From: Fistulifera solaris
Lineage: Eukaryota > Bacillariophyta > Bacillariophyceae > Naviculales > Stauroneidaceae
Reading direction: 5' to 3'
NCBI GenBank assembly: GCA_030295235.1
Contig: AP026140.1
Span: 620,001-684,000 of the forward strand
DNA length: 64,000 nt
Both the position numbers and the translations under genes were made by a program. Below are positions 1 through 64,000 of this stretch, in pieces. The notes under the pieces were generated by a model. That model saw only the letters and a program-made list of their open reading frames with translations, was not told where the DNA came from and made no database searches. The first letter of the stretch is position 1; every line of letters starts with the position of its first letter.

Positions 1-1848
1 ATCAGCCTCTCCCGTGGCGTATACGGCGAAGGAATACGGTGCTCAGCCCGACAATACTCAGGCCGAAAGTAAGCTCCCGTCTAAGAAAAGCATGGAATCA
101 GGTGATGCCTTTGAAAGAGAGAATTCGGCATTCGGGGACGGGTACTCTCTGCACTCCCGTCCAAGCCAATCAACTTCCCATCGTCATCTAGATGACGAGA
201 TTGAGGTCGACTATGATCATGGGGCAACGGATCTTTACCGTCGCATCGAAAACAAGGACTGGGATGGTGCTCTCAACAGGTTGGAGTTTGCTCCCCACGA
301 GGCACGAGCCTGGGTTGCCCGCCGCGAACCATCTAGTATGAGATTGAGATGGCGTTTACTGCCCATTCACGCTGTATGTATTTTTCGCGCTCCATTGGCA
401 CTGATTGAAGCATTGATTGAGGTATATCCAGACGGCCCGATGCAAAAGGATGATCAAGGCATGCTTCCTGTCCATCTAGCTTGTCGAAATGGTGCAAGCA
501 AGGGCGTTGTCTTGACGTTACTTGAGGCATTTCCGGAGTCACTGAAGGTGAAGGATCGTAAGAATAGGACTGCAGTGGATTTGGTGGCAACTAGCGAGTC
601 CGCCAACAAGGAAGCAGTGCTTGTTGCAATTCGTCGATTTCAGAAAGAAACTCAGTATAACGGCGCTGCAACAGTAGCGACGATAGAAACAGCACCCACT
701 GTGCAGGAGGTAGACTATGAACATCGCACGACTCTCTTCCGAATGATTTTGAGGAAAGATTGGAATAATGCTTCGAGCCGAGCTGTAAGCCATCCCGAGG
801 AGGCTTGCACCTGGATAGTCACCAAGGGGTTTAACGGAAACCTACGTTTTCTTCCCCTTCACAAAGCTTGCGTCCTGCAACCACCTGACTCGATCGTAAC
901 CGGTCTGTTGAAAGCATTTCCAGAGGGAGCAAAAAATACGGACCAAGACGGATGGCTTCCCCTGCATTGCGCGTGCTTTTATGGAGCTAGCGAGCATGTC
1001 GTCAACGCTCTTTTGTTTGCGTATTCTAAAGGAGCCCAGACCAAAGACGACGAAGGTCGTTTGCCTCTTCATTATGCCTGTATCAAAGGAGCCCCGAAAG
1101 CTGTGATTGACGTTCTATTGGCAAGTTTTTCTCGCGGGGCCATGGTCAAGGATGATGAAGGTCGACTAGCTCTTCACCATGCGTGTAGCAAAAATGCAGA
1201 GGACTCCGTTATCGAAGCGCTTCTTAAGTCATCTCCAAAGGCAGCCCAAACTAAGGATGATCAAGGGCGTCTTGCCTTGCATCATGCTTGTCGCAAATGC
1301 ACAAGCGATAAGACTATTCGAACACTTTTACGAGTGTATCCGATTGCTGCGCAAATCAGAGACGACCAGGATAAGCTCCCACTCCACTATGCCTGTCAAC
1401 ACGGTGGCAAAAGGAGATCATCCAGCTGCTGCTTCAGTCGTATCCGGAATCGGTTAATGTTCCCAACGGAGTTGGGCAGACTCCCTTAGCCGAAATCAAG
1501 GCGATGAACAACCCCAAATTCGAAAGCATTGTTAGGTTGATGGAGAAGATTAAGAAGGAGCAGGATAAAAAGCGGGGTATTGAAGGCCCAAGTCCAGTTC
1601 TGGAATCAACAGTGCGTGATCTCAACGAAAAAATTCAGAACTTGGAGAAGTCGCTGGGAAAAGTCACTCTATTGGGCAAGGAAATGAAAGAAGACTTAAG
1701 GAAAGGAAAAGACCCTGTCGTGGTGATGGAAAAGTTTTCAGACGCTTTGATTGACCTAGGTAGTCGGTCAAAGACTCCTTTAAAGTCACGACAGCAGCCC
1801 GCCCCTCCCGCTAAGGGGATATTTGGTCGCGTCAAGCAGAAGGCATAG
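1..1848 (+). CDS. Ankyrin-repeat protein, 5' end cut by window edge
   Basis: The reading frame is open from the window edge, so the true start may lie upstream; the first in-frame ATG is at about 92. Tandem ankyrin-type repeats are visible, each with a conserved LPLHYAC or LPVHLAC core followed by a hydrophobic helix and an aspartate-rich loop (KDDEGRLPLHYAC style). There are two repeat blocks, each opened by a DYDHG/DYEHRTTLFR segment (about residues 68 and 233), suggesting an internal duplication. Diatoms carry many such proteins; the role is protein-protein interaction and the partner is unknown. The frame closes at 1489, but the next frame continues with typical ankyrin helix sequence (EIIQLLLQSYPESVN) and a Lys-rich coiled-coil tail to 1848. 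One missing A in the A-run at 1409-1412 explains the break. Confidence 0.8.
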
Positions 1849-2322
1849 AGAACGGATCGACGATGTTTTGTGCTGTGCAAATTGACGTTGCATATAATAT
1901 TATAGTGAGGTTAAAAGTATGGAATGTGGTAACAACTATTTATTTATCCTGAATTAACGAACTAAGAATGTTATCTACAAGAATAAAACAGCTTTTAGAT
2001 TCCCACTAGACTATTTCTGTCTAGCATGATAATCACCTCTTTTCCTAAAATAATAAGTATCTACAGTACTCGTATTCGGTATTCGGTCTTCGGTCTAGTT
2101 TTTTTGGCGATTTCAAAAATATCATCAGTCCCGGGTGTCTAAATAAGAATCGTCTATCGGAATTTCACACCTAAATATGAAACTGATTTTGAAATATGTT
2201 GTTGGTGGTATTTTCTCCTTTTCCGCGAGCACCATTCTTTAGCGACCACATCGTCTCATTTTTGGTAACAAGCCTTCCTTTCTTTTCATCGAATCATAGT
2301 ACGTAAAGCGAGCAATAACACC
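1849..2322. other. Intergenic, AT-rich
   Basis: No coding sequence is supported. It holds the 3' flank of the ankyrin gene and the promoter side of the secreted protein at 2323. No repeat or RNA gene was recognised. Confidence 0.6.
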
Positions 2323-3039
2323 ATGAAGTTGCTGTATACGATCGTCTTCTCTCCCTTCGTTTTAGCAAGACTAAACAGTAAGGAAAGAACCGACCTTCAA
2401 AATGTCGGAACCGACCGTGATCTTCAATCTCAGTGCGCCGCTTTGATGGATCGAGTAGGCTTCAAATTCCCCTTTGTCGTTGATTGTTCATGTAAATTTG
2501 GATTTCTTTCGCTTAATTGGGAATGTAAAACGGATATTTGTCCTGAAGAGGTTGTGAAAGACGTTGGCGCTAGCTGGAATTCGACAACACTACCATTCGA
2601 CAAATGCCTCGCGCCAACATTCAAGGGTACATACGATATGAGGGATGACATTCTTCAAACAACATCATGTTCAGGTTCTAGTAACGTAACTTTTAATGCA
2701 AGTGCTATTGCCAAGGAAGCAGGAGTACCGAATCTCGCAGCGACTCTGACCACGTTGGACGCCCCAGAGATTTGTGTCACAACCAAACACAAGGCAAATG
2801 ATTTTAAGTCGTTGACTTCATGCAGTGTGACTTTCGACAACACAACTTGCCCTTGTGAGGTTTGTGAAGGAGGCAAGGAAGTGAAGCTGCTATGTCAAGA
2901 TCTTCTCGCGTCGAAATTTCCTGACATTCCGGCCGCAGCTTTGGGAATGACAACACAGTGCGTCGGAATGAACACAATTGACCCAGCGCTTCTCAATCGT
3001 ACAAAGTTCGTTGCTAGTCAACTTCAGCCTGTTCGATAA
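2323..3039 (+). CDS. Secreted Cys-rich protein of unknown function
   Basis: 238 residues, intact. The start is well placed: the ATG is followed by a short hydrophobic signal peptide (KLLYTIVFSPFVLA) with cleavage expected near residue 15-17. The mature part has about 17 cysteines in pairs and clusters (CSCKF, CPCEVC) and several N-glycosylation sequons (NST, NVT, NAS, NTT, NRT), which fits an extracellular, disulfide-bonded protein. There is no C-terminal membrane segment or GPI-like tail, so it is probably released or retained in the secretory pathway. I do not recognise the family. It lies next to two other Cys-rich surface-type genes (3153-4956 and 5477-6121). Confidence 0.7.
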   Translation: MKLLYTIVFSPFVLARLNSKERTDLQNVGTDRDLQSQCAALMDRVGFKFPFVVDCSCKFGFLSLNWECKTDICPEEVVKDVGASWNSTTLPFDKCLAPTFKGTYDMRDDILQTTSCSGSSNVTFNASAIAKEAGVPNLAATLTTLDAPEICVTTKHKANDFKSLTSCSVTFDNTTCPCEVCEGGKEVKLLCQDLLASKFPDIPAAALGMTTQCVGMNTIDPALLNRTKFVASQLQPVR

Positions 3040-3152
3040 TTTCCACACGTGTTTTGAGAAAATAGAAAGTAAAGTACTTAAGACACTTTCTGGGCATGAT
3101 TTTTAGCGCGTGGTAAGTTTGCACATGGTATCTGACTTGGTTCTTCGTCAAA

Positions 3153-4956
3153 TTAGTTCCAGCATCGCATTAGCAGCAAAGCTAAAATTAAGAAGCGTTT
3201 TCCGCCGCGTGGTAGCAGTAATGGAGCACCTCCACTGGTGGTGTCGGTGTCGGAAAATGGGTCGTCTAGTCCGCATGCATCCGGAGCACAAGAACGCTCT
3301 TCCAGCGGTGACCCGTCGCATGGAGCATTCAGGCAGGTGCGATACCTACTTTGCTTGCCAAAGCAGCAATCATTCCAGTCAGTCCAATTGCCCCAAGTGA
3401 CCTCGGTGGTAGAGACATTTAACGCCATACATGCATCATACGTTGTCGGGAAATGACTCTCACAGCAAATATCCATTTTCTCATAAAATGATTGAGCTGT
3501 CGACAGGACTTCGATATTATCAACAACCTCACATCTACGAGTGGATGATATCGGAAAGAAACATTGCTCCAAGCCATCATCCCGTGTGCACTCCTGTTCC
3601 TCGAAAAACGGCCCATTACATGGAGGGGTTTCACACGCACGGACACGATTCTGCATCCCGAAACAGCATACACTCCAGTCGCCAAATTCACCCCACCCGC
3701 TGTTATTTGTGGTAGTGTTGTTACATGTATCAACAGTACAAGTCTCTTCCCTCCATAGAAGGGCCTTCACATGATGACTCGTCACTAAAGTTCGAAGGAA
3801 ATAGAAACTCACATTCGCGAAAACGCTGTTGCGTGCCATTGCAACATGGTCCCCATTCGCTCCACTCACTCCAGTTAGCAATGACGGCTGTCTCGCGGCA
3901 AGTGTCGGGTGTACACGTCGTCTGCTCCAACGCTTCGCCCTGACAATCCTCACCACCAGCGGCCGGCAGTGGATTGTCGCACGTACGATTCCGCGACTGC
4001 ACTCCATAGCAGCATTCGGACCAGTCACCCCATTCGCTCCAATTTCCATCCACCACCGATATGCAGGTGTCGGGAAAACACGTTTGATTTTCCGTAGCTT
4101 CACCATCGCATTCGATGATGACATTACTTTCCGCTTCGGAGTTGTTGCAAGTACGGAATCGTGATTGCGTTCCGTTGCAGCATTCGGTCCAATCGGAAAA
4201 GTCTGACCAACCGTCCACTACAATCACAATGTTGCAAGTATTCGGAGAGCAGTTGATTTCTTCGAGAGCAAGTCCGTCACAGCCAATCCCATTTGGGTCA
4301 GTGCAAGTTCGGTTGCGCGATTGTCGATTGTTGCAACAAGGAGTATAATCATTCCAGTCGGACCAATTGTCGCCCTCATCGACAACGTCGTCCTCATCCA
4401 CAGGAAGACACGTATTATTGCTCGCCGAAAACTCAGCAGCACAGCATTCTTCCAAGGTTTCATAAAGAGTATCTTCCGAGGGAGAAAAACGGATCGACGA
4501 CCGTACATAAGGTCGTCGATGCCGAGTAACAAACATCTTCTCGACTACAAGCCACGACTTGCGCGGACGATCCCTCGCAGGTCTCATTTAAACAAGTTCT
4601 CGTTTGTACTTGCACTTGCTCACAACACACCGTACTATTCTCCCAGGCGGACCATCCGCCATTTCCGCAACTTTCGTCATCGGGACTGCAGTAAAATTCA
4701 ATTCCGACGGACCGACACACGCATCCTCGGCCAGGCACGTACGGAATTTGGTTTGAAATCCTTCACAACAAGGCGTAATCACTTCCCATTCCGACCAGTT
4801 GGAGAGCGCATCGGTCTGCCGTCGTTTTAGTGAGCCGGAATATGATCTATTTGCCCATGAAAAGCCATGATAAAAACATACCTCTTGTGCCCACGCTGGG
4901 GAGAGACTCAAAATGCGCGTGAGTAGAAGCGAATGAAACAAGAAGCTCCCTTTCAT
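3153..4956 (-). CDS. Secreted protein with eight thrombospondin-1-like repeats
   Basis: Reads right to left. The ATG at 4956 begins a signal peptide (SFLFHSLLLTRILSLSPAWA). Eight repeats follow, each of the form W-S-E-W-x-x-W/T-x-C-C-x-G-x-Q-x-R-x-R-x-C, then C-x-G-x-x-L-E-E-x-x-C-x-P-D-T-C. This is the WSxW...RxRxC logic of thrombospondin type-1 repeats, but with a paired CC where animal repeats have a single Cys. Many N-glycosylation sequons are present. The C terminus is a Ser/Gly spacer, basic residues and a hydrophobic stretch (FLILALLL), possibly a GPI signal or membrane anchor. Likely role is extracellular adhesion or matrix. Three single-base frame breaks occur: near 4699-4706, in the run at 4485-4489, and in the run at 3749-3751. 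Repeats continue in register across all three, so I treat it as one gene. Confidence 0.75.
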
Positions 4957-5476
4957 ACTTTCAATTAAAAGAGTTCATGCATGTGAAAAGCACAGGATCT
5001 GCAAAAATGAGGCGGTGCAGAAAGAGATCTGGTTCGTGGAATGGTGGAGGGAGTGGCCTTGTACAGCAAGGTGGATAGTAGAGAAATAGAAATCGTTCTC
5101 ACGGTTTTATCGACGGTTTTTACTTAATTGAAAGAAAATTACTTAGAAGAATCAGTGGAGGGAATGTCAGTCATGCGCTCGAAGAGGTACCTGTGCGACA
5201 TTCTCGGCACTAAAAATTTGGCGACGAAAAAACTGGTCCCCATTTTTCTGAAACACGACTGACCAGTTTGCGTTGGCAAAATAATAATGTAAACTGCTCC
5301 GCACCAGTTTGCAGCATTGCAAAGCTTCACATAACAAGAAGATGTTTGAATCACATGGAAACTGCTCTCGCGTCCGGTTGGATGCCAAGAGCATCAAACC
5401 TCTCCTGCACTTGTCTTTCTTCTCACAAAAAAATCAAGGAACGAAAAACTTCTCACAGCACAACATCTTAACCATC
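4957..5476. promoter_or_regulatory. Shared divergent upstream region of two surface-protein genes
   Basis: This 520-bp stretch separates the start of the thrombospondin-like gene (minus) from the start of a Cys-rich membrane protein (plus). No conserved coding sequence is seen. Head-to-head placement could allow co-regulation, but I recognise no specific element. Confidence 0.4.
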
Positions 5477-6121
5477 ATGACACCGTTCAGCACCTCGACC
5501 ATGTCTCGGATCTACTTGACTTTGTGGATGCTCCTGAGCATCGTACGCAACGCGACTTCCGAACGTTCGTGCGGTGTTTCCTTTTCACCCTGCCCCAGCG
5601 GATGCTGGAATCCCACTTCTCAAGTGCAAGCCGACGGCCTTCGCATTTGCGAGATTGTGTCGCCCGGCTTTTACAGTCCCGACAGCGATGATGCGCAATA
5701 CGCTTGCGAGACCAATCCCAGTGCCTGCAATCCTTGCCCGAAACAAGGATTTCTACGGGGTATTACAGGTTGCTCGTCCGAACAAGACAAAGAGCAGATG
5801 AACAACAACTTTACCATGGCGCCCGCCACGGAGGAAGAGGAAGTTCCCAAAGATGGCGAAGAAAAGTTAAACAACAAACAAATGAGCAAGTTCTTGTACG
5901 CCCTGATCTTTTCGCTCCTGATGATTGGCTGCATCTACATCCGAGCCCGCATTGTCGATTGCCGAACACGTCAAAAGAATCGCAGAACGAGACCGATTCC
6001 TCCCCCGCCGACGGACCCGAAACCAAAAGCGGCACAAATTGCCGTTTTGACTGATTCAGAAGAACTCAGTCGTCCGGCGGTTGTTGAAAGCAGCGTTGAA
6101 AAGGACGTTGAGCAAGGATAA
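5477..6121 (+). CDS. Single-pass membrane protein with short Cys-rich ectodomain
   Basis: 214 residues from the ATG at 5477, which I prefer because a hydrophobic signal peptide (IYLTLWMLLSIVRNA) follows at once; the longer upstream frame begins without a good signal. The ectodomain (about residues 30-90) has eight cysteines in a compact pattern (CGVSFSPCPSGCW, CETNPSACNPCPKQGF) that recalls EGF-like or TNF-receptor-like knots, although no family is certain. An acidic linker, one transmembrane helix (FLYALIFSLLMIGCIYI, about 135-152) and a basic Pro-rich cytoplasmic tail ending in an acidic stretch follow. It could be a small receptor or surface anchor. It is head-to-head with the thrombospondin-like gene. 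Confidence 0.65.
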   Translation: MTPFSTSTMSRIYLTLWMLLSIVRNATSERSCGVSFSPCPSGCWNPTSQVQADGLRICEIVSPGFYSPDSDDAQYACETNPSACNPCPKQGFLRGITGCSSEQDKEQMNNNFTMAPATEEEEVPKDGEEKLNNKQMSKFLYALIFSLLMIGCIYIRARIVDCRTRQKNRRTRPIPPPPTDPKPKAAQIAVLTDSEELSRPAVVESSVEKDVEQG

Positions 6122-7038
6122 GAGCAAAAAACACTAAGTAAATAAAATGAAATTACAAGATAATTGACACTATAACTATAGACTGCAATAAAACCAATAT
6201 TGCTGATTATTGACTGGGTTGCATCGGGTGATTGGTACAAAAGGGATACGGTAAATAAGGGTTAACGAACATTTCTTCTAGAGAACATTGATACAGGACC
6301 GGACCCCTCTACTTACGGAATAGAACCCCGTGATGCAAGTAGACCAACAAAGAAGAAACGACAAGAAAAAATCACCAAAACGTGAACGTTGCGTTGACTC
6401 TTAGGTTGTCGCGAAACTATCAAGGACGTACAAGAGACTATACTATGAAGAATTACAAAACAAGACTGTTTCGTGAGTGATAGTATAGACCTAATAATCA
6501 TCGTGCTCACGAACGGGGTCCGCGCAGGTCCGCGTTCCGCGCGCGAGACTGCGGACCACTGTCATTGACAATAGCAACGGAAAACAGGAGAGTGCGCCAT
6601 GCTCGGTTGACGCGTATTTACAGGACATCGCTTAAGTATTATCACAACGGAAAGTGTGACAGTCGAGGTTCGCGCCACTCGATACTTTCGAGTGGATACA
6701 AGTTCTCGCGGCTCCGAAAGCTGCTCCGGATGACGACGGGGAGAATCTCCACAGCGAATCTTCGGGCCGCCGCCGTCGACGCGGCGCATCCACTCGTCAG
6801 TTTCTATTATATTCAACTCATCTCACTTCCGATAGCATTGGTGAGATCCTGTCAAAGAGCGCAAGCGTCAACAGACTGGAATACAATTGAAGAAAGGAGC
6901 ACGAACATGATGTTGATGGGTACGTTTTCACTGCACGTTCGATCTGCCGATAAATAATGAATCTTCCGAGTATCGGCAAAATGTCTTTTTTCTTTCTCTT
7001 TTGTATCACTCACACACGTATTTGATTCAGACACAATC
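6122..7038. promoter_or_regulatory. Upstream region of betaine-lipid synthase with probable short 5' exon and intron
   Basis: About 0.9 kb without a conserved gene. Near its right end an ATG at 6907 starts MMLM and is followed by a GTACGT donor at 6920; a pyrimidine-rich tract ends in TTTGATTCAG at 7030. Removing 6920-7030 (111 bp) places this ATG in frame with the ATG at 7039, extending the protein by seven residues (MMLMDTI). The same intron could instead lie in the 5' UTR. The rest shows GC-rich patches (6520-6550, 6760-6790) but nothing I can name. Confidence 0.45.
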
Positions 7039-9105
7039 ATGTCGTCGGAGTGGTTCAATCCGTACACGGCCGTCGGTGGCAGTGTCGCCATGTTTTACAT
7101 TTTACGCAAACTGCTGAAAGAAAGTTTCAACATGATTGATACGATTTGCAACCGCACGTACATTTACAACATTTGTTGGGAAGATCCGGCGGTCGATCAC
7201 CAAATCCTCAAAATTAAAAGCGACGACGTCATTTTCCGCATTTGCAGTGCGGGTGACATTGTGCTGGATTACGCCATTGAAGGACCTTCCAAGATTGTCG
7301 TCTGTGACATGAATCAGCATCAATTGTGGCTCTTTGAGCTCAAAATCCGCATGTTGCGCGATCCCAATCTCACCTACGACGAGTGGTGGGGTATTTGGGG
7401 ATCGTCGGATGTCAACGTGGCCATGAAAGTCTGGAAACGGATGCGTCATACTATGTCGGGCGGAGGTCGCAAGTGGTGGGACGGACGAATTGAACGGGTC
7501 TTTCGCAAGGGCTTTGCGACGTCGGGCTCGACCGGTTTCGCGGCCAAGTTCTTGATCCCCTGGCTCATGTACGTGGTCGGATTTGATATCAAAGCTTGGG
7601 CGGAAACTGGTTTCAGCCACGAGTTTATCTCCAAGAATTATCAAATGATTGAGCGATCGGCTTGGTGGTTCCGTCGTTTGTTTCCTGGAATTCTGGCGCC
7701 GTTTGCGGGAGTTCCTCCCAACCAAATCGGACCCGAATTCTATACCACCGAGTTTTATGAAGGTATTTTGCGTGAAATCTTTTTGGATCCGGATTTTGGT
7801 ACGACCAATTACTTTTACCGTTTCTACTACGAGAAGGGTTACAAAGATCAAACCTGCTGCCCTCGCACTTTGCAGAAGGAGCATTTTGAAGCCTTGCGAG
7901 CGAATGCCTCTTGCTTTGAGTGGCACCATGCGACAGTCCAGGAAACGATGGAACGTGTTGCCCCTCGAACGTTCACCAAGTTGGTTCTCCTCGATCACAT
8001 GGATTGGATGCCCAACTCTATCGTGCACGACGAGTGGATTGCATTGCAGCGTGCCTCTGTACCAGGTGCTCAGGTGCTGTGGCGCTCGGCTTTCACTAAA
8101 ATGGATGACAAGCCATTTTTTAATAACCTCGACATTAAAGATCTGAGCCCTCAGTGGTACAGCAAGGATCGTGTCAAGATGTACCCTGGCACATTTGAAT
8201 GTTACATGCCGATCAATCCCTTCCCATTCGTCGATCCGGAGCCATCGCCCTGCCAGAAGGCTTCGTTCGCTCGCAAGGTCAAAACAACGACCAAGATGAT
8301 TTTGCACCCTCTTACAGCCGGAAGAGTGGATGCCCACGGAGACAAAATGTCTTCATTCTATGCAGAGCAAGCAAAGGGATACGATGCGGTTCGAGAGAAT
8401 ATGCTGGTGGCACGACCCGAGATGATTTCTGGTTTTGGACCTATCAAGCAGGGACACACATGGCTCGACATTGGAGGTGGTACAGGACGAAATTTGCATT
8501 ACTTGCGTGCCCAGCTCGATAACTTTGAACGTATCGTGGTTCTTGATATCTGTCCGGAGCTTTTGGAAATCGGGGAAGAATCGGCCCGTCGCTCGTTCAC
8601 CCCGGCTCAGTGCGAAAAGATCAGCTGGTTATGTTTGGATATCAATGCTAAAAATGTTCGACAAGAACTAGCCAAACATCTAAACAATGACTTGCATCGT
8701 GGCTTTGATACCATCTCGTTCAGTTATTCACTCAGCATGATCCCGGAATGGCAGACTGCCCTACTGTCTGCTCGTAATCTCATGTCGGAAGACGGACGTG
8801 TGATTATTTCAGACTTTGATACTTACACGCATGAAGGAAAATCGTGGAAGGACTGGGCCATTCGCACCTGGTACAAACAAGACGGCGTCCGCATCGAAGC
8901 AAAGACCCGAGAGTACATCACGGAGACAGCGTTCCCCAGTGATCGTTTTGTGGTAACCATGGCACGCTTCCAGCGCAAGCTTGCCGGGGTCTGGATTCCT
9001 CACTATGTCATGTGTTGCCGTAAAGAGACAATTACAACGTCGAATGGTCTGCGACGTCCTTCGGCGTCGAATTTGATGGCACTTGACGAGAAGAAAAGCG
9101 ATTAA
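7039..9105 (+). CDS. BTA1: Betaine-lipid synthase, BtaA-BtaB fusion
   Basis: 688 residues, intact. The N-terminal part (about 30-400) is the BtaA/DUF3419 module, which transfers the 3-amino-3-carboxypropyl group of S-adenosylmethionine to diacylglycerol; its hallmark NICWEDPAVDH is at about residue 44, followed by a SAM-binding-like segment (ICSAGDIVLDYAIEGP) and VVCDMNQHQ. The C-terminal part (about 430-670) is a class I methyltransferase (BtaB-like) with motif I LDIGGGTGRN at about 476 and the acidic loop VVLDICPE; it would trimethylate the amino group. A hydrophobic stretch near residues 10-22 suggests ER membrane association. The product is a phosphorus-free betaine lipid. Diatoms are known for DGTA as well as DGTS, and sequence alone does not tell which head group is made. 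A seven-residue upstream extension through a 111-bp intron is possible. It lies about 3.8 kb from the end of MGDG synthase. Confidence 0.93.
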   Translation: MSSEWFNPYTAVGGSVAMFYILRKLLKESFNMIDTICNRTYIYNICWEDPAVDHQILKIKSDDVIFRICSAGDIVLDYAIEGPSKIVVCDMNQHQLWLFELKIRMLRDPNLTYDEWWGIWGSSDVNVAMKVWKRMRHTMSGGGRKWWDGRIERVFRKGFATSGSTGFAAKFLIPWLMYVVGFDIKAWAETGFSHEFISKNYQMIERSAWWFRRLFPGILAPFAGVPPNQIGPEFYTTEFYEGILREIFLDPDFGTTNYFYRFYYEKGYKDQTCCPRTLQKEHFEALRANASCFEWHHATVQETMERVAPRTFTKLVLLDHMDWMPNSIVHDEWIALQRASVPGAQVLWRSAFTKMDDKPFFNNLDIKDLSPQWYSKDRVKMYPGTFECYMPINPFPFVDPEPSPCQKASFARKVKTTTKMILHPLTAGRVDAHGDKMSSFYAEQAKGYDAVRENMLVARPEMISGFGPIKQGHTWLDIGGGTGRNLHYLRAQLDNFERIVVLDICPELLEIGEESARRSFTPAQCEKISWLCLDINAKNVRQELAKHLNNDLHRGFDTISFSYSLSMIPEWQTALLSARNLMSEDGRVIISDFDTYTHEGKSWKDWAIRTWYKQDGVRIEAKTREYITETAFPSDRFVVTMARFQRKLAGVWIPHYVMCCRKETITTSNGLRRPSASNLMALDEKKSD

Positions 9106-9279
9106 GCGCCCAGTATTACTGAACAACAACGTACGCTTTAGTGATAGGCAGCTATAATACGAAACTAAACTGATTTTGTATAATTCAAAAACGTAATTCA
9201 GATCTAAACAATAGATTCGTAATTTCAGTCTATAATGCGTAGCGTCGTATGTCTTGTTGTATGACTATTGGATACGGTT

Positions 9280-11033
9280 TCATTCTTCAAAGTCGAGCAC
9301 TTTTCGTGGTGGCAATTCGGACGCATCACTCAAAGAAACCACGACCACGCTCATATTATCACGGGAACCCAAGTTGAGGCATTCCTGCAAAAGTTTATCG
9401 GCAACATCGACCAGGGCTACCTTGGACTGCTTTGCTTCAGTCGTCATGTTCTGCAAAACAAAGTCACCCACTTGTTGGGGAGACATGACATCCCAGATAC
9501 CATCGCAGGCTACAACCATAAATAAATCATCCTTGGATCGCTGCCGTACCACCACGTCCGGAACCGCCACTACTGCTTGCTCATCGGCGGGCAGATCTTT
9601 GTTGGTTTTGTATTCAAAATCACCAAAGGCTCGTGATGTCGCCAACAAATTTTCTTTCGACAAGGCTACTTTGTACAAAGTCTGAACGGTTCCGTCTTCC
9701 TCGTACTTTTCTTCCACCACCGAAAGACCCGCGGCTTCAATTCGGGCTTGTTCGGCTGGCAGATTCGGTTTGTGATCCTGCGTCAAGGAAATCACTCTCA
9801 TTTGTTCGTGCAAAGCAAGTGCGGCCATTTCTGGAATCGGGTTGTCGGAACTTTCTTCTTCTTCGGGTACACCCTTTTGAATGAGAATACAGCGACTATC
9901 CCCCACGTTCGCCACCACAATATGGTCCGGCGTGAGAAACGCGATCGACGCGGTTGAACCACCCAATCGCGACGTTTTCTTCAAATCCGCATCAATTTCC
10001 AGAGACGTATTTTTCCACCAGTCTTCGGTAAGGGCATCCAAGGTCACACGTTTCTGCAGCTGTTCCGCCACAAACTTCGATACCTTTCCTCCATCGCCGT
10101 GACCATCACAAACGGCCGCCAACAGAACGCCATCCTCATACGCCTTGGTGACAATTGCATCCTCCATGGTGATCCGATGACCCGGCATATCGGCCCAGGC
10201 CGCCATCAATGGCGTCGCCACGGTCACACGCAATCGTTGGGGCTGCGGAGATCCCAAAATGGACAGATCGTTGGCTTGATACAACGAACGCACCAATTTC
10301 CGGGCCGACGGTTCCGGACTCAACAACGCACTCCCGTACGCCGTCCGCAAATTCAAATCAAGCGGTGGTGTCGGATACAGCGGCCGCAAAAATTCCAAAA
10401 CGGCGGCACTACCTTTTTCGGCACAAATGTGCAAGGCCGTCCGACCCAAGAAATCCCGTTGTTGCAATTGCACTTCGACGGGTCCTAATTCCAGCAAAGT
10501 TGCGCCGCCAAAAGATTGTCGGATAGAGCCGCCGCCATGAGTGGCGTAAAACCATCGGGTGGATAATTCATGTTATACGCGCGTGTTTCTGTGAACAAGT
10601 CGGGATTGTTTTCCAATAAAGCCGTGATGCGAAGTTTGCTCTTTTCCCTCTTGTCTTTGGCTTTTTCGGTCTTGGCTTCGGTATTGTTAGTACAAAATTC
10701 GAGTACTTTTTTGGCATTTTTCGTCCCATCACTGGCTTCGCCCAATTTGGATGCCGTGGTTTTGGCGCATTCGAGCACCAGTTGTTCGATCTGTCGCAAC
10801 TGATCGTCGCGGACGGTGGGATGTTGCGTCCGTGGCGTTTGCGTGGCGATTTGTTGACATTTTTCACACACTGACGGGAAAGCCGAAGCAGGCGGTACTT
10901 TATTTGTAGTTTTCGTGCTGGGAGCCACGAAGGAAAAGATCGTTTGCTCCAGCTCTTCGGGTTGGGGTTTGTAATTTTTATCCGGAGCCACAAATTGCCC
11001 TAAACCTCGTTCCAACCATTTTCCGGCAAACAT
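9280..11033 (-). CDS. PP2C-type Ser/Thr phosphatase with N-terminal ankyrin repeats
   Basis: Start at the ATG at 11033 (MFAGKWLERGLGQF); the frame is open further upstream but has no ATG. An N-terminal region of about 180 residues is Lys-rich and predicted helical; ankyrin repeats follow (DGFTPLMAAALSDN, GRTALHICAEKGSAAVLEFL). The PP2C catalytic domain then shows the metal-binding motifs AVCDGHGDGG, VANVGDSRCIL, VACDGIWDVMS and the terminal SRDNMSVVVV. The family removes phosphate from Ser/Thr with two Mn or Mg ions. No signal peptide, so cytosolic or nuclear. The frame breaks at 10496-10498 (an A-run on the plus strand): one missing base joins LLAAQL to LELGPVEVQ in mid-ankyrin repeat, so I treat it as one gene. 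The ankyrin repeats probably supply substrate targeting. Confidence 0.88.
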
Positions 11034-11655
11034 TTTCTTCAACAAATCCCTTTGACAAGTAATCAAGATGGGTAAATAGGGTAAGTGCTGAAGGTGTTGA
11101 AAGGTAAAAAGCTCCCACAGATTCGTTCGTTCAATGACAATGATGGAAGAATGACGAGAAGCAGTAGGTGCTCCATCGTCGCGATGAGGATGCAAACGGC
11201 TTTCAAATTCAATTAAATGTCTGTGCGGTTCTGTATTTTGCGCGGCGGCGAGGTCCTAGCTGACAGGCGCGCGTCTGAGCGGACGGTGGGCAGACGTCGG
11301 TCTTGTTGATGAAAACAAAGAGTAATCGCGATCTACCGTTTCCCTTCTGAGCGTACCAGATACGTCGTACAACTGATCCTCGTGTTAGACAAGCATAGTA
11401 GAGAAAGTAATACTATAAAGGACAAGTTTCAAAAAAAAAAAAAAAAAAAAATAATAAGTAGGTTAATGAAAAAGTTGACGCTGCGTTTGTTGTTGTGGTT
11501 GATGTTGCTGTCAAAGAAAGAAACAACCAATAGAACCCAACACCTTCTCCATAATAGAGTCAGACGTGTGTCACACAATCGCATCAGCCGGCAAGAGTGA
11601 CTTGGTCTCACATTTTTTTAAGCGAAAGCACCAGTAAAAAAGGAAACATTTCATC
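11034..11655. promoter_or_regulatory. Divergent upstream region with long A-tract
   Basis: Head-to-head upstream region of the PP2C gene (minus) and the R3H gene (plus). It contains an uninterrupted run of about 22 A near 11431-11453, possibly a nucleosome-depleting tract. Its exact length is doubtful because runs in this assembly appear miscounted. No conserved coding sequence. Confidence 0.45.
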
Positions 11656-12858
11656 ATGACCAACGGAGATAACATTGAAGGTCTCTCCCGGTTCATGGGA
11701 GGATTGACGGTCGATACGTTACGACGATCGTCTCCTTTACACCCTTCGCGAACATTGCGCATTAGTGAAGCCGAAGCTTCTACTACAGTTGCTGCGTTGG
11801 ATACGAGTCGTCGACCTCGATCGAATCCGCGGGTACGGACGCCGATGCGGTACGAATCGCCGCTCAATCCGGACGAGTTCCGACGTCATCGTCCGGAAGA
11901 CGACGAAGAACGGATGGGTCTTTTCAGCGGGGCGTCCCGTGGGCGCCATGGAAAATCGAGTACGTATGCTTGTTGTTCCTCGAAGCATGAACGTTCCTCG
12001 AAGCATGAACCAAAAAGCGTCTTTTCTGATGTGTTGTTATGCAGTTGCAGATTCCGGAAGAGCGGCCGGCAAAATCACGTAAACAGGGACCTTCTCATCG
12101 CAAAATAAGACGATGGAACAACGATAAATTTCATCGCATAGCACACGAGTTGAAAGGAACGAAAGCGGCCGATGTTTTGATGCAAGGAGAAGCCGAGCAC
12201 CGCTATCGCACCATTTTGGATCCCGATTTGCAACAATCCAAACAAATGACTCGGTACGTATTTTATCTCGCGCACGGACACCATAGACTTCGATTGGAAC
12301 CTCAATAATATCTACGTTGACATGACTAGATTTTTGCAGGACAAAACGTTACAAGGTCTCCGCGATCGGTTCTTTGAAGGCGAATTCGCGACAATGCGTA
12401 CGCCGCACAAAGTTCATCCTACACCGGACGATTCTCCCGAGCAATGGATGAAACGCATCGATAGTCGCTTGCGGCCGGTGATCATCAAAGCCTGTACCAA
12501 CTCGTATCCGGCCACTTGTGTGGTCAAGGTCATGGAAGAGTTTTTGGTGCAGCTGTACTATGACACGCCATCCCAGCCATTGCCGCTGCATTGGTGGCAT
12601 GACTTGTTGGTCAAAGCACCAGAATTGGCAGACATGAATGGTAAAAGGGTCGTCGAGTTTAGTTTTCCCGTCGACTCTTCACAAGGGGGCTTTCATCGAT
12701 TATTGTTGCACGCTGTGGCACAATTTCATGGACTCCATGTCGTCTCTCGATTGATTCCGAATCAAGCACGTTTTCTATCCGTCTCGGGGTACATAGATTC
12801 GGAAGGTCCCGCGTTTTCTTTATTGGATCACCTAGAGAGAGGTAATGATCCCTCTTAA
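11656..12858 (+). CDS. R3H-domain protein with R3H-associated N-terminal domain (R3HDM4-like)
   Basis: Three exons. Exon 1 (11656 to about 11959-11963) encodes a basic Ser/Arg-rich leader. Exon 2 (about 12045-12257) carries an Arg-Lys helix (RKIRRWNNDKFHRIAHEL) typical of the R3H-associated domain. Exon 3 (12340-12858) has the domain core SPEQWMKRIDSRLRPVI and a C-terminal R3H-like fold, with GGFHRLLLHAVAQFHGLHVVSR close to the human R3HDM4 segment YERLLLHAVCQYMDL. R3H domains bind single-stranded nucleic acid; this subfamily is otherwise poorly studied. Intron 2 is 12258-12339 (GTATTT...TTTGCAG, phase 0). Intron 1 begins GTACGTATG and ends TTATGCAG near 12044, but the phases do not match with those sites, so either a base error or another site is used. 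An 18-bp tandem duplication sits inside intron 1. Confidence 0.72.
11975..12010 (+). repeat. 18-bp perfect tandem duplication inside an intron
   Basis: The unit GTTCCTCGAAGCATGAAC occurs twice without spacer (11975-11992 and 11993-12010). It lies in the first intron of the R3H gene and looks like a recent slippage or replication duplication. Confidence 0.85.
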
Positions 12859-12927
12859 ATGAGGGCCAGGAGTCGCTATAATAGTTGTGCGGTAATTTAT
12901 TAATTATTAGTTCTATACATCTCGAGA

Positions 12928-14821
12928 CTAGGACGAATGATTGGCTTTTTGCGATTCGTTCAAAAAGTCAAATGTCATATCACCAATGGCTTGAGCAATG
13001 TTTCGTGCGGCGTAAGGAACACCTTTGATCTTGGCGGACCGACTCAGTTGCTCCAGTTTGGTGGGATCGGTGAGCCACATGCAAACTTCTTCCGCAATGG
13101 CCATGGGATCCGAATCACTGCAATACGCGCCAAAGCCTCCCTCTACCACATACTCCACATTTCCTTCCTCTTGGCCTGGTAGAAATGAAGTAAGCATGAT
13201 CGGGAGTGAAAGGGCAGCGGCTTCGGAAATCGTTCCAGGGCCTGCTTTGGATACTAATATGTCAGCCGCCACCATGTATTCGGCAATGTTGGATACAAAG
13301 CCTACACCCAATACTTGCACCGATCCAGCATTTTCCGTGCTGGTATTACTATTAACTTCCACGGGTACCGCTTCTTCCTCTCCTTGACTTTCGGAAACAT
13401 CACCCGACTCTTCCTCCACGGGGTCTCTCTTGTCGTCAGTAGTAGTAGCTATATCGCCATTCAAGGACGTCAGGTAAGCACCGCCCAAAGACAGGCTTCC
13501 TTGACTCAGCATACGTCGTATCGAGCCTGTCACACCACTGGTCTCTATACATCCCGGCGAAGGAATCACACTCTGAGGGCCGCAAACATCCATGCTCAAA
13601 AATCGGTTGGTTAACCCCATCCGTTGCTTGGCCGCTTGCCAACGATTCAACACGTGTTTCCAGTCTCGTTCAGCAAAATCTTTCCGTAATTTTTCGTTGC
13701 GACCGCAAATCACCACAATTAACGCGTCGATGCCCTGTGTCACAAGCTCCACGTACATGGCGTCGACAATGTGGGAAAGAGAACCGACGCCTTCACCCCC
13801 TCCCATGACCAATATGGTTGGTTTATCAATAACTGGCAATTCGAGTTGTTGGCGCACGGTTTGCTGGTAGGCTTTTCCTTCCGGCGACATGCGATCGCCC
13901 AAATTTTCGGACTGCACGGCAAAGTCATGTCGAATGGGCAAACCCGCTAGTACAATCTTCTCCTCGGGTACTTTGCCTCGGGACATGGCCAATTGCTTCA
14001 CTTGCTCCGATCCTACAAACATTTTGTCCACACCATTCGCGAACCAGAGACAATGTGCGGAACCCAAGTCGGTTACCACAGTAAACATGGGCAATTTCTT
14101 GCCCAATTCTTTGGTGATTTTACTGCACGACAAGACCGGAACGTTCGTCATTAACGGATGAACGCTGATGACCACATCAGGATTGTAGCTTTTAATCGAT
14201 TTGCGGACTGCTTTCTCACACATTAACTTCAAATGCGCGTCGGCGAGCATTTCGAAGGCACGGCTGTTCGACACATTATACACCAACTTCCACTGAGAAG
14301 GGTGGGCACTCAAGTGCTTGTACCCTTTCACCAACGAATTGTACGGCGGAACTCCGTCTTTCTCCACAATATCTAAGAGGTCGTACGTCGATCCCGGGAA
14401 AAGGAGTTGAAATTGCTTCGCCAGAGATTCAGCGCTAGCACGGTGACCTCCACCAGTATCACTCGATAGGAAAAGAATCTTCAAACCTCTTGTTTGCTTT
14501 GACGATAATAATTCATCCATTTTAACACTATCCTCCACGCAAATTTCCTTCAAATGAAAAGGTTAGCGAGAAAATTCAGATGCGAAAAAGCAGGCAACAA
14601 GAACAGAAGAGACACTCATCGATGATTTTTGTTTTAGTTGCATGTGTCATCGAATGAATCTCCTGCCAACGAATACGAATAGGGCTAAATATTTCGCACA
14701 ACATTCGCAACTATGCCATGAGGAAACAACACCATTTCGGAGCACTTACCGCCATGTTTTGTTGTTGATGATTCGAAATGTCACGACTCCTTGGTGAATG
14801 GATTGCTTCAATCGCTGTCAT
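12928..14821 (-). CDS. MGD: Monogalactosyldiacylglycerol (MGDG) synthase, GT28
   Basis: Transfers galactose from UDP-galactose to diacylglycerol to make the main plastid membrane lipid. Exon 1 begins at the ATG at 14821 (MTAIEAIHSPRSRDI) and ends at 14750; the intron 14548-14749 (202 bp, GTAAGT donor, TTTGAAG acceptor, phase 0) precedes exon 2 (14547-12928). The GT28 signature is clear: KILFLSSDTGGGHRASAESL at the N terminus, DVVISVHPLM, FTVVTDLGSAHCLWF, an ILVMGGGEGVGS nucleotide-sugar loop, and the C-terminal KAGPGTISEAAAL. A low-complexity acidic insert (about residues 370-420) separates the two halves of the UDP-sugar domain. No classical diatom plastid presequence is seen, so it may sit on an outer plastid membrane or the ER. 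Diatoms have several MGD isoforms; I cannot assign this one. Confidence 0.93.
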
Positions 14822-15243
14822 GTTGAAGGGTGTGACAGGTTTCTTTTTGGCAAAATGGAAGAGAGGATGAAGAAAGCGCAAGACGAGGAAGTAACGCACT
14901 TTTTCAAAACGTCTATGTAATCAAGCTAGATGGCTTTGCTGGCGTTTTACTATAAAAGTCAATGTAGCCCACTATTTTGCTTTTGTACGAAACCGTTAAA
15001 ACTCGTGAGTGCCGTTACAGTACAATATAAGCTTATATACAGCCAGCACACAAACAGATGCAAAAGGGCTAGGTTTTTTTTCCTCGTGAGAGTCATGATC
15101 ATGAGTCAAGAGGCTAACAACTTAGGTATAGAAACAACTAGAGACCTAGCCTACAATCAATCTGAAGCAACAATGTAGGCTTGATTTTACATTACAATTA
15201 ATTCCAGAAACTAATTCGGAACATGTAGCCATTTGACGTGTTT
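14822..15243. other. Intergenic
   Basis: About 420 bp between two minus-strand genes. It holds the 5' flank of MGDG synthase and the 3' flank of the next gene. Nothing else is supported. Confidence 0.5.
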
Positions 15244-16608
15244 TTAAAGCTCGACGGTATCGGGCAAGTATCCTTGCTTGGACGATTTTCTCCTAGGTCG
15301 ATTCAGTTCGCGTTGCCGCTTCAGAAACAGCTTGCGTTCTCGGTCATTCACAGTGATATCTTCGGGATTCACGGTTAACATTTCCGGATAAGTCTCGCTC
15401 ACATATACGTGTTGAATATCATACGGCGAGCCGGGTTGCTCCGCATCCGAAAAGTCATCGTCCGTAATCACTTCGGCACTCAAGGTACGATCACGGTGGG
15501 TGCCGCGTCTTTCCAGATAATCACTGTTGGACGAGCGGGGTGATACCGTTTTTGCGCCTCCCGTTAAGCTTGCATCATCCAACGTGCCCCTAGATTTCGA
15601 AGTGGGACTTTTAGGACGTCGAGTTACGACGAAAAACGTTCGCAGAATACAGTAACCCAAGCCGACAATAAAGCAAGTAATCAACGCAACGGCAATCAAG
15701 AAAATGCCAATATCTTTGATTCCACTGGAAGGCAAGAGGTCGGATTCGGGTGCGGTGATATCAGAAACAGTACCCTCATTGTCAGGCTGCTCCTCCGTAT
15801 CGGTTTCGTTTGGCGGTTCCTCTCTGTCCGTTTCGTCTGGCTGTTCCTCTGTATTCGTTTCGTCCGGCTGCTCTTCTGTATCCGTCTCCCCAGGCTGTTC
15901 CTCCGCATCAGTCTCAGATGGGAAAACCAGCTCATTGGAGCCAAAGTCAATGGTGTTATTGTGAATGAGCGGAAGAACAGTGTCCTTGATGGCAGTGAAA
16001 TTGATGGAAGGGATCGTCTCCGCAAAGTACAAGACAGCGGATCCCATCATACGAAAGCAACTTGTACTTGTCGGATTACTCTGACAATTCACACTCAATA
16101 TGGTCGGGTGCGAGGCGGAACCAACACCCCACAGTCCCTCCAGACGACTTTGCGCTAGTTTGCGGCTGCCATTTAAGAATTTGTCACACACACCGCTCTC
16201 GAGCAGGAGCGAATCCCGCAAATAGCGGATCAGTTTCGTTTGAATCGATCGAGACTCCAGTATAGGGTCACTCGTTGTCGTGAGCTCAAAAATATACGTC
16301 ACAACAAAACTGTTGCGTGTTCCGTAAACATCATTTTTCACGGCACTCTGACAAGCTTTCGCCAACGAAGGGCCACCATCCGTATCCGCGTTGTTTGTAT
16401 TCTCATCAGTTGCAGGCATAACAGCTGTCGCTGGAGCAGAGATTGGGGAAGCTACCGGTGTAGGGAAGATATTTGTTGAAGTGGGCGCTCCGCCATCGGG
16501 TGCCCCGGCTGGAGTAGACGAGTTCGTTTGAAGGGCGCGGCGAGAAAACGCGTGCTCGGATGAATGCACCGTGCCAAAAAAGCACAGAGATAGAATGAAT
16601 AATTGCAT
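15244..16608 (-). CDS. Type I membrane protein with acidic nine-residue repeats
   Basis: I choose the ATG at 16608 because it begins a clear signal peptide (QLFILSLCFFGTVHS); the frame is open upstream to 16776 but without a signal. About 454 residues. The luminal part is Thr/Ser/Pro-rich, then a roughly 150-residue region with cysteines, possibly a folded domain, then five tandem nine-residue repeats of the type ETDTEEQPD, a transmembrane helix (IGIFLIAVALITCFIVGLGYCIL) and a basic, Ser-rich cytoplasmic tail with an acidic patch (TDDDFSDAEQPGS). It resembles other diatom surface proteins in overall plan, but I recognise no named family and no function can be given. Confidence 0.7.
   Translation of the reverse strand: MQLFILSLCFFGTVHSSEHAFSRRALQTNSSTPAGAPDGGAPTSTNIFPTPVASPISAPATAVMPATDENTNNADTDGGPSLAKACQSAVKNDVYGTRNSFVVTYIFELTTTSDPILESRSIQTKLIRYLRDSLLLESGVCDKFLNGSRKLAQSRLEGLWGVGSASHPTILSVNCQSNPTSTSCFRMMGSAVLYFAETIPSINFTAIKDTVLPLIHNNTIDFGSNELVFPSETDAEEQPGETDTEEQPDETNTEEQPDETDREEPPNETDTEEQPDNEGTVSDITAPESDLLPSSGIKDIGIFLIAVALITCFIVGLGYCILRTFFVVTRRPKSPTSKSRGTLDDASLTGGAKTVSPRSSNSDYLERRGTHRDRTLSAEVITDDDFSDAEQPGSPYDIQHVYVSETYPEMLTVNPEDITVNDRERKLFLKRQRELNRPRRKSSKQGYLPDTVEL
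15785..15919 (-). repeat. 27-bp minisatellite within coding sequence, five units
   Basis: Five imperfect units of 27 bp encode ETDAEEQPG, ETDTEEQPD, ETNTEEQPD, ETDREEPPN and ETDTEEQPD. The unit is a multiple of three, so copy number can vary without frame loss; it would form an extended acidic stalk just outside the membrane. Confidence 0.85.
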
Positions 16609-17404
16609 GATGGTTGTTGATCGCGTGTCAATGATCAATGATGTTGTAATGTTTGCTTGACCCCGAACGTCGTTGTTATTGTGTGATACCAAATTAATGA
16701 GGCACAAGACGCGACAAATACGATGAGTGCAGGTCCTGTAAACCGAAGAAGCACTGGCACCTTCTTCTACTATCACATTCGCCTCTTACTAGATTGTTAT
16801 TGCAAGCAATGGATACGGCAGTGTGTCATTATTCTTTCGAGGATACTCACAAAATAATTCGTTCGGCGGTCCTGTTCTGAAAAATCTTCGGAGCTTTTTC
16901 CAAAGTTGCATCCATTTTCTAAGTAAAACACAAGTTTGGCCGGCACGAGCCGTTCAATAAGCCGTTGGGGTATTACTCTAGCACATAGTGTACTGGGCGC
17001 GTCATAGGAAACCGCAACCGCCTGTTCGTGCGTCCTGCGTGTTTCCCCTTCTAAAGTCTCAAGTCACGACTCATTCGTGACTTTTCTGAAACGTGGATTG
17101 TTTTGCAGTTGCGTCCGCGGGCTTTCGAAAGCGGGAACCAACCAAAAGCTTGTGCCCCCTTTCACTATTGCTTAAAGTGTACCCCCGGCTCAGATGTTTC
17201 TACGTCATTCCGTCTCCCGACCGCAACGCCAACCAAATTTTTTTTCCAGCTCCAAGATCTCGCGAAGAAAAACGAAAAGCGAACGTTTGCGAGAGCGATC
17301 GGATCCAACAGGAAATTACAAAGAACGACGAGCTTTTTGTTTGACGCAATACGGTACAATTATTTTACTCAAATCATAATCATCAACAACACAAAGCAAT
17401 CATC
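16609..17404. promoter_or_regulatory. Divergent upstream region between membrane protein and argininosuccinate synthase
   Basis: About 0.8 kb, no conserved coding sequence. Near the argininosuccinate synthase start there is a TACGTCA half-site of the CRE type at about 17201. The region is otherwise unremarkable. Confidence 0.4.
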
Positions 17405-18658
17405 ATGACTGACAGCAAACCCAAAGTTCTCCTCGCTTACTCGGGCGGTCTCGATACGTCGGTGATCCTCAAGTGGCTCAGCGAGAAAGGATACGACGTC
17501 GTGGCGTTTTGCGCGAATGTCGGTCAGCATGAAGAAGACTTCTCGGCGATCCAAGCCAAGGCTGTTTCGTGCGGTGCCAGCAAGTGCATTGTCTCGGACC
17601 TTCGCAAGGACTTTGTAGACAACTATGTCTTTGAAGCCATCAAGACGAACGCCATTTACGAAGGCCGTTATTTGCTCGGAACTTCCATCGCTCGCCCCTG
17701 CATTGCCAAGGAGATGATCCGCATCGCCAACGAAGAAGGGTGCTCGTACATTGCTCACGGTGCTACTGGAAAGGGAAACGATCAAGTACGCTTCGAAATG
17801 TGCTGCCAGGCTTTGAGTCCGACCATTCAGTGCGTCGCTCCGTGGCGCGATGCCGAGTTCATTGAGTCTTTCAAGGGACGCAGTGATTTGCTCGCGTACT
17901 GCACAAAGCACAGCATCCCTGTGGATGCCAAGCCCAAAGCCAATTACTCGATCGACGAGAACCTTTTCCACACATCGTACGAGTCGGGTATGCTCGAAGA
18001 CGCCATGTGTGGACCGGATGAAAGCATGTTCAAGATGACCACGTCGCCCAAGACTGCTCCGGATGCTGGAGAAATTGTCGAAATCGAATTTGTGCAGGGC
18101 ATCCCTACCAAAATTACCAACAAGACCGATGGTACGGAAATTACGGATTCTCTGGAATTGTTCTTGTACTGCAACAAGATTGCGGGCAAGCACGGTGTCG
18201 GCCGCATTGATATTGTCGAAAACCGATTTGTCGGTATCAAGAGTCGGGGTGTCTACGAGACGCCCGGAGGTACCTTGCTTCGCGCGGCTCACATGGACCT
18301 GGAAGGGATCACCATGGACCGCGAAGTCAAGCGCATCACCGAAGGACTTTCGGCCGAATTCGCTCGCCTTTGTTACAACGGTTTCTGGTTTGCTCCCGAA
18401 ATGGAGTTGATCCGCCATTCCATCACGTTCTCACAGCGCGATGTGACCGGCTTGGTCAAACTCGAATTGTACAAGGGAAATGTCACGGTAATGGGCCGAT
18501 CGTCGCCCAAGGCATTGTACAATGCGGACTTGGCCAGTATGGACCAAGAAGGCGGTGGTGAGGCCTTTGACTACAATCCGGCGGATGCCAACGGTTTTAT
18601 CCGCATCAATGCCGTTCGTCTCAAAACTTACGCTGCTCTTCGCGCCAAGGATGCTTAA
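17405..18658 (+). CDS. ASS1: Argininosuccinate synthase
   Basis: 417 residues, intact, full family length. It condenses citrulline and aspartate with ATP to argininosuccinate, in arginine synthesis and the diatom ornithine-urea cycle. The N-terminal ATP pyrophosphatase loop AYSGGLDTSVILKWL (about residues 10-24) is followed by the family motifs EGRYLLGTSIARPCIAK, HGATGKGNDQVRFE, YSIDENLFHTSYESG and GVYETPGG. No signal or transit peptide is present, which predicts a cytosolic enzyme. Codon use is regular and GC-rich in third positions, typical of a well-expressed gene here. A 349-residue frame on the opposite strand is only its shadow. Confidence 0.97.
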   Translation: MTDSKPKVLLAYSGGLDTSVILKWLSEKGYDVVAFCANVGQHEEDFSAIQAKAVSCGASKCIVSDLRKDFVDNYVFEAIKTNAIYEGRYLLGTSIARPCIAKEMIRIANEEGCSYIAHGATGKGNDQVRFEMCCQALSPTIQCVAPWRDAEFIESFKGRSDLLAYCTKHSIPVDAKPKANYSIDENLFHTSYESGMLEDAMCGPDESMFKMTTSPKTAPDAGEIVEIEFVQGIPTKITNKTDGTEITDSLELFLYCNKIAGKHGVGRIDIVENRFVGIKSRGVYETPGGTLLRAAHMDLEGITMDREVKRITEGLSAEFARLCYNGFWFAPEMELIRHSITFSQRDVTGLVKLELYKGNVTVMGRSSPKALYNADLASMDQEGGGEAFDYNPADANGFIRINAVRLKTYAALRAKDA

Positions 18659-18731
18659 TGGAATATTTTAGTTTAGTTTAGAACTGTCTATCCATCCGTT
18701 TGCATTTTCTTACTATTTCCATCGAAAGTCC

Positions 18732-20494
18732 TCAAGTCAGCTGCGTATTTGTGATAACAAAATCATCATCTTCATCGTCGATGGTAAAGTTTTCCGAATC
18801 ATCTGTTGGGAGGGCTGTATGCCCACTCCTTCTTTGCCATCATCAGCGTCACCGCCGTAACATACTGGCTCTTCGACCATTATACCATCCATTTCGGCTC
18901 TCCCCGGAGCGCCCATTTTGCGCTGTAGGTTCAAAGGGACCCAATGTGCAAAATACAGATAGGTAAACAGACCTCCCAGTGTCATGCCAAAGAAAACCAA
19001 TAATAGAAAACCTCCGAACGCACTGCGCGACGACACCAATATGGCGGTCGCTTGAGTCACAGCCGGGGTGAACTCCACGGGAATAGCATAAAGCCTTTCG
19101 CAGTTTCGCGTTTTCACGTCGTAATACATGGCTTCCAACAACTTTGTGGAGTCACAAATTTCTTGCCCACTCGGGCACCCTTTCATTTGATCGGTGATGA
19201 CCTTGCCATCGTAGATCATTCGGAAGCCAAAATCAGATGTATACAATGCTGGGTCCTTGCGGCCATCCAGATTAATCTCATGAATCTCAATGATCAACAT
19301 ACTGGCATACGTGGGCCATTGTTCGTCAAACATATCCATACTCGCCAAAATGGCCATGATGGTCGAGTCATGACCGGAAAACAACGCGAATGGCGGCACG
19401 TACGTTTCTCCTCCGCTCTCCACAAAGGTTTGTATGTTTTTCATGATTTCGGCACGCAAGGGTCCCGAAACCAGCTTGCTGTATTCCGCAAAGTCAAACG
19501 TCGCCAACATGGTTCTTTGTTGAACGTAAAAGCGCAATAGGCGAGAAAACATACTCGTTTCGCTATTCTGGTCGCCGTCGTAATCGTTGATTTTCGGATG
19601 TAGTTCACGATCGGAACAGATGGTCGTCAAAAGACAATCGGAGATGTCTCCCGTACTTCCGAGTACTTCTTGTTGAAATTGACGCAGTTCCTTCGCATCA
19701 TCGGATTCATTGAAAATCCGAAAGTCCCGCGTACGATAGAATCGTTCTCGGAACTCCGCCAATCGGGGACACAACGCTTCATGATCTCCGACAATATCAC
19801 GTGTATAATCGGCAGTATGGATCGTCAAACCGCCACTTTGCTCCAGTTCCTTTCCCAACATGGCCTGTAACAACAATTGTCCCGATTGTAACGTCCTTTG
19901 TTCATCGTCCGATCGGAAGTAGACGGCCTTGTCCAAGGAACCTCCCAAAGGTAAATGTAAATTTTTGTGGGAAGGCCCATCCTCATCATCACTATGAATA
20001 TACGCACGTCGCAAATGCAATCCATTGGTAAGTTGTTGTTGCATCCCTTGTTCCAACAATTGTCCGATTTGACACGTCCCCGGTAAGATGTTGGACAAAT
20101 TGTATTGCGGAAATTGCAACGCATCGTAGATTTGCGGAAAGGTCAACCATTCGTCATCGGTAGCCCGATCGGCCGCCAAATAGGTACTGGGAGGACACGT
20201 CCAGGGTTCGAGCGGAACACCGCACGTTTGGTTGTGCACCGGCGTCCGCGCCCCGTGCCGCAGAATCACAGTGACGTGCTGTAACCGACTTTCGCCGTGC
20301 CCTACTGTAGTGAGAGGCGGAATGGTCCGATTTTGCATTTGTGCGGTGGTCGAACATTGTGGCGGATAGTGGGAATAGCGTTGATACCACGATTCGGCAT
20401 TGGCACTAAAGACGACTTGCGCGTGTGAAGGTGTGTGCAAGAAAAGAAGCAGCAGCAGCACGGTGATGCGGCGGTTGCCGCTGTTCCATTGCAT
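18732..20494 (-). CDS. Membrane-anchored histidine acid phosphatase
   Basis: Histidine phosphatase superfamily, branch 2 (lysosomal acid phosphatase/phytase type), which hydrolyses phosphomonoesters through a phosphohistidine. A signal peptide (VLLLLLFLHTPSHA) is followed by the catalytic motif VILRHGARTP (nucleophile His at about 80) and the HD proton-donor motif FSGHDST near residue 375. Several N-glycosylation sequons occur, then a C-terminal transmembrane helix (GGFLLLVFFGMTLGGLFTYLYF) and a short tail, giving type I topology with the catalytic domain outside or in the vacuole lumen. The frame in the tail may be shifted at the run 18808-18810: the alternative frame gives an acidic tail (DDSENFTIDDEDDDF) ending at 18732, while the unshifted frame ends at 18737. 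It is divergently paired with the phytase-like gene at 21087. Confidence 0.87.
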
Positions 20495-21086
20495 CTTTAC
20501 AAGCGATTGCAGCTAAGGTAAGTGCTATTTCATACAGGAGAGATTAGCTAGTCTAGTCCTGCAATATTCAATTGAAACTAGGAAAGAGGACGAAATGCAT
20601 TGTTCGCCTTTCTTATTGTGGTTATTTGTCCCACCAGATCGTTCCCTACTATTGCGTCACGAAACAATATAATGACCTCACGAACCAGGTGATCGATTAG
20701 AGTTATTGCTACCACGGCACACGGCAACAAAAATAAATAAGCGCGCGCGCCACGACCTTTTTTGCCGCATCATTTCCTCGCAACTAAAAACGAGAAGATT
20801 CTCTCACACACGTCGTTTGAATCTTTGGATGCTTCATCCAAGCGAGAAACGCTATTGTCTCAAAAATAGCTAAAAACACTGCTGGCGTACAGTGTCCTTT
20901 TGTGACGGACACTGCTGCAATCTGTGAATGTCGAAGATTCATTCATTCGTTTGAGAAGATAATGTAGTGTCATATCGCTTCTCTCGACGATCCTTTGGAT
21001 CGGCACACAAAAAGATCGAAAGCATTTTTCGGCTTCATTTTTGTGATTGTGCCGATCATTCTTTCTTTTGATTTTGCCTCTTCACC
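20495..21086. promoter_or_regulatory. Divergent promoter between two secreted phosphohydrolases, with three inverted repeats
   Basis: This 592-bp region lies between the acid phosphatase and the phytase-like protein. It holds three perfect short inverted repeats: TTGGATG/CATCCAA (20825-20841, 3-bp loop), CAGTGTCC/GGACACTG (20890-20897 and 20907-20914), and GATCGGCAC/GTGCCGATC (20998-21006 and 21049-21057). They could be dimeric regulator sites or 5' UTR hairpins of the plus-strand gene. A GCGCGCGCGCC tract lies near 20741. Which factor binds cannot be told. Confidence 0.45.
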
Positions 21087-23578
21087 ATGAAACTACTTTT
21101 ACTACTACTAACGAGTCTCCTTTCCGGGGCGTGCGCCCAAGATACCATGTATTTCAATCGCGTCAATGTCTTTTATCCCTGCTCGCAAGACGGCGCGGAA
21201 TGCAATTCCGACAACGAAACGGTCGCCGAGATTGTCGATGCGTCTCCGGATGGAATGACATTGGTGTATACCGATGGTACACAAGGTCGTATTGGTTTCA
21301 TTGACATTTCCGATCTCACCAATCCCCTGCCCATGGGGACCGTCGATGTGGGAGGGGAACCCACGTCGGTCGCCGTCACCAAAGACGGTTTGTATGCGGT
21401 GGTCGCCGTCAACACGTCTCCGGACTTTGTGAATCCGTCCGGTGTCATGCATGCGATTCGTATGGATACGATGGAAGTGGTGGTAACCACCGAACTGGGT
21501 GGACAACCGGATAGTATTGCCATTTCGGCCGACAATGCGTACATGGCCATTGTCATTGAAAATGAACGGGATGAAGATCTGGGTGAAGGTGGGATTCCGC
21601 AACTGCCCGGTGGATACGTCATTGTGGTCGACAAGACGGCCGAAGATCCTGCCGAATGGACGATGCAGAACGTCAATCTCACCGAGGCGCTCACGGCGGC
21701 CGGGGTCGACTTTCCCGAAGACCCCGAACCCGAGTATATCGCCATCAATGCCGAGAATGTGGCCGTCGTCACCATCCAGGAGAACAATGGAATTGCGCTC
21801 ATTGATCTTGCGACAGCGACCGTGCTCGGTGCCTTTTCCGCTGGAGCGGTCGATTTGGAGATGATTGATAGTGTGGAAGACAACATCATTGACATGAGCG
21901 CCTCGTTGTCACAAATCCCTCGTGAACCCGATACCGTTGCCTGGATTGGTACCGAGTTCTTTGCCACGGCCAATGAGGGTGATTTGAATGGTGGATCGCG
22001 GGGATTCACCATCTTTGATCGCAATGGAACGGTTGTTTTTGACATTGGCAACGCCATGGAACATGCGATTGCTCGTATTGGTCAGTATCCGGAAGGCCGT
22101 TCGGAAGCCAAAGGCAATGAACCCGAGGGATTGGCGTACGGGGTCTTTGGGGACGAAAATTTACTCTTCGTCATGAGCGAACGAGCGTCCGTGGTCCTCG
22201 TGTACAGCATTGCGGATCCTTCCAGCCCCACCGAAGTCACTTTGAAGCAAATTCTTCCTTCGGAAGCTGGACCGGAAGGTATTGTCCTGATTCCTTCGCG
22301 CAATATGGTCGCCATTGCTACCGAAACCGATGAACGAGGCAACACGATTCGTGCGACGGTCGGCCTTTACGAAATGCGAGCAGGTGAACCCATCTTTCCC
22401 CATTTGACCAGTGCCGATCGCGAGGATGGTACACCCATTCCGTTTGGTGCTTTGAGTGGCTTGGCCTGTGGTGATGCGCCCGGACTTTCGAATCCTCTGG
22501 CCAATACCGTCTTCACCATTGAAGACAGTTTTTACAATCAGAGTCGTATGTTCGAGATTGATACCAGTACCAAGACGCTCACCAGAGAAATTCGTTTGAT
22601 GGACAGCAACGGCGCGCTCGCTGCTGTTTCTGCCTCCCAAGTCAATGATGACATGACAGTTAGCTTGGATAATGAAGGCATCGCATTGGCTGACGACGGA
22701 ACCTTTTGGATTGTCAGTGAGGGAGCTGGAACTGTCGGAGATCCCGAAGAACCTTTGGAGTCGGCGAATCTGCTCTTGCATGTGACTGCCGAGGGCGAGA
22801 TCGTTCACGTGTATACTTTACCCGAAGAGGTAAACGCCATTCAAGTCCGCTTTGGATTTGAAGGTGTTGCCGCGTATGGAGACTACTTGGTGGTCGCTTT
22901 CCAGCGTGCATGGGGCGAGGAAGCCAATCCTCGCATTGGCATCTTCAATAAAGCTACGGAGGAATGGAAATTCGTTTTTATCCTTTGGACGAAGTCAAGT
23001 CTCAAAACGGCGGCTGGGTGGGTCTCAGTGACATTGCGCCGATGGGATCGGGAATGTTTATGGTGTTGGAGCGAGACAATCAAGGTAAGAAGAACACTGC
23101 TACGTGATTTCGGGCCAGCATTGACTAAACATGCGTGTCTTTTGAATATCCAGGATCGAAGGATGCCGTCATCAAGCAATACTGTACCATCGACCTTGGT
23201 GAGGACCTAAGCGCCGTCACAGATGGGGCTGACATTACAAAGAGCGATTGCGTTGATATCATTCCGACTTTCTTTGAAATGACGAAAGGGTCAACCCGGG
23301 AAAAGTTTGAAGGTCTCTGTGTCACTGCGCAAGGTAATATCTGGGTCAACAATGACAATGATGGATTGAATGATAATAGTGGCGAGAATGTGCTTGCAAT
23401 TGTGGGTACAATTTCTCTTCCTGGAGATGATGGCAGTGCCCCCGTCGATGGCGGGCAGGAGAGTCCAGCTGGTGCTCCCCTTGACGGCCCAGTCGGAACT
23501 CCGACAGGATCGTCTGCAACAGCCGCAACCTTGATGTTGCCTGTTGCACTGCTTGCTGTAGCCGCCATTGCGTTCTAA
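21087..23578 (+). CDS. Secreted phytase-like/choice-of-anchor beta-propeller phosphohydrolase with GPI-type tail
   Basis: Signal peptide KLLLLLLTSLLSGACA, then a beta-propeller N-terminal half (repeated blocks such as VDVGGEPTSVAVTKDG and TELGGQPDSIAISADN) and a C-terminal half like the esterase-like phytase family (GNEPEGLAYG, SLDNEGIALADDGTFWIVSE, RFGFEGVAAYGDYLVVAF). Related algal and bacterial proteins are annotated as alkaline phosphatase- or phytase-like; a secreted phosphomonoesterase is the best guess. A 69-bp intron (23085-23153, phase 1) joins LERDNQ to GSKDAVIKQY. One frame break at 22971-22972 (missing T) separates EEWKF from RFYPLDEVKSQNGGW. The C terminus is a Pro/Gly/Ser spacer followed by a hydrophobic end (LMLPVALLAVAAIAF) with no tail, a typical GPI-anchor signal. 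Its upstream region is shared with the acid phosphatase. Confidence 0.78.
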
Positions 23579-23728
23579 TAGAAAAGCACAAATATGGCTT
23601 GCTTTATATGCTCGCGTCATGCACGAATATTCGTGCGACCTGTGACGAAAACTTCCTGTAATTAACAAAACTTTTAACACGCGTTGCAACCGTTTATGAA
23701 CTAGCATCTTACTTCTTATGTCTCGAGC

Positions 23729-25292
23729 TCATCGCCGCGCAGCAAGTTTGTCGAAATTCTCCGCTCCCATCAATTCTCTGAACCGGTTTAACATTTCCTC
23801 GCGTGATGTTGGCTGGGTATTACTTTGCTGTAAAAAAAAGTGCTGCGGCTTTATAGCATGCTTGCAAAGCTTGTGTTTCTTGATCCGGTGTTTCTGCATG
23901 TTGAATAGCAAGTCGAAACGACTCGACTGCTTCTTTCCATTTTCCTCGACTAGCTTGAGCTCCACCTAAACTGTAGCGAGGCGCAAATCGCTCCGGACTT
24001 TGTTCAAGGGCCTTTTTGTAAAAATGAATTTCGGAATCTTTTCCTTCGTGCAGAACGCCCAAGTTTGTAAATGCCACAGATTTATCGATTGTGCTGGCCT
24101 CGGGCGTTTGTATGATTTTTTTGGTACAGAGCTTCCTGTTCTTTTCATTGCCAGGACCACGTAGCTCGTACGCTTCAGCGAGAAGGTTCATAGCGGACAC
24201 ATCGGAAGCATCCACTTGCAAGCATATTTTCATGCAAGCAATGACCTTTTCAATGTCACGATTTTTATAGTGAAGGCAGCCCAATGGGTAGGCGACTGAT
24301 CCTGATAGCGGATGGACATTGTCTTGGCAGTACTCAAGCACTTGGATTGCTTTCTCGGGATTTCCTTGTTTCTCTAGATTAGACGCCCATAAATTGTACG
24401 ATCCTTCAAAAGTAGGGTTGATTTGAACTGCAGCTTCTAACATCTTCATATCATCGGAATCCTGCAAAAGCTGTCGAACGATTTCTGCCTTGTCTTGATG
24501 CATGCAGAAGCCTCCAATGATATACCTTTCTCCGGCTTCTACCGCATGACCGGCATGCTTCAATCCACCCGGACGCACAGTAACTTGGCCAGCTTTCATT
24601 TTCAAAATATTGTTGTCGGCGTCGATGCCTTCGATCCAAGTACCTCCGCCTTCAAAGTCCTCGTTCAATGCAATGGTGAATGACAAACATCCCGAGTCGG
24701 TATGAATGTCCGTTCTACGACCCGTCTCTGGAGTATAGCGAAACAAATACGCGGAATCGACGCAGAGTCGCGCAGCATCTTCACAAAAGTCGGGAAATTG
24801 TTGCGCCAAAAGAGGAAACAAGCGTTGGGCGCAAGTTTTCACAAACCAGTCGTAGACTGCCGGTACATCCTTGATCCAAAATCCGGTCACAGGATATTGC
24901 CCCGATTTCAATTCTTTCCATTGACCCTTATTCGTTTCTAGAAAATACCGATTGGCCATATCGATCACGGAAGCGCACTCTTCGGGGGAAAAGACATCCG
25001 CGACATACACGCGCCGTGACAAAATGTCCGGAAAATCAGGAAGTGAACCAGGTGCGTCAATGTTGTATTCCTTAAATTGGTGTTTAACCGAGGTCCCTTC
25101 TTCAACGACGACTTTGTTTGTCGGATAATTGGTGAGAGCTTGCTCAACGGCTTGTTTGTGTCGTTGAAAGGCCAGTTTCCGGGCTTCGTCGAGAACGGAC
25201 GGAGTAATTGTGAAGAGATCGGCAAGTGTATCGACAGACGCTTTCGCCCAAGCCGAACCGCCCGCGAAAAGTAAGAGCGATAGCCAATTCAT
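23729..25292 (-). CDS. Secretory 2OG-Fe(II) (prolyl 4-hydroxylase-like) oxygenase with C-terminal TPRs
   Basis: Signal peptide (NWLSLLLFAGGSAWA) starts at 25292. The oxygenase domain (about residues 90-270) shows the 2OG-Fe(II) facial triad: H197 and D199 in DIHTDSG, a distal His at about 246 or 249 in GGLKHAGHAV, and the 2-oxoglutarate-binding Arg at about 256 in GERYIIGGF. The family uses Fe(II), O2 and 2-oxoglutarate to hydroxylate prolyl or lysyl residues. About 200 residues of TPR-like helices follow (IEKVIACMKICLQVDASDVSAMNLLAEAY, KALEQSPERFAPRYSLGGA). The frame closes early at 23820; an extra base in the 8-base run at 23832-23839 explains this, and the next frame adds QQSNTQPTSREEMLNRFREL and ends at 23729. 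Likely works in the ER or Golgi on secreted proteins. Confidence 0.85.
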
Positions 25293-25533
25293 TGTAACTG
25301 AAATAGTGTTAAGATAGATCAGTGCAAGTGGGTTTGAAGACTAGTATTTTATGGCATGCAAGAATGTTTTTGATGTTGAAGAGATAGCATCGTCTGCAAA
25401 AAAATGAAAGCAAAGCGACGGCGACGTATGACATACAGACGCTTGTTATCGCATGCGACGCGACGAGTAGGTGTGCGCGACGATTTTGCGTGACGAAGAT
25501 CTCGTATTTTTCGTCCATTTTCATGCAGCATTC

Positions 25534-26336
25534 ATGCTATCATTTCCTCCAATCATGATACGAAACCGCAACAAATCACGGATACGAAATGCACCGGCAT
25601 GGTTACAACTACTGCTAGTTCTCATGGTCACTGAAATCAACGGCTTTCGTCCCTATTCCTCTTATCGATTCGCCCCCAACGGTGTCTGCATCTCACCCAT
25701 CCATTTCATTGACGTCAATGACAGCGCCAACACCTTCGTTATGCGCTCAGTACCCGGTGAGGGTGATTGCATGTTTTTGGCGGTAGCCTTGGCGACTTTG
25801 ACGAGTATGGGATTGGGTGGCAATGACACTCTGTTGAGGGCCATTTCTCGTGAAACTCGGGATGTTGTGGCTACCGTATTGGAAGCTCCTTCGGGGCATC
25901 TCGTCATTGAAGGAAAACGGCTGGTCACAACACAAGCATTGTTGCGGTCCGCTGCGAAAGGCGAAGGTCTGTCTACGGAAGAATATCTCACACAATTACG
26001 GAAAGAAGGGATCGAGGGCGGGCTCTACGGGGAGGTCCTGAGCTAACAGTTTTAGCTAATGTGTTACGGAGACCTATTAGTATTTATGAAATCGATTCCA
26101 ATGGAATAGAACAAGCTGGAGAGCAAAGGACAGAAAAAGATGTCGCTTTCGTAAGAAGAATGGGCGTCTTTGGGAAAGACTTCTTCCAGGATCCGTTAGA
26201 AGCGCTTCCCGAGTCAGCCATCCTGTCACACCCCTGGGTGAAAAATGGAGCATATAGCTGGCATTTACATATTCTTGTTGTTGATACAAGTCCAGGAGAG
26301 AAGCATGCATGTGTCTTGCTTCCTCAAAAACGATGA
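25534..26336 (+). CDS. OTU-type cysteine protease (deubiquitinase-like), plastid-complex preprotein
   Basis: Start at ATG 25534 or 25555. A basic leader and hydrophobic segment (WLQLLLVLMVTEING) end in NG-FRP, which fits a diatom bipartite presequence with Phe at the predicted +1 position. The OTU motif follows: VPGEGDCMFLAVALA with the catalytic Cys at about 79 and its Asp one residue before, a helical middle, then YGG-PELTVLANVLRRPISIYEID and the C-terminal catalytic His in WHLHILVVD. A run of four G at 26029-26032 lacks one base, which splits the frame between GGLYG and GPELTVLANVL. I recall an OTU protease reported in the periplastidial compartment of P. tricornutum as part of the symbiont-derived import machinery; whether this is that gene needs checking. 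Confidence 0.78.
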
Positions 26337-26452
26337 TCCTAGCTCTCCGATTGTTTAGTCGCGAACACACGTAGCATGGCTTACCGGTAGTGTGATGCTT
26401 GTGAAAACCATCTTCTCGATCAAAGCGGTACCCATCTTTCTCCGTGCGATGC

Positions 26453-26460
26453 TGACGTCA
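26453..26460. promoter_or_regulatory. CRE palindrome TGACGTCA
   Basis: A perfect 8-bp CRE site about 120 bp upstream of the DUF423 start. bZIP factors bind such sites, and TGACGT elements take part in CO2/cAMP responses in P. tricornutum. Function here is untested. Confidence 0.4.
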
Positions 26461-26581
26461 TTCGAGTTTTTCGGCAAGCGCACGGCACGTGAGAACGAAC
26501 AAATATTATTACCTGGTAGTAAGATACGGAGTAAACATTAGAAGCAGGCGTTATAACAATACCCAGAAACAACAAAGCATC

Positions 26582-26965
26582 ATGTCGGAAAAATCGAGTT
26601 CTATTTTACAGCAAATTGCTGGGGCACTTGGAGCAACAGGTGTCGGTTTGGGCGCCATTGGCGCTCATGCGTTGCGCAAGAAATTGGAACAACGTGGAAT
26701 GACGGCCGCTTGGAATACAGCGATTCTCTACCAGCTTTTTCATTCAGCAGCGCTCGTCGGTGTTGCAGCTCTCGCAAAAGGTAGTGCACACGAGAAGCAG
26801 CTTACCCGGGCTGGGCAAGTCATGGCGGTAGGAAGTCTTTTGTTTTCGGGGTCAATCTACATGCTGTGCTTCGAAATAGGCCCTAAATACATCGTCGGTC
26901 CTACTACTCCTATTGGTGGATTCTTTATGATAGGAGGTTGGATCATGCTTGGCTTGGCGGTTTAA
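26582..26965 (+). CDS. DUF423 (TMEM256/YgdD-like) small membrane protein
   Basis: 127 residues from the ATG at 26582; the frame is open upstream without a better start. It has the DUF423 pattern: a Gly-rich first helix (GALGATGVGLGAIGAHALRK), an AWNTAILYQLFHSAALVGVA segment, and later helices ending IGGFFMIGGWIMLGLAV. The family is common in bacteria and eukaryotes, is predicted to have four membrane helices, and has no proven function. Intact here. Confidence 0.88.
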   Translation: MSEKSSSILQQIAGALGATGVGLGAIGAHALRKKLEQRGMTAAWNTAILYQLFHSAALVGVAALAKGSAHEKQLTRAGQVMAVGSLLFSGSIYMLCFEIGPKYIVGPTTPIGGFFMIGGWIMLGLAV

Positions 26966-27050
26966 TAAACGCGCTTCTGCTCCTTTTGTTCGCTTGCGTC
27001 CGGCTGTTAATAATCAATATAAAATTGTCTATAAACACAACAAAACATGT

Positions 27051-28072
27051 CTAGTCTTTAGAATTCTCCATTTTTGATTGATAATACTTTTCAAGCATAG
27101 CATGATGATGTCTGACTTTGGTTCCCACTTTCTTAAGCTTTTCGTTGAGAATTGCATCCAGTACCAACTCCATCACAGGAAACGCTAAAGCCGCCAACAA
27201 CGCCAGTATAGCTTCCAAGACGACCACTGTAACATAATTCCAAAACAGACCGCGGAACCATAATGCAGCCAGCATCGACACAACCGCCATACCAGCATAA
27301 ATCAAGGGATTTTTCGGCAAAGAAGAGCTGTTGTATGTAAACATGAAAATGACCAAAGCTTCTCCCAAAAAGAATATCCAAGAGGATCGAAGTGAATTGT
27401 GCATCAGCATCAGGCCTGCTGCTATCGCCAAGGGTGATAACACATCAGTAGGAGAGCCGCCAGCTTGTCGTATACTTTGCACGATGCGAAAGGCAATGTA
27501 CGCCAGAAAGGCCAGTGCAGGATACATCGTCCATCTATAACGAACTAGAAATACAGAAACGGCACCCATCATCACTGTAACAATGAAAAGAAAATTCAAT
27601 TGAGGATCCCGAAAATGTTGGATGATGGAAAAGAAACAAATGTCGAAACAAACGTACTCGTTCGGACGGTTAATTGAAGCAAAAATGCTATCACCATCCC
27701 TGCAATTTCTTGAACTATGCCCTGTGCCGTTGTTGGTGCCGATTCCTTCTCTTCGTCTGTATCATTGTGTTCGTGCTCTTCATCGTCATCCAGATCGATC
27801 CCCAGTATGTCGTATTGCTTTCTGAGTTTAGGATTTGTGAGAACCTTTTGCGCCCGATTTAGAACTCGGAACGTCTCATCATCTCCACCTGGTTTGTCCG
27901 GATGGTGCTTCAAAGATAGCTTGCGGTAATTCTTCTTAATTAAATCCTCATCAATGACGGTCTCGTCGGGATTCTCTTTCGACTGAACTCCTTTTGGTAT
28001 GTTCAAGTACGTGTAGTATCCGTCAGGAGCTAGCAAACTGACAATAGCGTCAGAAGATTTGTATGACACCAT
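27051..28072 (-). CDS. Membrane-bound J-domain (DnaJ) protein
   Basis: The ATG at 28072 gives [27 protein letters not shown] domain follows (about residues 25-95) with the HPD tripeptide in [17 protein letters not shown], needed to stimulate Hsp70 ATPase. An acidic stretch ([18 protein letters not shown]) and several hydrophobic helices follow ([51 protein letters not shown] and more), ending in a charged tail. The frame changes at the C-run 27608-27610: one missing base joins PSSNIFG to [10 protein letters not shown], so I take it as one gene with an N-terminal J domain in the cytosol and four to six membrane helices. Probably ER; the client is unknown. Confidence 0.82.
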
Positions 28073-28192
28073 TTCCGCAATAATAGACTTTACAAGCTTA
28101 GAGGATATTGTTCTTTCACACGTCCACCGCAATCATAGGAATGCGCATAATTGAAAGTGAGCGATAATCGGAAAACGAGGACGACGCGAGAA

Positions 28193-28280
28193 CGAAATAA
28201 GGCAGTGGTGTAAAATTATGACTACAAGTGTTACATCTACCACGGAGGCTTCCCCGTCTGTACTACACTCGGTTATTTCG
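28193..28280 (-). repeat. Terminal repeat of copia element (3' side in sense)
   Basis: 88 bp, identical to the copy at 34919-35006. It begins CGAAATAA and ends TTATTTCG, an 8-bp terminal inverted repeat, rather than the usual TG...CA of LTRs. Confidence 0.85.
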
Positions 28281-31200
28281 GTCCCCTCACGATGAGACGC
28301 GAGCTAGGGCTTCAACGTGTCCTTCATAACCGATAAACCCTTATTTCATGGAAAAACAACATAAAAACCATGACGATTCATTCATCGAATCCATCCTTCA
28401 TCATGTGGAAAATACATCAAAACCACACATCGACTTGTCCGTGGAAAATACGTCAAAACCACGTATCAAACTTGAAACTTCAATCACTGTACCTGGACGA
28501 AAAACTTATCCCCAGGAGGCTCATCCCATCGGAATAGTAAACATAACTACCCAACCAGTGCATCGGGACCTATCGCCTGCATCACTGATGTAAAATACGC
28601 TTCACCAGTGGATCTCGTACATTCCCAGCTTGAATCTTCGTCAGAATATCTGCCAAATTCGTCTTCGTGAGGCTCGTAGGATACATCAACAATACCCATC
28701 GCAACTCGCTCACGCATTACATAGTAATATGCCACCGAATTGGACTTCTTCTTCAGAACTGATTCAGGAATACTCGAGTTCTTGATCACCGACATATTGT
28801 CACCTTTGACAACCGCAGGATCTTCTACCGGCACACCCATCATCTGTAGTTTGTACCGTAGACCTTCGATTAACTCGACCGCCGTTTTCATAGCACTAAA
28901 CTCAGCACCAAATGTCGACGTCTCAATCGAAGTTTGCTTCTTGCTGTACCATACTGTCAATGACCTGTTCAAATAGATCAAGACACCTGTACGGGAACGA
29001 CGAGTAACATGGTCACCCGCCAAGTCAGCATCAACGAAACACGTTATTTGCACAGGCTTACCCAATGGCTTTGGACAATCCGTCGGAATCATAGGCTTAG
29101 CATCTCGGTAAAAGTCATTCCAATCAGGTCTAGGTTGTCTGGCGTGCTCGACATACGAAGGATCGAACACAATCTTAGACCTTTCATGTGACTTCAAATA
29201 TGCAAAGACATGCACAACCGCAGCTAGATGGCCTTTCCTTGGCATCGCACTGTGAGACGCAAGCATCAAAACTTCACCACAAATATCAACTCTTCCAAGC
29301 TCGACCATCCAGCGTAAAACCCCTATTTGCGAGTGATATAACTGGATTTCGTCATCGCACTCCGGGCGATATGTCAAGCTCCGGACGGTACTTCGGTGGT
29401 AAAACACTTGACGCCTTCTTCGGTAAAGCCTCATCTCGCTTTTCCAACCAAAGACAAACGTTTCGTATTGCTTCCTTCACATATTCATTCGAACTCATCG
29501 ACCAACAAGGCTTTTCATCACCCGGGAATTGATGCTGACCAATCATCGAACCCAAGTAGCGAGTTGGCTTGCCTATCGAACCTTCTTTCAGAAGAAAGTG
29601 TTGATCAAGCTTGTATAGAATAGCTTCCGGCCACAGAAACACACAGGATGTCATCCGTATAGACCAATACCAACTCGTAGTAACTAGTCCCATCCGCTTT
29701 CTGTGCCGGCCGTATCCATACATCGTTATCCGCTCGACAAGGTGTAAAACTCAACGACTCATGCAAACACTCACTCAGATATGACCTCCACGCAGCTCCA
29801 GAACTCTTCAGTCCGTAAAGAGCTTTCACGATTTTCGCCTTTCGACCTTTGAACTGTGGACCAAATTCGGCACCGCAAATAATAAAGATTCGTTCTCGAA
29901 CTGGTGCATTCAAGTACGCATTTCCAATATCTGCCGCCATAATGTCCAAATCGTTCAATGCCGCTAGTAGGAAGGCAATCCGCACGCTTTCTCTCGATAC
30001 AACACTAGCATAGGTAATCGAGCTCGGGCGGATCCGTCATGTGTCCCCCCTGCTACGAGGGCGGGCCTTCCGTGTGAAATCTGGTTTTATATCAAAAACC
30101 ATGTGAACCCCAATCTTGGTAAAACCAGCAGGATTGGGAGCGTCTTCATCAAGGATCTGAAACGCCTTAGCTACCGCGACGCATCTCTTCTTAACGCCCC
30201 AAAAGTCAGTTCCCGTAGCGCGATCAATCGCCAATGCTTCTTCGACTGTCTTTGGCAATGCGATCCCATATTTCTGAGTAACACGAAAGTAGCGCTTAGC
30301 CATCGCTTTGATGATCCTGGTCCTTCTCTTGAGCGTGTAGGGAACCCACCATGAGAAAGCAGGCTCCTCAGCAATCTGTCTCGCAACAGCAAATTCCGCT
30401 AACTGTAAAGGGTGAGACTGCTTTAGGTCTTTCAGTTTCTCCCAAGTAGTAGTGCCATCATTCCATAGACAACACAGTTTCCATCCCTTGGTAGTCCGCT
30501 TAGGATACTTTCGGTTGTTGTGGATCACGAATGCCTCTTCATGCGGAACCGCTGCGACTCTTTCTTGTAGTCCACTATTTCCTTTAGGACATAACTCGCA
30601 CGCCCATGGTCATCGACTTCGGCATAGATGGCTTCAGCGATCTGATTCGCATGATAAGCCTCCACTTCACCCGTATCAAATTCAATCTCATACAGAGCGG
30701 TATCGAGCAAAGGGTTAGGATGGTACCGGCCAATAGGATTCCCGTCTTGATCGTGCTTTCGACCTTTAACCGTACCGTACGACATCAAGTCCCCTTGGCG
30801 GAAGCATTACCCTTGCTGAGATATATTGATTGTATGAATCGTAATCAAACTCATCAGCTTCCTTTATCTCGGGAACTTCCGGATCTTGCGACTCGGTCGG
30901 AACATAGTATTCCAACTCTGGGGTGCTTCGTCTTCCGGTATCTCGGTCGGATCCAAGGGCATGGCTCGGTCCTTCAGCTTTTGCTCCAACGTCTGCGTGA
31001 ACTTTGCCTTCAACTCAGCAACGGCTTGGCTATTCTGTTCCTCAACTGACAAAGGGAAAACACTTGTACGGGAAATCGGTCGACCAGAAGCGGGTAGGAT
31101 CCTAGCACATAGGACATCACCGACATCGGAAACTGGGACCAAGGTATCTTCCAAGATGCTTCCTTTCCATATTTTCGTCTTGAGGCGAGATAAACCAAAC

Positions 31201-34200
31201 CCAATCATACCAACCGAACTCACAAATGTGTGAAATATCGGCGGTGTCCCCTGTCAAAAGCGTCATGCGGCACTTCACCATCTAACTGTCTTATCGAAAG
31301 ACAAGAGTGGCTCCGAACATACGCGTGGTAGACCAAACATAGGTCCCATAGACAACGTGGGGAATTCGTGCGAATCATAGCACGCCCTATACATCCTTTT
31401 CAATTCACGAATGCCGTCTTCAGCGAGGGTTGGCGTTGGGCGTGTGTGCTTCGATCGGCCTAATGGTCGCTTGCACTCGCTATGCCTTTCGCTTAAACTC
31501 TCCTGCTGTCAACTCTCCGGCATTGTCTGGAATTAAAGTGTGAGGGACTCCGACGCTGACGAAACAAGTTGCCAAGCGTGTAATGGGCATCGCTTTTCAA
31601 TCGGGTCCACACACATCCAGTGAAAGGGGGTGCAATACACAGCCGCATATTTGTTACCCAGCAGTGAGACACATGTACCGACCAGAATGTCGCAGTACAT
31701 CTCCGTATTAAGCCGAGGATAACGCAGCTGGTACGCAAATGGTTTGAGACGGCAGCGTTCCAGAGACTGTCGAGAAGTCCCGAATTGCCCGTTGGCGTCG
31801 TTTCGCTGGAGCGTCAAGCCTAGCCGTCTCGATCCCTATACTCCATCGTTTTGCCAAATCTTCGGGTGTGACATATGCTTTCCGGTTCTTCGTTGAGATT
31901 GCAGCACTTGTAAGCCAGCATACGAATCGATGTCAAAAGCTGCCGAACGCGCTCAGCTGAAATCACAGCAATCGAACGAGCTGGCGGGACAAACGTGCGC
32001 TCACTCGTAACCGAACCAAGCATCCTCTGTCCCCCTAAACGAAGCTCAGAGTCAAGGGAAACACGCAATGAGTCCTCATCATGCTGCGTGGTTAGAATCC
32101 ATAGGATCCCAGAACGACTCGGAGGTGACGTTTACATGGATGCAGTCAACGTCCGAGCTCAGTTCGTTGTCGGTCGGTCGAAGTAGTGGGGAAATATGAA
32201 ATAGTCCCCATCAGTTTCAAAGGAATCTGGAGAGCTGGCTCAGAAAACAAAATAGAATGGCTCTCCGGGCGACGTTGTTCCGGGAGGTAGGTGTAGGAGA
32301 GGAGTTTCATTCACAACGACTTGGTTGTGCCGGTTGAGCGGGGCTGATCAAGTGTCCATGCATGTTTGAAAAGTAGAGTGACTGGTGAAAGAACAAAACG
32401 TAGGTTTGCAGCGTCGTGGGGCAATCGTATGCAACCGCAACTGTACCAATGGGAACTTTGGTCACTTTCCCAAGAGAACTAATGAATGGTTCCACCGAAA
32501 CTGTTTCGGCCGGGTATCATACACGAGAACCGCGTCTTTACCGAACGAGCAAGTATCGCGAGTGCGAGTCCAATTCAGCTCTACCAGGAGTCTGTTGTCG
32601 CATTGCCGCCGCGAACTCGCTGCACCGCCAGTCAAGGTCGCCGACTCATGCGGTTACCTGTCGACTCAACCACATCGTCACTATCGGAGTCAGCCGTCTC
32701 AACAGCTGAAGCATTTCGCCTCGGACTTAGCCCTTTCACGAGCATTGCGAACTTCTTCCTGTTTCTCTTCGGCAACTTGATCCACTCCTTCCATTTGTAG
32801 TACGGGACACCATCCTTGCCTTTCTTTGCTTTTCCGCCCTTTCCTTTACCAGATTTGCCGCCACCTTTCTTGTTGTTACCGCCGCCAGAATTTCTGGTAA
32901 CCGAAGAAATGTTGCTAGTGGAACCACGGGTCTTTGCTGCATCTTGCTTCTTTCTATCAACCTGCTCAGCCAAGTAGTTCATCGCGTTTTCGAAGGTACT
33001 TTCCAACACAGCATCAGCCCGGACGCGCTCGACGCTCATCTTTAGTTCATCTGCCCAGATGTTGTCTAGAAAGATTCGTACCTTCCTATCTTCAGTCATC
33101 ACCTCACCCGCCTCTTCCAAGTCCAAGAAAGCCAAGTTAAGCTTCTGACAGTAGTCTTCAAAGGTGAAGTTACGCGCCTTTCCATCATAGAAGACTGTCG
33201 AAAGGACTCGGTCGGCCTGAGCAATGTTGCGCTTCTGATAAGAACGCCCCATATAGTGAGTCTTCAAGGCAAAATAAGCGGCGTCCATCCTTGCTGTAAG
33301 CAAAAGGCTTAACCCAATTCCAAGCTGGTCCACCGTGTGAAACCTGACGAATAACGCCTCCACAGCATCATATTGTCTTCTTCATACTGGTCTCCATCAT
33401 GGCGAGTACGACGAACAAGTTCCGACATAGCATCAGGGACACCGAAACCTGGATCATCAACCCCTTCGATTCCATCGGGATCGACATGCTCCCGCACAAG
33501 GTACGACAAAGGCGCACCATAAGCTCCAAGGTGATTGCCAAGTACCTCGTCGATGTCTTCAATCGTCTTCCGAGCGTTTTCCACCTTCAACAACACATCA
33601 ATCTTAGGAAGATCTTTGTTGGTCTCGCATGCGACGAATGCGCCACGCAAAGTCCAAGCGTTCCAATCGAGCAAGAGTTGCAAAGCCAGGAACAAACTCG
33701 CTGCAAGCGGTGCAAGTGGAAAAGGAAGTAGCGAAGCTGACGAACACGGAGCTCAAGATTGACTCCGATCGCAATACCACGGTTCGGAATCATCGCAGGT
33801 TGCATCGGTGCAGCCTCCGCTCCAGCCGCAGGAGGGACAAAGGCTGGGTTTGGAATCAAACCCCCAGGGTTTCGAATCTTCGTAAAGATCTCCTGAACGT
33901 ACTTATCACTCCGGTGCGTCAAGTCGTCAAACGCGGTAATGCCTTGGCCATTGATGGCCTGATGAGCTGCCGCATCCTCAATAAAGAGGACATCACGGAG
34001 GTAGTTGTTGAATGCAGCAAGATTGGCTGCCATCGTAAACAAGGAGAAAGGAGAGAAAGTTCACAAATCGGAATGCGAGGGAGATAAAAACGAAACGACG
34101 TTTCTTTTTCTTTTTTTGTGTGCGAAACTGCATCGTCGCTAAAACGTTTGCACGAAATTCCGACCCCTTTACTCTCCCTTCGAGAGTGTTGTTTACTGTA

Positions 34201-34918
34201 GGGAACTCCAGTGTAAAGCGCCAAAAGTGCCCTTATGTACGTAAGGCCATTGTACACACTAGCCCATACAGAATAATCGTCCACACCCTCATTTAGCTCT
34301 GAATCCGTTCATAGTCAAAAAAACAGATCGGCCTAAACAGTATAGAACACGACCTCGGACAGGCCAAAATACACGCACAACACGATTTCACTTGCGCAAC
34401 TTCTCGCGAAATCCGACGATGTTGTGCTTTGACCGCCTCTGGAGGAAAAACATCCCTCCACCATGAGGACTTCGCAACAATCGGGTGAATAATTCACTCA
34501 TTTATGTATTCTAGCATTAAAGGTGTATTAGCATGTATACGAGGGCGCCCCCATATTTTACCCGACAAGTGACATAATCACTGTGGTCCGATGCATCCAT
34601 GGACAGAGCCAGAACTGTCAATAAAGGAAAGCAACGGTGCTTCATAAGCGCTAATTACCTCACAAACCCAGCCATCTAATCAAGACATATGATTAACATG
34701 ATGACTCCATGGGGTCGACCTATACATAAGGTCATGATCTCACATTTTCATGTGGACAATTGTCGACTTCCGACAACGCCGAGATCATCTCCTTGACCAC
34801 TCAAGCCCAACAGTTAGTAACACATACATAAGGAACATTACTCTTACGATATTACCATTGTTTTCCTGTGTATTTCATCGTTTCAGAGGGATTCATCGCG
34901 AAACCCCGGTTTTTAACC

Positions 34919-35006
34919 CGAAATAAGGCAGTGGTGTAAAATTATGACTACAAGTGTTACATCTACCACGGAGGCTTCCCCGTCTGTACTACACTCGGTT
35001 ATTTCG
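34919..35006 (-). repeat. Terminal repeat of copia element (5' side in sense)
   Basis: 88 bp, identical to the copy at 28193-28280. The right-hand flank starts AGAA, matching the four bases left of the other copy; a five-base GAGAA match is possible if the last G is counted as host sequence. Confidence 0.85.
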
Positions 35007-35309
35007 AGAAGGCGAAAATCAACGAAGACGATCGTCGCGAGTGCATTTTTTTACGCGCACACGTCCGACGACGGAAGGATAGACTATCATTCATCCGTGA
35101 GTTAAAGAGTACAGGTACTTGTATCGGTACCGGGACTGTGAAGGACGACAATGACAACTCAACTAGACTATAACTCTCGTAACGCGGGACAAAAATAACC
35201 TATACCGGTTTTTGAGCGCAAGAGAAGTCTCTTTGATAGAGATGAACTCTAGCATTGAATCTATCTTCTACTGTACTTTGAAAAATAGTTTTTATGATGT
35301 TACTCCTTA

Positions 35310-35729
35310 TTATTTCTCCGATAAGAGATCATTTTTGTTTGACTTAAAGTCGCGTCGAGCAGAAGGTGGCAAGTTCCCTGCAAGCCAATTGTTAAGTCGA
35401 CGACGAAATCCGTTTATTTTCTTGACTTGCGGCATATTTTCCTCGTAGGTGAGCTCCACTTCGCCCCAGTCGGTCGCAAGCTGAAGACTGCGCTGGTCGC
35501 CTTTCTCGTTTACCGTCTGCAAGAAACTATCATCGTGAAGTTCAATCTGTTTGTCCTCATATATAGTGGGAAGCGTCGTTTTGTAAACTGGGCGCACAGG
35601 ACGTGCGATTAGGTCGAACTGGGTTCGTCGGCGATAGCTCATGATGCCGTTGTTTTTGACGACGAGGGAACGTTTCGACACCAAAGAAGAGTTGGCGATC
35701 AATAAGTTGCGTTGCCCGGGTTTCATCAT
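35310..35729 (-). CDS. Hypothetical basic protein
   Basis: 139 residues, ATG at 35729 (MMKPGQRNLLIANSSLV). No signal peptide or membrane segment. There is an Arg/Tyr-rich N-terminal half (YRRRTQFDLIARPVRPVYK), an acidic middle (DWGEVELTYEENMP) and a basic C terminus (RRDFKSNKNDLLSEK). I recognise no domain. The composition and coherent charge pattern favour a real gene, probably lineage-specific. It lies just beyond the retroelement's right end. Confidence 0.5.
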   Translation of the reverse strand: MMKPGQRNLLIANSSLVSKRSLVVKNNGIMSYRRRTQFDLIARPVRPVYKTTLPTIYEDKQIELHDDSFLQTVNEKGDQRSLQLATDWGEVELTYEENMPQVKKINGFRRRLNNWLAGNLPPSARRDFKSNKNDLLSEK

Positions 35730-36967
35730 GGTGAGATAAAGGATCGTTCAATGATTCACAATGACTTGATTGATTTTATTTGTGAGAATGAAATTGTGGT
35801 GCGAAAAGGGTGATTGTTTTGTTGGTTCGTGAATGAGAGCAGTTTTCGTGAGGTTTTCGCGGAGAGGAACAGAGGAACAGAGCAGTTTTCATTTTTTCAG
35901 TATGCGTCCGTGTACACTATTTCCGTTTTCACGTTCTCAAAGTAACAATCTAGTACATATCAGCTCATAGTGGAGAGTTCGGCAACTGAAAAAGACACGG
36001 AAAACGGCTCCCGTCCTCTCCGCGTTACAAAGACGAAAACTATACCACGAAAACTTTTTCCTATCACGGAACGAAATGATCCACTTTGTCCTCACAATTT
36101 GATTCTCACAAAAAGCAAACGCTTGCATCAAATACCAACTGATCAACATCTTGACATGGTCCACAACGTCCCCATCTTGATGGTCCACAACGTCCCCATC
36201 TTGATTCGTCCTGGCCATGTGCGCCTTCCGATAGACGTCAATCGACGTCGTAGCCACCAGAGATCCAACGCACTTTCTGACTTCACCATGGTCCTATCGA
36301 TCGTTATCCCAAATCAAGGCAAAACTCACCGCCGGTCGCATGCCACGGACTGGAGCAGCGTATTGAAGCGTCTTTATCACGGCAAGAACGTGCGTGAGCA
36401 TCGTCGTTCGAACGCTATGACAGGGGACGAGTACATGGAGATAACATGGGTGTGCGAAGAACTACATGGCCCTTCTCAATCGCCCTGTGGCCAAGGAATC
36501 GGTGTTTGGAATCCGACTGCGTGGGAAAAGTGTGATGCCTTCGACAACGAACTGTGATCCAGTTTTCGTGAAATCAATTATAGACACAGTGATCGGTGCA
36601 TATCTGTCTTTTGCCATTTTTGTGTGGTGGCTTGTATTTCAACGGCCACATTTATCTCTGTGTCATGCATGAAAGCTCCTTTACCTAAAGAAGGAAGTAG
36701 TTACGAGAATAAAGTATAAAATGATAAGTTAAACGAAACGAAATTTCAATTTGATTATATGCCTGGAACCTGTCAATATCGACAAGCTAGGGTCGCAAAT
36801 CTTATCTTAATGAAACAAATTTTACTGATACGGAAATTTAAATTCTAGATTTCGGTCAAAAGTATACTGCAAAAATGATTCTGACAGTGACTTCGTTTGT
36901 CTTGTTTCAATGAAAATACTCACAAAATCGGAGGAAAATGTATGGCTTGCGCTTTTGTCTCTTCATG
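35730..36967. other. Mostly noncoding stretch with one doubtful reading frame
   Basis: The only long plus-strand frame (35970-36557) lacks an ATG at its head; from the ATG at 36156 it would give 133 residues rich in Arg and His with no recognised domain. It starts on a 24-bp tandem duplication. Not supported as a gene on its own. The AT-rich remainder shows nothing. Confidence 0.35.
36156..36203 (+). repeat. 24-bp perfect tandem duplication
   Basis: The unit beginning ATGGTCCACAACGTCCCC and ending ATCTTG occurs twice head to tail (36156-36179, 36180-36203). Eight codons if translated. Confidence 0.85.
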
Positions 36968-37617
36968 CTACAGTGCATAGTATGGATCCACCATCTCCGA
37001 AATCAATCCAAGGCGCTCTCGTCTTTCTCTTTCCGACAATCGTCTTGGTCTGCGATTGTAACGAGCGTATTCATCGGGAAGAGCGACAGTTGACGTCGAG
37101 ATAGTTTTCCAATCCAACGTCAAGCCAAATCGAGGGGTGTAGGGATGGTCACCGATAGTCAGAGCGTATTCACGGATTTCCATCGTCTTGCTAAAGACGA
37201 TTTTTTGAGCCGATAAGGATAAGAAACTCTCTTCTTTGCAGTATGCGGCACATATAATCTTTCTTCTTCGTCAGATGACTCGTCGCTACTATTGTTAAGT
37301 TCAACAAGATCAGGTCTTTCAAATAATTGCACAAAATCGGAAGACAAGGAAGGAAGTGTTGTCAAAAAGGAATCATCGCTGTAGTCGACGCACGGGAAGT
37401 CCGCCCATCCGAACGCCATTAACTTGGCGGATGGTTCGATCGTGAACGTGCCACCACCCGTTTGTATAACGGGAAGGTATTTGCGCTTATTAACAGCTTT
37501 GTGGGATTGCTCTCCATCTTCTTTAAGACGATTGTTTGTGCAAAGCATCATGTCGGGAGGCGACTCAATTAGAGGAAAGTCGTCCCAACCAAAAGAGACG
37601 ATCTGTTGGGATTCCAT
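36968..37617 (-). CDS. Diatom-type unknown protein with a REY...GDHP C-terminal motif
   Basis: ATG at 37617 starts MESQQIVSFGWDDFPLIE. A second similar box (LMAFGWADFPCVDYSDD) comes about 65 residues later, so FGWxDFP is duplicated. The frame closes at 37159, but a missing base in the T-run at 37201-37206 would continue into IVFSKTMEIREYALTIGDHP, then LTLDWKTIST, YARYNRRPRRLSERERRERL and a stop at 36968. The segment V/I-x-I-REY-x-x-x-x-GDHP-x-x-x-x-G-x-x-LxW recurs, as I recall, in many uncharacterised diatom proteins. No signal or membrane helix. Function unknown. About 216 residues in total. Confidence 0.55.
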
Positions 37618-38057
37618 TTGCTAAGATGGGCTTTTTTGTGGGAGAGAAGAGTTAGAACTGCCATACTTGTTGCTTTCTTCGTTTGAATTGATGATAAATA
37701 CTCCGAGGCCTTTAGTGTCAGTCCCATTAATTGAGAACATTTTCATTGCGAACGGGCCACGCGGTCAATCCCACGAGAATTTTATTTCGTTCCACGCGCA
37801 CAATTTTCGAGGCGTTTGAGGATGATTCATAAGAGCGTGATACGTAGACTGTGGCGAATAATGTACATCTCCTGTACTTGAGACACGACAATCGGTACTC
37901 ACATTCCACAGTATTCAAATATTTGCCACGTAAGCACGCGATTTGTACCAACACGGTAGGGTTAACGGTTAGCTTTCTTATACATCATTGCTTGACAAGC
38001 TGGACCTCTCTAGCTAGCTAGACATAGTGCCTTTTATTATCCTTTCAGTCCACTAGA
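37618..38057. other. Intergenic
   Basis: 440 bp between the start of one minus-strand gene and the end of PIG-T. No feature recognised. Confidence 0.5.
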
Positions 38058-39536
38058 TTAACCACTCGACACGGGCTCTTCTTCGGTGGCAGAAGCCAAG
38101 TCCGACTCGGGTCTACGAAGCAGCTTGTTTCGAAAAGCCTTAAGTTTGTCTTTGATAACACTCATTTTACCGGGTGGCTTTTTCGACGGATCCAATTCTT
38201 CTTGAACACCCTGACTAGCCTTTCGAATCAGCAAACTCATAGTGGAACCAATCACGAATGCGTACAGAGTACATGTGAGGGAGAGGACGTTAAAAGGCAT
38301 ACTGAGATCCGGTAGCGGTGGTAGAAGTAGAATAGTATTCGAAGATACAGTGCCTTCGCTAAAGTCTACCCAGACCGGTGGCAGCTCAATTCCTCGATTC
38401 GGATCCCCGGGTATTGAATCAAGTGACCAAAAGAGGGGATCGAATTGTAGTGAAACAGAAAAACTCTCATTCCAGCCGTAGGTCAAATGGACGCCATCTT
38501 CAGCAAATACAATGTCATGGGTAAGTAACTCGTCCCATCGCAACGTACTACCGGACTCAGTTTGCACCTTTAACGATGTCCAGCGTGGTTTAAGTACTGG
38601 AGGTAAATGCTGATGAACCACCGTGGGAATATTGGTGTCGATCCGAGTAACGAGTGTACCCGTGTGAGCCATTGATGGGTAAAGATGATAATCAACAAGC
38701 ACGGAAGGCTTATCACGTATTGTAGGAGAAACTGCCTTCCGAAAAAGCGGATGTTCGATAGATATGGAAGAGCTCAAAAAGCACGTGGTCTCGTTCTTTG
38801 CTTCACAAATATCTGAATTCCATTCAATATTCGAAGCGGATGCCGAGAGCAGCTCCATCTGGATCGGATCTGCCAAAAGTGGTTGGTTCACTGGAACGGG
38901 AATGAGATCCTTGAACTTCGGCAGTCTATTACTCTGAACAATATACTGTAAGCCTCTTTCAATCGTATCTCCTTCTATTTCTATCCATAGGCGGTGCCGT
39001 GTTGTTGTTTCCAGTAACCAGCTCGAATCGGTCATCCAATAATCACGCAATGCCTCCACGGAAACAGCGGCATTTCCTTCCGTAGGTAGAACAATCGACC
39101 ATACTCCATCTTTCTCGTGCGCGTAACGATGTAAGCGCTTGGTTTGCGTATTGGTCGATGTCAGCAACAAACGATGTTGAAGCACCAGCTGTTGAAACAA
39201 ATGTTCCGGGGCAGTACTATTGGCAATGGCTACCGTTACTCCAGGATGAGAACGAACCGTCCAGTCTGGAGCACTGAGAGAATGAAACGGATCAAAGGGA
39301 TAATAAGTCTGTGCCTCAGACGATGCCTGCAGGAATACACGATGTGCGGTTTGTTGTTGCAGCAGCCGACGAAGGTCCTGAGGGAGACGCTCTCGTGTGA
39401 CGATACGAACGTGCCAGTCGACACCGCCGCCATCGACGGTTACTGGAGCCAACCATATCCTATGTTCTTTTGTTTGAAACATCTCGGACGATGCTTGCAG
39501 AAATAATAAGCTTTGAGTAATGACAGCAACGTACAA
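38058..39536 (-). CDS. PIGT: GPI transamidase subunit PIG-T (Gpi16)
   Basis: Subunit of the ER complex that cleaves the C-terminal signal of proteins and attaches the GPI anchor. The family's C-terminal hallmark is clear: VSSNTILLLPPLPDLSMPFNVLSLTCTLYAFVIGSTMSLLIRK, containing the single membrane helix, and RGIELPPVWVDF shortly before it (human PIG-T has DFSMPYNVICLTCTV). The large luminal domain precedes it, with N-glycosylation sites. The N terminus has a signal-like stretch (VAVITQSLLFLQASS), yet the frame has no ATG before about 39482. The true start may be in a missed exon or lost to a base error, so 39536 is only the frame limit. About 490 residues, shorter than animal PIG-T. Confidence 0.85.
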   Translation of the reverse strand: MYVAVITQSLLFLQASSEMFQTKEHRIWLAPVTVDGGGVDWHVRIVTRERLPQDLRRLLQQQTAHRVFLQASSEAQTYYPFDPFHSLSAPDWTVRSHPGVTVAIANSTAPEHLFQQLVLQHRLLLTSTNTQTKRLHRYAHEKDGVWSIVLPTEGNAAVSVEALRDYWMTDSSWLLETTTRHRLWIEIEGDTIERGLQYIVQSNRLPKFKDLIPVPVNQPLLADPIQMELLSASASNIEWNSDICEAKNETTCFLSSSISIEHPLFRKAVSPTIRDKPSVLVDYHLYPSMAHTGTLVTRIDTNIPTVVHQHLPPVLKPRWTSLKVQTESGSTLRWDELLTHDIVFAEDGVHLTYGWNESFSVSLQFDPLFWSLDSIPGDPNRGIELPPVWVDFSEGTVSSNTILLLPPLPDLSMPFNVLSLTCTLYAFVIGSTMSLLIRKASQGVQEELDPSKKPPGKMSVIKDKLKAFRNKLLRRPESDLASATEEEPVSSG

Positions 39537-39874
39537 GTATTACGGTAGTCTAACCAAAAGGTTTAGCGCGATGCGGATTTTTCTTTTGTGTTACTAAAGT
39601 TAAGGTTACCGTGAACGGGAAGTTTACGATCTTTAGTTAGCAAACAAGATCCGTTTATTGTCACACTGATATTGGTTCCGCCTCCCCTAAACTTCAACTT
39701 CTTGAACGCGCACACACATTGCGACGACCATGACGCGATGAAAATACTGGGTTGAAATAATCCGAGTTCCTATTGATACGCAATCGCCGTTCTTGGACTA
39801 CATTAAACGTTTTCAATCGGGTTTTCTTGCTTGCTCTATTTACGTCGAATCACGACGACTCCTGAAATCGTAAC
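39537..39874. promoter_or_regulatory. Divergent upstream region PIG-T / DUF1995
   Basis: 338 bp between two head-to-head starts. No conserved coding sequence. Possible missing first exon of PIG-T lies here, but I could not place one. Confidence 0.35.
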
Positions 39875-40957
39875 ATGGCAATCAGCTTCTTCTTTTTGCA
39901 CTCTCATTCTACCTGAGTCTCATCCCCCAGGCAGAATCATTTGTTATCCATCAATGCGCGAAATCTTTTTCTCGACTATCCGCTGGTAGACCGACCGAGC
40001 TTCCCGATTCATTAGAAGATGCTGCCGTCCGAGCTGCGGAGGCCTCGGCATTGTTTGCCGAGCAAATGGGTAGCATGGGCCGATGCCGGGTCGACTTTGA
40101 CACATCAGTCGGCGACGAGACCTATACAATGCTCAAATCAAGCACCGAATTCATGCAGAATTATGTCTCGGCCTTGTGTTACTCTATGATTCCGGGACTG
40201 CAAGAACAGCGTCAAGCCGAAATGATGCGTGTGGTAGAGGCGCGCGCCGAACTCAAGGCGATGGAGAATGCGGAGGAAGCCAACGCCGAGCGAGAAGAAC
40301 AGTTGGTGCAAATAATAGCAGCAAATGGACGAGATAAAAATGCGAAGTGGGAAGGACCCAAAGCACGAATCTACTTTCCGGATGAAGGAAATGCTGCCTT
40401 GGCTCGTCGTGATTGGCTCGGTAGTGGACCCAAGCCGGGCGCCGCCAAAGTACCGCCCTGCGTGGAATTTAGTTCCTGTGGTGGCGTGCAAAGAGTCAAT
40501 GATGTGTCGAATGATATGCTGGTCTTCTTCTTTTGCCCAAAGGCTTCGGAATCGGATTCGGTAGAAAAAATATTACAACGCTCGGAGGCTGAATCGAGCT
40601 GTCTCAAGCTCACTGTGTTTGTCAACCCCAGTCTCGTCGACATGGGTGTCACCGGGTTTGGAATGGCCGGGCGCATGTTGCGCGAGCGACTCATTGATCC
40701 CCCTCCAAACAACGTACTATCTGCGTACGCTGGCTTGGGGCGCGTTGACGCGACAGTACCCGGAAGCGTTTTCGGTGTGGCAGGAAGATGAGGGCGCGGA
40801 TGGAGGCTACCGGCTGATTAAAACGATGGATCGCCTTCCGTCAAATCCGGAAGTGGAAGATATTTACGACATTGAGAACGGTGCGAAAAGCGAAAGGTCG
40901 AGTGGTGGTTTCTTAGATCAACTAGGTGATTTTGTTCAAGGTATGACTCGACTGTAA
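39875..40957 (+). CDS. Plastid-targeted DUF1995 protein
   Basis: Recovered across two run-length breaks. The ATG at 39875 reads MAISFFF and, if the T-run at 39893-39897 lacks one base, continues [18 protein letters not shown]: a signal peptide with an AESF motif, the diatom plastid signature. The body has the DUF1995 layout: [19 protein letters not shown], an [18 protein letters not shown] segment, [21 protein letters not shown], then (after an extra C in the run 40699-40703) [20 protein letters not shown] and [17 protein letters not shown]1995 proteins occur in plastids of plants and algae; some are linked to photosystem biogenesis, but the chemistry is unknown. Stop at 40957. Confidence 0.78.
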
Positions 40958-41261
40958 AGAACAATTTGCAATAAATATATTTTAGCACGGTAAATTTCGC
41001 ATCGATAATGCTTGTAGTCCTAACGATATAATTCGTTTTAGTTCTGACAAAGAGCGGCCAGTTATAGTTTCATCGAAAAAGCTAGACTAGAGTTGGTGAA
41101 AGATTGCAAGAGGCTAATTTGGATGAAGTAGGGCCTGAAGCTCTAGTCAAAGGCCCCTTCAGGCCGTTAGCGTACAGTCAAAAGCCTAAACAAATCGATT
41201 TTCCTCATTTTTCAAAGGAAAAAAGATCCACCGAGCATATCATAAAAAGAGAGTTGGCAGC
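40958..41261. other. Short intergenic spacer
   Basis: 304 bp between two plus-strand genes; nothing recognised. Confidence 0.5.
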
Positions 41262-42831
41262 ATGTTCGCTCTTGTGCATATCTTGTCTATTCTTTCCTTC
41301 GGTCTGGTATGTGCCAGCCAGGGAAATGATGACCCGGTGGTGGTGGGCCTTACTTTCCTTGCGGAGTCTACTGACCCATCCGAAGGAAGCACTCCCTGGG
41401 CACTGACAAGCCATGGTATTGCTGAAAAGCTCTTCACCGTAGACAAGAACGGCAACATAGTTGGCCAGTTGGCAACATCTGTTGCCAAGGTCAGCGACTT
41501 TGTCTGGGATGTCACCATTCAACCCGATAGCAAGTTTTCTGATGGTACGCCAGTCTCAAGCGAGGCCGTAGCCTTTTCATTGATGGAACAAAATAACAAG
41601 AATCCTAGCGCACAGTCATCATTGGGAAACATGACAGTGGTAGCTTTGGATGATACGACTGTGAGGATCGAGTCGGAACGCCAAACTCACATGATGGATG
41701 CTGTACTTGCGGAGTGGGCATTTGTTATCTATTCCAAAGCCTCGGACGGAAACTTTGTATTCACTGGGCCGTTTGCCATTGCAGTTTTCGAAGCGGAACA
41801 AATTCACTTAGTACCCAACGAGTACTATTTGGGTGCAACAGTGCGCTCCAGTGTTTTGATTAAGAAGTTTGAAGATGGGCATGATTTGGCGACGGCTTTC
41901 AAAGATGACAAGGTTGACATCGCATTTCAGCTACCCATTGACACGCTTCCGGATTTGAGAAAGGAGAAGGGTGCCCGTATCAAGTCGTTTGAAGTGGGTT
42001 ACCACTACATGATGTTTTACAACATGGAGACATTGGAAGATGTTCGCATACGGAAGGCCATTGATCTAGCTATTGATCGCAATACAGTGTCCCAGGCTCT
42101 TGCTGGAGGCAAAGGCACTCGCAGCCTCTTCCCCGATAATTCGCCGTTCTTCTCGGATGACTCGGAAGCGGGTGGCGACCCCGATGCGGCATCCAAATTG
42201 CTCGAAGAAGCGGGATGGGCACTGAATACGAGTGGCAAGCGCGCCAAGGACGGCAAGGAGCTAACCGTCCAACTTGTAGCATATCCTCATCGTCCAGGAC
42301 TCCTGATTTCACAAAAGGTGATTGCAGAAACTTTGACCGCTTTAGGTATATCGGTCACCACCATCGTCACCGGTCAGGATTGGTCCGAGACGGAGCAGGT
42401 TATCAACGACAGAAGTTTCGATTTGCTCATGTGGGCCCAACACACGTTGCCCGCCGGCGACCCCTTGTGGTTCCTCACTACCTTCTTTCGCAGCGACGGG
42501 AGTAACAACCACGCGCACATCAACTCGACTACTATAGACCTCTACGTGGACATGCTCTCTCGTAGCGAAGGACACGACGAACGTGTGATGTTGAGCCAAA
42601 CAATTCAAGATTTTATCCTCGAGGCAGTACCGGTAAGCAACCTCGTGACGCCTTTTTTGGCATGTGGGGCTGAGTGAACGCGCAGCTGATTACGAGCCTT
42701 GGGGTTCTGATTACTACGTGATCCGGTCCGATTTGTCAGTCGCACCTGGAGAAGTTTCTGGTGGCCAGAGAAGTGCCGCGGCTCAAGGGTTGTTGATAAT
42801 CTGTGCCACTTTCATGGTTGTAATGCTGTAA
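41262..42831 (+). CDS. Secreted bacterial-type solute-binding protein (SBP_bac_5), GPI-type tail
   Basis: Signal peptide FALVHILSILSFGLVCA, then the oligopeptide/nickel-binding fold of ABC importers: TPWALTSHGIAEKLFTVDKNGNIVGQLATS, WDVTIQPDSKFSDGTPVSSEAVAFS, DVRIRKAIDLAIDRNTVSQAL, AASKLLEEAGW, and FDLLMWAQHTLPAGDP near the end. In bacteria such proteins deliver peptides, nickel or opines to a membrane permease; no permease is seen here. The frame closes at 42677, but removing one T from the run at 42653-42658 continues PFWHVGLSERAADYEPWGSD, then a Gly/Ser spacer and a hydrophobic end (GLLIICATFMVVML) stopping at 42831. That end looks like a GPI signal. Likely acquired from bacteria and now a cell-surface binding protein. 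Confidence 0.83.
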
Positions 42832-43426
42832 ACTGTCAATATGCAGGTGTCTTTTGCGTTCTAGCCTATAGACCGTAGCCTCATCTTTCCCTTGTATTAG
42901 AAAAAATTGTGTCCGTCATCCACATCTGTTCCTCCGACGAAGCTTAGCCTCGAATCAAAATCGTGTAGGACTGATTCGGATCTCATTTCCTTGCTAAAAA
43001 AGAAATTAAGAGTTTCTGTTTCCGCTTTTTAAATCATTCTCGTGCAGAATCACCGTTCACGCTGACGCGCACACTCAATCGAATGCCTCCGGAACACAAG
43101 GTCGCCGTATGTCGTCGGCAGCAAAATCAGTTCCTGTAGTTGGCTATTGCCAGCCATTCCTGTAACTGAAAGAAACAGAAGCGAAAGGATAATACGGTTG
43201 CGTTTTCATAAATAATGCGTGATGCTGTGAATAAAATAAAACTTTTCGAAGCAATATGCGACCGATGTGCAGACGCTCCAAAAATCGCGTCCCATTTTTT
43301 TTGGAAAAGTGTGCGCGTGTCATCATCGTCAAAACACACCATAGTTGATGCCATTATTAATACTCCGTAATTAAGAAAAGTGTTCCAATAAAGATAGTTA
43401 AAGCGATCTACACTGATTGGGGTAGC
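42832..43426. other. Intergenic
   Basis: About 600 bp, no conserved gene on either strand. Promoter of the following TPR-methyltransferase gene. Confidence 0.5.
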
Positions 43427-44922
43427 ATGATACTGAAAATCGTTTCATTACTGATATTTAGTCTCCTACAATTTGCGGTCGATGGATCCCAACTGGATGA
43501 TATCCTCATCCAAGGAAACGATGCCTTGGTGGAAGATAATACTCAACAAGCTATTTTCCTGTATCGCAAAGGAATCGAGGAAATGAAACGGCAAAAGGAA
43601 GTTTCTTTGCTGACAACCATCAGTTTGTATACGAATCTTGCAACTGCACTGTCTTCCGAGGGCGACAATGAGGCGGCAGCGCTGTCGTACCAGCAAGCTT
43701 TGACCGCTTACGAAGACCAAATTGATTTCGTCTCGGACATGGAAACAAAGGAAGAAGCCAAAGAAATCGCTTCTCAATCATCTTTTTTCTTAGGTATGGT
43801 CTACCAGGATCTAAGTCGGCCAAAAGAAGCCATCGAAGCTTACGCTCTCACTCATGATGAGTTCGATTCCAACCATTGGGCATCCTACGCCAACAAGGGG
43901 TCGGTATTCCATGACAACTTCTCTAACCATGAAAAAGCTCTCGAAGCTTACAATCAAGCGTACACACTTCTGGTGGGAGGGCACGCCACGGAGCCACCGG
44001 CCGAACCTCGTTATATTCTCTCACAACTCCAATATCGCATCGGATTGTGTTTGTCGGCGCGAGAGGATCGTCGCTGTGCTTTGCAGAATGAGGATGGCAC
44101 TACCGAAGTCGTGGACTGTCAAGAACAAGCCGCTCACGCCTTTAGCGTAGCATTGCAATACGATCCTACCAATGTGTCGGCGCAACATATGCTCGCGAGT
44201 CTCACGGCCGACGCGACCATGAAGCGAGCATCCAATGCGTACGTGCAATCACTGTTTGATGGTTACGCCGTCAATTTTGAGCACTCTCTGGTCAAAGATT
44301 TGGGATATACTGGATACGAGCGCTTGAGAAAAGGATTTGACCGAGCCATGGTAAACCTCGGAGAAACAAAGCCCATGTCACTAGTTATCGACGCGGGATG
44401 CGGCACTGGGTTAGTGGGAGAGCAGTTTCGGAACATCAGCACGGTATTGGTGGGAGTGGACTTGAGTGCAGCAATTTTGGAGCAGGCTCAACAGAAGCGA
44501 CCTGGTCTTTACGACGATACTCGAGTTGGGGATGTCATGGCCACCTTCGACGAATTTGCTAATCAGATCTCGCTGATTATTGCTGGAGACTCTTACATCT
44601 ATTTCGGTGACTTACTTCCACTGTTTGAAGCCATGGAAAGGGGTTGAAACCTGGAGGATATGCTGCTTTTACGTTAGAAAATGTTCCAGCAGAAAACGAA
44701 GAAATACTGGCTGAAACAAAACCGGACTGGAGATGGCAGCTGACCCCCAGTGGGCGCTTTGCCCACCGAAAGGCCTACGTTATGAACGCGAGCCAAGAAA
44801 CGAATTTAAAAATAATACACTACGAGCAGATGGATGGCTTCCGTTTCGAGAAAGGAATCGGCGTCCGTGGGCATATATTCGTCCTCCAGAAACCTCATAA
44901 AGGGACGGGCGATGAGTTATAA
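43427..44922 (+). CDS. Secretory TPR-methyltransferase
   Basis: Signal peptide (ILKIVSLLIFSLLQFAVDG). Residues about 25-250 are TPR helices (YTNLATALSSEGDNEAAALSYQQAL, FFLGMVYQDLSRPKEAIEAY, HEKALEAYNQAYTLL). A class I SAM methyltransferase follows, with LVIDAGCGTGLVGEQF (motif I) and VLVGVDLSAAILEQA. The pair recalls the bacterial predicted TPR-repeat methyltransferases. The frame closes at 44647 in the run of four G at 44640-44643; one missing G restores LFEAMERG-LKPGGYAAFTLENV, the family's post-motif III, and the protein ends at 44922 (RGHIFVLQKP). The substrate is unknown. Location in the secretory pathway is unusual for this family. Confidence 0.83.
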
Positions 44923-45126
44923 ACGCATCATACAAATAGTCAAGGCTTAAGCTAGGAATTTTTTGATGTTTGAATTAAGGAACGAATCAAATAATCAATT
45001 GTGGTAACATTACAGGGAAATTACCAAGCAGGCGCACTCCGCCGTTTAGACTGGAACGGTAAACAAGATATTTCGCATGATGAATCATCCTGCAGCGGGA
45101 ATACTTTTCTTAGGTACGACTTGCCC

Positions 45127-46636
45127 TCAATCCTCGTTCCGATCAGTTTCCGAAACCTCACTGACATAGTTGTTTTCGGTTTCAGAGTAGTTGATTGATT
45201 CACCTGTTTGAACCGAATCAATATGGGTGCCAGCCAATTCAGAGGTGACGCTTTCCGTCACGTCTGTCATAGAGTCTCCCTTTTTCCATTCAACTTTTCA
45301 GTGGTCTTTTCTGCCTCGTCGTGTCCATTCAGCGGTTCATTATCGTCTGTATCGGCTCTGGTCTTCTTCTTTTTCTTTTTATCCTTATTTTCTTGTTCGT
45401 CTTCCACCTCGAGTGGTCGATTCCACGGCGCATCTGCCCCAAACTCTACTGACTCGGAATCGTCGTCTTCGCCGGCCATCACTTCCTCTTCTTCGTGCCC
45501 GTCATCAGTCAAGTGCGAACTGACAGAAACATCATCCTTTGCTTCAATGTAGATCTCTGGTGCTCCAGCAGGCAAGCTGTCGTCGGCGTCTTCGGCAACT
45601 GCGGCTTGGATTGCTGCAGCCAGTAGTTTTCCTTCTTCCTTTGTAAGGCGTACACTGTCCTGAATAGGCAATCCGCGAAGAGCATTAAGCATGGCAGAAG
45701 GACCCGGAACGGCCTCAAGCTCTTGGAACGGAGTTAGATCGACGTCTCCGAAATCAACACCTTCGAATTCGTCTGACTCTCTGAGTCTACGGATCAGGGC
45801 ATCCTGCTTAGACAGAGTGTCTTGGTAGAGGATTCTCATGCTACTAGCCGTTGCGTCCAGTGTCATGAAATGCATTTCGCAAAATGCCTTTTTATCCGAA
45901 AGCCATGATTTACAGCGTTGTAGATATTTCTTGATTTCTCGGCTACCCTTGTGAAGTTTTGCTTTTTGTTTTTCTATCGCAAGCATCTGGTGCATATTCC
46001 TACATAGTTGTGCTTCCAAAGCTACTTCCTCTTTCGACCCAACCTTCTTCCACTTTTTACTGGCTTTCATCATAGCCTTAGCGTATTCTTGAACATTGAA
46101 TCCGGTATGAGTCAGTAGTTTCGTATTCTTTACTATCTTCTCTTGAGTTGCGAGTAGCATCTTTTCCTCCCGTGCTCTTTTGAAGCAGTGACGAGTCTCA
46201 ACACGATTTCCTTGCAAGCGATGGGCTTTCAGAGCCTTCCGGCATATTTTCATTTTCTTTCGGATTTCGATGATCTCTTTATCTCTTTTGATCGCTTCAG
46301 CGTAGTATTGCTTTTCAGCTTCCCATTTTTTATCGGCGGCAAACTTGGCGGCGTCTTCAGCCTTTGAAGAAAACCAGTGGTAAGCAGCTTCCTTTTGGCC
46401 TCCCATTCCTTTGCCGCTTGCTCTTCTTTCTTCTTTTGGACTTTCCGCTCAGCCTCTTCGACAATCTTTGCCTGTTCATTCTTCTCACCAAGGAGCTTAC
46501 GCAGTTCAGCGGGGGAGAGGTTCGGATGTTTTGCAGCGGCCATAGCCATCTCTAAAGCCAAGCGGACTTCCTCATCGTCTTCGTTTACTTCCTGCACATT
46601 GACGCTAGAAACGTCTTCCGCCTCCGCTTCAGCCAT
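45127..46636 (-). CDS. Long charged coiled-coil protein, unknown function
   Basis: ATG at 46636 (MAEAEAEDVSSVNVQEVNEDDEE). The N-terminal third is a charged coiled coil (EEAERKVQKKKEEQAAKEWEAK). A missing base in the run at 46393-46396 shifts the frame there; it resumes as EAAYHWFSSKAEDAAKFAADKKWEAEKQYY. The middle is a helical bundle of basic helices with conserved-looking Trp, Cys and His (RNMHQMLAIEKQKAKLH, CKSWLSDKKAFCEMHFMTLD). The tail is acidic with a KKKKKK patch, possibly a nuclear signal. The frame as given stops at 45267. A missing base at the run 45278-45280 would extend it through a Ser/Thr/Glu-rich tail to 45127, which I include with less confidence. I do not recognise the family. 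Confidence 0.65.
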
Positions 46637-47519
46637 TTTCAGTCTTTACTTTTTCTTGCCAAGAATAAAATGATTCTTCGTCTCGATTCACCTCGGCAGC
46701 TGTAACGCAATTACGTACGTCTAGTGTATCCCAAGCGTTGTATATTACTCCGTTTTTGTTTTGCTTTTGTTGTCGTTGCTGTTGGTTATCCGTCGTCCTT
46801 CGGGTGCAATAAAATGGGAAATGACTCTCGCAAATGACCAATGACCGCACATAAAGACCCCTCTATAGAGCGGTTTCATTTTGCTAAGTATAAAACAAGC
46901 TTGGTACTACATACTAAAGTCTGAAGTCTGAAGAGAGGAAAGTGGTCAACGTTCCACGATAAGTTCCACCACTTTGGTCGTGACTCATGATGATTCATGA
47001 TGACGTCAATAACTCTGATGTTATATTTTGAGTCCTATCCACATACTTGAGTCAAATTTACTAGAGGCACCAAGGAGTTAGAGCTAGAGCTTTTAATGAG
47101 TAGCTGTCAACTCCATCTCCGTTATCAGTAAGCACATTTTTCAAACTTGTCAGCGCGCATAACATACCGAAAATTGTAGTGGTAAAGAAGCCTAATTACA
47201 CGATACCCTGATTGTCCGTAGAATAACGCTGGCCAACATGGTGGCCTATTTTGATCTAATCGATTACTTATCTGGTAGGTAACATAAACGGCAACAATAG
47301 TTGCTAGAACTTTCATAAAGGGTAGAAGAAGACGCCGCTTATAGGAAAACGTTGCCAATCAATAGTTAATACTTTCTTGAAAATGAACTAGACAGTTACT
47401 ATTTACGCTATGCTACATCGTCAAAGCAGCGGCTCCTCTGTTTCCAAAGGATCCTTATGCCTTCAAGCACCAAGCGGCGGTGTCCCAAGATTTCTCTATC
47501 CAGCGACGTAAAAGCAAGA
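46637..47519. promoter_or_regulatory. Upstream region of the coiled-coil gene with a CRE palindrome
   Basis: About 0.9 kb. TGACGTCA lies at 47001-47008, next to repeated ATGATTCATGATG words (about 46985-47000). A small minus-strand frame at 47125-47358 has no supporting feature. Otherwise nothing. Confidence 0.4.
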
Positions 47520-48277
47520 TTACGCAGTTGCCGCCCCCTCAATGATTGCAGTCAGCTTGTTGGCGATCTCATACCGAGAGTATTCATTAGGATCAAGCGA
47601 GAAGCAACGAATAATACCTTTCGATCCCACGTCCTGAATAAAACAAAGAGAAGGTTAGCTAATACCCGGCAAGCGAAGTCACTGAATCATCGTGTACTTA
47701 CAACTTCTCCAGCAAGTATTCCTTCTTCTGCATAGTCCCATTTAATGCCTGAACAGAGTGCATACAAGGAAATTTGATGACGCAATCTTGTGACTTCCAT
47801 GAGCTGCCTCTCTTTGAGTTGTTCCACGCCATCCATGTCTTCTAAAGCCTCCACTTTGAAGCGTTCGGTTTGTTGTCGAAGGTCGTGAAATGTGTCGTTG
47901 CATTCCTGTATTTGTTGGCTCAACATGTTTTGTTCAATCTTGTACTTATTTAGAAGCGCTGTCAGCTGCTTCAAATGCTGCGATTCTTGTTTGCACGTTT
48001 CGGTAGCCTCCTCGACTTGTTTCATGAGGCGGGCGCACTCTTCATCAGCCTTATTGGCAGCCTTCTTCGCTTCATTGTCAAAGGTTACAGCATAGCCAGA
48101 AAGCATTGTTATTGTTGAGAGAATAGGGTCTTCCTGTGAAAGATGGTTGCGCGCGATCGCCAAGCGTTTGAGACAATCATTCCATGAGGTCTCCTCGAGT
48201 TGAGGCTCCACGGAAGAAACTGCGACCGACAGAGAACGATCTCTTTCGTCGATCTCGTTTACTTTGCGTTTATTCAT
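47520..48277 (-). CDS. SPC24: Kinetochore protein Spc24 (NDC80 complex)
   Basis: Two exons. Exon 1 (48277, or 48316 if the upstream ATG is used, to 47702) encodes an N-terminal region and a long coiled coil (EEATETCKQESQHLKQLTALL, QQIQECNDTFHDLRQQTERF). The intron 47634-47701 (68 bp, GTAAGT...TTTATTCAG, phase 0) precedes exon 2 (47633-47520). Across the junction the protein reads ISLYALCSGIKWDYAEEGIL, AGEV, then DVGSKGIIRCFSLDPNEYSR and YEIANKLTAIIEG. This matches the small RWD-like globular domain of Spc24 (plant homologs: ISKIKWDFE... then a phenylalanine-rich strand and a helix). It would dimerise with Spc25 and tie Ndc80-Nuf2 to the inner kinetochore. Kinetochore proteins diverge fast, so the call rests on pattern rather than long identity. 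Confidence 0.72.
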
Positions 48278-48657
48278 ATTTTTTGAAAAGCAATGAATAG
48301 AAGGCAGCGAATGCAATGCTGAAATTCTGCGACTTGACTTGTAGGTCGTCGTTTCACTTCATTGATGTTTTTGTGTTCTGCCGAAGGTTGCTCGCCGAAC
48401 GTTAGGCCATGCTCGCTCTTGACACTCCTAAGTAAATAGGAAAATTTAAAAGTATGTACGTCTCCAACGGAATTTTATATTCAACGGACATCAATTTTAC
48501 ATAGCGTATGGTTTATGTAGCCTACAGAGTACGGACGTCCGGTCCTATAATTCAACCCGGTCCGTCTGTCATCGTCGGCCCACTTCCGCCTTCCGCAACG
48601 CCGGACGCGAATGACATTTACATCTTTACTGGTATGATTGCGTGATGAGAAGGCACC
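48278..48657. promoter_or_regulatory. Divergent upstream region Spc24 / THOC1
   Basis: 380 bp separating two head-to-head starts. No specific element recognised. Confidence 0.4.
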
Positions 48658-51349
48658 ATGGCAATCGTTGTCGACCAGAACATCAAAATGCCCTCAAGCA
48701 CGCATAATCCTTTTGAGGAAATTTACCTCGAGAATGCCGGCGAGCTGGTGAAGCCAATCACAAAGCAGCTTCTAGAAGGAGACGGCGATCCAGCAGCTCG
48801 TGCCGATCGATTTGAAATCCAATTGCGAAGAGCTCTTTTCGAGAAAGTTTATCCGGTTTTAGCTTCAGCTGACCCTCTCGTCCAAGTCTCAGCATTGAGT
48901 GAGCTAGGGGATCTATGGGTTTCTATAGTTGGGATATGCCTTCATTTAGCTTATTATTCGGAAAGTGCAACTGAAAATAATGAAGCAATACGGAATGAGA
49001 GGCACCGTTACCCCGACCTAGTTCGAAGACAGCTACCGATTCTTCTTCTTGAAGACATAAACGAAATGTTGCCCACTGATCTTAGCGTCAAATTTTGGGA
49101 ACAATACGTAGAGCCGTCTTATGACATGATTTTCAGTGACATGATGTGGTCGACTAACAATCATGCTTGCTGGTTAGCGCTTGTTAAAGTGACGGTAAAA
49201 TTGTTGAGTAATGATCTTCCCAAGCAACATGCCGCTCGACTGATGCAGATGGTTGCTCGAGTTTACCCTCTTTCTGAAAAATCGGGGGTGAAAGTTTGGG
49301 GCAGTGTAAATACGGAAAACGTGACAGAAATGGAATCTGCCACATTCTTTGAAACACAGCAGGCCGATCTTGTTGTAACTGACAAAAATGAACATGCTTT
49401 AGGCGACGACGATGGAGCAATTACTGACTATAGTTTCTATGAATCATTCTGGAAACTGCAACAAGATTTTCACAACCCGAATGCTATTGCCGTGGCGGAC
49501 TTTTTTAAAACGTCTTCAAACTTTCTTCTCTGCTCTGGAAAGTCATAAGCCTGACATTCTTGTTGATAAGGGCGAGACATCACGGATCACGCGGAAATAT
49601 TTGACAAGCAGTCGATTGCTTGTTACGCAACTTCGGGATATTGATTTTCGCTTGCACGTGTTGACACAGTTCTTGATCACGGCGCATCATTTGACCAGCC
49701 AAGTTGACAGCTTGACTTCTCGTTTGTCGGAACACATAATCAAAGCCAAGCATCTTATGAAAAATATGGGGACACGAGCAGCTTATCATTTAAAAATTGT
49801 CGAGTCTCTCCTAGAGACATTGGAACCGCAGTGGCGACGATGGAAACAAAATAAATGTAAACCTGATCTCGATGTCCCGAGACAAAATACTACTGGGCAG
49901 AAAAGAAAGCAAATCAGTCAAGTCACGCTGGACGAAAGTGTTGATTTAACTATCTTCAAAAGCCATTCTCATTACTCGGTCGCAGAAGTGCAGAAGGATT
50001 TACCATATCTCGCGAGGAAAATGCGAAGTGTTGTGCCTTCGGTCGAAAATCATTTGGAAGACTACGTGGAAGCGCTCGACCCTGATTCAGGCATAGAAGC
50101 CGAATACCATCCCAAAAATGAAAGTTTATTTAGCTGGCGGGCGCTTCGACTTCTTTCAGATCAGCACGTTGGACGACAATTTGGGAAAATTGGTCCCAAT
50201 GGTGACTTTGAAGTGGCCGTCCGCGATATCTATAAGGAAGAAAAGAATGTTGAAATCCCAGGTAAAGCTCCAGTGTACGATGAAATAGATTTAGACGAAA
50301 TGTGCAACGACAATGATCTTCCTCAAGGACATGATTCGGCAGAACAAAACGAAGATGGCCAAAGCGATGACAACAATGACTGGGACCAAGACGTGCAAGA
50401 CGAATCTATGTTGCAAGAAGCTGTGGATGCATCAAATAAAGATTCCGAAAACAATATTGATGATGATGTAGCTGGAACTGGTAACGATGACGGCGTTGAA
50501 GATCTCGCGTTATCTGACGCCGGAGAGAACGCTAATGAGATTGCTGAAGCAGGTTCTATGGAGGTGGACGAAGCTAATCACCATGAAGAAGACGAGGTGG
50601 CGATTGAAGGTATACCTCTTCGCAGCAATGGATTTTCTGAGAATGGAACGGCGGATCAGGTCAATAGGGAATCAGTTGTAAGCGATGGCAATCAAAATGA
50701 AACTCTTAGGGCAGCGAACAAGATTGATTCTGAGGGCGCACAGGGTGCAATTGAAGGATTGACATCATTAAACGTGAACGAAGCTGAGAAGAAACGCGAA
50801 GTAGCAGCAGCTCGTTCAACCAACGACGAGAGTAGACGATCGCCACCACGAAGCCAAGTAGGATTGGATAATCAAAGAAACAGACAATCTCCACCAAGGG
50901 GATCAGATAACCGCGAAAATCGACGATCGCCACCAAGGGGACACACTGGACCAGACAATCGCGATAACAGGCGATCGCCGCCAAAAGATGACCGTAGAGA
51001 GCGTCGTTTTGACGGAGGGCGGCGTGGTGACGGATCACAAGTTGAGTCTAGACCCGGGAGACGGGGAGACGGCTTCGATAGCAGGCGTGGACCGACCGAA
51101 GACGCGAAGGATTCGCGAGGACGCGGAAATCAAGCATCTAACCGAGGTAGCACTAGGGACCACGATCGAGGACGAGACACCGATAGACGTGGCGGGCACG
51201 AGCGACCACGAAATAGTGACGCTGACAGAGGACGCGCCGGAGTTTCAGGCCGTGGCGATGATACAACTCGTGGTCCTCCTCAAGCACGTGAAAGACGTGG
51301 CGAAGGAGACTGGAAGAACGACCTACGTAGGGGTGGTAGGCGACGCTGA
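48658..51349 (+). CDS. THOC1: THO complex subunit 1 (Hpr1/THOC1) with RGG/RSPPR tail
   Basis: Core subunit of THO, which couples transcription to mRNA packaging and export. The N-terminal helical domain reads FEIQLRRALFEKVYP, YPDLVRRQLPILLLEDINEM; the best landmark is LARLFPLSEKSG-like VARVYPLSEKSGVKVWGSVN followed by YSFYESFWKLQQDFHNP, as in animal THOC1 (LARLFPLSEKSGLN... FWSLQDYFRNP). An extra base at 49490-49491 breaks the frame; it resumes WRTFLKRLQTFFSALESHKP, again family sequence. An EVQKDLPYLARKM region follows, then a long acidic stretch (about 50300-50600) and a C-terminal tail of RRSPPRG repeats, then RGG/GRRGDG/RGRG clusters, ending at 51349. The RNA-binding-like tail is not a feature of animal THOC1, which ends in a death domain. 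Confidence 0.87.
50830..50990 (+). repeat. Imperfect repeat encoding RRSPPRG units
   Basis: Four imperfect units of 45-60 bp, each with a CGATCGCCACCA-like core, encode RRSPPRSQ, RQSPPRGS, RRSPPRGH and RRSPPKDD in the THOC1 tail. The DNR/ENR spacers also repeat. Confidence 0.7.
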
Positions 51350-51886
51350 ACAATTGTTACAATAGGGGCAGTTAGGTAACGGAAGTTCCTGTTGAGTTCG
51401 GTCAACAGATAGCTTTGCGGTAACCACATAAAAGTTGGACATTATCCAATATAACAATATTATCTTTGCTTATTTGCTTACTATCACATGCAAGGTGGTT
51501 GCAAATTAGGGGGCACACGTCAAGACATCCAAATCTCTCCGAGATAACTAACCTAATAATAGGACGATACAAATTATCCGATGCTTTGCTCCCACAGGGC
51601 TAGATGCCCTCTTTCAATCCAGAAAGGCAGTATAAGATAACCAGTCAAGCGCTTCATGGAGACCAGGGCTGCGCTAGAAAAAGTCAATTGGCCGCATAGC
51701 GTTTTTTAAAAAATGTGGCAAGCGACGAGGGGGCCAGGGAGACGCCCCCAAGCGATGCAATATGTGCGCTTACAAGAAGTATTTTTGTCCTACCAAGCTA
51801 CGTTATTAATATTGGTGTACCATCAGACGCCATGGGAATTATAGAGAATCTAATTTTATGCATTTCTACGGAAAGAGAAACTAACT
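51350..51886. other. Intergenic
   Basis: About 540 bp between convergent genes. No RNA gene or repeat recognised. Confidence 0.5.
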
Positions 51887-52360
51887 CTAAAGTTCAAGTT
51901 CGAAAATACCGTCTTCTCGACCAGGATCGTCCAGTTTCGCTTGTTTCGGCACAATCCATTCCGACGAATTGTAGGTTTGGTACAGTTGGTCCTCGGAGCC
52001 GTTACGAATACCAATCACATGTGCAAGGCACATGTCATTTTCTCGCCGCAGACGCGAATCTTGAATATTATGATGGGCAATCCGATCAACGATTCGGCGA
52101 AACATGACATATTCTCGAAGATCAGCCAGCGCTTCATCTTCACGAAGCTTCATATCCTTTTCTTTGATTCTTGGGGAAGTGTTATGGATGGGTATGCTCC
52201 GTGATCGAGGTTCGGTTAAGCGACGTTCCCGCTTACTCATAATATGGGGAAATGTATGCTGGGAATTTTCCAACGATGTTTGCGGACCCTGATTACTTTG
52301 AAAGCAAGGCTGCATCATGGCAAGTTGCAAAGTTATTTGCTGTTGCGGTGCGCTTTTCAT
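51887..52360 (-). CDS. Hypothetical basic protein
   Basis: 157 residues, ATG at 52360 (MKSAPQQQITLQLAMM). Gln/Ser-rich N terminus, then a helical charged part (RIKEKDMKLREDEALADLREYVMFRRIVDRIAHH) and a C-terminal acidic stretch. No signal peptide, membrane segment or recognised domain. The helix around ALADLREYVMFRRI has a regular amphipathic pattern, supporting a real protein. An antisense frame (51715-52107) is weaker in this respect. Confidence 0.5.
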   Translation of the reverse strand: MKSAPQQQITLQLAMMQPCFQSNQGPQTSLENSQHTFPHIMSKRERRLTEPRSRSIPIHNTSPRIKEKDMKLREDEALADLREYVMFRRIVDRIAHHNIQDSRLRRENDMCLAHVIGIRNGSEDQLYQTYNSSEWIVPKQAKLDDPGREDGIFELEL

Positions 52361-53456
52361 CTTGGTGACAAGGATGATTTTGTATCAAGCTGACACAATT
52401 CAATCTCTGCACGTGTAGTTCACTTTTTGTGGATGCTTGGCCTGCGAATCTTGCAACCGGCCATCAACCTCTCAACCCAAAAGGCGTGTGGCGTGGCGCA
52501 AGATGAATGGCCTGTATGGGCCTTGTCATAATTCCGATGCACTGCACGCGCGTCGCGTGTCACCTCAAGCAGCGAACCATCATCATCCAATCATTGATGA
52601 CCAACGAACAGCAAATTTTTCATTTACCCATTCCACGGCTAATAGTTCACGAAACTAAAACATTGATTTCTGTAATGCGGAACAGGATCTTAGAAAATCA
52701 GAAAATATAAGACTAAGTGGTACAGGTGTTCTTTGTTCTTCAGCTCCTCATCTTTATTCTCTGAACTCCGACTGTCAGGGAACTTGTACTGACGCAGAAT
52801 TGATTGCTTGGAGAACGGAGAACAGAAAAGCGGGACCGCCCTTCATCCGTCATCTTTACCTAGTAACGACTCGTGACCCATGACCCAAGACTGGATCACG
52901 TCCGACGACTTGATTGAGCGTCTGTGAGCGCGCAGCGCGCAGTCTCTCTCAGCCTTAATTAACCTATTTTTGAATTTTCTACTTAGAAAGAATTTTCCAG
53001 GAGATCCTTATTTGATGTTTCATGCCACTTTTAATTCGTTACTAAGAAGTCACATTTAACCCATAGTCTTTCCGTTGATCAATACGTTTTCTCCCTCTAC
53101 CGGATGCCGTTATTACGGTACAAATCTAATCATTGCCAAGAACCATATCGTAAGGAAACGGCAAGAAGCAGGAAGCAAGGTGTCCATAAACTGCCAAAAG
53201 CCTTCCGATTGTCTTTCTGCAAACAACACGGCTGAACAGTTTCATTTTTTAGGTACAAGTATTCGTTAAAAAAGGCGAAAACTGATCAAGGTGGCAGTGT
53301 ATAAAGCCAAAGTTAACCGGCTCCCTTCACTGCTTTCCTGTTTCTGCGCCTTTTCTTGTCAATAAGCGACATAAGTGATTGCATCGGTTGGCCGAACCTA
53401 CGATAGCAGAAAAGTTTCAAAACAAACTACCAGGCAAATTTTCTTTGAATCCTTTC
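52361..53456. promoter_or_regulatory. Long divergent upstream region
   Basis: About 1.1 kb between head-to-head genes. A GC-rich self-complementary patch (GCGCGCAGCGCGC, about 52928-52941) lies amid AT-rich sequence. Short frames here carry no recognisable protein. Confidence 0.4.
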
Positions 53457-54527
53457 ATGCTTTCGATGCTGCGCGAATACTCTTCCGAAACGGCGAACCT
53501 ACACAATATTATCATTGGGATCCTAATCGGAATAATTTGCATTCTCACGATAGCATTACTTATTCTGATCATCCCTATACTGCGAAATTTCCTAAAACGA
53601 AAAATACCAGTCTCACAGAAGCGCGTCGACCGACGATATGATACAATCGAGCGGTGGTTGATCTCCAAGGTATGTGTTCTCGCATTAATAGATCCGAAAT
53701 CGTGAAGGTCTCACAATTACATGACATGCTTGATATATTCGAAATGAAAGAGGGTACGCGCACATGTTAGATGCGAAAATACACAATTTTCGTGCTCTTT
53801 GCCACACGACGAAGAGGCCCTGGGATCTTTAGTGAACTTAACCTCATTACAATCGAAAGCGTACAGCGATCTCAGCTGTCTCACACCAAACGACAAAAGA
53901 AGTACATTACCAGCTACGCTATTGAAGTCTCATTCGGATCTTACCATCCCAAGTGTGCAAACGGAAGTAACGGACCCGTCGTACTCATTATCAGCTGACG
54001 AACCAGTTCTAGACGACGATGAAGAAATAGATCTAGAACCAAATTGTTCGTCATCATCCACAGTACTTGAATGTTCCATTTGCTTGGAACCATTTTCGGT
54101 CAACGAAGTCGTTTCATGGTCCACCAATGCTTCTTGCGGGCATGTTTTTCACCACCAATGCATTAAGGAGTGGCTGCTTCGGCGGACTGGTTGCCCCTAT
54201 TGCCGATTACCCCTCCTGAACGTTGACTGTAAAAGCTCTGAAACGTTCACTGATGAAGATTTGACCAAAATTGTGGCTGAGTGGCGTCGTCGGGCTACGA
54301 GAACTTATTATTGCATAAAAAATGGGCTGGTGGAACTGGATGGCAAGCTCACACCTCAACAGAAAGAGTTAATTTCGCCCGGTGTGAAGCGTGAAGAGCT
54401 TGCGAAAATGCGAGAAACACGCGCATCAAGCACTAAAACCGCTTCTGTTGCTAAAGCTTTCGAGTTTGTGACGCGCAAATTCATATTTTTGATCAAGTTA
54501 AATATGATAAGAAAAATGAAATTTTGA
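53457..54527 (+). CDS. Membrane-anchored RING-H2 ubiquitin ligase
   Basis: Start at ATG 53457 (MLSMLREYSSETANLHN); the open frame begins earlier but has no ATG. A transmembrane helix follows (IIIGILIGIICILTIALLILIIPIL), then a basic segment. The donor GTATGT at 53670 ends exon 1; the acceptor is uncertain, and AG at 53815-53816 keeps the frame (phase 0). Exon 2 has an acidic linker (LDDDEEIDLEPN) and the RING-H2 finger CSICLEPF...CGHVFHHQCIKEWLL...CPYCRLPL (C3H2C3), then a basic C-terminal helix. The plan (membrane helix, linker, RING-H2) is that of ATL-like E3 ligases. The substrate is unknown. No frame break seen in the finger. Confidence 0.78.
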
Positions 54528-54643
54528 CGGCAACCGAGAAATCAACAGCACTAGTGATTCAAGATCGAAGCATTTTTTATTTTGCATTATCAATTCGACG
54601 TAGATTAGAGAGAAAGCTTACATGTCGTCAACGCTTATTGCAG

Positions 54644-55450
54644 TTAATCCTCTTCGTCCGTGTCAACCAGTTCCGTTTGTGACTGCATCTTCTGTGATTC
54701 TCGTTCGAGGCGCTTTCTTTCTCGTCGCACAAGTAAGGCAGTTTGCTCATCCTCCGCCAACTGCGATGCCGAAAATTGATTGTTGCGACAGCCCGCCACG
54801 GGACAACGACGCTGGCGTGAGTTGAGGTACTCCATGACGGCGGCGCGCGAATACACGTGTCCGCAAAAGCTGTTCTTCATCGGGTCTTCCAAAAGTACAG
54901 TAGTCAGCGGGCACTTGAGAGTCTGCTTGGAAGCTCCACCTACCATCTGAATGTCGTCGTCGTCATTCTGGCCGGCTGCAGCGGCAAGTTCCTCACCCAT
55001 CTCCGTGAGGACTTCGCGGTAGAAGGGTTCGTGCTCTAAAGCGAGGAAGTTGCTTGGGTTGCTTTTGTGCGCTTCCATGTATTCACGCAACTTGGACGCG
55101 TAGTCACAATCTTCTCCGCCATTGCGCAACAAATCATCGCGTAATTTGCAGACCGAATGGAGAAAGCTATCGACGGTGCGTGAATCTTGAATGTTTTCTT
55201 TGGTGACATCTTTCAAGATTTGCTTCTGCTTAGCTAAGTAAGCTTTCATTTCCTCCTCAGTCAAAACGGGATTCTCACCCTCTGTTAACAAACGCATAGT
55301 TTCTTCTAAACTGTCGTTCATTCGCGTCGCCGTAGCTTTGACGTAACCATGATTTGTTTTGCACGCTTCCCTGTATTGCGCTTCCTTGCTAGACATATTG
55401 TGCAGCAAGCCAGCGATACCGTTGTTGATACTATTATGATTAGGAGACAT
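54644..55450 (-). CDS. NSMCE2: SUMO E3 ligase Nse2/Mms21 (SMC5/6 complex)
   Basis: 268 residues, intact, ATG at 55450. The helical N-terminal part would dock on Smc5. The C-terminal SP-RING (zf-MIZ/Nse2 type) reads LKCPLTTVLLEDPMKNSFCGHVY, SRAAVMEYLN and RRCPVAGCRNNQFSASQLAEDE, with the family's C...C-x-H...CPxxGC zinc ligands and CPLT opening. It attaches SUMO to Smc5/6 and DNA repair proteins in the nucleus. The C-terminal helix is basic and ends in an acidic stretch (ELVDTDEED). Confidence 0.88.
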   Translation of the reverse strand: MSPNHNSINNGIAGLLHNMSSKEAQYREACKTNHGYVKATATRMNDSLEETMRLLTEGENPVLTEEEMKAYLAKQKQILKDVTKENIQDSRTVDSFLHSVCKLRDDLLRNGGEDCDYASKLREYMEAHKSNPSNFLALEHEPFYREVLTEMGEELAAAAGQNDDDDIQMVGGASKQTLKCPLTTVLLEDPMKNSFCGHVYSRAAVMEYLNSRQRRCPVAGCRNNQFSASQLAEDEQTALLVRRERKRLERESQKMQSQTELVDTDEED

Positions 55451-55677
55451 CTTGTTCGACTTAGTTTTGAATTGTATTCAAATATATGACGTTTGTCGGT
55501 AGTTCAGGACAGAAATGAGGAGGTCGACGACAATGACATGCATTGAAATAAAATGCGTTCTTGCGGTGGAGAAAACGAAAGAAAAAAGGGCGCCAAATCG
55601 ATGAGGCTGGGCCGGACTGGCGTGCTATACAAAAAGTGTACAAAGCACCTGGTATCCCGTAACCGTATCACTTAACT

Positions 55678-55902
55678 ATGCCAAAGCCGCCAAGAACTAA
55701 GGCGCACCCCCAACATTTACAAAACAAAAGCGGCAGTAGAGTGTGTGATATCCACGTAGCTGGTAAGGATAGCGCGTTACTAGTACCTGATGATGGTATA
55801 GCAGGCTTGCACGAAGTATTCAATGTTACGGTGATTGGCCATTGGAAGGAAACAATCATCAAAAAACCTAGCAGTCTTGATGAAGTGCGGAAACTAAAAT
55901 GA
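55678..55902 (+). CDS. Possible small protein, 74 residues
   Basis: ATG start, begins MPKPPRTKAHPQHLQNKSGS and ends DEVRKLK. No domain, signal or helix of note. It lies in the gap between two minus-strand genes, so it is not a shadow of a known gene, but nothing positive supports it beyond its open frame. Confidence 0.25.
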   Translation: MPKPPRTKAHPQHLQNKSGSRVCDIHVAGKDSALLVPDDGIAGLHEVFNVTVIGHWKETIIKKPSSLDEVRKLK

Positions 55903-55931
55903 CAGAAGGAATACAATTCCACTTATTACTA

Positions 55932-57848
55932 TTACTCGGGTTTTAGTAGTGGGAATGCAATAACGTCACGAATACTTGCCGAATTCGTCAAAAGCATAAC
56001 CAGTCGATCGATTCCAATTCCCAAACCACCCGTCGGTGGCATGCCCTGTTCTAGCGCCTGCAAGAAATCTTCGTCGACATCACACGCTTCTTCATCACCC
56101 GCGGCCTTTTTCGCGGCCTGTGCCTCGAATCGGATGCGTTGGTCAACAGGATCAGTTAGCTCACTAAAAGAGTTGGCATGCTCCCTTCCAACAGCAAATA
56201 ACTCGAAGCGTTCCGTCAACCCTGCTTTGGTTCTATGTGGCTTTGCCAAAGGACTGACTTCAACCGGATAATCGATAACAAATGTGGGTTGAATGCATTC
56301 AGGTTCACAAAGCTCTTCGAAACACGCATTTAAGATTTGGCCCACAGTTGGTAAGGAAGCAACGTCGGGAACTCCCGCCGCTGCAGCTGCTGCGCGAGCT
56401 TTAGCGAGTGAGGCTTCGTCGAATTCTTGAAGCTCTGCGAAATCAAACTTCATGCGTTCCTTGACGATATCATGCATTGTAACACGGCGCCATGGTCGTT
56501 CAAATGATATCTGGTGCTCTCCATAGGGTACAGTTAAAGATCCGCAGACTTTCAACGCCAACTCACAGACGAGTTCTTCCGTCAAGTCCATCATGTCATG
56601 ATAATCCGCGTAGGCTTGATACAGTTCAATGGATGTAAATTCTGGATTATGCCGTGTGCTTATGCCCTCATTGCGGAAAATACGCCCCATTTCGTATACT
56701 TTCTCAAATCCTCCAATAATCAATCGTTTCAGATGCAATTCCGTAGCGATTCGCATGGTAAGCTCCAAATCTAGGGCATTGTGATACGTTTCGAATGGTT
56801 TTGCCTCGGCACCCCCGGGTACAGAATTCAAAACGGGGTGTCCATCTCCAAAAAGCCGCGGTCGTCTAAGAATCGACGGATCTGCGAAGATATTTGAGCT
56901 CTTTTACGAAAAGTATCTTTTACATTTGAGTTGACGATGAGATCCACGTGCCGCTGTCGGTAGCGTTTCGTGACGTCTTGTAATCCATGGAACTTATCTG
57001 GCAAGGGCAACAAAGCCTTAGTCAACATTTGCCACGAGTTGCACCACAACGTGAGTTCTCCCTTGTCTGTGCGACGCATAGTCCCAGTGACGCCGATGAT
57101 ATCGCCGCCGTCCGTCCAGTCTTTGAGGGTCTAGAGAGAAAAGAGACAGGAAAACTTTGAGAAATATCAAAGTCAAGAAGAACTATGACTTCATTTCAGT
57201 ATATACGTACTTGAAAGTTGTCGGCCAGTCTATTTTGATCGAGCTGCAGTTGAAGAATACCGGTTTCATCTTGTATGGTAAAGAACGCCAGTTTTCCAAA
57301 TACACGACGTGTCAAAATACGTCCTGCTGTCGCAATAGTGACACCCGAGCTATCTTCTTCACCAGGTTCTAACTTGTCCTGATACAAAGCAGTCAGTCGA
57401 GATGCTGTGTGCGAAACATCAAAAGTGTATTCAAACGGATTGATGCCTGCATCACGCATAGCCTGCACCTTTGCAAGCGTATTTGTCGTAGTTCAGAATT
57501 AGAGAGCTCCGGCTGCGGCTCGTTTTTTCGTTGCTGATTTTGTTTCGGTGGGGATTGTTTCTTGGTTTTAGTCGCTGTGGCAACAGCTGCTGGTGCTTCG
57601 TCTGAGGGCAGCTGTGTTTTCAAGGCGAGTAACTCCGCAATATACGGCTCCAGGGTCTCCTTATCGACACCATCACTTTTGAGTTGACGAATTTGATCTC
57701 CTTTGATTTTAATTTGTTCTTCAATGTCGTTACTCATAGAGCGACTTGTAACGAGAGTGCCCCTGGTCGAACGAGCTAAGAGAAATGCCCGAGTGCGTGC
57801 CACTGATGCCCACATTGTCATCATGTGAAGTGCAACAATGAATCGCAT
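55932..57848 (-). CDS. KARS: Lysyl-tRNA synthetase, class II, with WHEP-like domain and two possible starts
   Basis: Charges tRNA-Lys. The ATG at 57848 gives an Arg-rich, acid-free leader ([13 protein letters not shown]) suited to organelle import; the ATG at 57737 ([19 protein letters not shown]) would give a cytosolic form starting with a WHEP-like helix pair ([31 protein letters not shown]). The anticodon-binding OB fold follows ([18 protein letters not shown]). An 80-bp intron, 57131-57210 (GTACGT...CTCTAG, phase 0), joins LADNFQ to [11 protein letters not shown]. The catalytic core has [12 protein letters not shown] (motif 1 region), [23 protein letters not shown] (motif 2) and [17 protein letters not shown] (motif 3). 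Two missing bases, near 57474-57480 and in the run 56835-56838, split the frame; the family sequence continues across both. Confidence 0.93.
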
Positions 57849-58412
57849 GTCTTGATGTGATTACGACTGCACTAATTTTTAATGAATCTGTAGTCTGATC
57901 ACAATTTAAGTTCTGGAAATTCTCTTAGTTGTGTGTCTCCCGGCTGTTTATTGTAGGGATGTGTTTCGCTAGTGATGTTATTATTGCTCTTTGTTCTTTG
58001 TTGCCTCTCATCGCTATCATCGTCACTTCGTCGCCAGGAAATGATTGGCGTTGATGATGAGGTGTATGTGTCACGGAGACATAGAGAAACGAAACACGTT
58101 ACGATGTAAAGTTAAATTTATATTAGGATAGCTTATCATTCCTGATGAAGTCGAGTCACGAATGCGCCTCGCGACGCCAACGTTTTTTACCCCCACTGCT
58201 TTCCACCTGGAGGCTCGCTCGTCGTCCTTTCCATTATTTCAACATTTCCAAGGTCCAAGGTGAACGACACAATCAACAACCTTTTAGCCTACCCTGGTGA
58301 TTCTTGTTGTATAAAAGCGCATTGTGCTGTTTTAAAGCTGCGCTAGACTTATTAGACAAGATAATAATATATCAACCTCGCAGCAAAGTATTTCAAATCA
58401 CCATCACTCACT
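57849..58412. promoter_or_regulatory. Divergent upstream region LysRS / J-protein
   Basis: About 560 bp between two head-to-head starts; a TATAAAA-like word lies near 58310. No coding sequence. Confidence 0.4.
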
Positions 58413-59553
58413 ATGTCCGATCAACAAAATGATGCATCTGGGGGCGACGACATGTCCGGATTGACAGGTTTCTTTTTCTACATGTTCATCGTTCACCCTA
58501 TAACGGCCTGGATTCTTCGCCCGGGAAGATTTGAGCGCAAAAAGAGCATCATGTATGCAATTTTGTTTCTAGCAGGGCTCGCAGCCATCAAAACAGGTGA
58601 GTTGAATAATTCCGGAGAACGAACTGATGAGAACAACATGTAAACTGCCGCCTCGTTTCTTACATAAATCATCACTTTAAAGGTCTGGAAGTACAACAAC
58701 GCGGACCCAATTATTACCAGAAACTTGGCATCACTCGCAGTTCCAGTCCTCTCGAAATAAAACGCGCCTACAAGAAGTTAAGTTTGCAACTTCATCCCGA
58801 TAAGAATCCCAGCCCCGACGCTCCAGCTCAGTTTGATGCGGTCAAACAAGCCTACGACGTCCTGATGGATATGGAACTAAGGGAGGTGTACAATAAGTTC
58901 GGTCACGAAGGAATTCAACAAAACAAACGCTATTCTGAAACGCAATTCTTGTTGGAGATTGCTGTTTTCTACGTTAGCTACGGCGTCATGGCTTTTCTAC
59001 TAACCATGGGCAAAAGAGCGGAGAAGCCCGAAATTGGACATTTACTGGCCTTCTCGCTATGCTTGTATTGGAGGTTGCTGTCATGTCATCACAAGGAAAT
59101 CCTCTCCCAGAGTATTTATTTCCCACCTTGACAGAATGTGAAATTGTATGGTTGCTCCATTCACTCTTTCCAGCTTTCATGAACGGCTGTCGCTCGCTGG
59201 GCGCCTACCTCTTTGTGGATTTGGATGCACAGACAAGGCAGCTTTTGCTGGCTTTGCAAGAGCAAAACAAAGATATTCTTCTGGTTCTACGAGAGGTGCA
59301 GATTGGAGTGCAAACCATTCAAACTCATGGCGCTGGTCGCAATAGCACTAGCGGAGCTGTCGTTACGACGGATATGCCTAGGGCAACGCCTACAGGTAAA
59401 ATTCGAGAATTGCAGGAGCGCCTACAAGCTTCCAACAGCAGTGTCGCGCAAGCCGTGCAAAACCTTAAAGCGGATAAGGGATCCTCCAGCAACCTGGGAT
59501 TTTACGGTTTGATCCTGGGCTACATTGTCATCTCGTATGTGTTTAACAATTAA
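58413..59553 (+). CDS. Membrane J-domain protein
   Basis: Exon 1 (58413-58596) encodes an N-terminal membrane segment (GFFFYMFIVHPITAWIL) and a second helix (IMYAILFLAGLAAI). The intron 58597-58682 (86 bp, GTGAGT...TTTAAAG, phase 1) precedes exon 2, which opens with the J domain: YYQKLGITRSSSPLEIKRAYKKLSLQLHPDKNPS, with the HPD triad, and YDVLMDMELREVYNKFGHEG. Further hydrophobic segments follow (EIAVFYVSYGVMAFLLTM; TFTGLLAMLVLEVAV), then a C-terminal coiled coil (LALQEQNKDILLVLREVQIGV) and a final membrane helix (GFYGLILGYIVISYVF). One missing base near 59022-59026 breaks the frame between KRAEK and ARNWTF. It probably works with Hsp70 at the ER membrane; tail-end anchoring is inferred. Confidence 0.82.
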
Positions 59554-59581
59554 AGTCTCAGCAACTAATAATAACGCGAAT

Positions 59582-60076
59582 TTAAGCTCCCAACTTTTTC
59601 ATTTCTTCTCCGATGTACGCCATCATCTTCTGCTGAGCTTTGGCACGTGTGTCCTTTGACTTTGCGGCGGATGATTTCATGGCGCTGACCAGTTGCTGCG
59701 AAAGCTTTTCCTTTCCTAAAGCCTTTCCAGAATCCGTGACTATAACTTTCAGAGTCTTCGGCGGGTTGTGTCCGTCCCGTTCGACAGCTACCGTTGAAGG
59801 ATCTCCACCAACACAAATAGCTTCATCTAATTCCTTCTGCAAGACCATACGAGCTTGAATACCGAGCTTATACTCCTCGATAGTCATGCCCATCGCTTTT
59901 GCAGTTTGTTCCATTTGTGCTAATTCATCTGGATTGTCTTCCGTAGGCATTCCTGCGCCGGCTCCGGTGAACATTTCAAGGGATGTCACGGCACAGCGCG
60001 AACCCATGTTTGCAAGAGGCACGGTAAAACCAAATGCCGCTGGTAAAGCGCACAGAACAGCTAAAGAGATTCGCAT
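59582..60076 (-). CDS. Plastid-targeted YbaB/EbfC-like protein
   Basis: 164 residues, intact. Signal peptide RISLAVLCALPAAFGFTVP ends in AAFGF, the diatom plastid motif. The mature part has an N-terminal helix (DELAQMEQTAKAMGMTIEEYK), a central beta region (EAICVGGDPSTVAVERDG, PKTLKVIVTDSGK) and a C-terminal helix (LSQQLVSAMKSSAAKSKDTRAKAQQKMMAYI). This helix-strands-helix plan resembles YbaB/EbfC nucleoid-associated proteins, which have plastid forms in plants, but identity is too low by eye to be sure. If right it would bind plastid DNA or assist protein sorting. It is head-to-head with the antenna gene. Confidence 0.55.
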   Translation of the reverse strand: MRISLAVLCALPAAFGFTVPLANMGSRCAVTSLEMFTGAGAGMPTEDNPDELAQMEQTAKAMGMTIEEYKLGIQARMVLQKELDEAICVGGDPSTVAVERDGHNPPKTLKVIVTDSGKALGKEKLSQQLVSAMKSSAAKSKDTRAKAQQKMMAYIGEEMKKLGA

Positions 60077-60533
60077 GATGGTTTTATTGAGAATAGTTGA
60101 AAGAATAAGAGAAACTTTTGAACGTGATGGATTCTTAACTCATTGAACTCCTCTTCAACTTGAGAAATAGTATCGATCGCGATCGTCGCGTCGCCATCAT
60201 CGGCAACCGCGGACCGCGGACCGCGGCATAAAAACTTGTAAGTTGTGTCTGTGAGTCTTCCGGTGAGATGTGATGCTCCACGCGGAACTAATCAATCGGA
60301 AACCGATGAAATCGAAGAACAAGGAAGTAGTTTCGCATAATGCCAACGTGAAGTGAAGCTTTACTCTTTATCGTTATTGTTGGTTTAGTCTATCTAGTAC
60401 TGTAGTATCTTTCTCTTTCATGTTCCATGTTCCGAAATATCCGAAACAAACAAGACAACCGTATCTTTTTTTGTTTCAAATACCCAATCCGACAACTCGC
60501 AGCTCCTTTTCGACAGCATTATTTCAACTGAGT
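60077..60533. promoter_or_regulatory. Divergent promoter of plastid YbaB-like and antenna genes
   Basis: 457 bp. A perfect 12-bp palindrome CGATCGCGATCG is at 60174-60185, and the 20-bp CCGCGGACCGCGGACCGCGG (60207-60226) is three overlapping CCGCGG sites spaced by seven. A CATAAAAA word follows directly. These GC-rich symmetric words stand out from the surrounding AT-rich sequence and may be light-response elements; that is a guess. Confidence 0.45.
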
Positions 60534-61144
60534 ATGAAGATTATTGAGGCTCTCGCTTTTGTTGCGGCGTCGGTGGCTGCTTTCGCGCCGACGACAAATA
60601 CGGCTTCACGCAAGTCGTCACTCTCTGCGTTCGAAGATGAGCTCGGCGCCCAACCTCCCTCGGCTTCTTTGATCCGCTCGGACTTGTTGCCGATGGAAAC
60701 CAGGAAAAGTTCGATCGACTCCGTTACGTCGAGCTCAAGCATGGAAGGATCTGCCAACTCGCTTTCTTGGGACAAATCACTACGCGGGCCGGTTACCACT
60801 TGCCCGGGTCGATTGATTTCGAAGGTCACTCGTTTGACAGCTATCCAAACGGTCTTGCCGCGCTATTTGGTCCAGATGCCATTCCAAACGCAGGACTTCT
60901 ACAAATTGTAGGTTTCATTGGACTTCTTGAGCTTGCTGTCATGAAAGACATAACCGGAGGAGAGTTCCCCGGAGACTTTCGCAATGACTTCATCGATTTT
61001 GGATGGGACTCTTTAGATCCTGAAACAAAAATGAGTAAGCGTGCTATCGAGCTTAACAACGGTCGTGCTGCCATGATGGGCATTCTTGGATTGATGGTTC
61101 ATGAGCAACTTGGTGTAGAGTTGCCGATAGTTGGTACAATGTAA
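60534..61144 (+). CDS. Lhcf: Fucoxanthin-chlorophyll a/c protein (Lhcf type)
   Basis: Light-harvesting antenna of the thylakoid. The ATG at 60534 gives signal peptide KIIEALAFVAASVAAFAP with the AFAP plastid motif, then AFEDELGAQPP. One missing C in the run 60657-60659 shifts the frame; the alternative frame reads LGFFDPLGLVADGNQEKFDR and LRYVELKHGRICQLAFLGQ, the first membrane helix with its chlorophyll ligands (ELKHGR). Then RAGYHLPGSIDFEGHSF, a second helix (LLQIVGFIGLLELAVMKD), GEFPGDFRNDFIDFGWDSLDPE and the third helix IELNNGRAAMMGILGLMVHEQLG. This is close to the Lhcf clade of diatoms, of full length (about 200 residues). Stop at 61142-61144. Confidence 0.95.
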
Positions 61145-61596
61145 ACGAAAGCCGCAAAAAGTCTATATAACAGGCGTAGCTTAGCTAAATTTTGACACTT
61201 CGCACTTAATTTTAATAAAAAAATTGGTTCAAACAAAATCTTTTGATCTTGTCATGTAAAAGAGGCGAAATATCCACAAGTCGGATAAAGGAGAGATAGC
61301 GCTGCAATAACTCCCAGCATACGATTTGCCCGAGAGGGGGATGACGAAAGTGTTCGGCTTCAGCCTTTCTAACCACAGATAATCCTATTATTAACCCTAA
61401 TTTCGAAAAAAAAATGAATCCTGTAGATGGTAAAAACTGACTTCAAAGAGCAGATCATAATAACAGCATCAAAGTCCTCTCGAATGTCTAATTCAACCCC
61501 TATTCGTTCTCGATGTGTTATCCCCAATGACGACATCAACACCATTTAGCGAGCGAACAAAAATAAGTCGAGACACGTTGAAAAATATCTTATCAA

Positions 61597-61964
61597 TCGA
61601 AACAACGTGATCTATCTCATAGTTAAGTGTAGAAAGGAAATTTATTGGGAAGTTGTCAACACGTCAACGATGTCCCCTTCGCTTCCATCAGGCACCAGCT
61701 CAAAGCATGAAAAACTCCGTCTGTATTGTGTTTTGTGTCCTTGCGTCGTCACGGATGCTTTCCCAATCATTGGTTTCGTCAAGTCGACCAATACTTTCGC
61801 TATTCGAACATCTAAGTTTATGAACACGTAGGTTACGAAACTCTGTATTTTCTTGGTAAGAAAAACAGTAAGCGCGTTGCCTACCCGATCAACCATTAAG
61901 TGAGCGATCAAACATCAGTAAAGAACCTTAAAAAAATATCAATTTAGTCGAAACAACGTGATCT
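61597..61964 (+). repeat. Diverged tandem duplication, offset about 351 bp
   Basis: The 17-mer TCGAAACAACGTGATCT occurs at 61597 and 61948, preceded in each case by an AAAAATATC word and followed by loosely matching sequence (a GAAAG/GGAAA stretch, then ACACGTTCAACGA or ACACGTCAACGA). The copies have drifted a good deal. Confidence 0.6.
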
Positions 61965-62544
61965 CTATTTTGAGTAAAATGGTGAAAGGTTGCGAACACG
62001 TTCAACGAAGCACAAAGCATATCAAATTCCGTATCTTCTTTCTTTCAGTCCCCACCTGAAATCAAAATATATCATCGCATTTAACAACCTACAAATTAGG
62101 TGAAAGCGAAGACCTTGGACGTTACATCTCTTTCGTTAAAAATTCGGGGAAACTTGGCCGTCCAATTCATTGCGACGTGAGAAACGAGAGAAAATTTTAT
62201 TTTGCTAATACAACTGCTCAATGGGATGGAAGTGCTTTCACAATGTTGTTACCAAGGATAACTACCTTCTGATGCATAGAGTGATAAGGAACTATGAGAA
62301 TGCTATATCGTGGATACTTTTCTACCCGAAAAGATTATCTGTTTGCATTTTGAATTCACTTGTCTCCATAGCAAGCAAAGTCTTAACATCACTAGTCTTT
62401 ATGAGACATTATCAACATTCTTGCTTTAGAGATTATGATAATTGATCTCACTGGACCAGCTTCTAGGATGAAACGATAATGCTGCATAGTCTAGCTTAAA
62501 TAACGAAATGATAGAAGAATTTACTTTACAACCTTTATAAGAAT

Positions 62545-62880
62545 AATGACCTAGATCACCGAAAACATAGGTTTTTGTGCAGAAAGGATATAAGCGGTGT
62601 TTTCAGCAATTAATATCTCGGTGATACAAGCACGTTGGCATGGCGAAGATTATCTATTTAAAATATTGGGCTCTGAATCACCCACAAAATATGTTTTTGT
62701 GCTCGAAGGAAATATGCGCTGTTTGCAGTTAATGATATCTCGGTTATTCAACCACGTTCGCATGTTTTATAAAATTATCGCACTGGATCAGAACTAAATA
62801 TGGTTATGTTCTCAGAGAATGTAAGTAATGTTTTGAGCAATTGATATCTCGGTATGGTAAAAATGTTGGCCTATCTTTTT
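62545..62880 (+). repeat. Degenerate tandem repeat, about 110-120-bp unit, three copies
   Basis: The word ATCTCGG recurs at 62615, 62737 and 62846. Each is preceded by a GTTTTCAGCAATTAATATC- or GTTTGCAGTTAATGATATC-like segment, and further upstream by a TTTTTGTGC or TTATGTTCTC stretch. The copies differ at many positions, so the array is old. Confidence 0.6.
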
Positions 62881-64000
62881 ACATTATCTCAACCATATTA
62901 AATTCACCAATATGATTATATCCCGCTCATTTATATGAGGCTAGTCATTTTGATTTAATTGAGCCAGGAAAGATGTCCAGTATTGTTGCCAGTGCGCCAT
63001 ACCCAAGTTGCTTGCATAAGGACGGTTCAATGATTAGTGAATAGTCACAATGAAAGCATATGCTACTAGCATACATATGATCATAACAGCCCACACTCGA
63101 TGCTTTAACACACCGCGCTATAATGATACAGAATGAAATCGACGTCAACATGAATAACTAAAAACGGCAAAGATCTTCGCAGCCCCAGCCAGCGTTGCAG
63201 TCACAGCAGATATGAAAAAGCATGTAATTTTTCTGCAACGCCATCTTTCACCTACGCGACGAAGCCTGACGCAAACTTTCTGAAGTAGAAGCATTATCGA
63301 CTTAAAACACCGCCAGTACGACCTCACGGCGGCCACATTAATACCTAAAGACAAATCTCGCCAACATCAACCAATCCAAGCGTTCCTCGCGACGGCCATG
63401 CCAGATTGTACTGGTAGAGCATGGGTTCTCACCGTTAAGATTGCAAAGGAAGCCCACGAACAGGACCGGTTCGATAAGGATGAACAGGACCTTTAGACCT
63501 AATACCACGCTTTTCCAATGAATCTCGGACGCATCTACGGTGCAATATACACCTATCAACCTTGAGTTGGTACAACGTAGTTAACACTTTCGGGTCTCTC
63601 ACATCAAGCTTTAGAGTCGGTATAGTTAATAACTATATAAATCCTTGTAATATAGTAGTAATTATGATTAAATTGAACACAACGTCGAGTTTCTCTGGGA
63701 CTGGGGGCACTGCTGCGAAAAGAAACGCCAAAGAATATATTGGAGCAAAGCAGAATCATTCGTTAGCTGCTATTATTGGTAACAGGTTTATGGATCTTAG
63801 TTTTACATGAAAGGGGAAAGATACTTTGCTCGAATTCCAGGCTTTACAAACATTCGAATAGCAGCATGTTCTTTTTATTCAACTGATGGTTGTTTGTTGG
63901 AACTCAATTGGCTTTCCAAGTTCTGCCAAGAGACTAGCAATGCAGCAAAGAAGCTTTTAACCGTACGCTCGATACCGCTATCGTTCGGCCAATTCGCGCC

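Follow-up and report, generated by a model that had tools for sequence, protein, structure and literature searches.

Results and discussion

A bacterial binding protein in a diatom

How does a diatom come to encode the solute-binding protein (SBP) of a bacterial ABC importer, and what could such a protein do there? The question is raised by a gene of Fistulifera solaris that lies within the 64,000-nucleotide stretch of DNA analysed here (the window), which corresponds to positions 620001-684000 of contig C19, a contig of 1.04 Mb in an assembly of 51.7 Mb and 61 contigs. An open reading frame beginning with ATG and running for 471 codons (frame 0; Table 1) encodes a protein whose single Pfam domain is SBP_bac_5 (PF00496; E-value 1.6e-53, 182.6 bits against a cut-off of 32.4). 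The match spans positions 2-367 of the 368 in the profile, which bears out the full fold claimed in an earlier, sequence-only reading of this DNA, and the order of the domain is canonical and colinear with NikA homologues. The eukaryotic signal peptide claimed in the same reading agrees with our own inspection, in which the N-terminus looks secretory; the likely cleavage site lacks a Phe, and we therefore presume that this putative signal peptide is not of the plastid type. Where that reading went wrong was in treating 41262-42831 as one coding span: its 1570 nt are 3n+1 and do not form a single reading frame.

The best NCBIfam model for the protein is Opp5A_nikA (NF045468), at 211.4 bits, under the cut-off of 600, and the model for E. 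coli-type NikA (TIGR02294) gives 68.9 bits, under its cut-off of 393. Because a bacterial relative from Roseibium (L025) is likewise under the NF045468 cut-off, with 261 bits, both proteins look like members of a neighbouring subfamily. The closest solved structures are those of the nickel-binding proteins 3t66 and SaNikA (4ofj); phmmer returns an E-value of 3.1e-10 with the E. coli NikA chain 1zlq, and blastp finds 23-26% identity with three of four NikA homologues.

Table 1. Positions of the features discussed (window coordinates unless a contig is named)
Feature	Position	Strand	Basis or remark
SBP_bac_5 gene, frame-0 ORF, 471 aa	41262..42677	+	ORF, profile match, pN/pS against C20 homoeolog
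Putative secretory signal peptide, hydrophobic core HILSILSFGLVC, mean Kyte-Doolittle 2.06	41262..41315	+	read from sequence, hydropathy
PF00496 SBP_bac_5 domain, aa 66-415	41457..42506	+	profile match
T6 run, one base to be skipped for the conserved C-terminus	42653..42658	+	same in C20 homoeolog
Conserved C-terminal 26 SBP codons, +1 frame (WHVGLSERAADYEPWGSDYYVIRSDL)	42658..42735	+	match to bacterial C-termini
Diatom C-terminal extension, candidate GPI attachment signal, +1 frame	42736..42828	+	hydropathy/omega rule, bacterial comparison
NikA-type paralogue L002	1300-3219 of C1:590398-594336	-	circularly permuted
NikA-type paralogue L004	1300-3153 of C2:565698-569633	-	circularly permuted
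Further NikA-type paralogues	L003 (C41), L005/L006 (C40)		permuted order

Genomic setting and homoeologous copy

Fistulifera solaris is described as an allodiploid with 42 homoeologous chromosome pairs (PMC5935921). The region of the window recurs on contig C20 in ten blocks of about 82-91% DNA identity, and this synteny, together with paired paralogues on C1/C2 and C40/C41, fits such a genome. No block of the C20 stretch compared corresponds to window positions 28133-35049 or 61277-64000, which may reflect a subgenome-specific insertion, a deletion in C20 or a rearrangement. The neighbours of the SBP gene are eukaryotic in character: a gene with a Gpi16 domain (38058-39536), an upstream gene with a DUF1995 domain (assigned from its C20 copy) and a gene for a TPR-methyltransferase (43427-44647). 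Given these neighbours and the synteny with C20, we conclude that the gene is nuclear; bacterial contamination is ruled out by the same two observations and by the 1.04 Mb contig. Elsewhere in the window, a single ORF (7039-9105, forward strand) fuses a DUF3419 domain with a methyltransferase domain, an arrangement that looks like that of a betaine-lipid synthase.

The homoeologous copy of the SBP gene, at C20:605168-606668 (about 2668-4168 of the extracted record L013), is a pseudogene. Its reading frame is interrupted by stops at the counterparts of window positions 41397, 42396 and 42432, and it has deletions of 22 nt and 16 nt and an insertion of 8 nt. Upstream of a T6 run near the 3' end, comparison of the C19 and C20 copies along 439 codons gives 80 synonymous and 75 non-synonymous changes (pN/pS 0.28), which indicates that purifying selection acted on the gene for a long time, the changes of the dead copy being counted in.

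Evidence for horizontal transfer

Searching plasmids with tblastn, we found alphaproteobacteria at the top (Neorhizobium, 37%), with records of Fusobacterium and Aerococcus within the ten best. A pattern-based scan of prokaryotes (84,980 species, one genome per species) yielded 59 loci with identities of up to 47% (L069); going by title, 52 of the loci belong to alphaproteobacteria. Visualizing the bacterial sequences and the diatom protein in a tree of 63 rows, from which six truncated loci were left out, we observed that the diatom protein falls within a clade of 52 rows with support 98/94; apart from L032 (Granulosicoccus), L069 and the diatom itself, the members of this clade are alphaproteobacterial by title or record. 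Inside it, the diatom protein groups with L022, L023 and L069 in a set of four rows (99/97). Pairing with L022 alone has no firm support (94/69), and the diatom branch is long (1.94), its exact placement within the clade being less sure. The phylogeny against bacterial SBP_bac_5 proteins that had been suggested as a check thus nests the diatom protein among bacteria, and the horizontal transfer claimed from the fold is supported by these sequence comparisons. In viral contigs, a search whose reach was limited to close relatives returned none of the protein or of the NikA-type paralogue L002.

A change of frame at a T6 run

Frame 0 terminates at a TGA (42675-42677), whereas from 42658 the +1 frame encodes WHVGLSERAADYEPWGSDYYVIRSDL, which matches the C-termini of bacterial homologues (for example VTPEWHVGLSPALAAYEPWGSDYYVIRPDL in L034), and then SVAPGEVSGGQRSAAAQGLLIICATFMVVML, before a stop at 42829-42831 (last codon 42826-42828). 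The T6 run, the sole homopolymer of at least five bases in the gene, holds one surplus base, and an identical run in near-identical context is present in the homoeologous copy on C20. Over the 26 codons of WHVGLSERAADYEPWGSDYYVIRSDL, the two copies differ in the +1 frame by three synonymous changes and one non-synonymous change, and by five to one when the three codons up to SVA are added; from this pattern, small as the numbers are, the +1 frame was probably translated during much of the time since the subgenomes parted.

Three causes of the surplus base can be considered. The likeliest is an assembly error common to both copies, which needs the same error twice; a real frameshift and programmed slippage are less likely. 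In the neighbouring DUF1995 gene, a surplus C at window position 40699 (C5, against C4 at C20:604621) breaks the C19 copy, whereas the C20 copy is intact as one ORF of 358 aa, which suggests that the assembly contains single-base homopolymer errors. When 14 C19 ORFs of at least 300 aa were compared with C20 (20.7 kb, the SBP gene left out), 23 of the 37 gaps were not a multiple of three, and six of these 23 involved one base within a run of at least three. An intron joining both frames was rejected, the sequence flanking T6 being continuous with bacterial protein on both sides; a frame-compatible GT..AG intron of 64 nt (GTAAGC to ACGAG), picked out manually, would delete the conserved WHVGLSERAADYE, and its acceptor is poor.

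Were the frameshift real and old, the gene would encode a soluble secreted protein of 471 aa that lacks the conserved C-terminus and the anchor, or it would be an incipient pseudogene. The presence of T6 in both homoeologs would fit this, as would a C20 copy that is already dead, with its three stops, two deletions and one insertion; yet the substitutions after T6 obey the +1 frame (the small numbers given above), and the +1 segment is still close to the bacterial C-termini. We consider a real frameshift unlikely.

Bacterial relatives and the likely ligand

Of the 63 bacterial loci, some of which end early upstream, 42 have a cobalamin riboswitch 5' of the SBP gene and in the same orientation (10/14, 6/15, 15/17 and 11/17 by batch; 39 of 59 genome loci and three of four plasmid loci). 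The 21 loci without a riboswitch include L022 and L023, two of the three closest relatives of the diatom protein, and those tested from Firmicutes and Fusobacterium (L012, L055, L065, L066, L068 and L076). Nor was a cobalamin riboswitch found in window positions 38000-46000, as is expected after transfer to a nuclear genome. The most similar locus, L069, adjoins cobQ and cobD. For the permeases examined (two of L025 and one of L075) the best models are Opp2B/NikB and Opp2C/NikC, with scores below the cut-offs. Among the four E. coli-type NikA loci fetched, one, L087, adjoins nikR. B12 riboswitches mark Co(II) uptake systems and NikR sites mark Ni(II) systems (PMC7689651), and a survey notes a B12 riboswitch at two NikABCDE systems (PMC2667541). 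From the B12 riboswitches, the cob genes and the contrast with the nikR locus, we infer that, of the possible substrates, cobalt is the most probable one for the bacterial clade.

In three records, two rhizobial and one from Paracoccus (L008, L009, L011 about 5105-5926), the riboswitch-controlled operon opens, according to the annotation, with a protein labelled as 2Fe-2S ferredoxin domain or as oxidoreductase subunit E. L011 also has a weak N-terminal match resembling sirohydrochlorin chelatase.

The pocket of E. coli NikA includes Arg137, Trp398 and His416 (PMC11091072). These residues are not kept in the diatom protein, where the profile alignment pairs them with Trp152, His394 and a Gly, respectively; the pairing was read by eye, with the E. 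coli numbering placed through an alignment of NikA chains. Since the pocket is not conserved, binding of Ni-(His)2 cannot be assumed. Binding would use other residues, for which Gln393 and His394, nearly invariant in the family, are candidates. The literature searched held nothing joining SaNikA with nickel and histidine.

A receptor at the surface might bind a corrinoid (B12 or one of its precursors) and not a metal-ion chelate: 42 of the 63 bacterial loci are under B12 riboswitches, which govern cobalt and corrinoid uptake alike, and many diatoms require B12. Against this, the examined permeases are NikB/NikC-like, the SBP is nearest to nickel-binding proteins, and the Roseibium locus has, after its permeases, a separate SBP with a helical backbone and a weak match to BtuF (47 bits against a cut-off of 234). 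We know of no corrinoid-binding SBP_bac_5 proteins, and we regard a corrinoid ligand as improbable. Organic solutes, peptides and opines among them, are improbable ligands to a similar degree: OppA, DppA and opine binders do belong to the superfamily, but these give weaker matches, the nickel-type model is best by far (211 bits for NF045468 against 55.6 for Opp4A), and the bacterial context is one of cobalt and B12. The sequence-only reading had named peptides or metal as the possible cargo; the metal half of that claim is strengthened by the nickel/cobalt-type relatives and the riboswitches, whereas the peptide half loses ground. Judging from its relatives, a metal, cobalt in particular, is the likelier ligand of the diatom protein.

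The C-terminal tail

The spacer and hydrophobic end that had been read as a GPI anchor signal are present, and bacterial relatives lack them, but they lie in the +1 frame, outside the frame-0 ORF. The tail consists of a small-residue site, SGG (42757-42765), a spacer and a 14-residue hydrophobic end (42787-42828). Its hydrophobicity is equalled by one of 897 other C-termini from the six frames of the window. It also passes a simple omega-site rule, which is a heuristic rather than a trained GPI predictor and which nine of the same 897 controls, a set without the tail itself, pass as well. Since the 53 bacterial homologues with a readable C-terminal motif terminate 2-9 residues past that motif, the extension is a diatom addition. 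Between C19 and C20 it differs by four synonymous and ten non-synonymous changes (pN/pS 0.79), as expected if hydrophobicity alone matters. The tail is consistent with a GPI signal, short of proof, and we stress that it becomes part of the protein only if T6 reflects an assembly error or if translation bypasses it.

Of the GPI transamidase, one subunit was seen, in the gene with the Gpi16 domain (reverse strand; 57.2 bits against a cut-off of 27). This Gpi16/PIG-T gene is the next-but-one neighbour of the candidate GPI-anchored protein, probably by coincidence.

Bypass by a +1 translational slip on U6, which would let one gene yield both a truncated, soluble protein and a full-length, anchored one, is very improbable: U6 would, by reasoning, permit exact re-pairing after the slip, it is kept in both homoeologs, the +1 frame is constrained, and an 80-nt stem lies directly 3' of T6 in C19 (z -2.42), but the counterpart in C20 is lost (z -0.86), four of 75 sliding windows along the gene are as extreme, no stop is seen by eye immediately after the slip site, and single-base differences between C19 and C20 are common in other ORFs, including that at 40699 in the neighbour, so that an assembly error is simpler. 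With the stem lost in C20 and equalled elsewhere in the gene, a programmed frameshift stimulated by RNA structure is unsupported.

A proposed surface trap without a permease

The sequence-only reading had noted no ABC permease nearby, and this observation extends to the whole assembly: the ABC-importer permease domain PF00528 has no match in its 51.7 Mb, whereas 14 of 14 control genomes were positive. The missing domain lowers the probability that the protein is part of an ABC importer, not the probability that it binds a solute. Carriers of the ZIP type give 14 matches in the genome, exons being counted separately. With ZIP carriers present and no PF00528 found, the protein would act as a surface trap.

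We hypothesize that a diatom acquired, from an alphaproteobacterium, the SBP of a nickel/cobalt ABC importer, which would then have gained a secretory signal of eukaryotic type and, at its C-terminus, a signal for membrane attachment, the permease not being kept. The protein would be exported and held at the outer face of the plasma membrane, most likely by a GPI anchor. Its two lobes would close on a chelate of cobalt, nickel or zinc and so raise the amount of metal at the surface, and the captured metal would either be handed to ZIP-type carriers or be internalised together with the protein.

Taken as a whole, a secreted, probably membrane-anchored Co/Ni/Zn receptor of bacterial origin that works without a permease has, in our judgement, about an even chance of being the correct description. 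It builds on a fold family, a set of mainly alphaproteobacterial relatives (most of them under a B12 riboswitch), a search of the assembly in which no permease was found, a history of purifying selection and a eukaryotic setting that are all established; secretion, anchoring, the metal ligand and the route of delivery are what we infer from these. Two things weaken the description: the loss of frame ahead of the anchor, seen in both copies as assembled, and the death of the C20 copy.

Surface seawater offers little cobalt or zinc, and in some diatoms either metal can take the place of the other (PMC9010474). According to a 2009 survey, no cobalt-specific transport system had been reported in eukaryotes (PMC2667541); a surface receptor taken from a bacterial cobalt uptake operon would, if true, be a direct candidate for one. 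Because one potentially functional copy of the gene was found and ribonucleoprotein editing is described as established in Fistulifera solaris (PMC13276009), the proposal is testable by one knockout.

NikA-type paralogues

The genome also holds paralogues much closer to NikA. L002, on C1, matches 1zlq with an E-value of 8e-56, and the model TIGR02294 (cut-off 393) gives 300 bits for the C1 paralogue and 286 for that on C2. In L002 and L004 the protein is circularly permuted, the C-terminal part of NikA coming first and the N-terminal part second: compared with L087, residues 40-176 of L002 correspond to NikA 360-493, and residues 228-564 to NikA 43-333. Both homoeologs show the swapped order with each of the four NikA homologues compared, and it recurs in the alignment of L002 with the E. 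coli NikA chains; the paralogue on C41 is colinear with L002 across the junction, and the C40 copy has the same order with broken frames. Read from the sequence, these paralogues finish in a hydrophobic stretch resembling a transmembrane segment, followed by a short tail. By eye, the positions of NikA Trp100, Arg137, Trp398 and Tyr402 appear to be kept in L002, and that of His416 is occupied by Glu, with histidines two and four residues further. The phrase 'circularly permuted' occurred in none of the literature matches listed, and the main text of PMC9010474 holds no word starting with 'permut'.

If both proteins work as receptors, this eukaryote would have a dedicated, permease-free surface receptor for cobalt, made from the cobalt-specific binding protein of a B12-regulated bacterial importer, and a separately acquired, permuted receptor of the NikA type, two transfers from bacteria having served the capture of cobalt, nickel and zinc. 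We offer this wider picture tentatively, as one that is possible and on the doubtful side.

Comparison with known systems

The nearest counterparts in sequence are the Opp5A/NikA-like SBPs of alphaproteobacteria (for example L025 and L022; also the bacterial L069), which share 33-47% identity with the diatom protein in an alignment of 42 sequences, as well as the domain order and the C-terminal motif. They differ in ending 2-9 residues past that motif and in adjoining permeases where these were annotated or examined, whereas the diatom protein has the hydrophobic +1 extension and no permease was found in its genome. SaNikA (4ofj) and 3t66 belong to the same fold family and align over nearly the whole chain; the diatom protein is below the Opp5A_nikA cut-off, however, with 211 bits against 600. 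The phytotransferrin ISIP2a offers a functional parallel, being a metal-binding protein that is held at the surface and follows an endocytic route, but its metal is iron and not cobalt, nickel or zinc, and we hold it to be unrelated by way of its comparison with ZCRP-B, in which no significant similarity is reported (PMC9010474).

ZCRP-B is the closest precedent. In the account of PMC9010474, the one source on it in the literature searched, ZCRP-B of Phaeodactylum tricornutum and Thalassiosira pseudonana is a Zn/Co-responsive NikA homologue at the cell membrane (30.5% identity with E. coli NikA, E-value 7e-49), mostly predicted to lie outside the cell; homologues of NikB and NikC were not detected in the proteomes, and the role proposed for the protein was to enrich metal at the cell surface or to be taken up by endocytosis. 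The literature searched held nothing joining Phaeodactylum with SBP_bac_5. Like ZCRP-B, the protein described here is a candidate diatom surface protein derived from a bacterial SBP, with no partner permease found and with the same working model. Its similarity to NikA is far weaker (E-value 3.1e-10 with 1zlq), it belongs with the Opp5A-like SBPs, and its candidate anchor is C-terminal, whereas ZCRP-B has one predicted transmembrane segment near the N-terminus. By closeness to NikA, L002 and L004 appear to resemble ZCRP-B more than the SBP gene of the window does. The latter looks like a lineage distinct from ZCRP-B, the two being set apart by published figures of similarity to NikA and not by direct comparison. 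The concept is thus known through ZCRP-B, while the bacterial source and the candidate anchoring end differ, and the idea of surface capture as something apart from transport would be extended to a second bacterial lineage.
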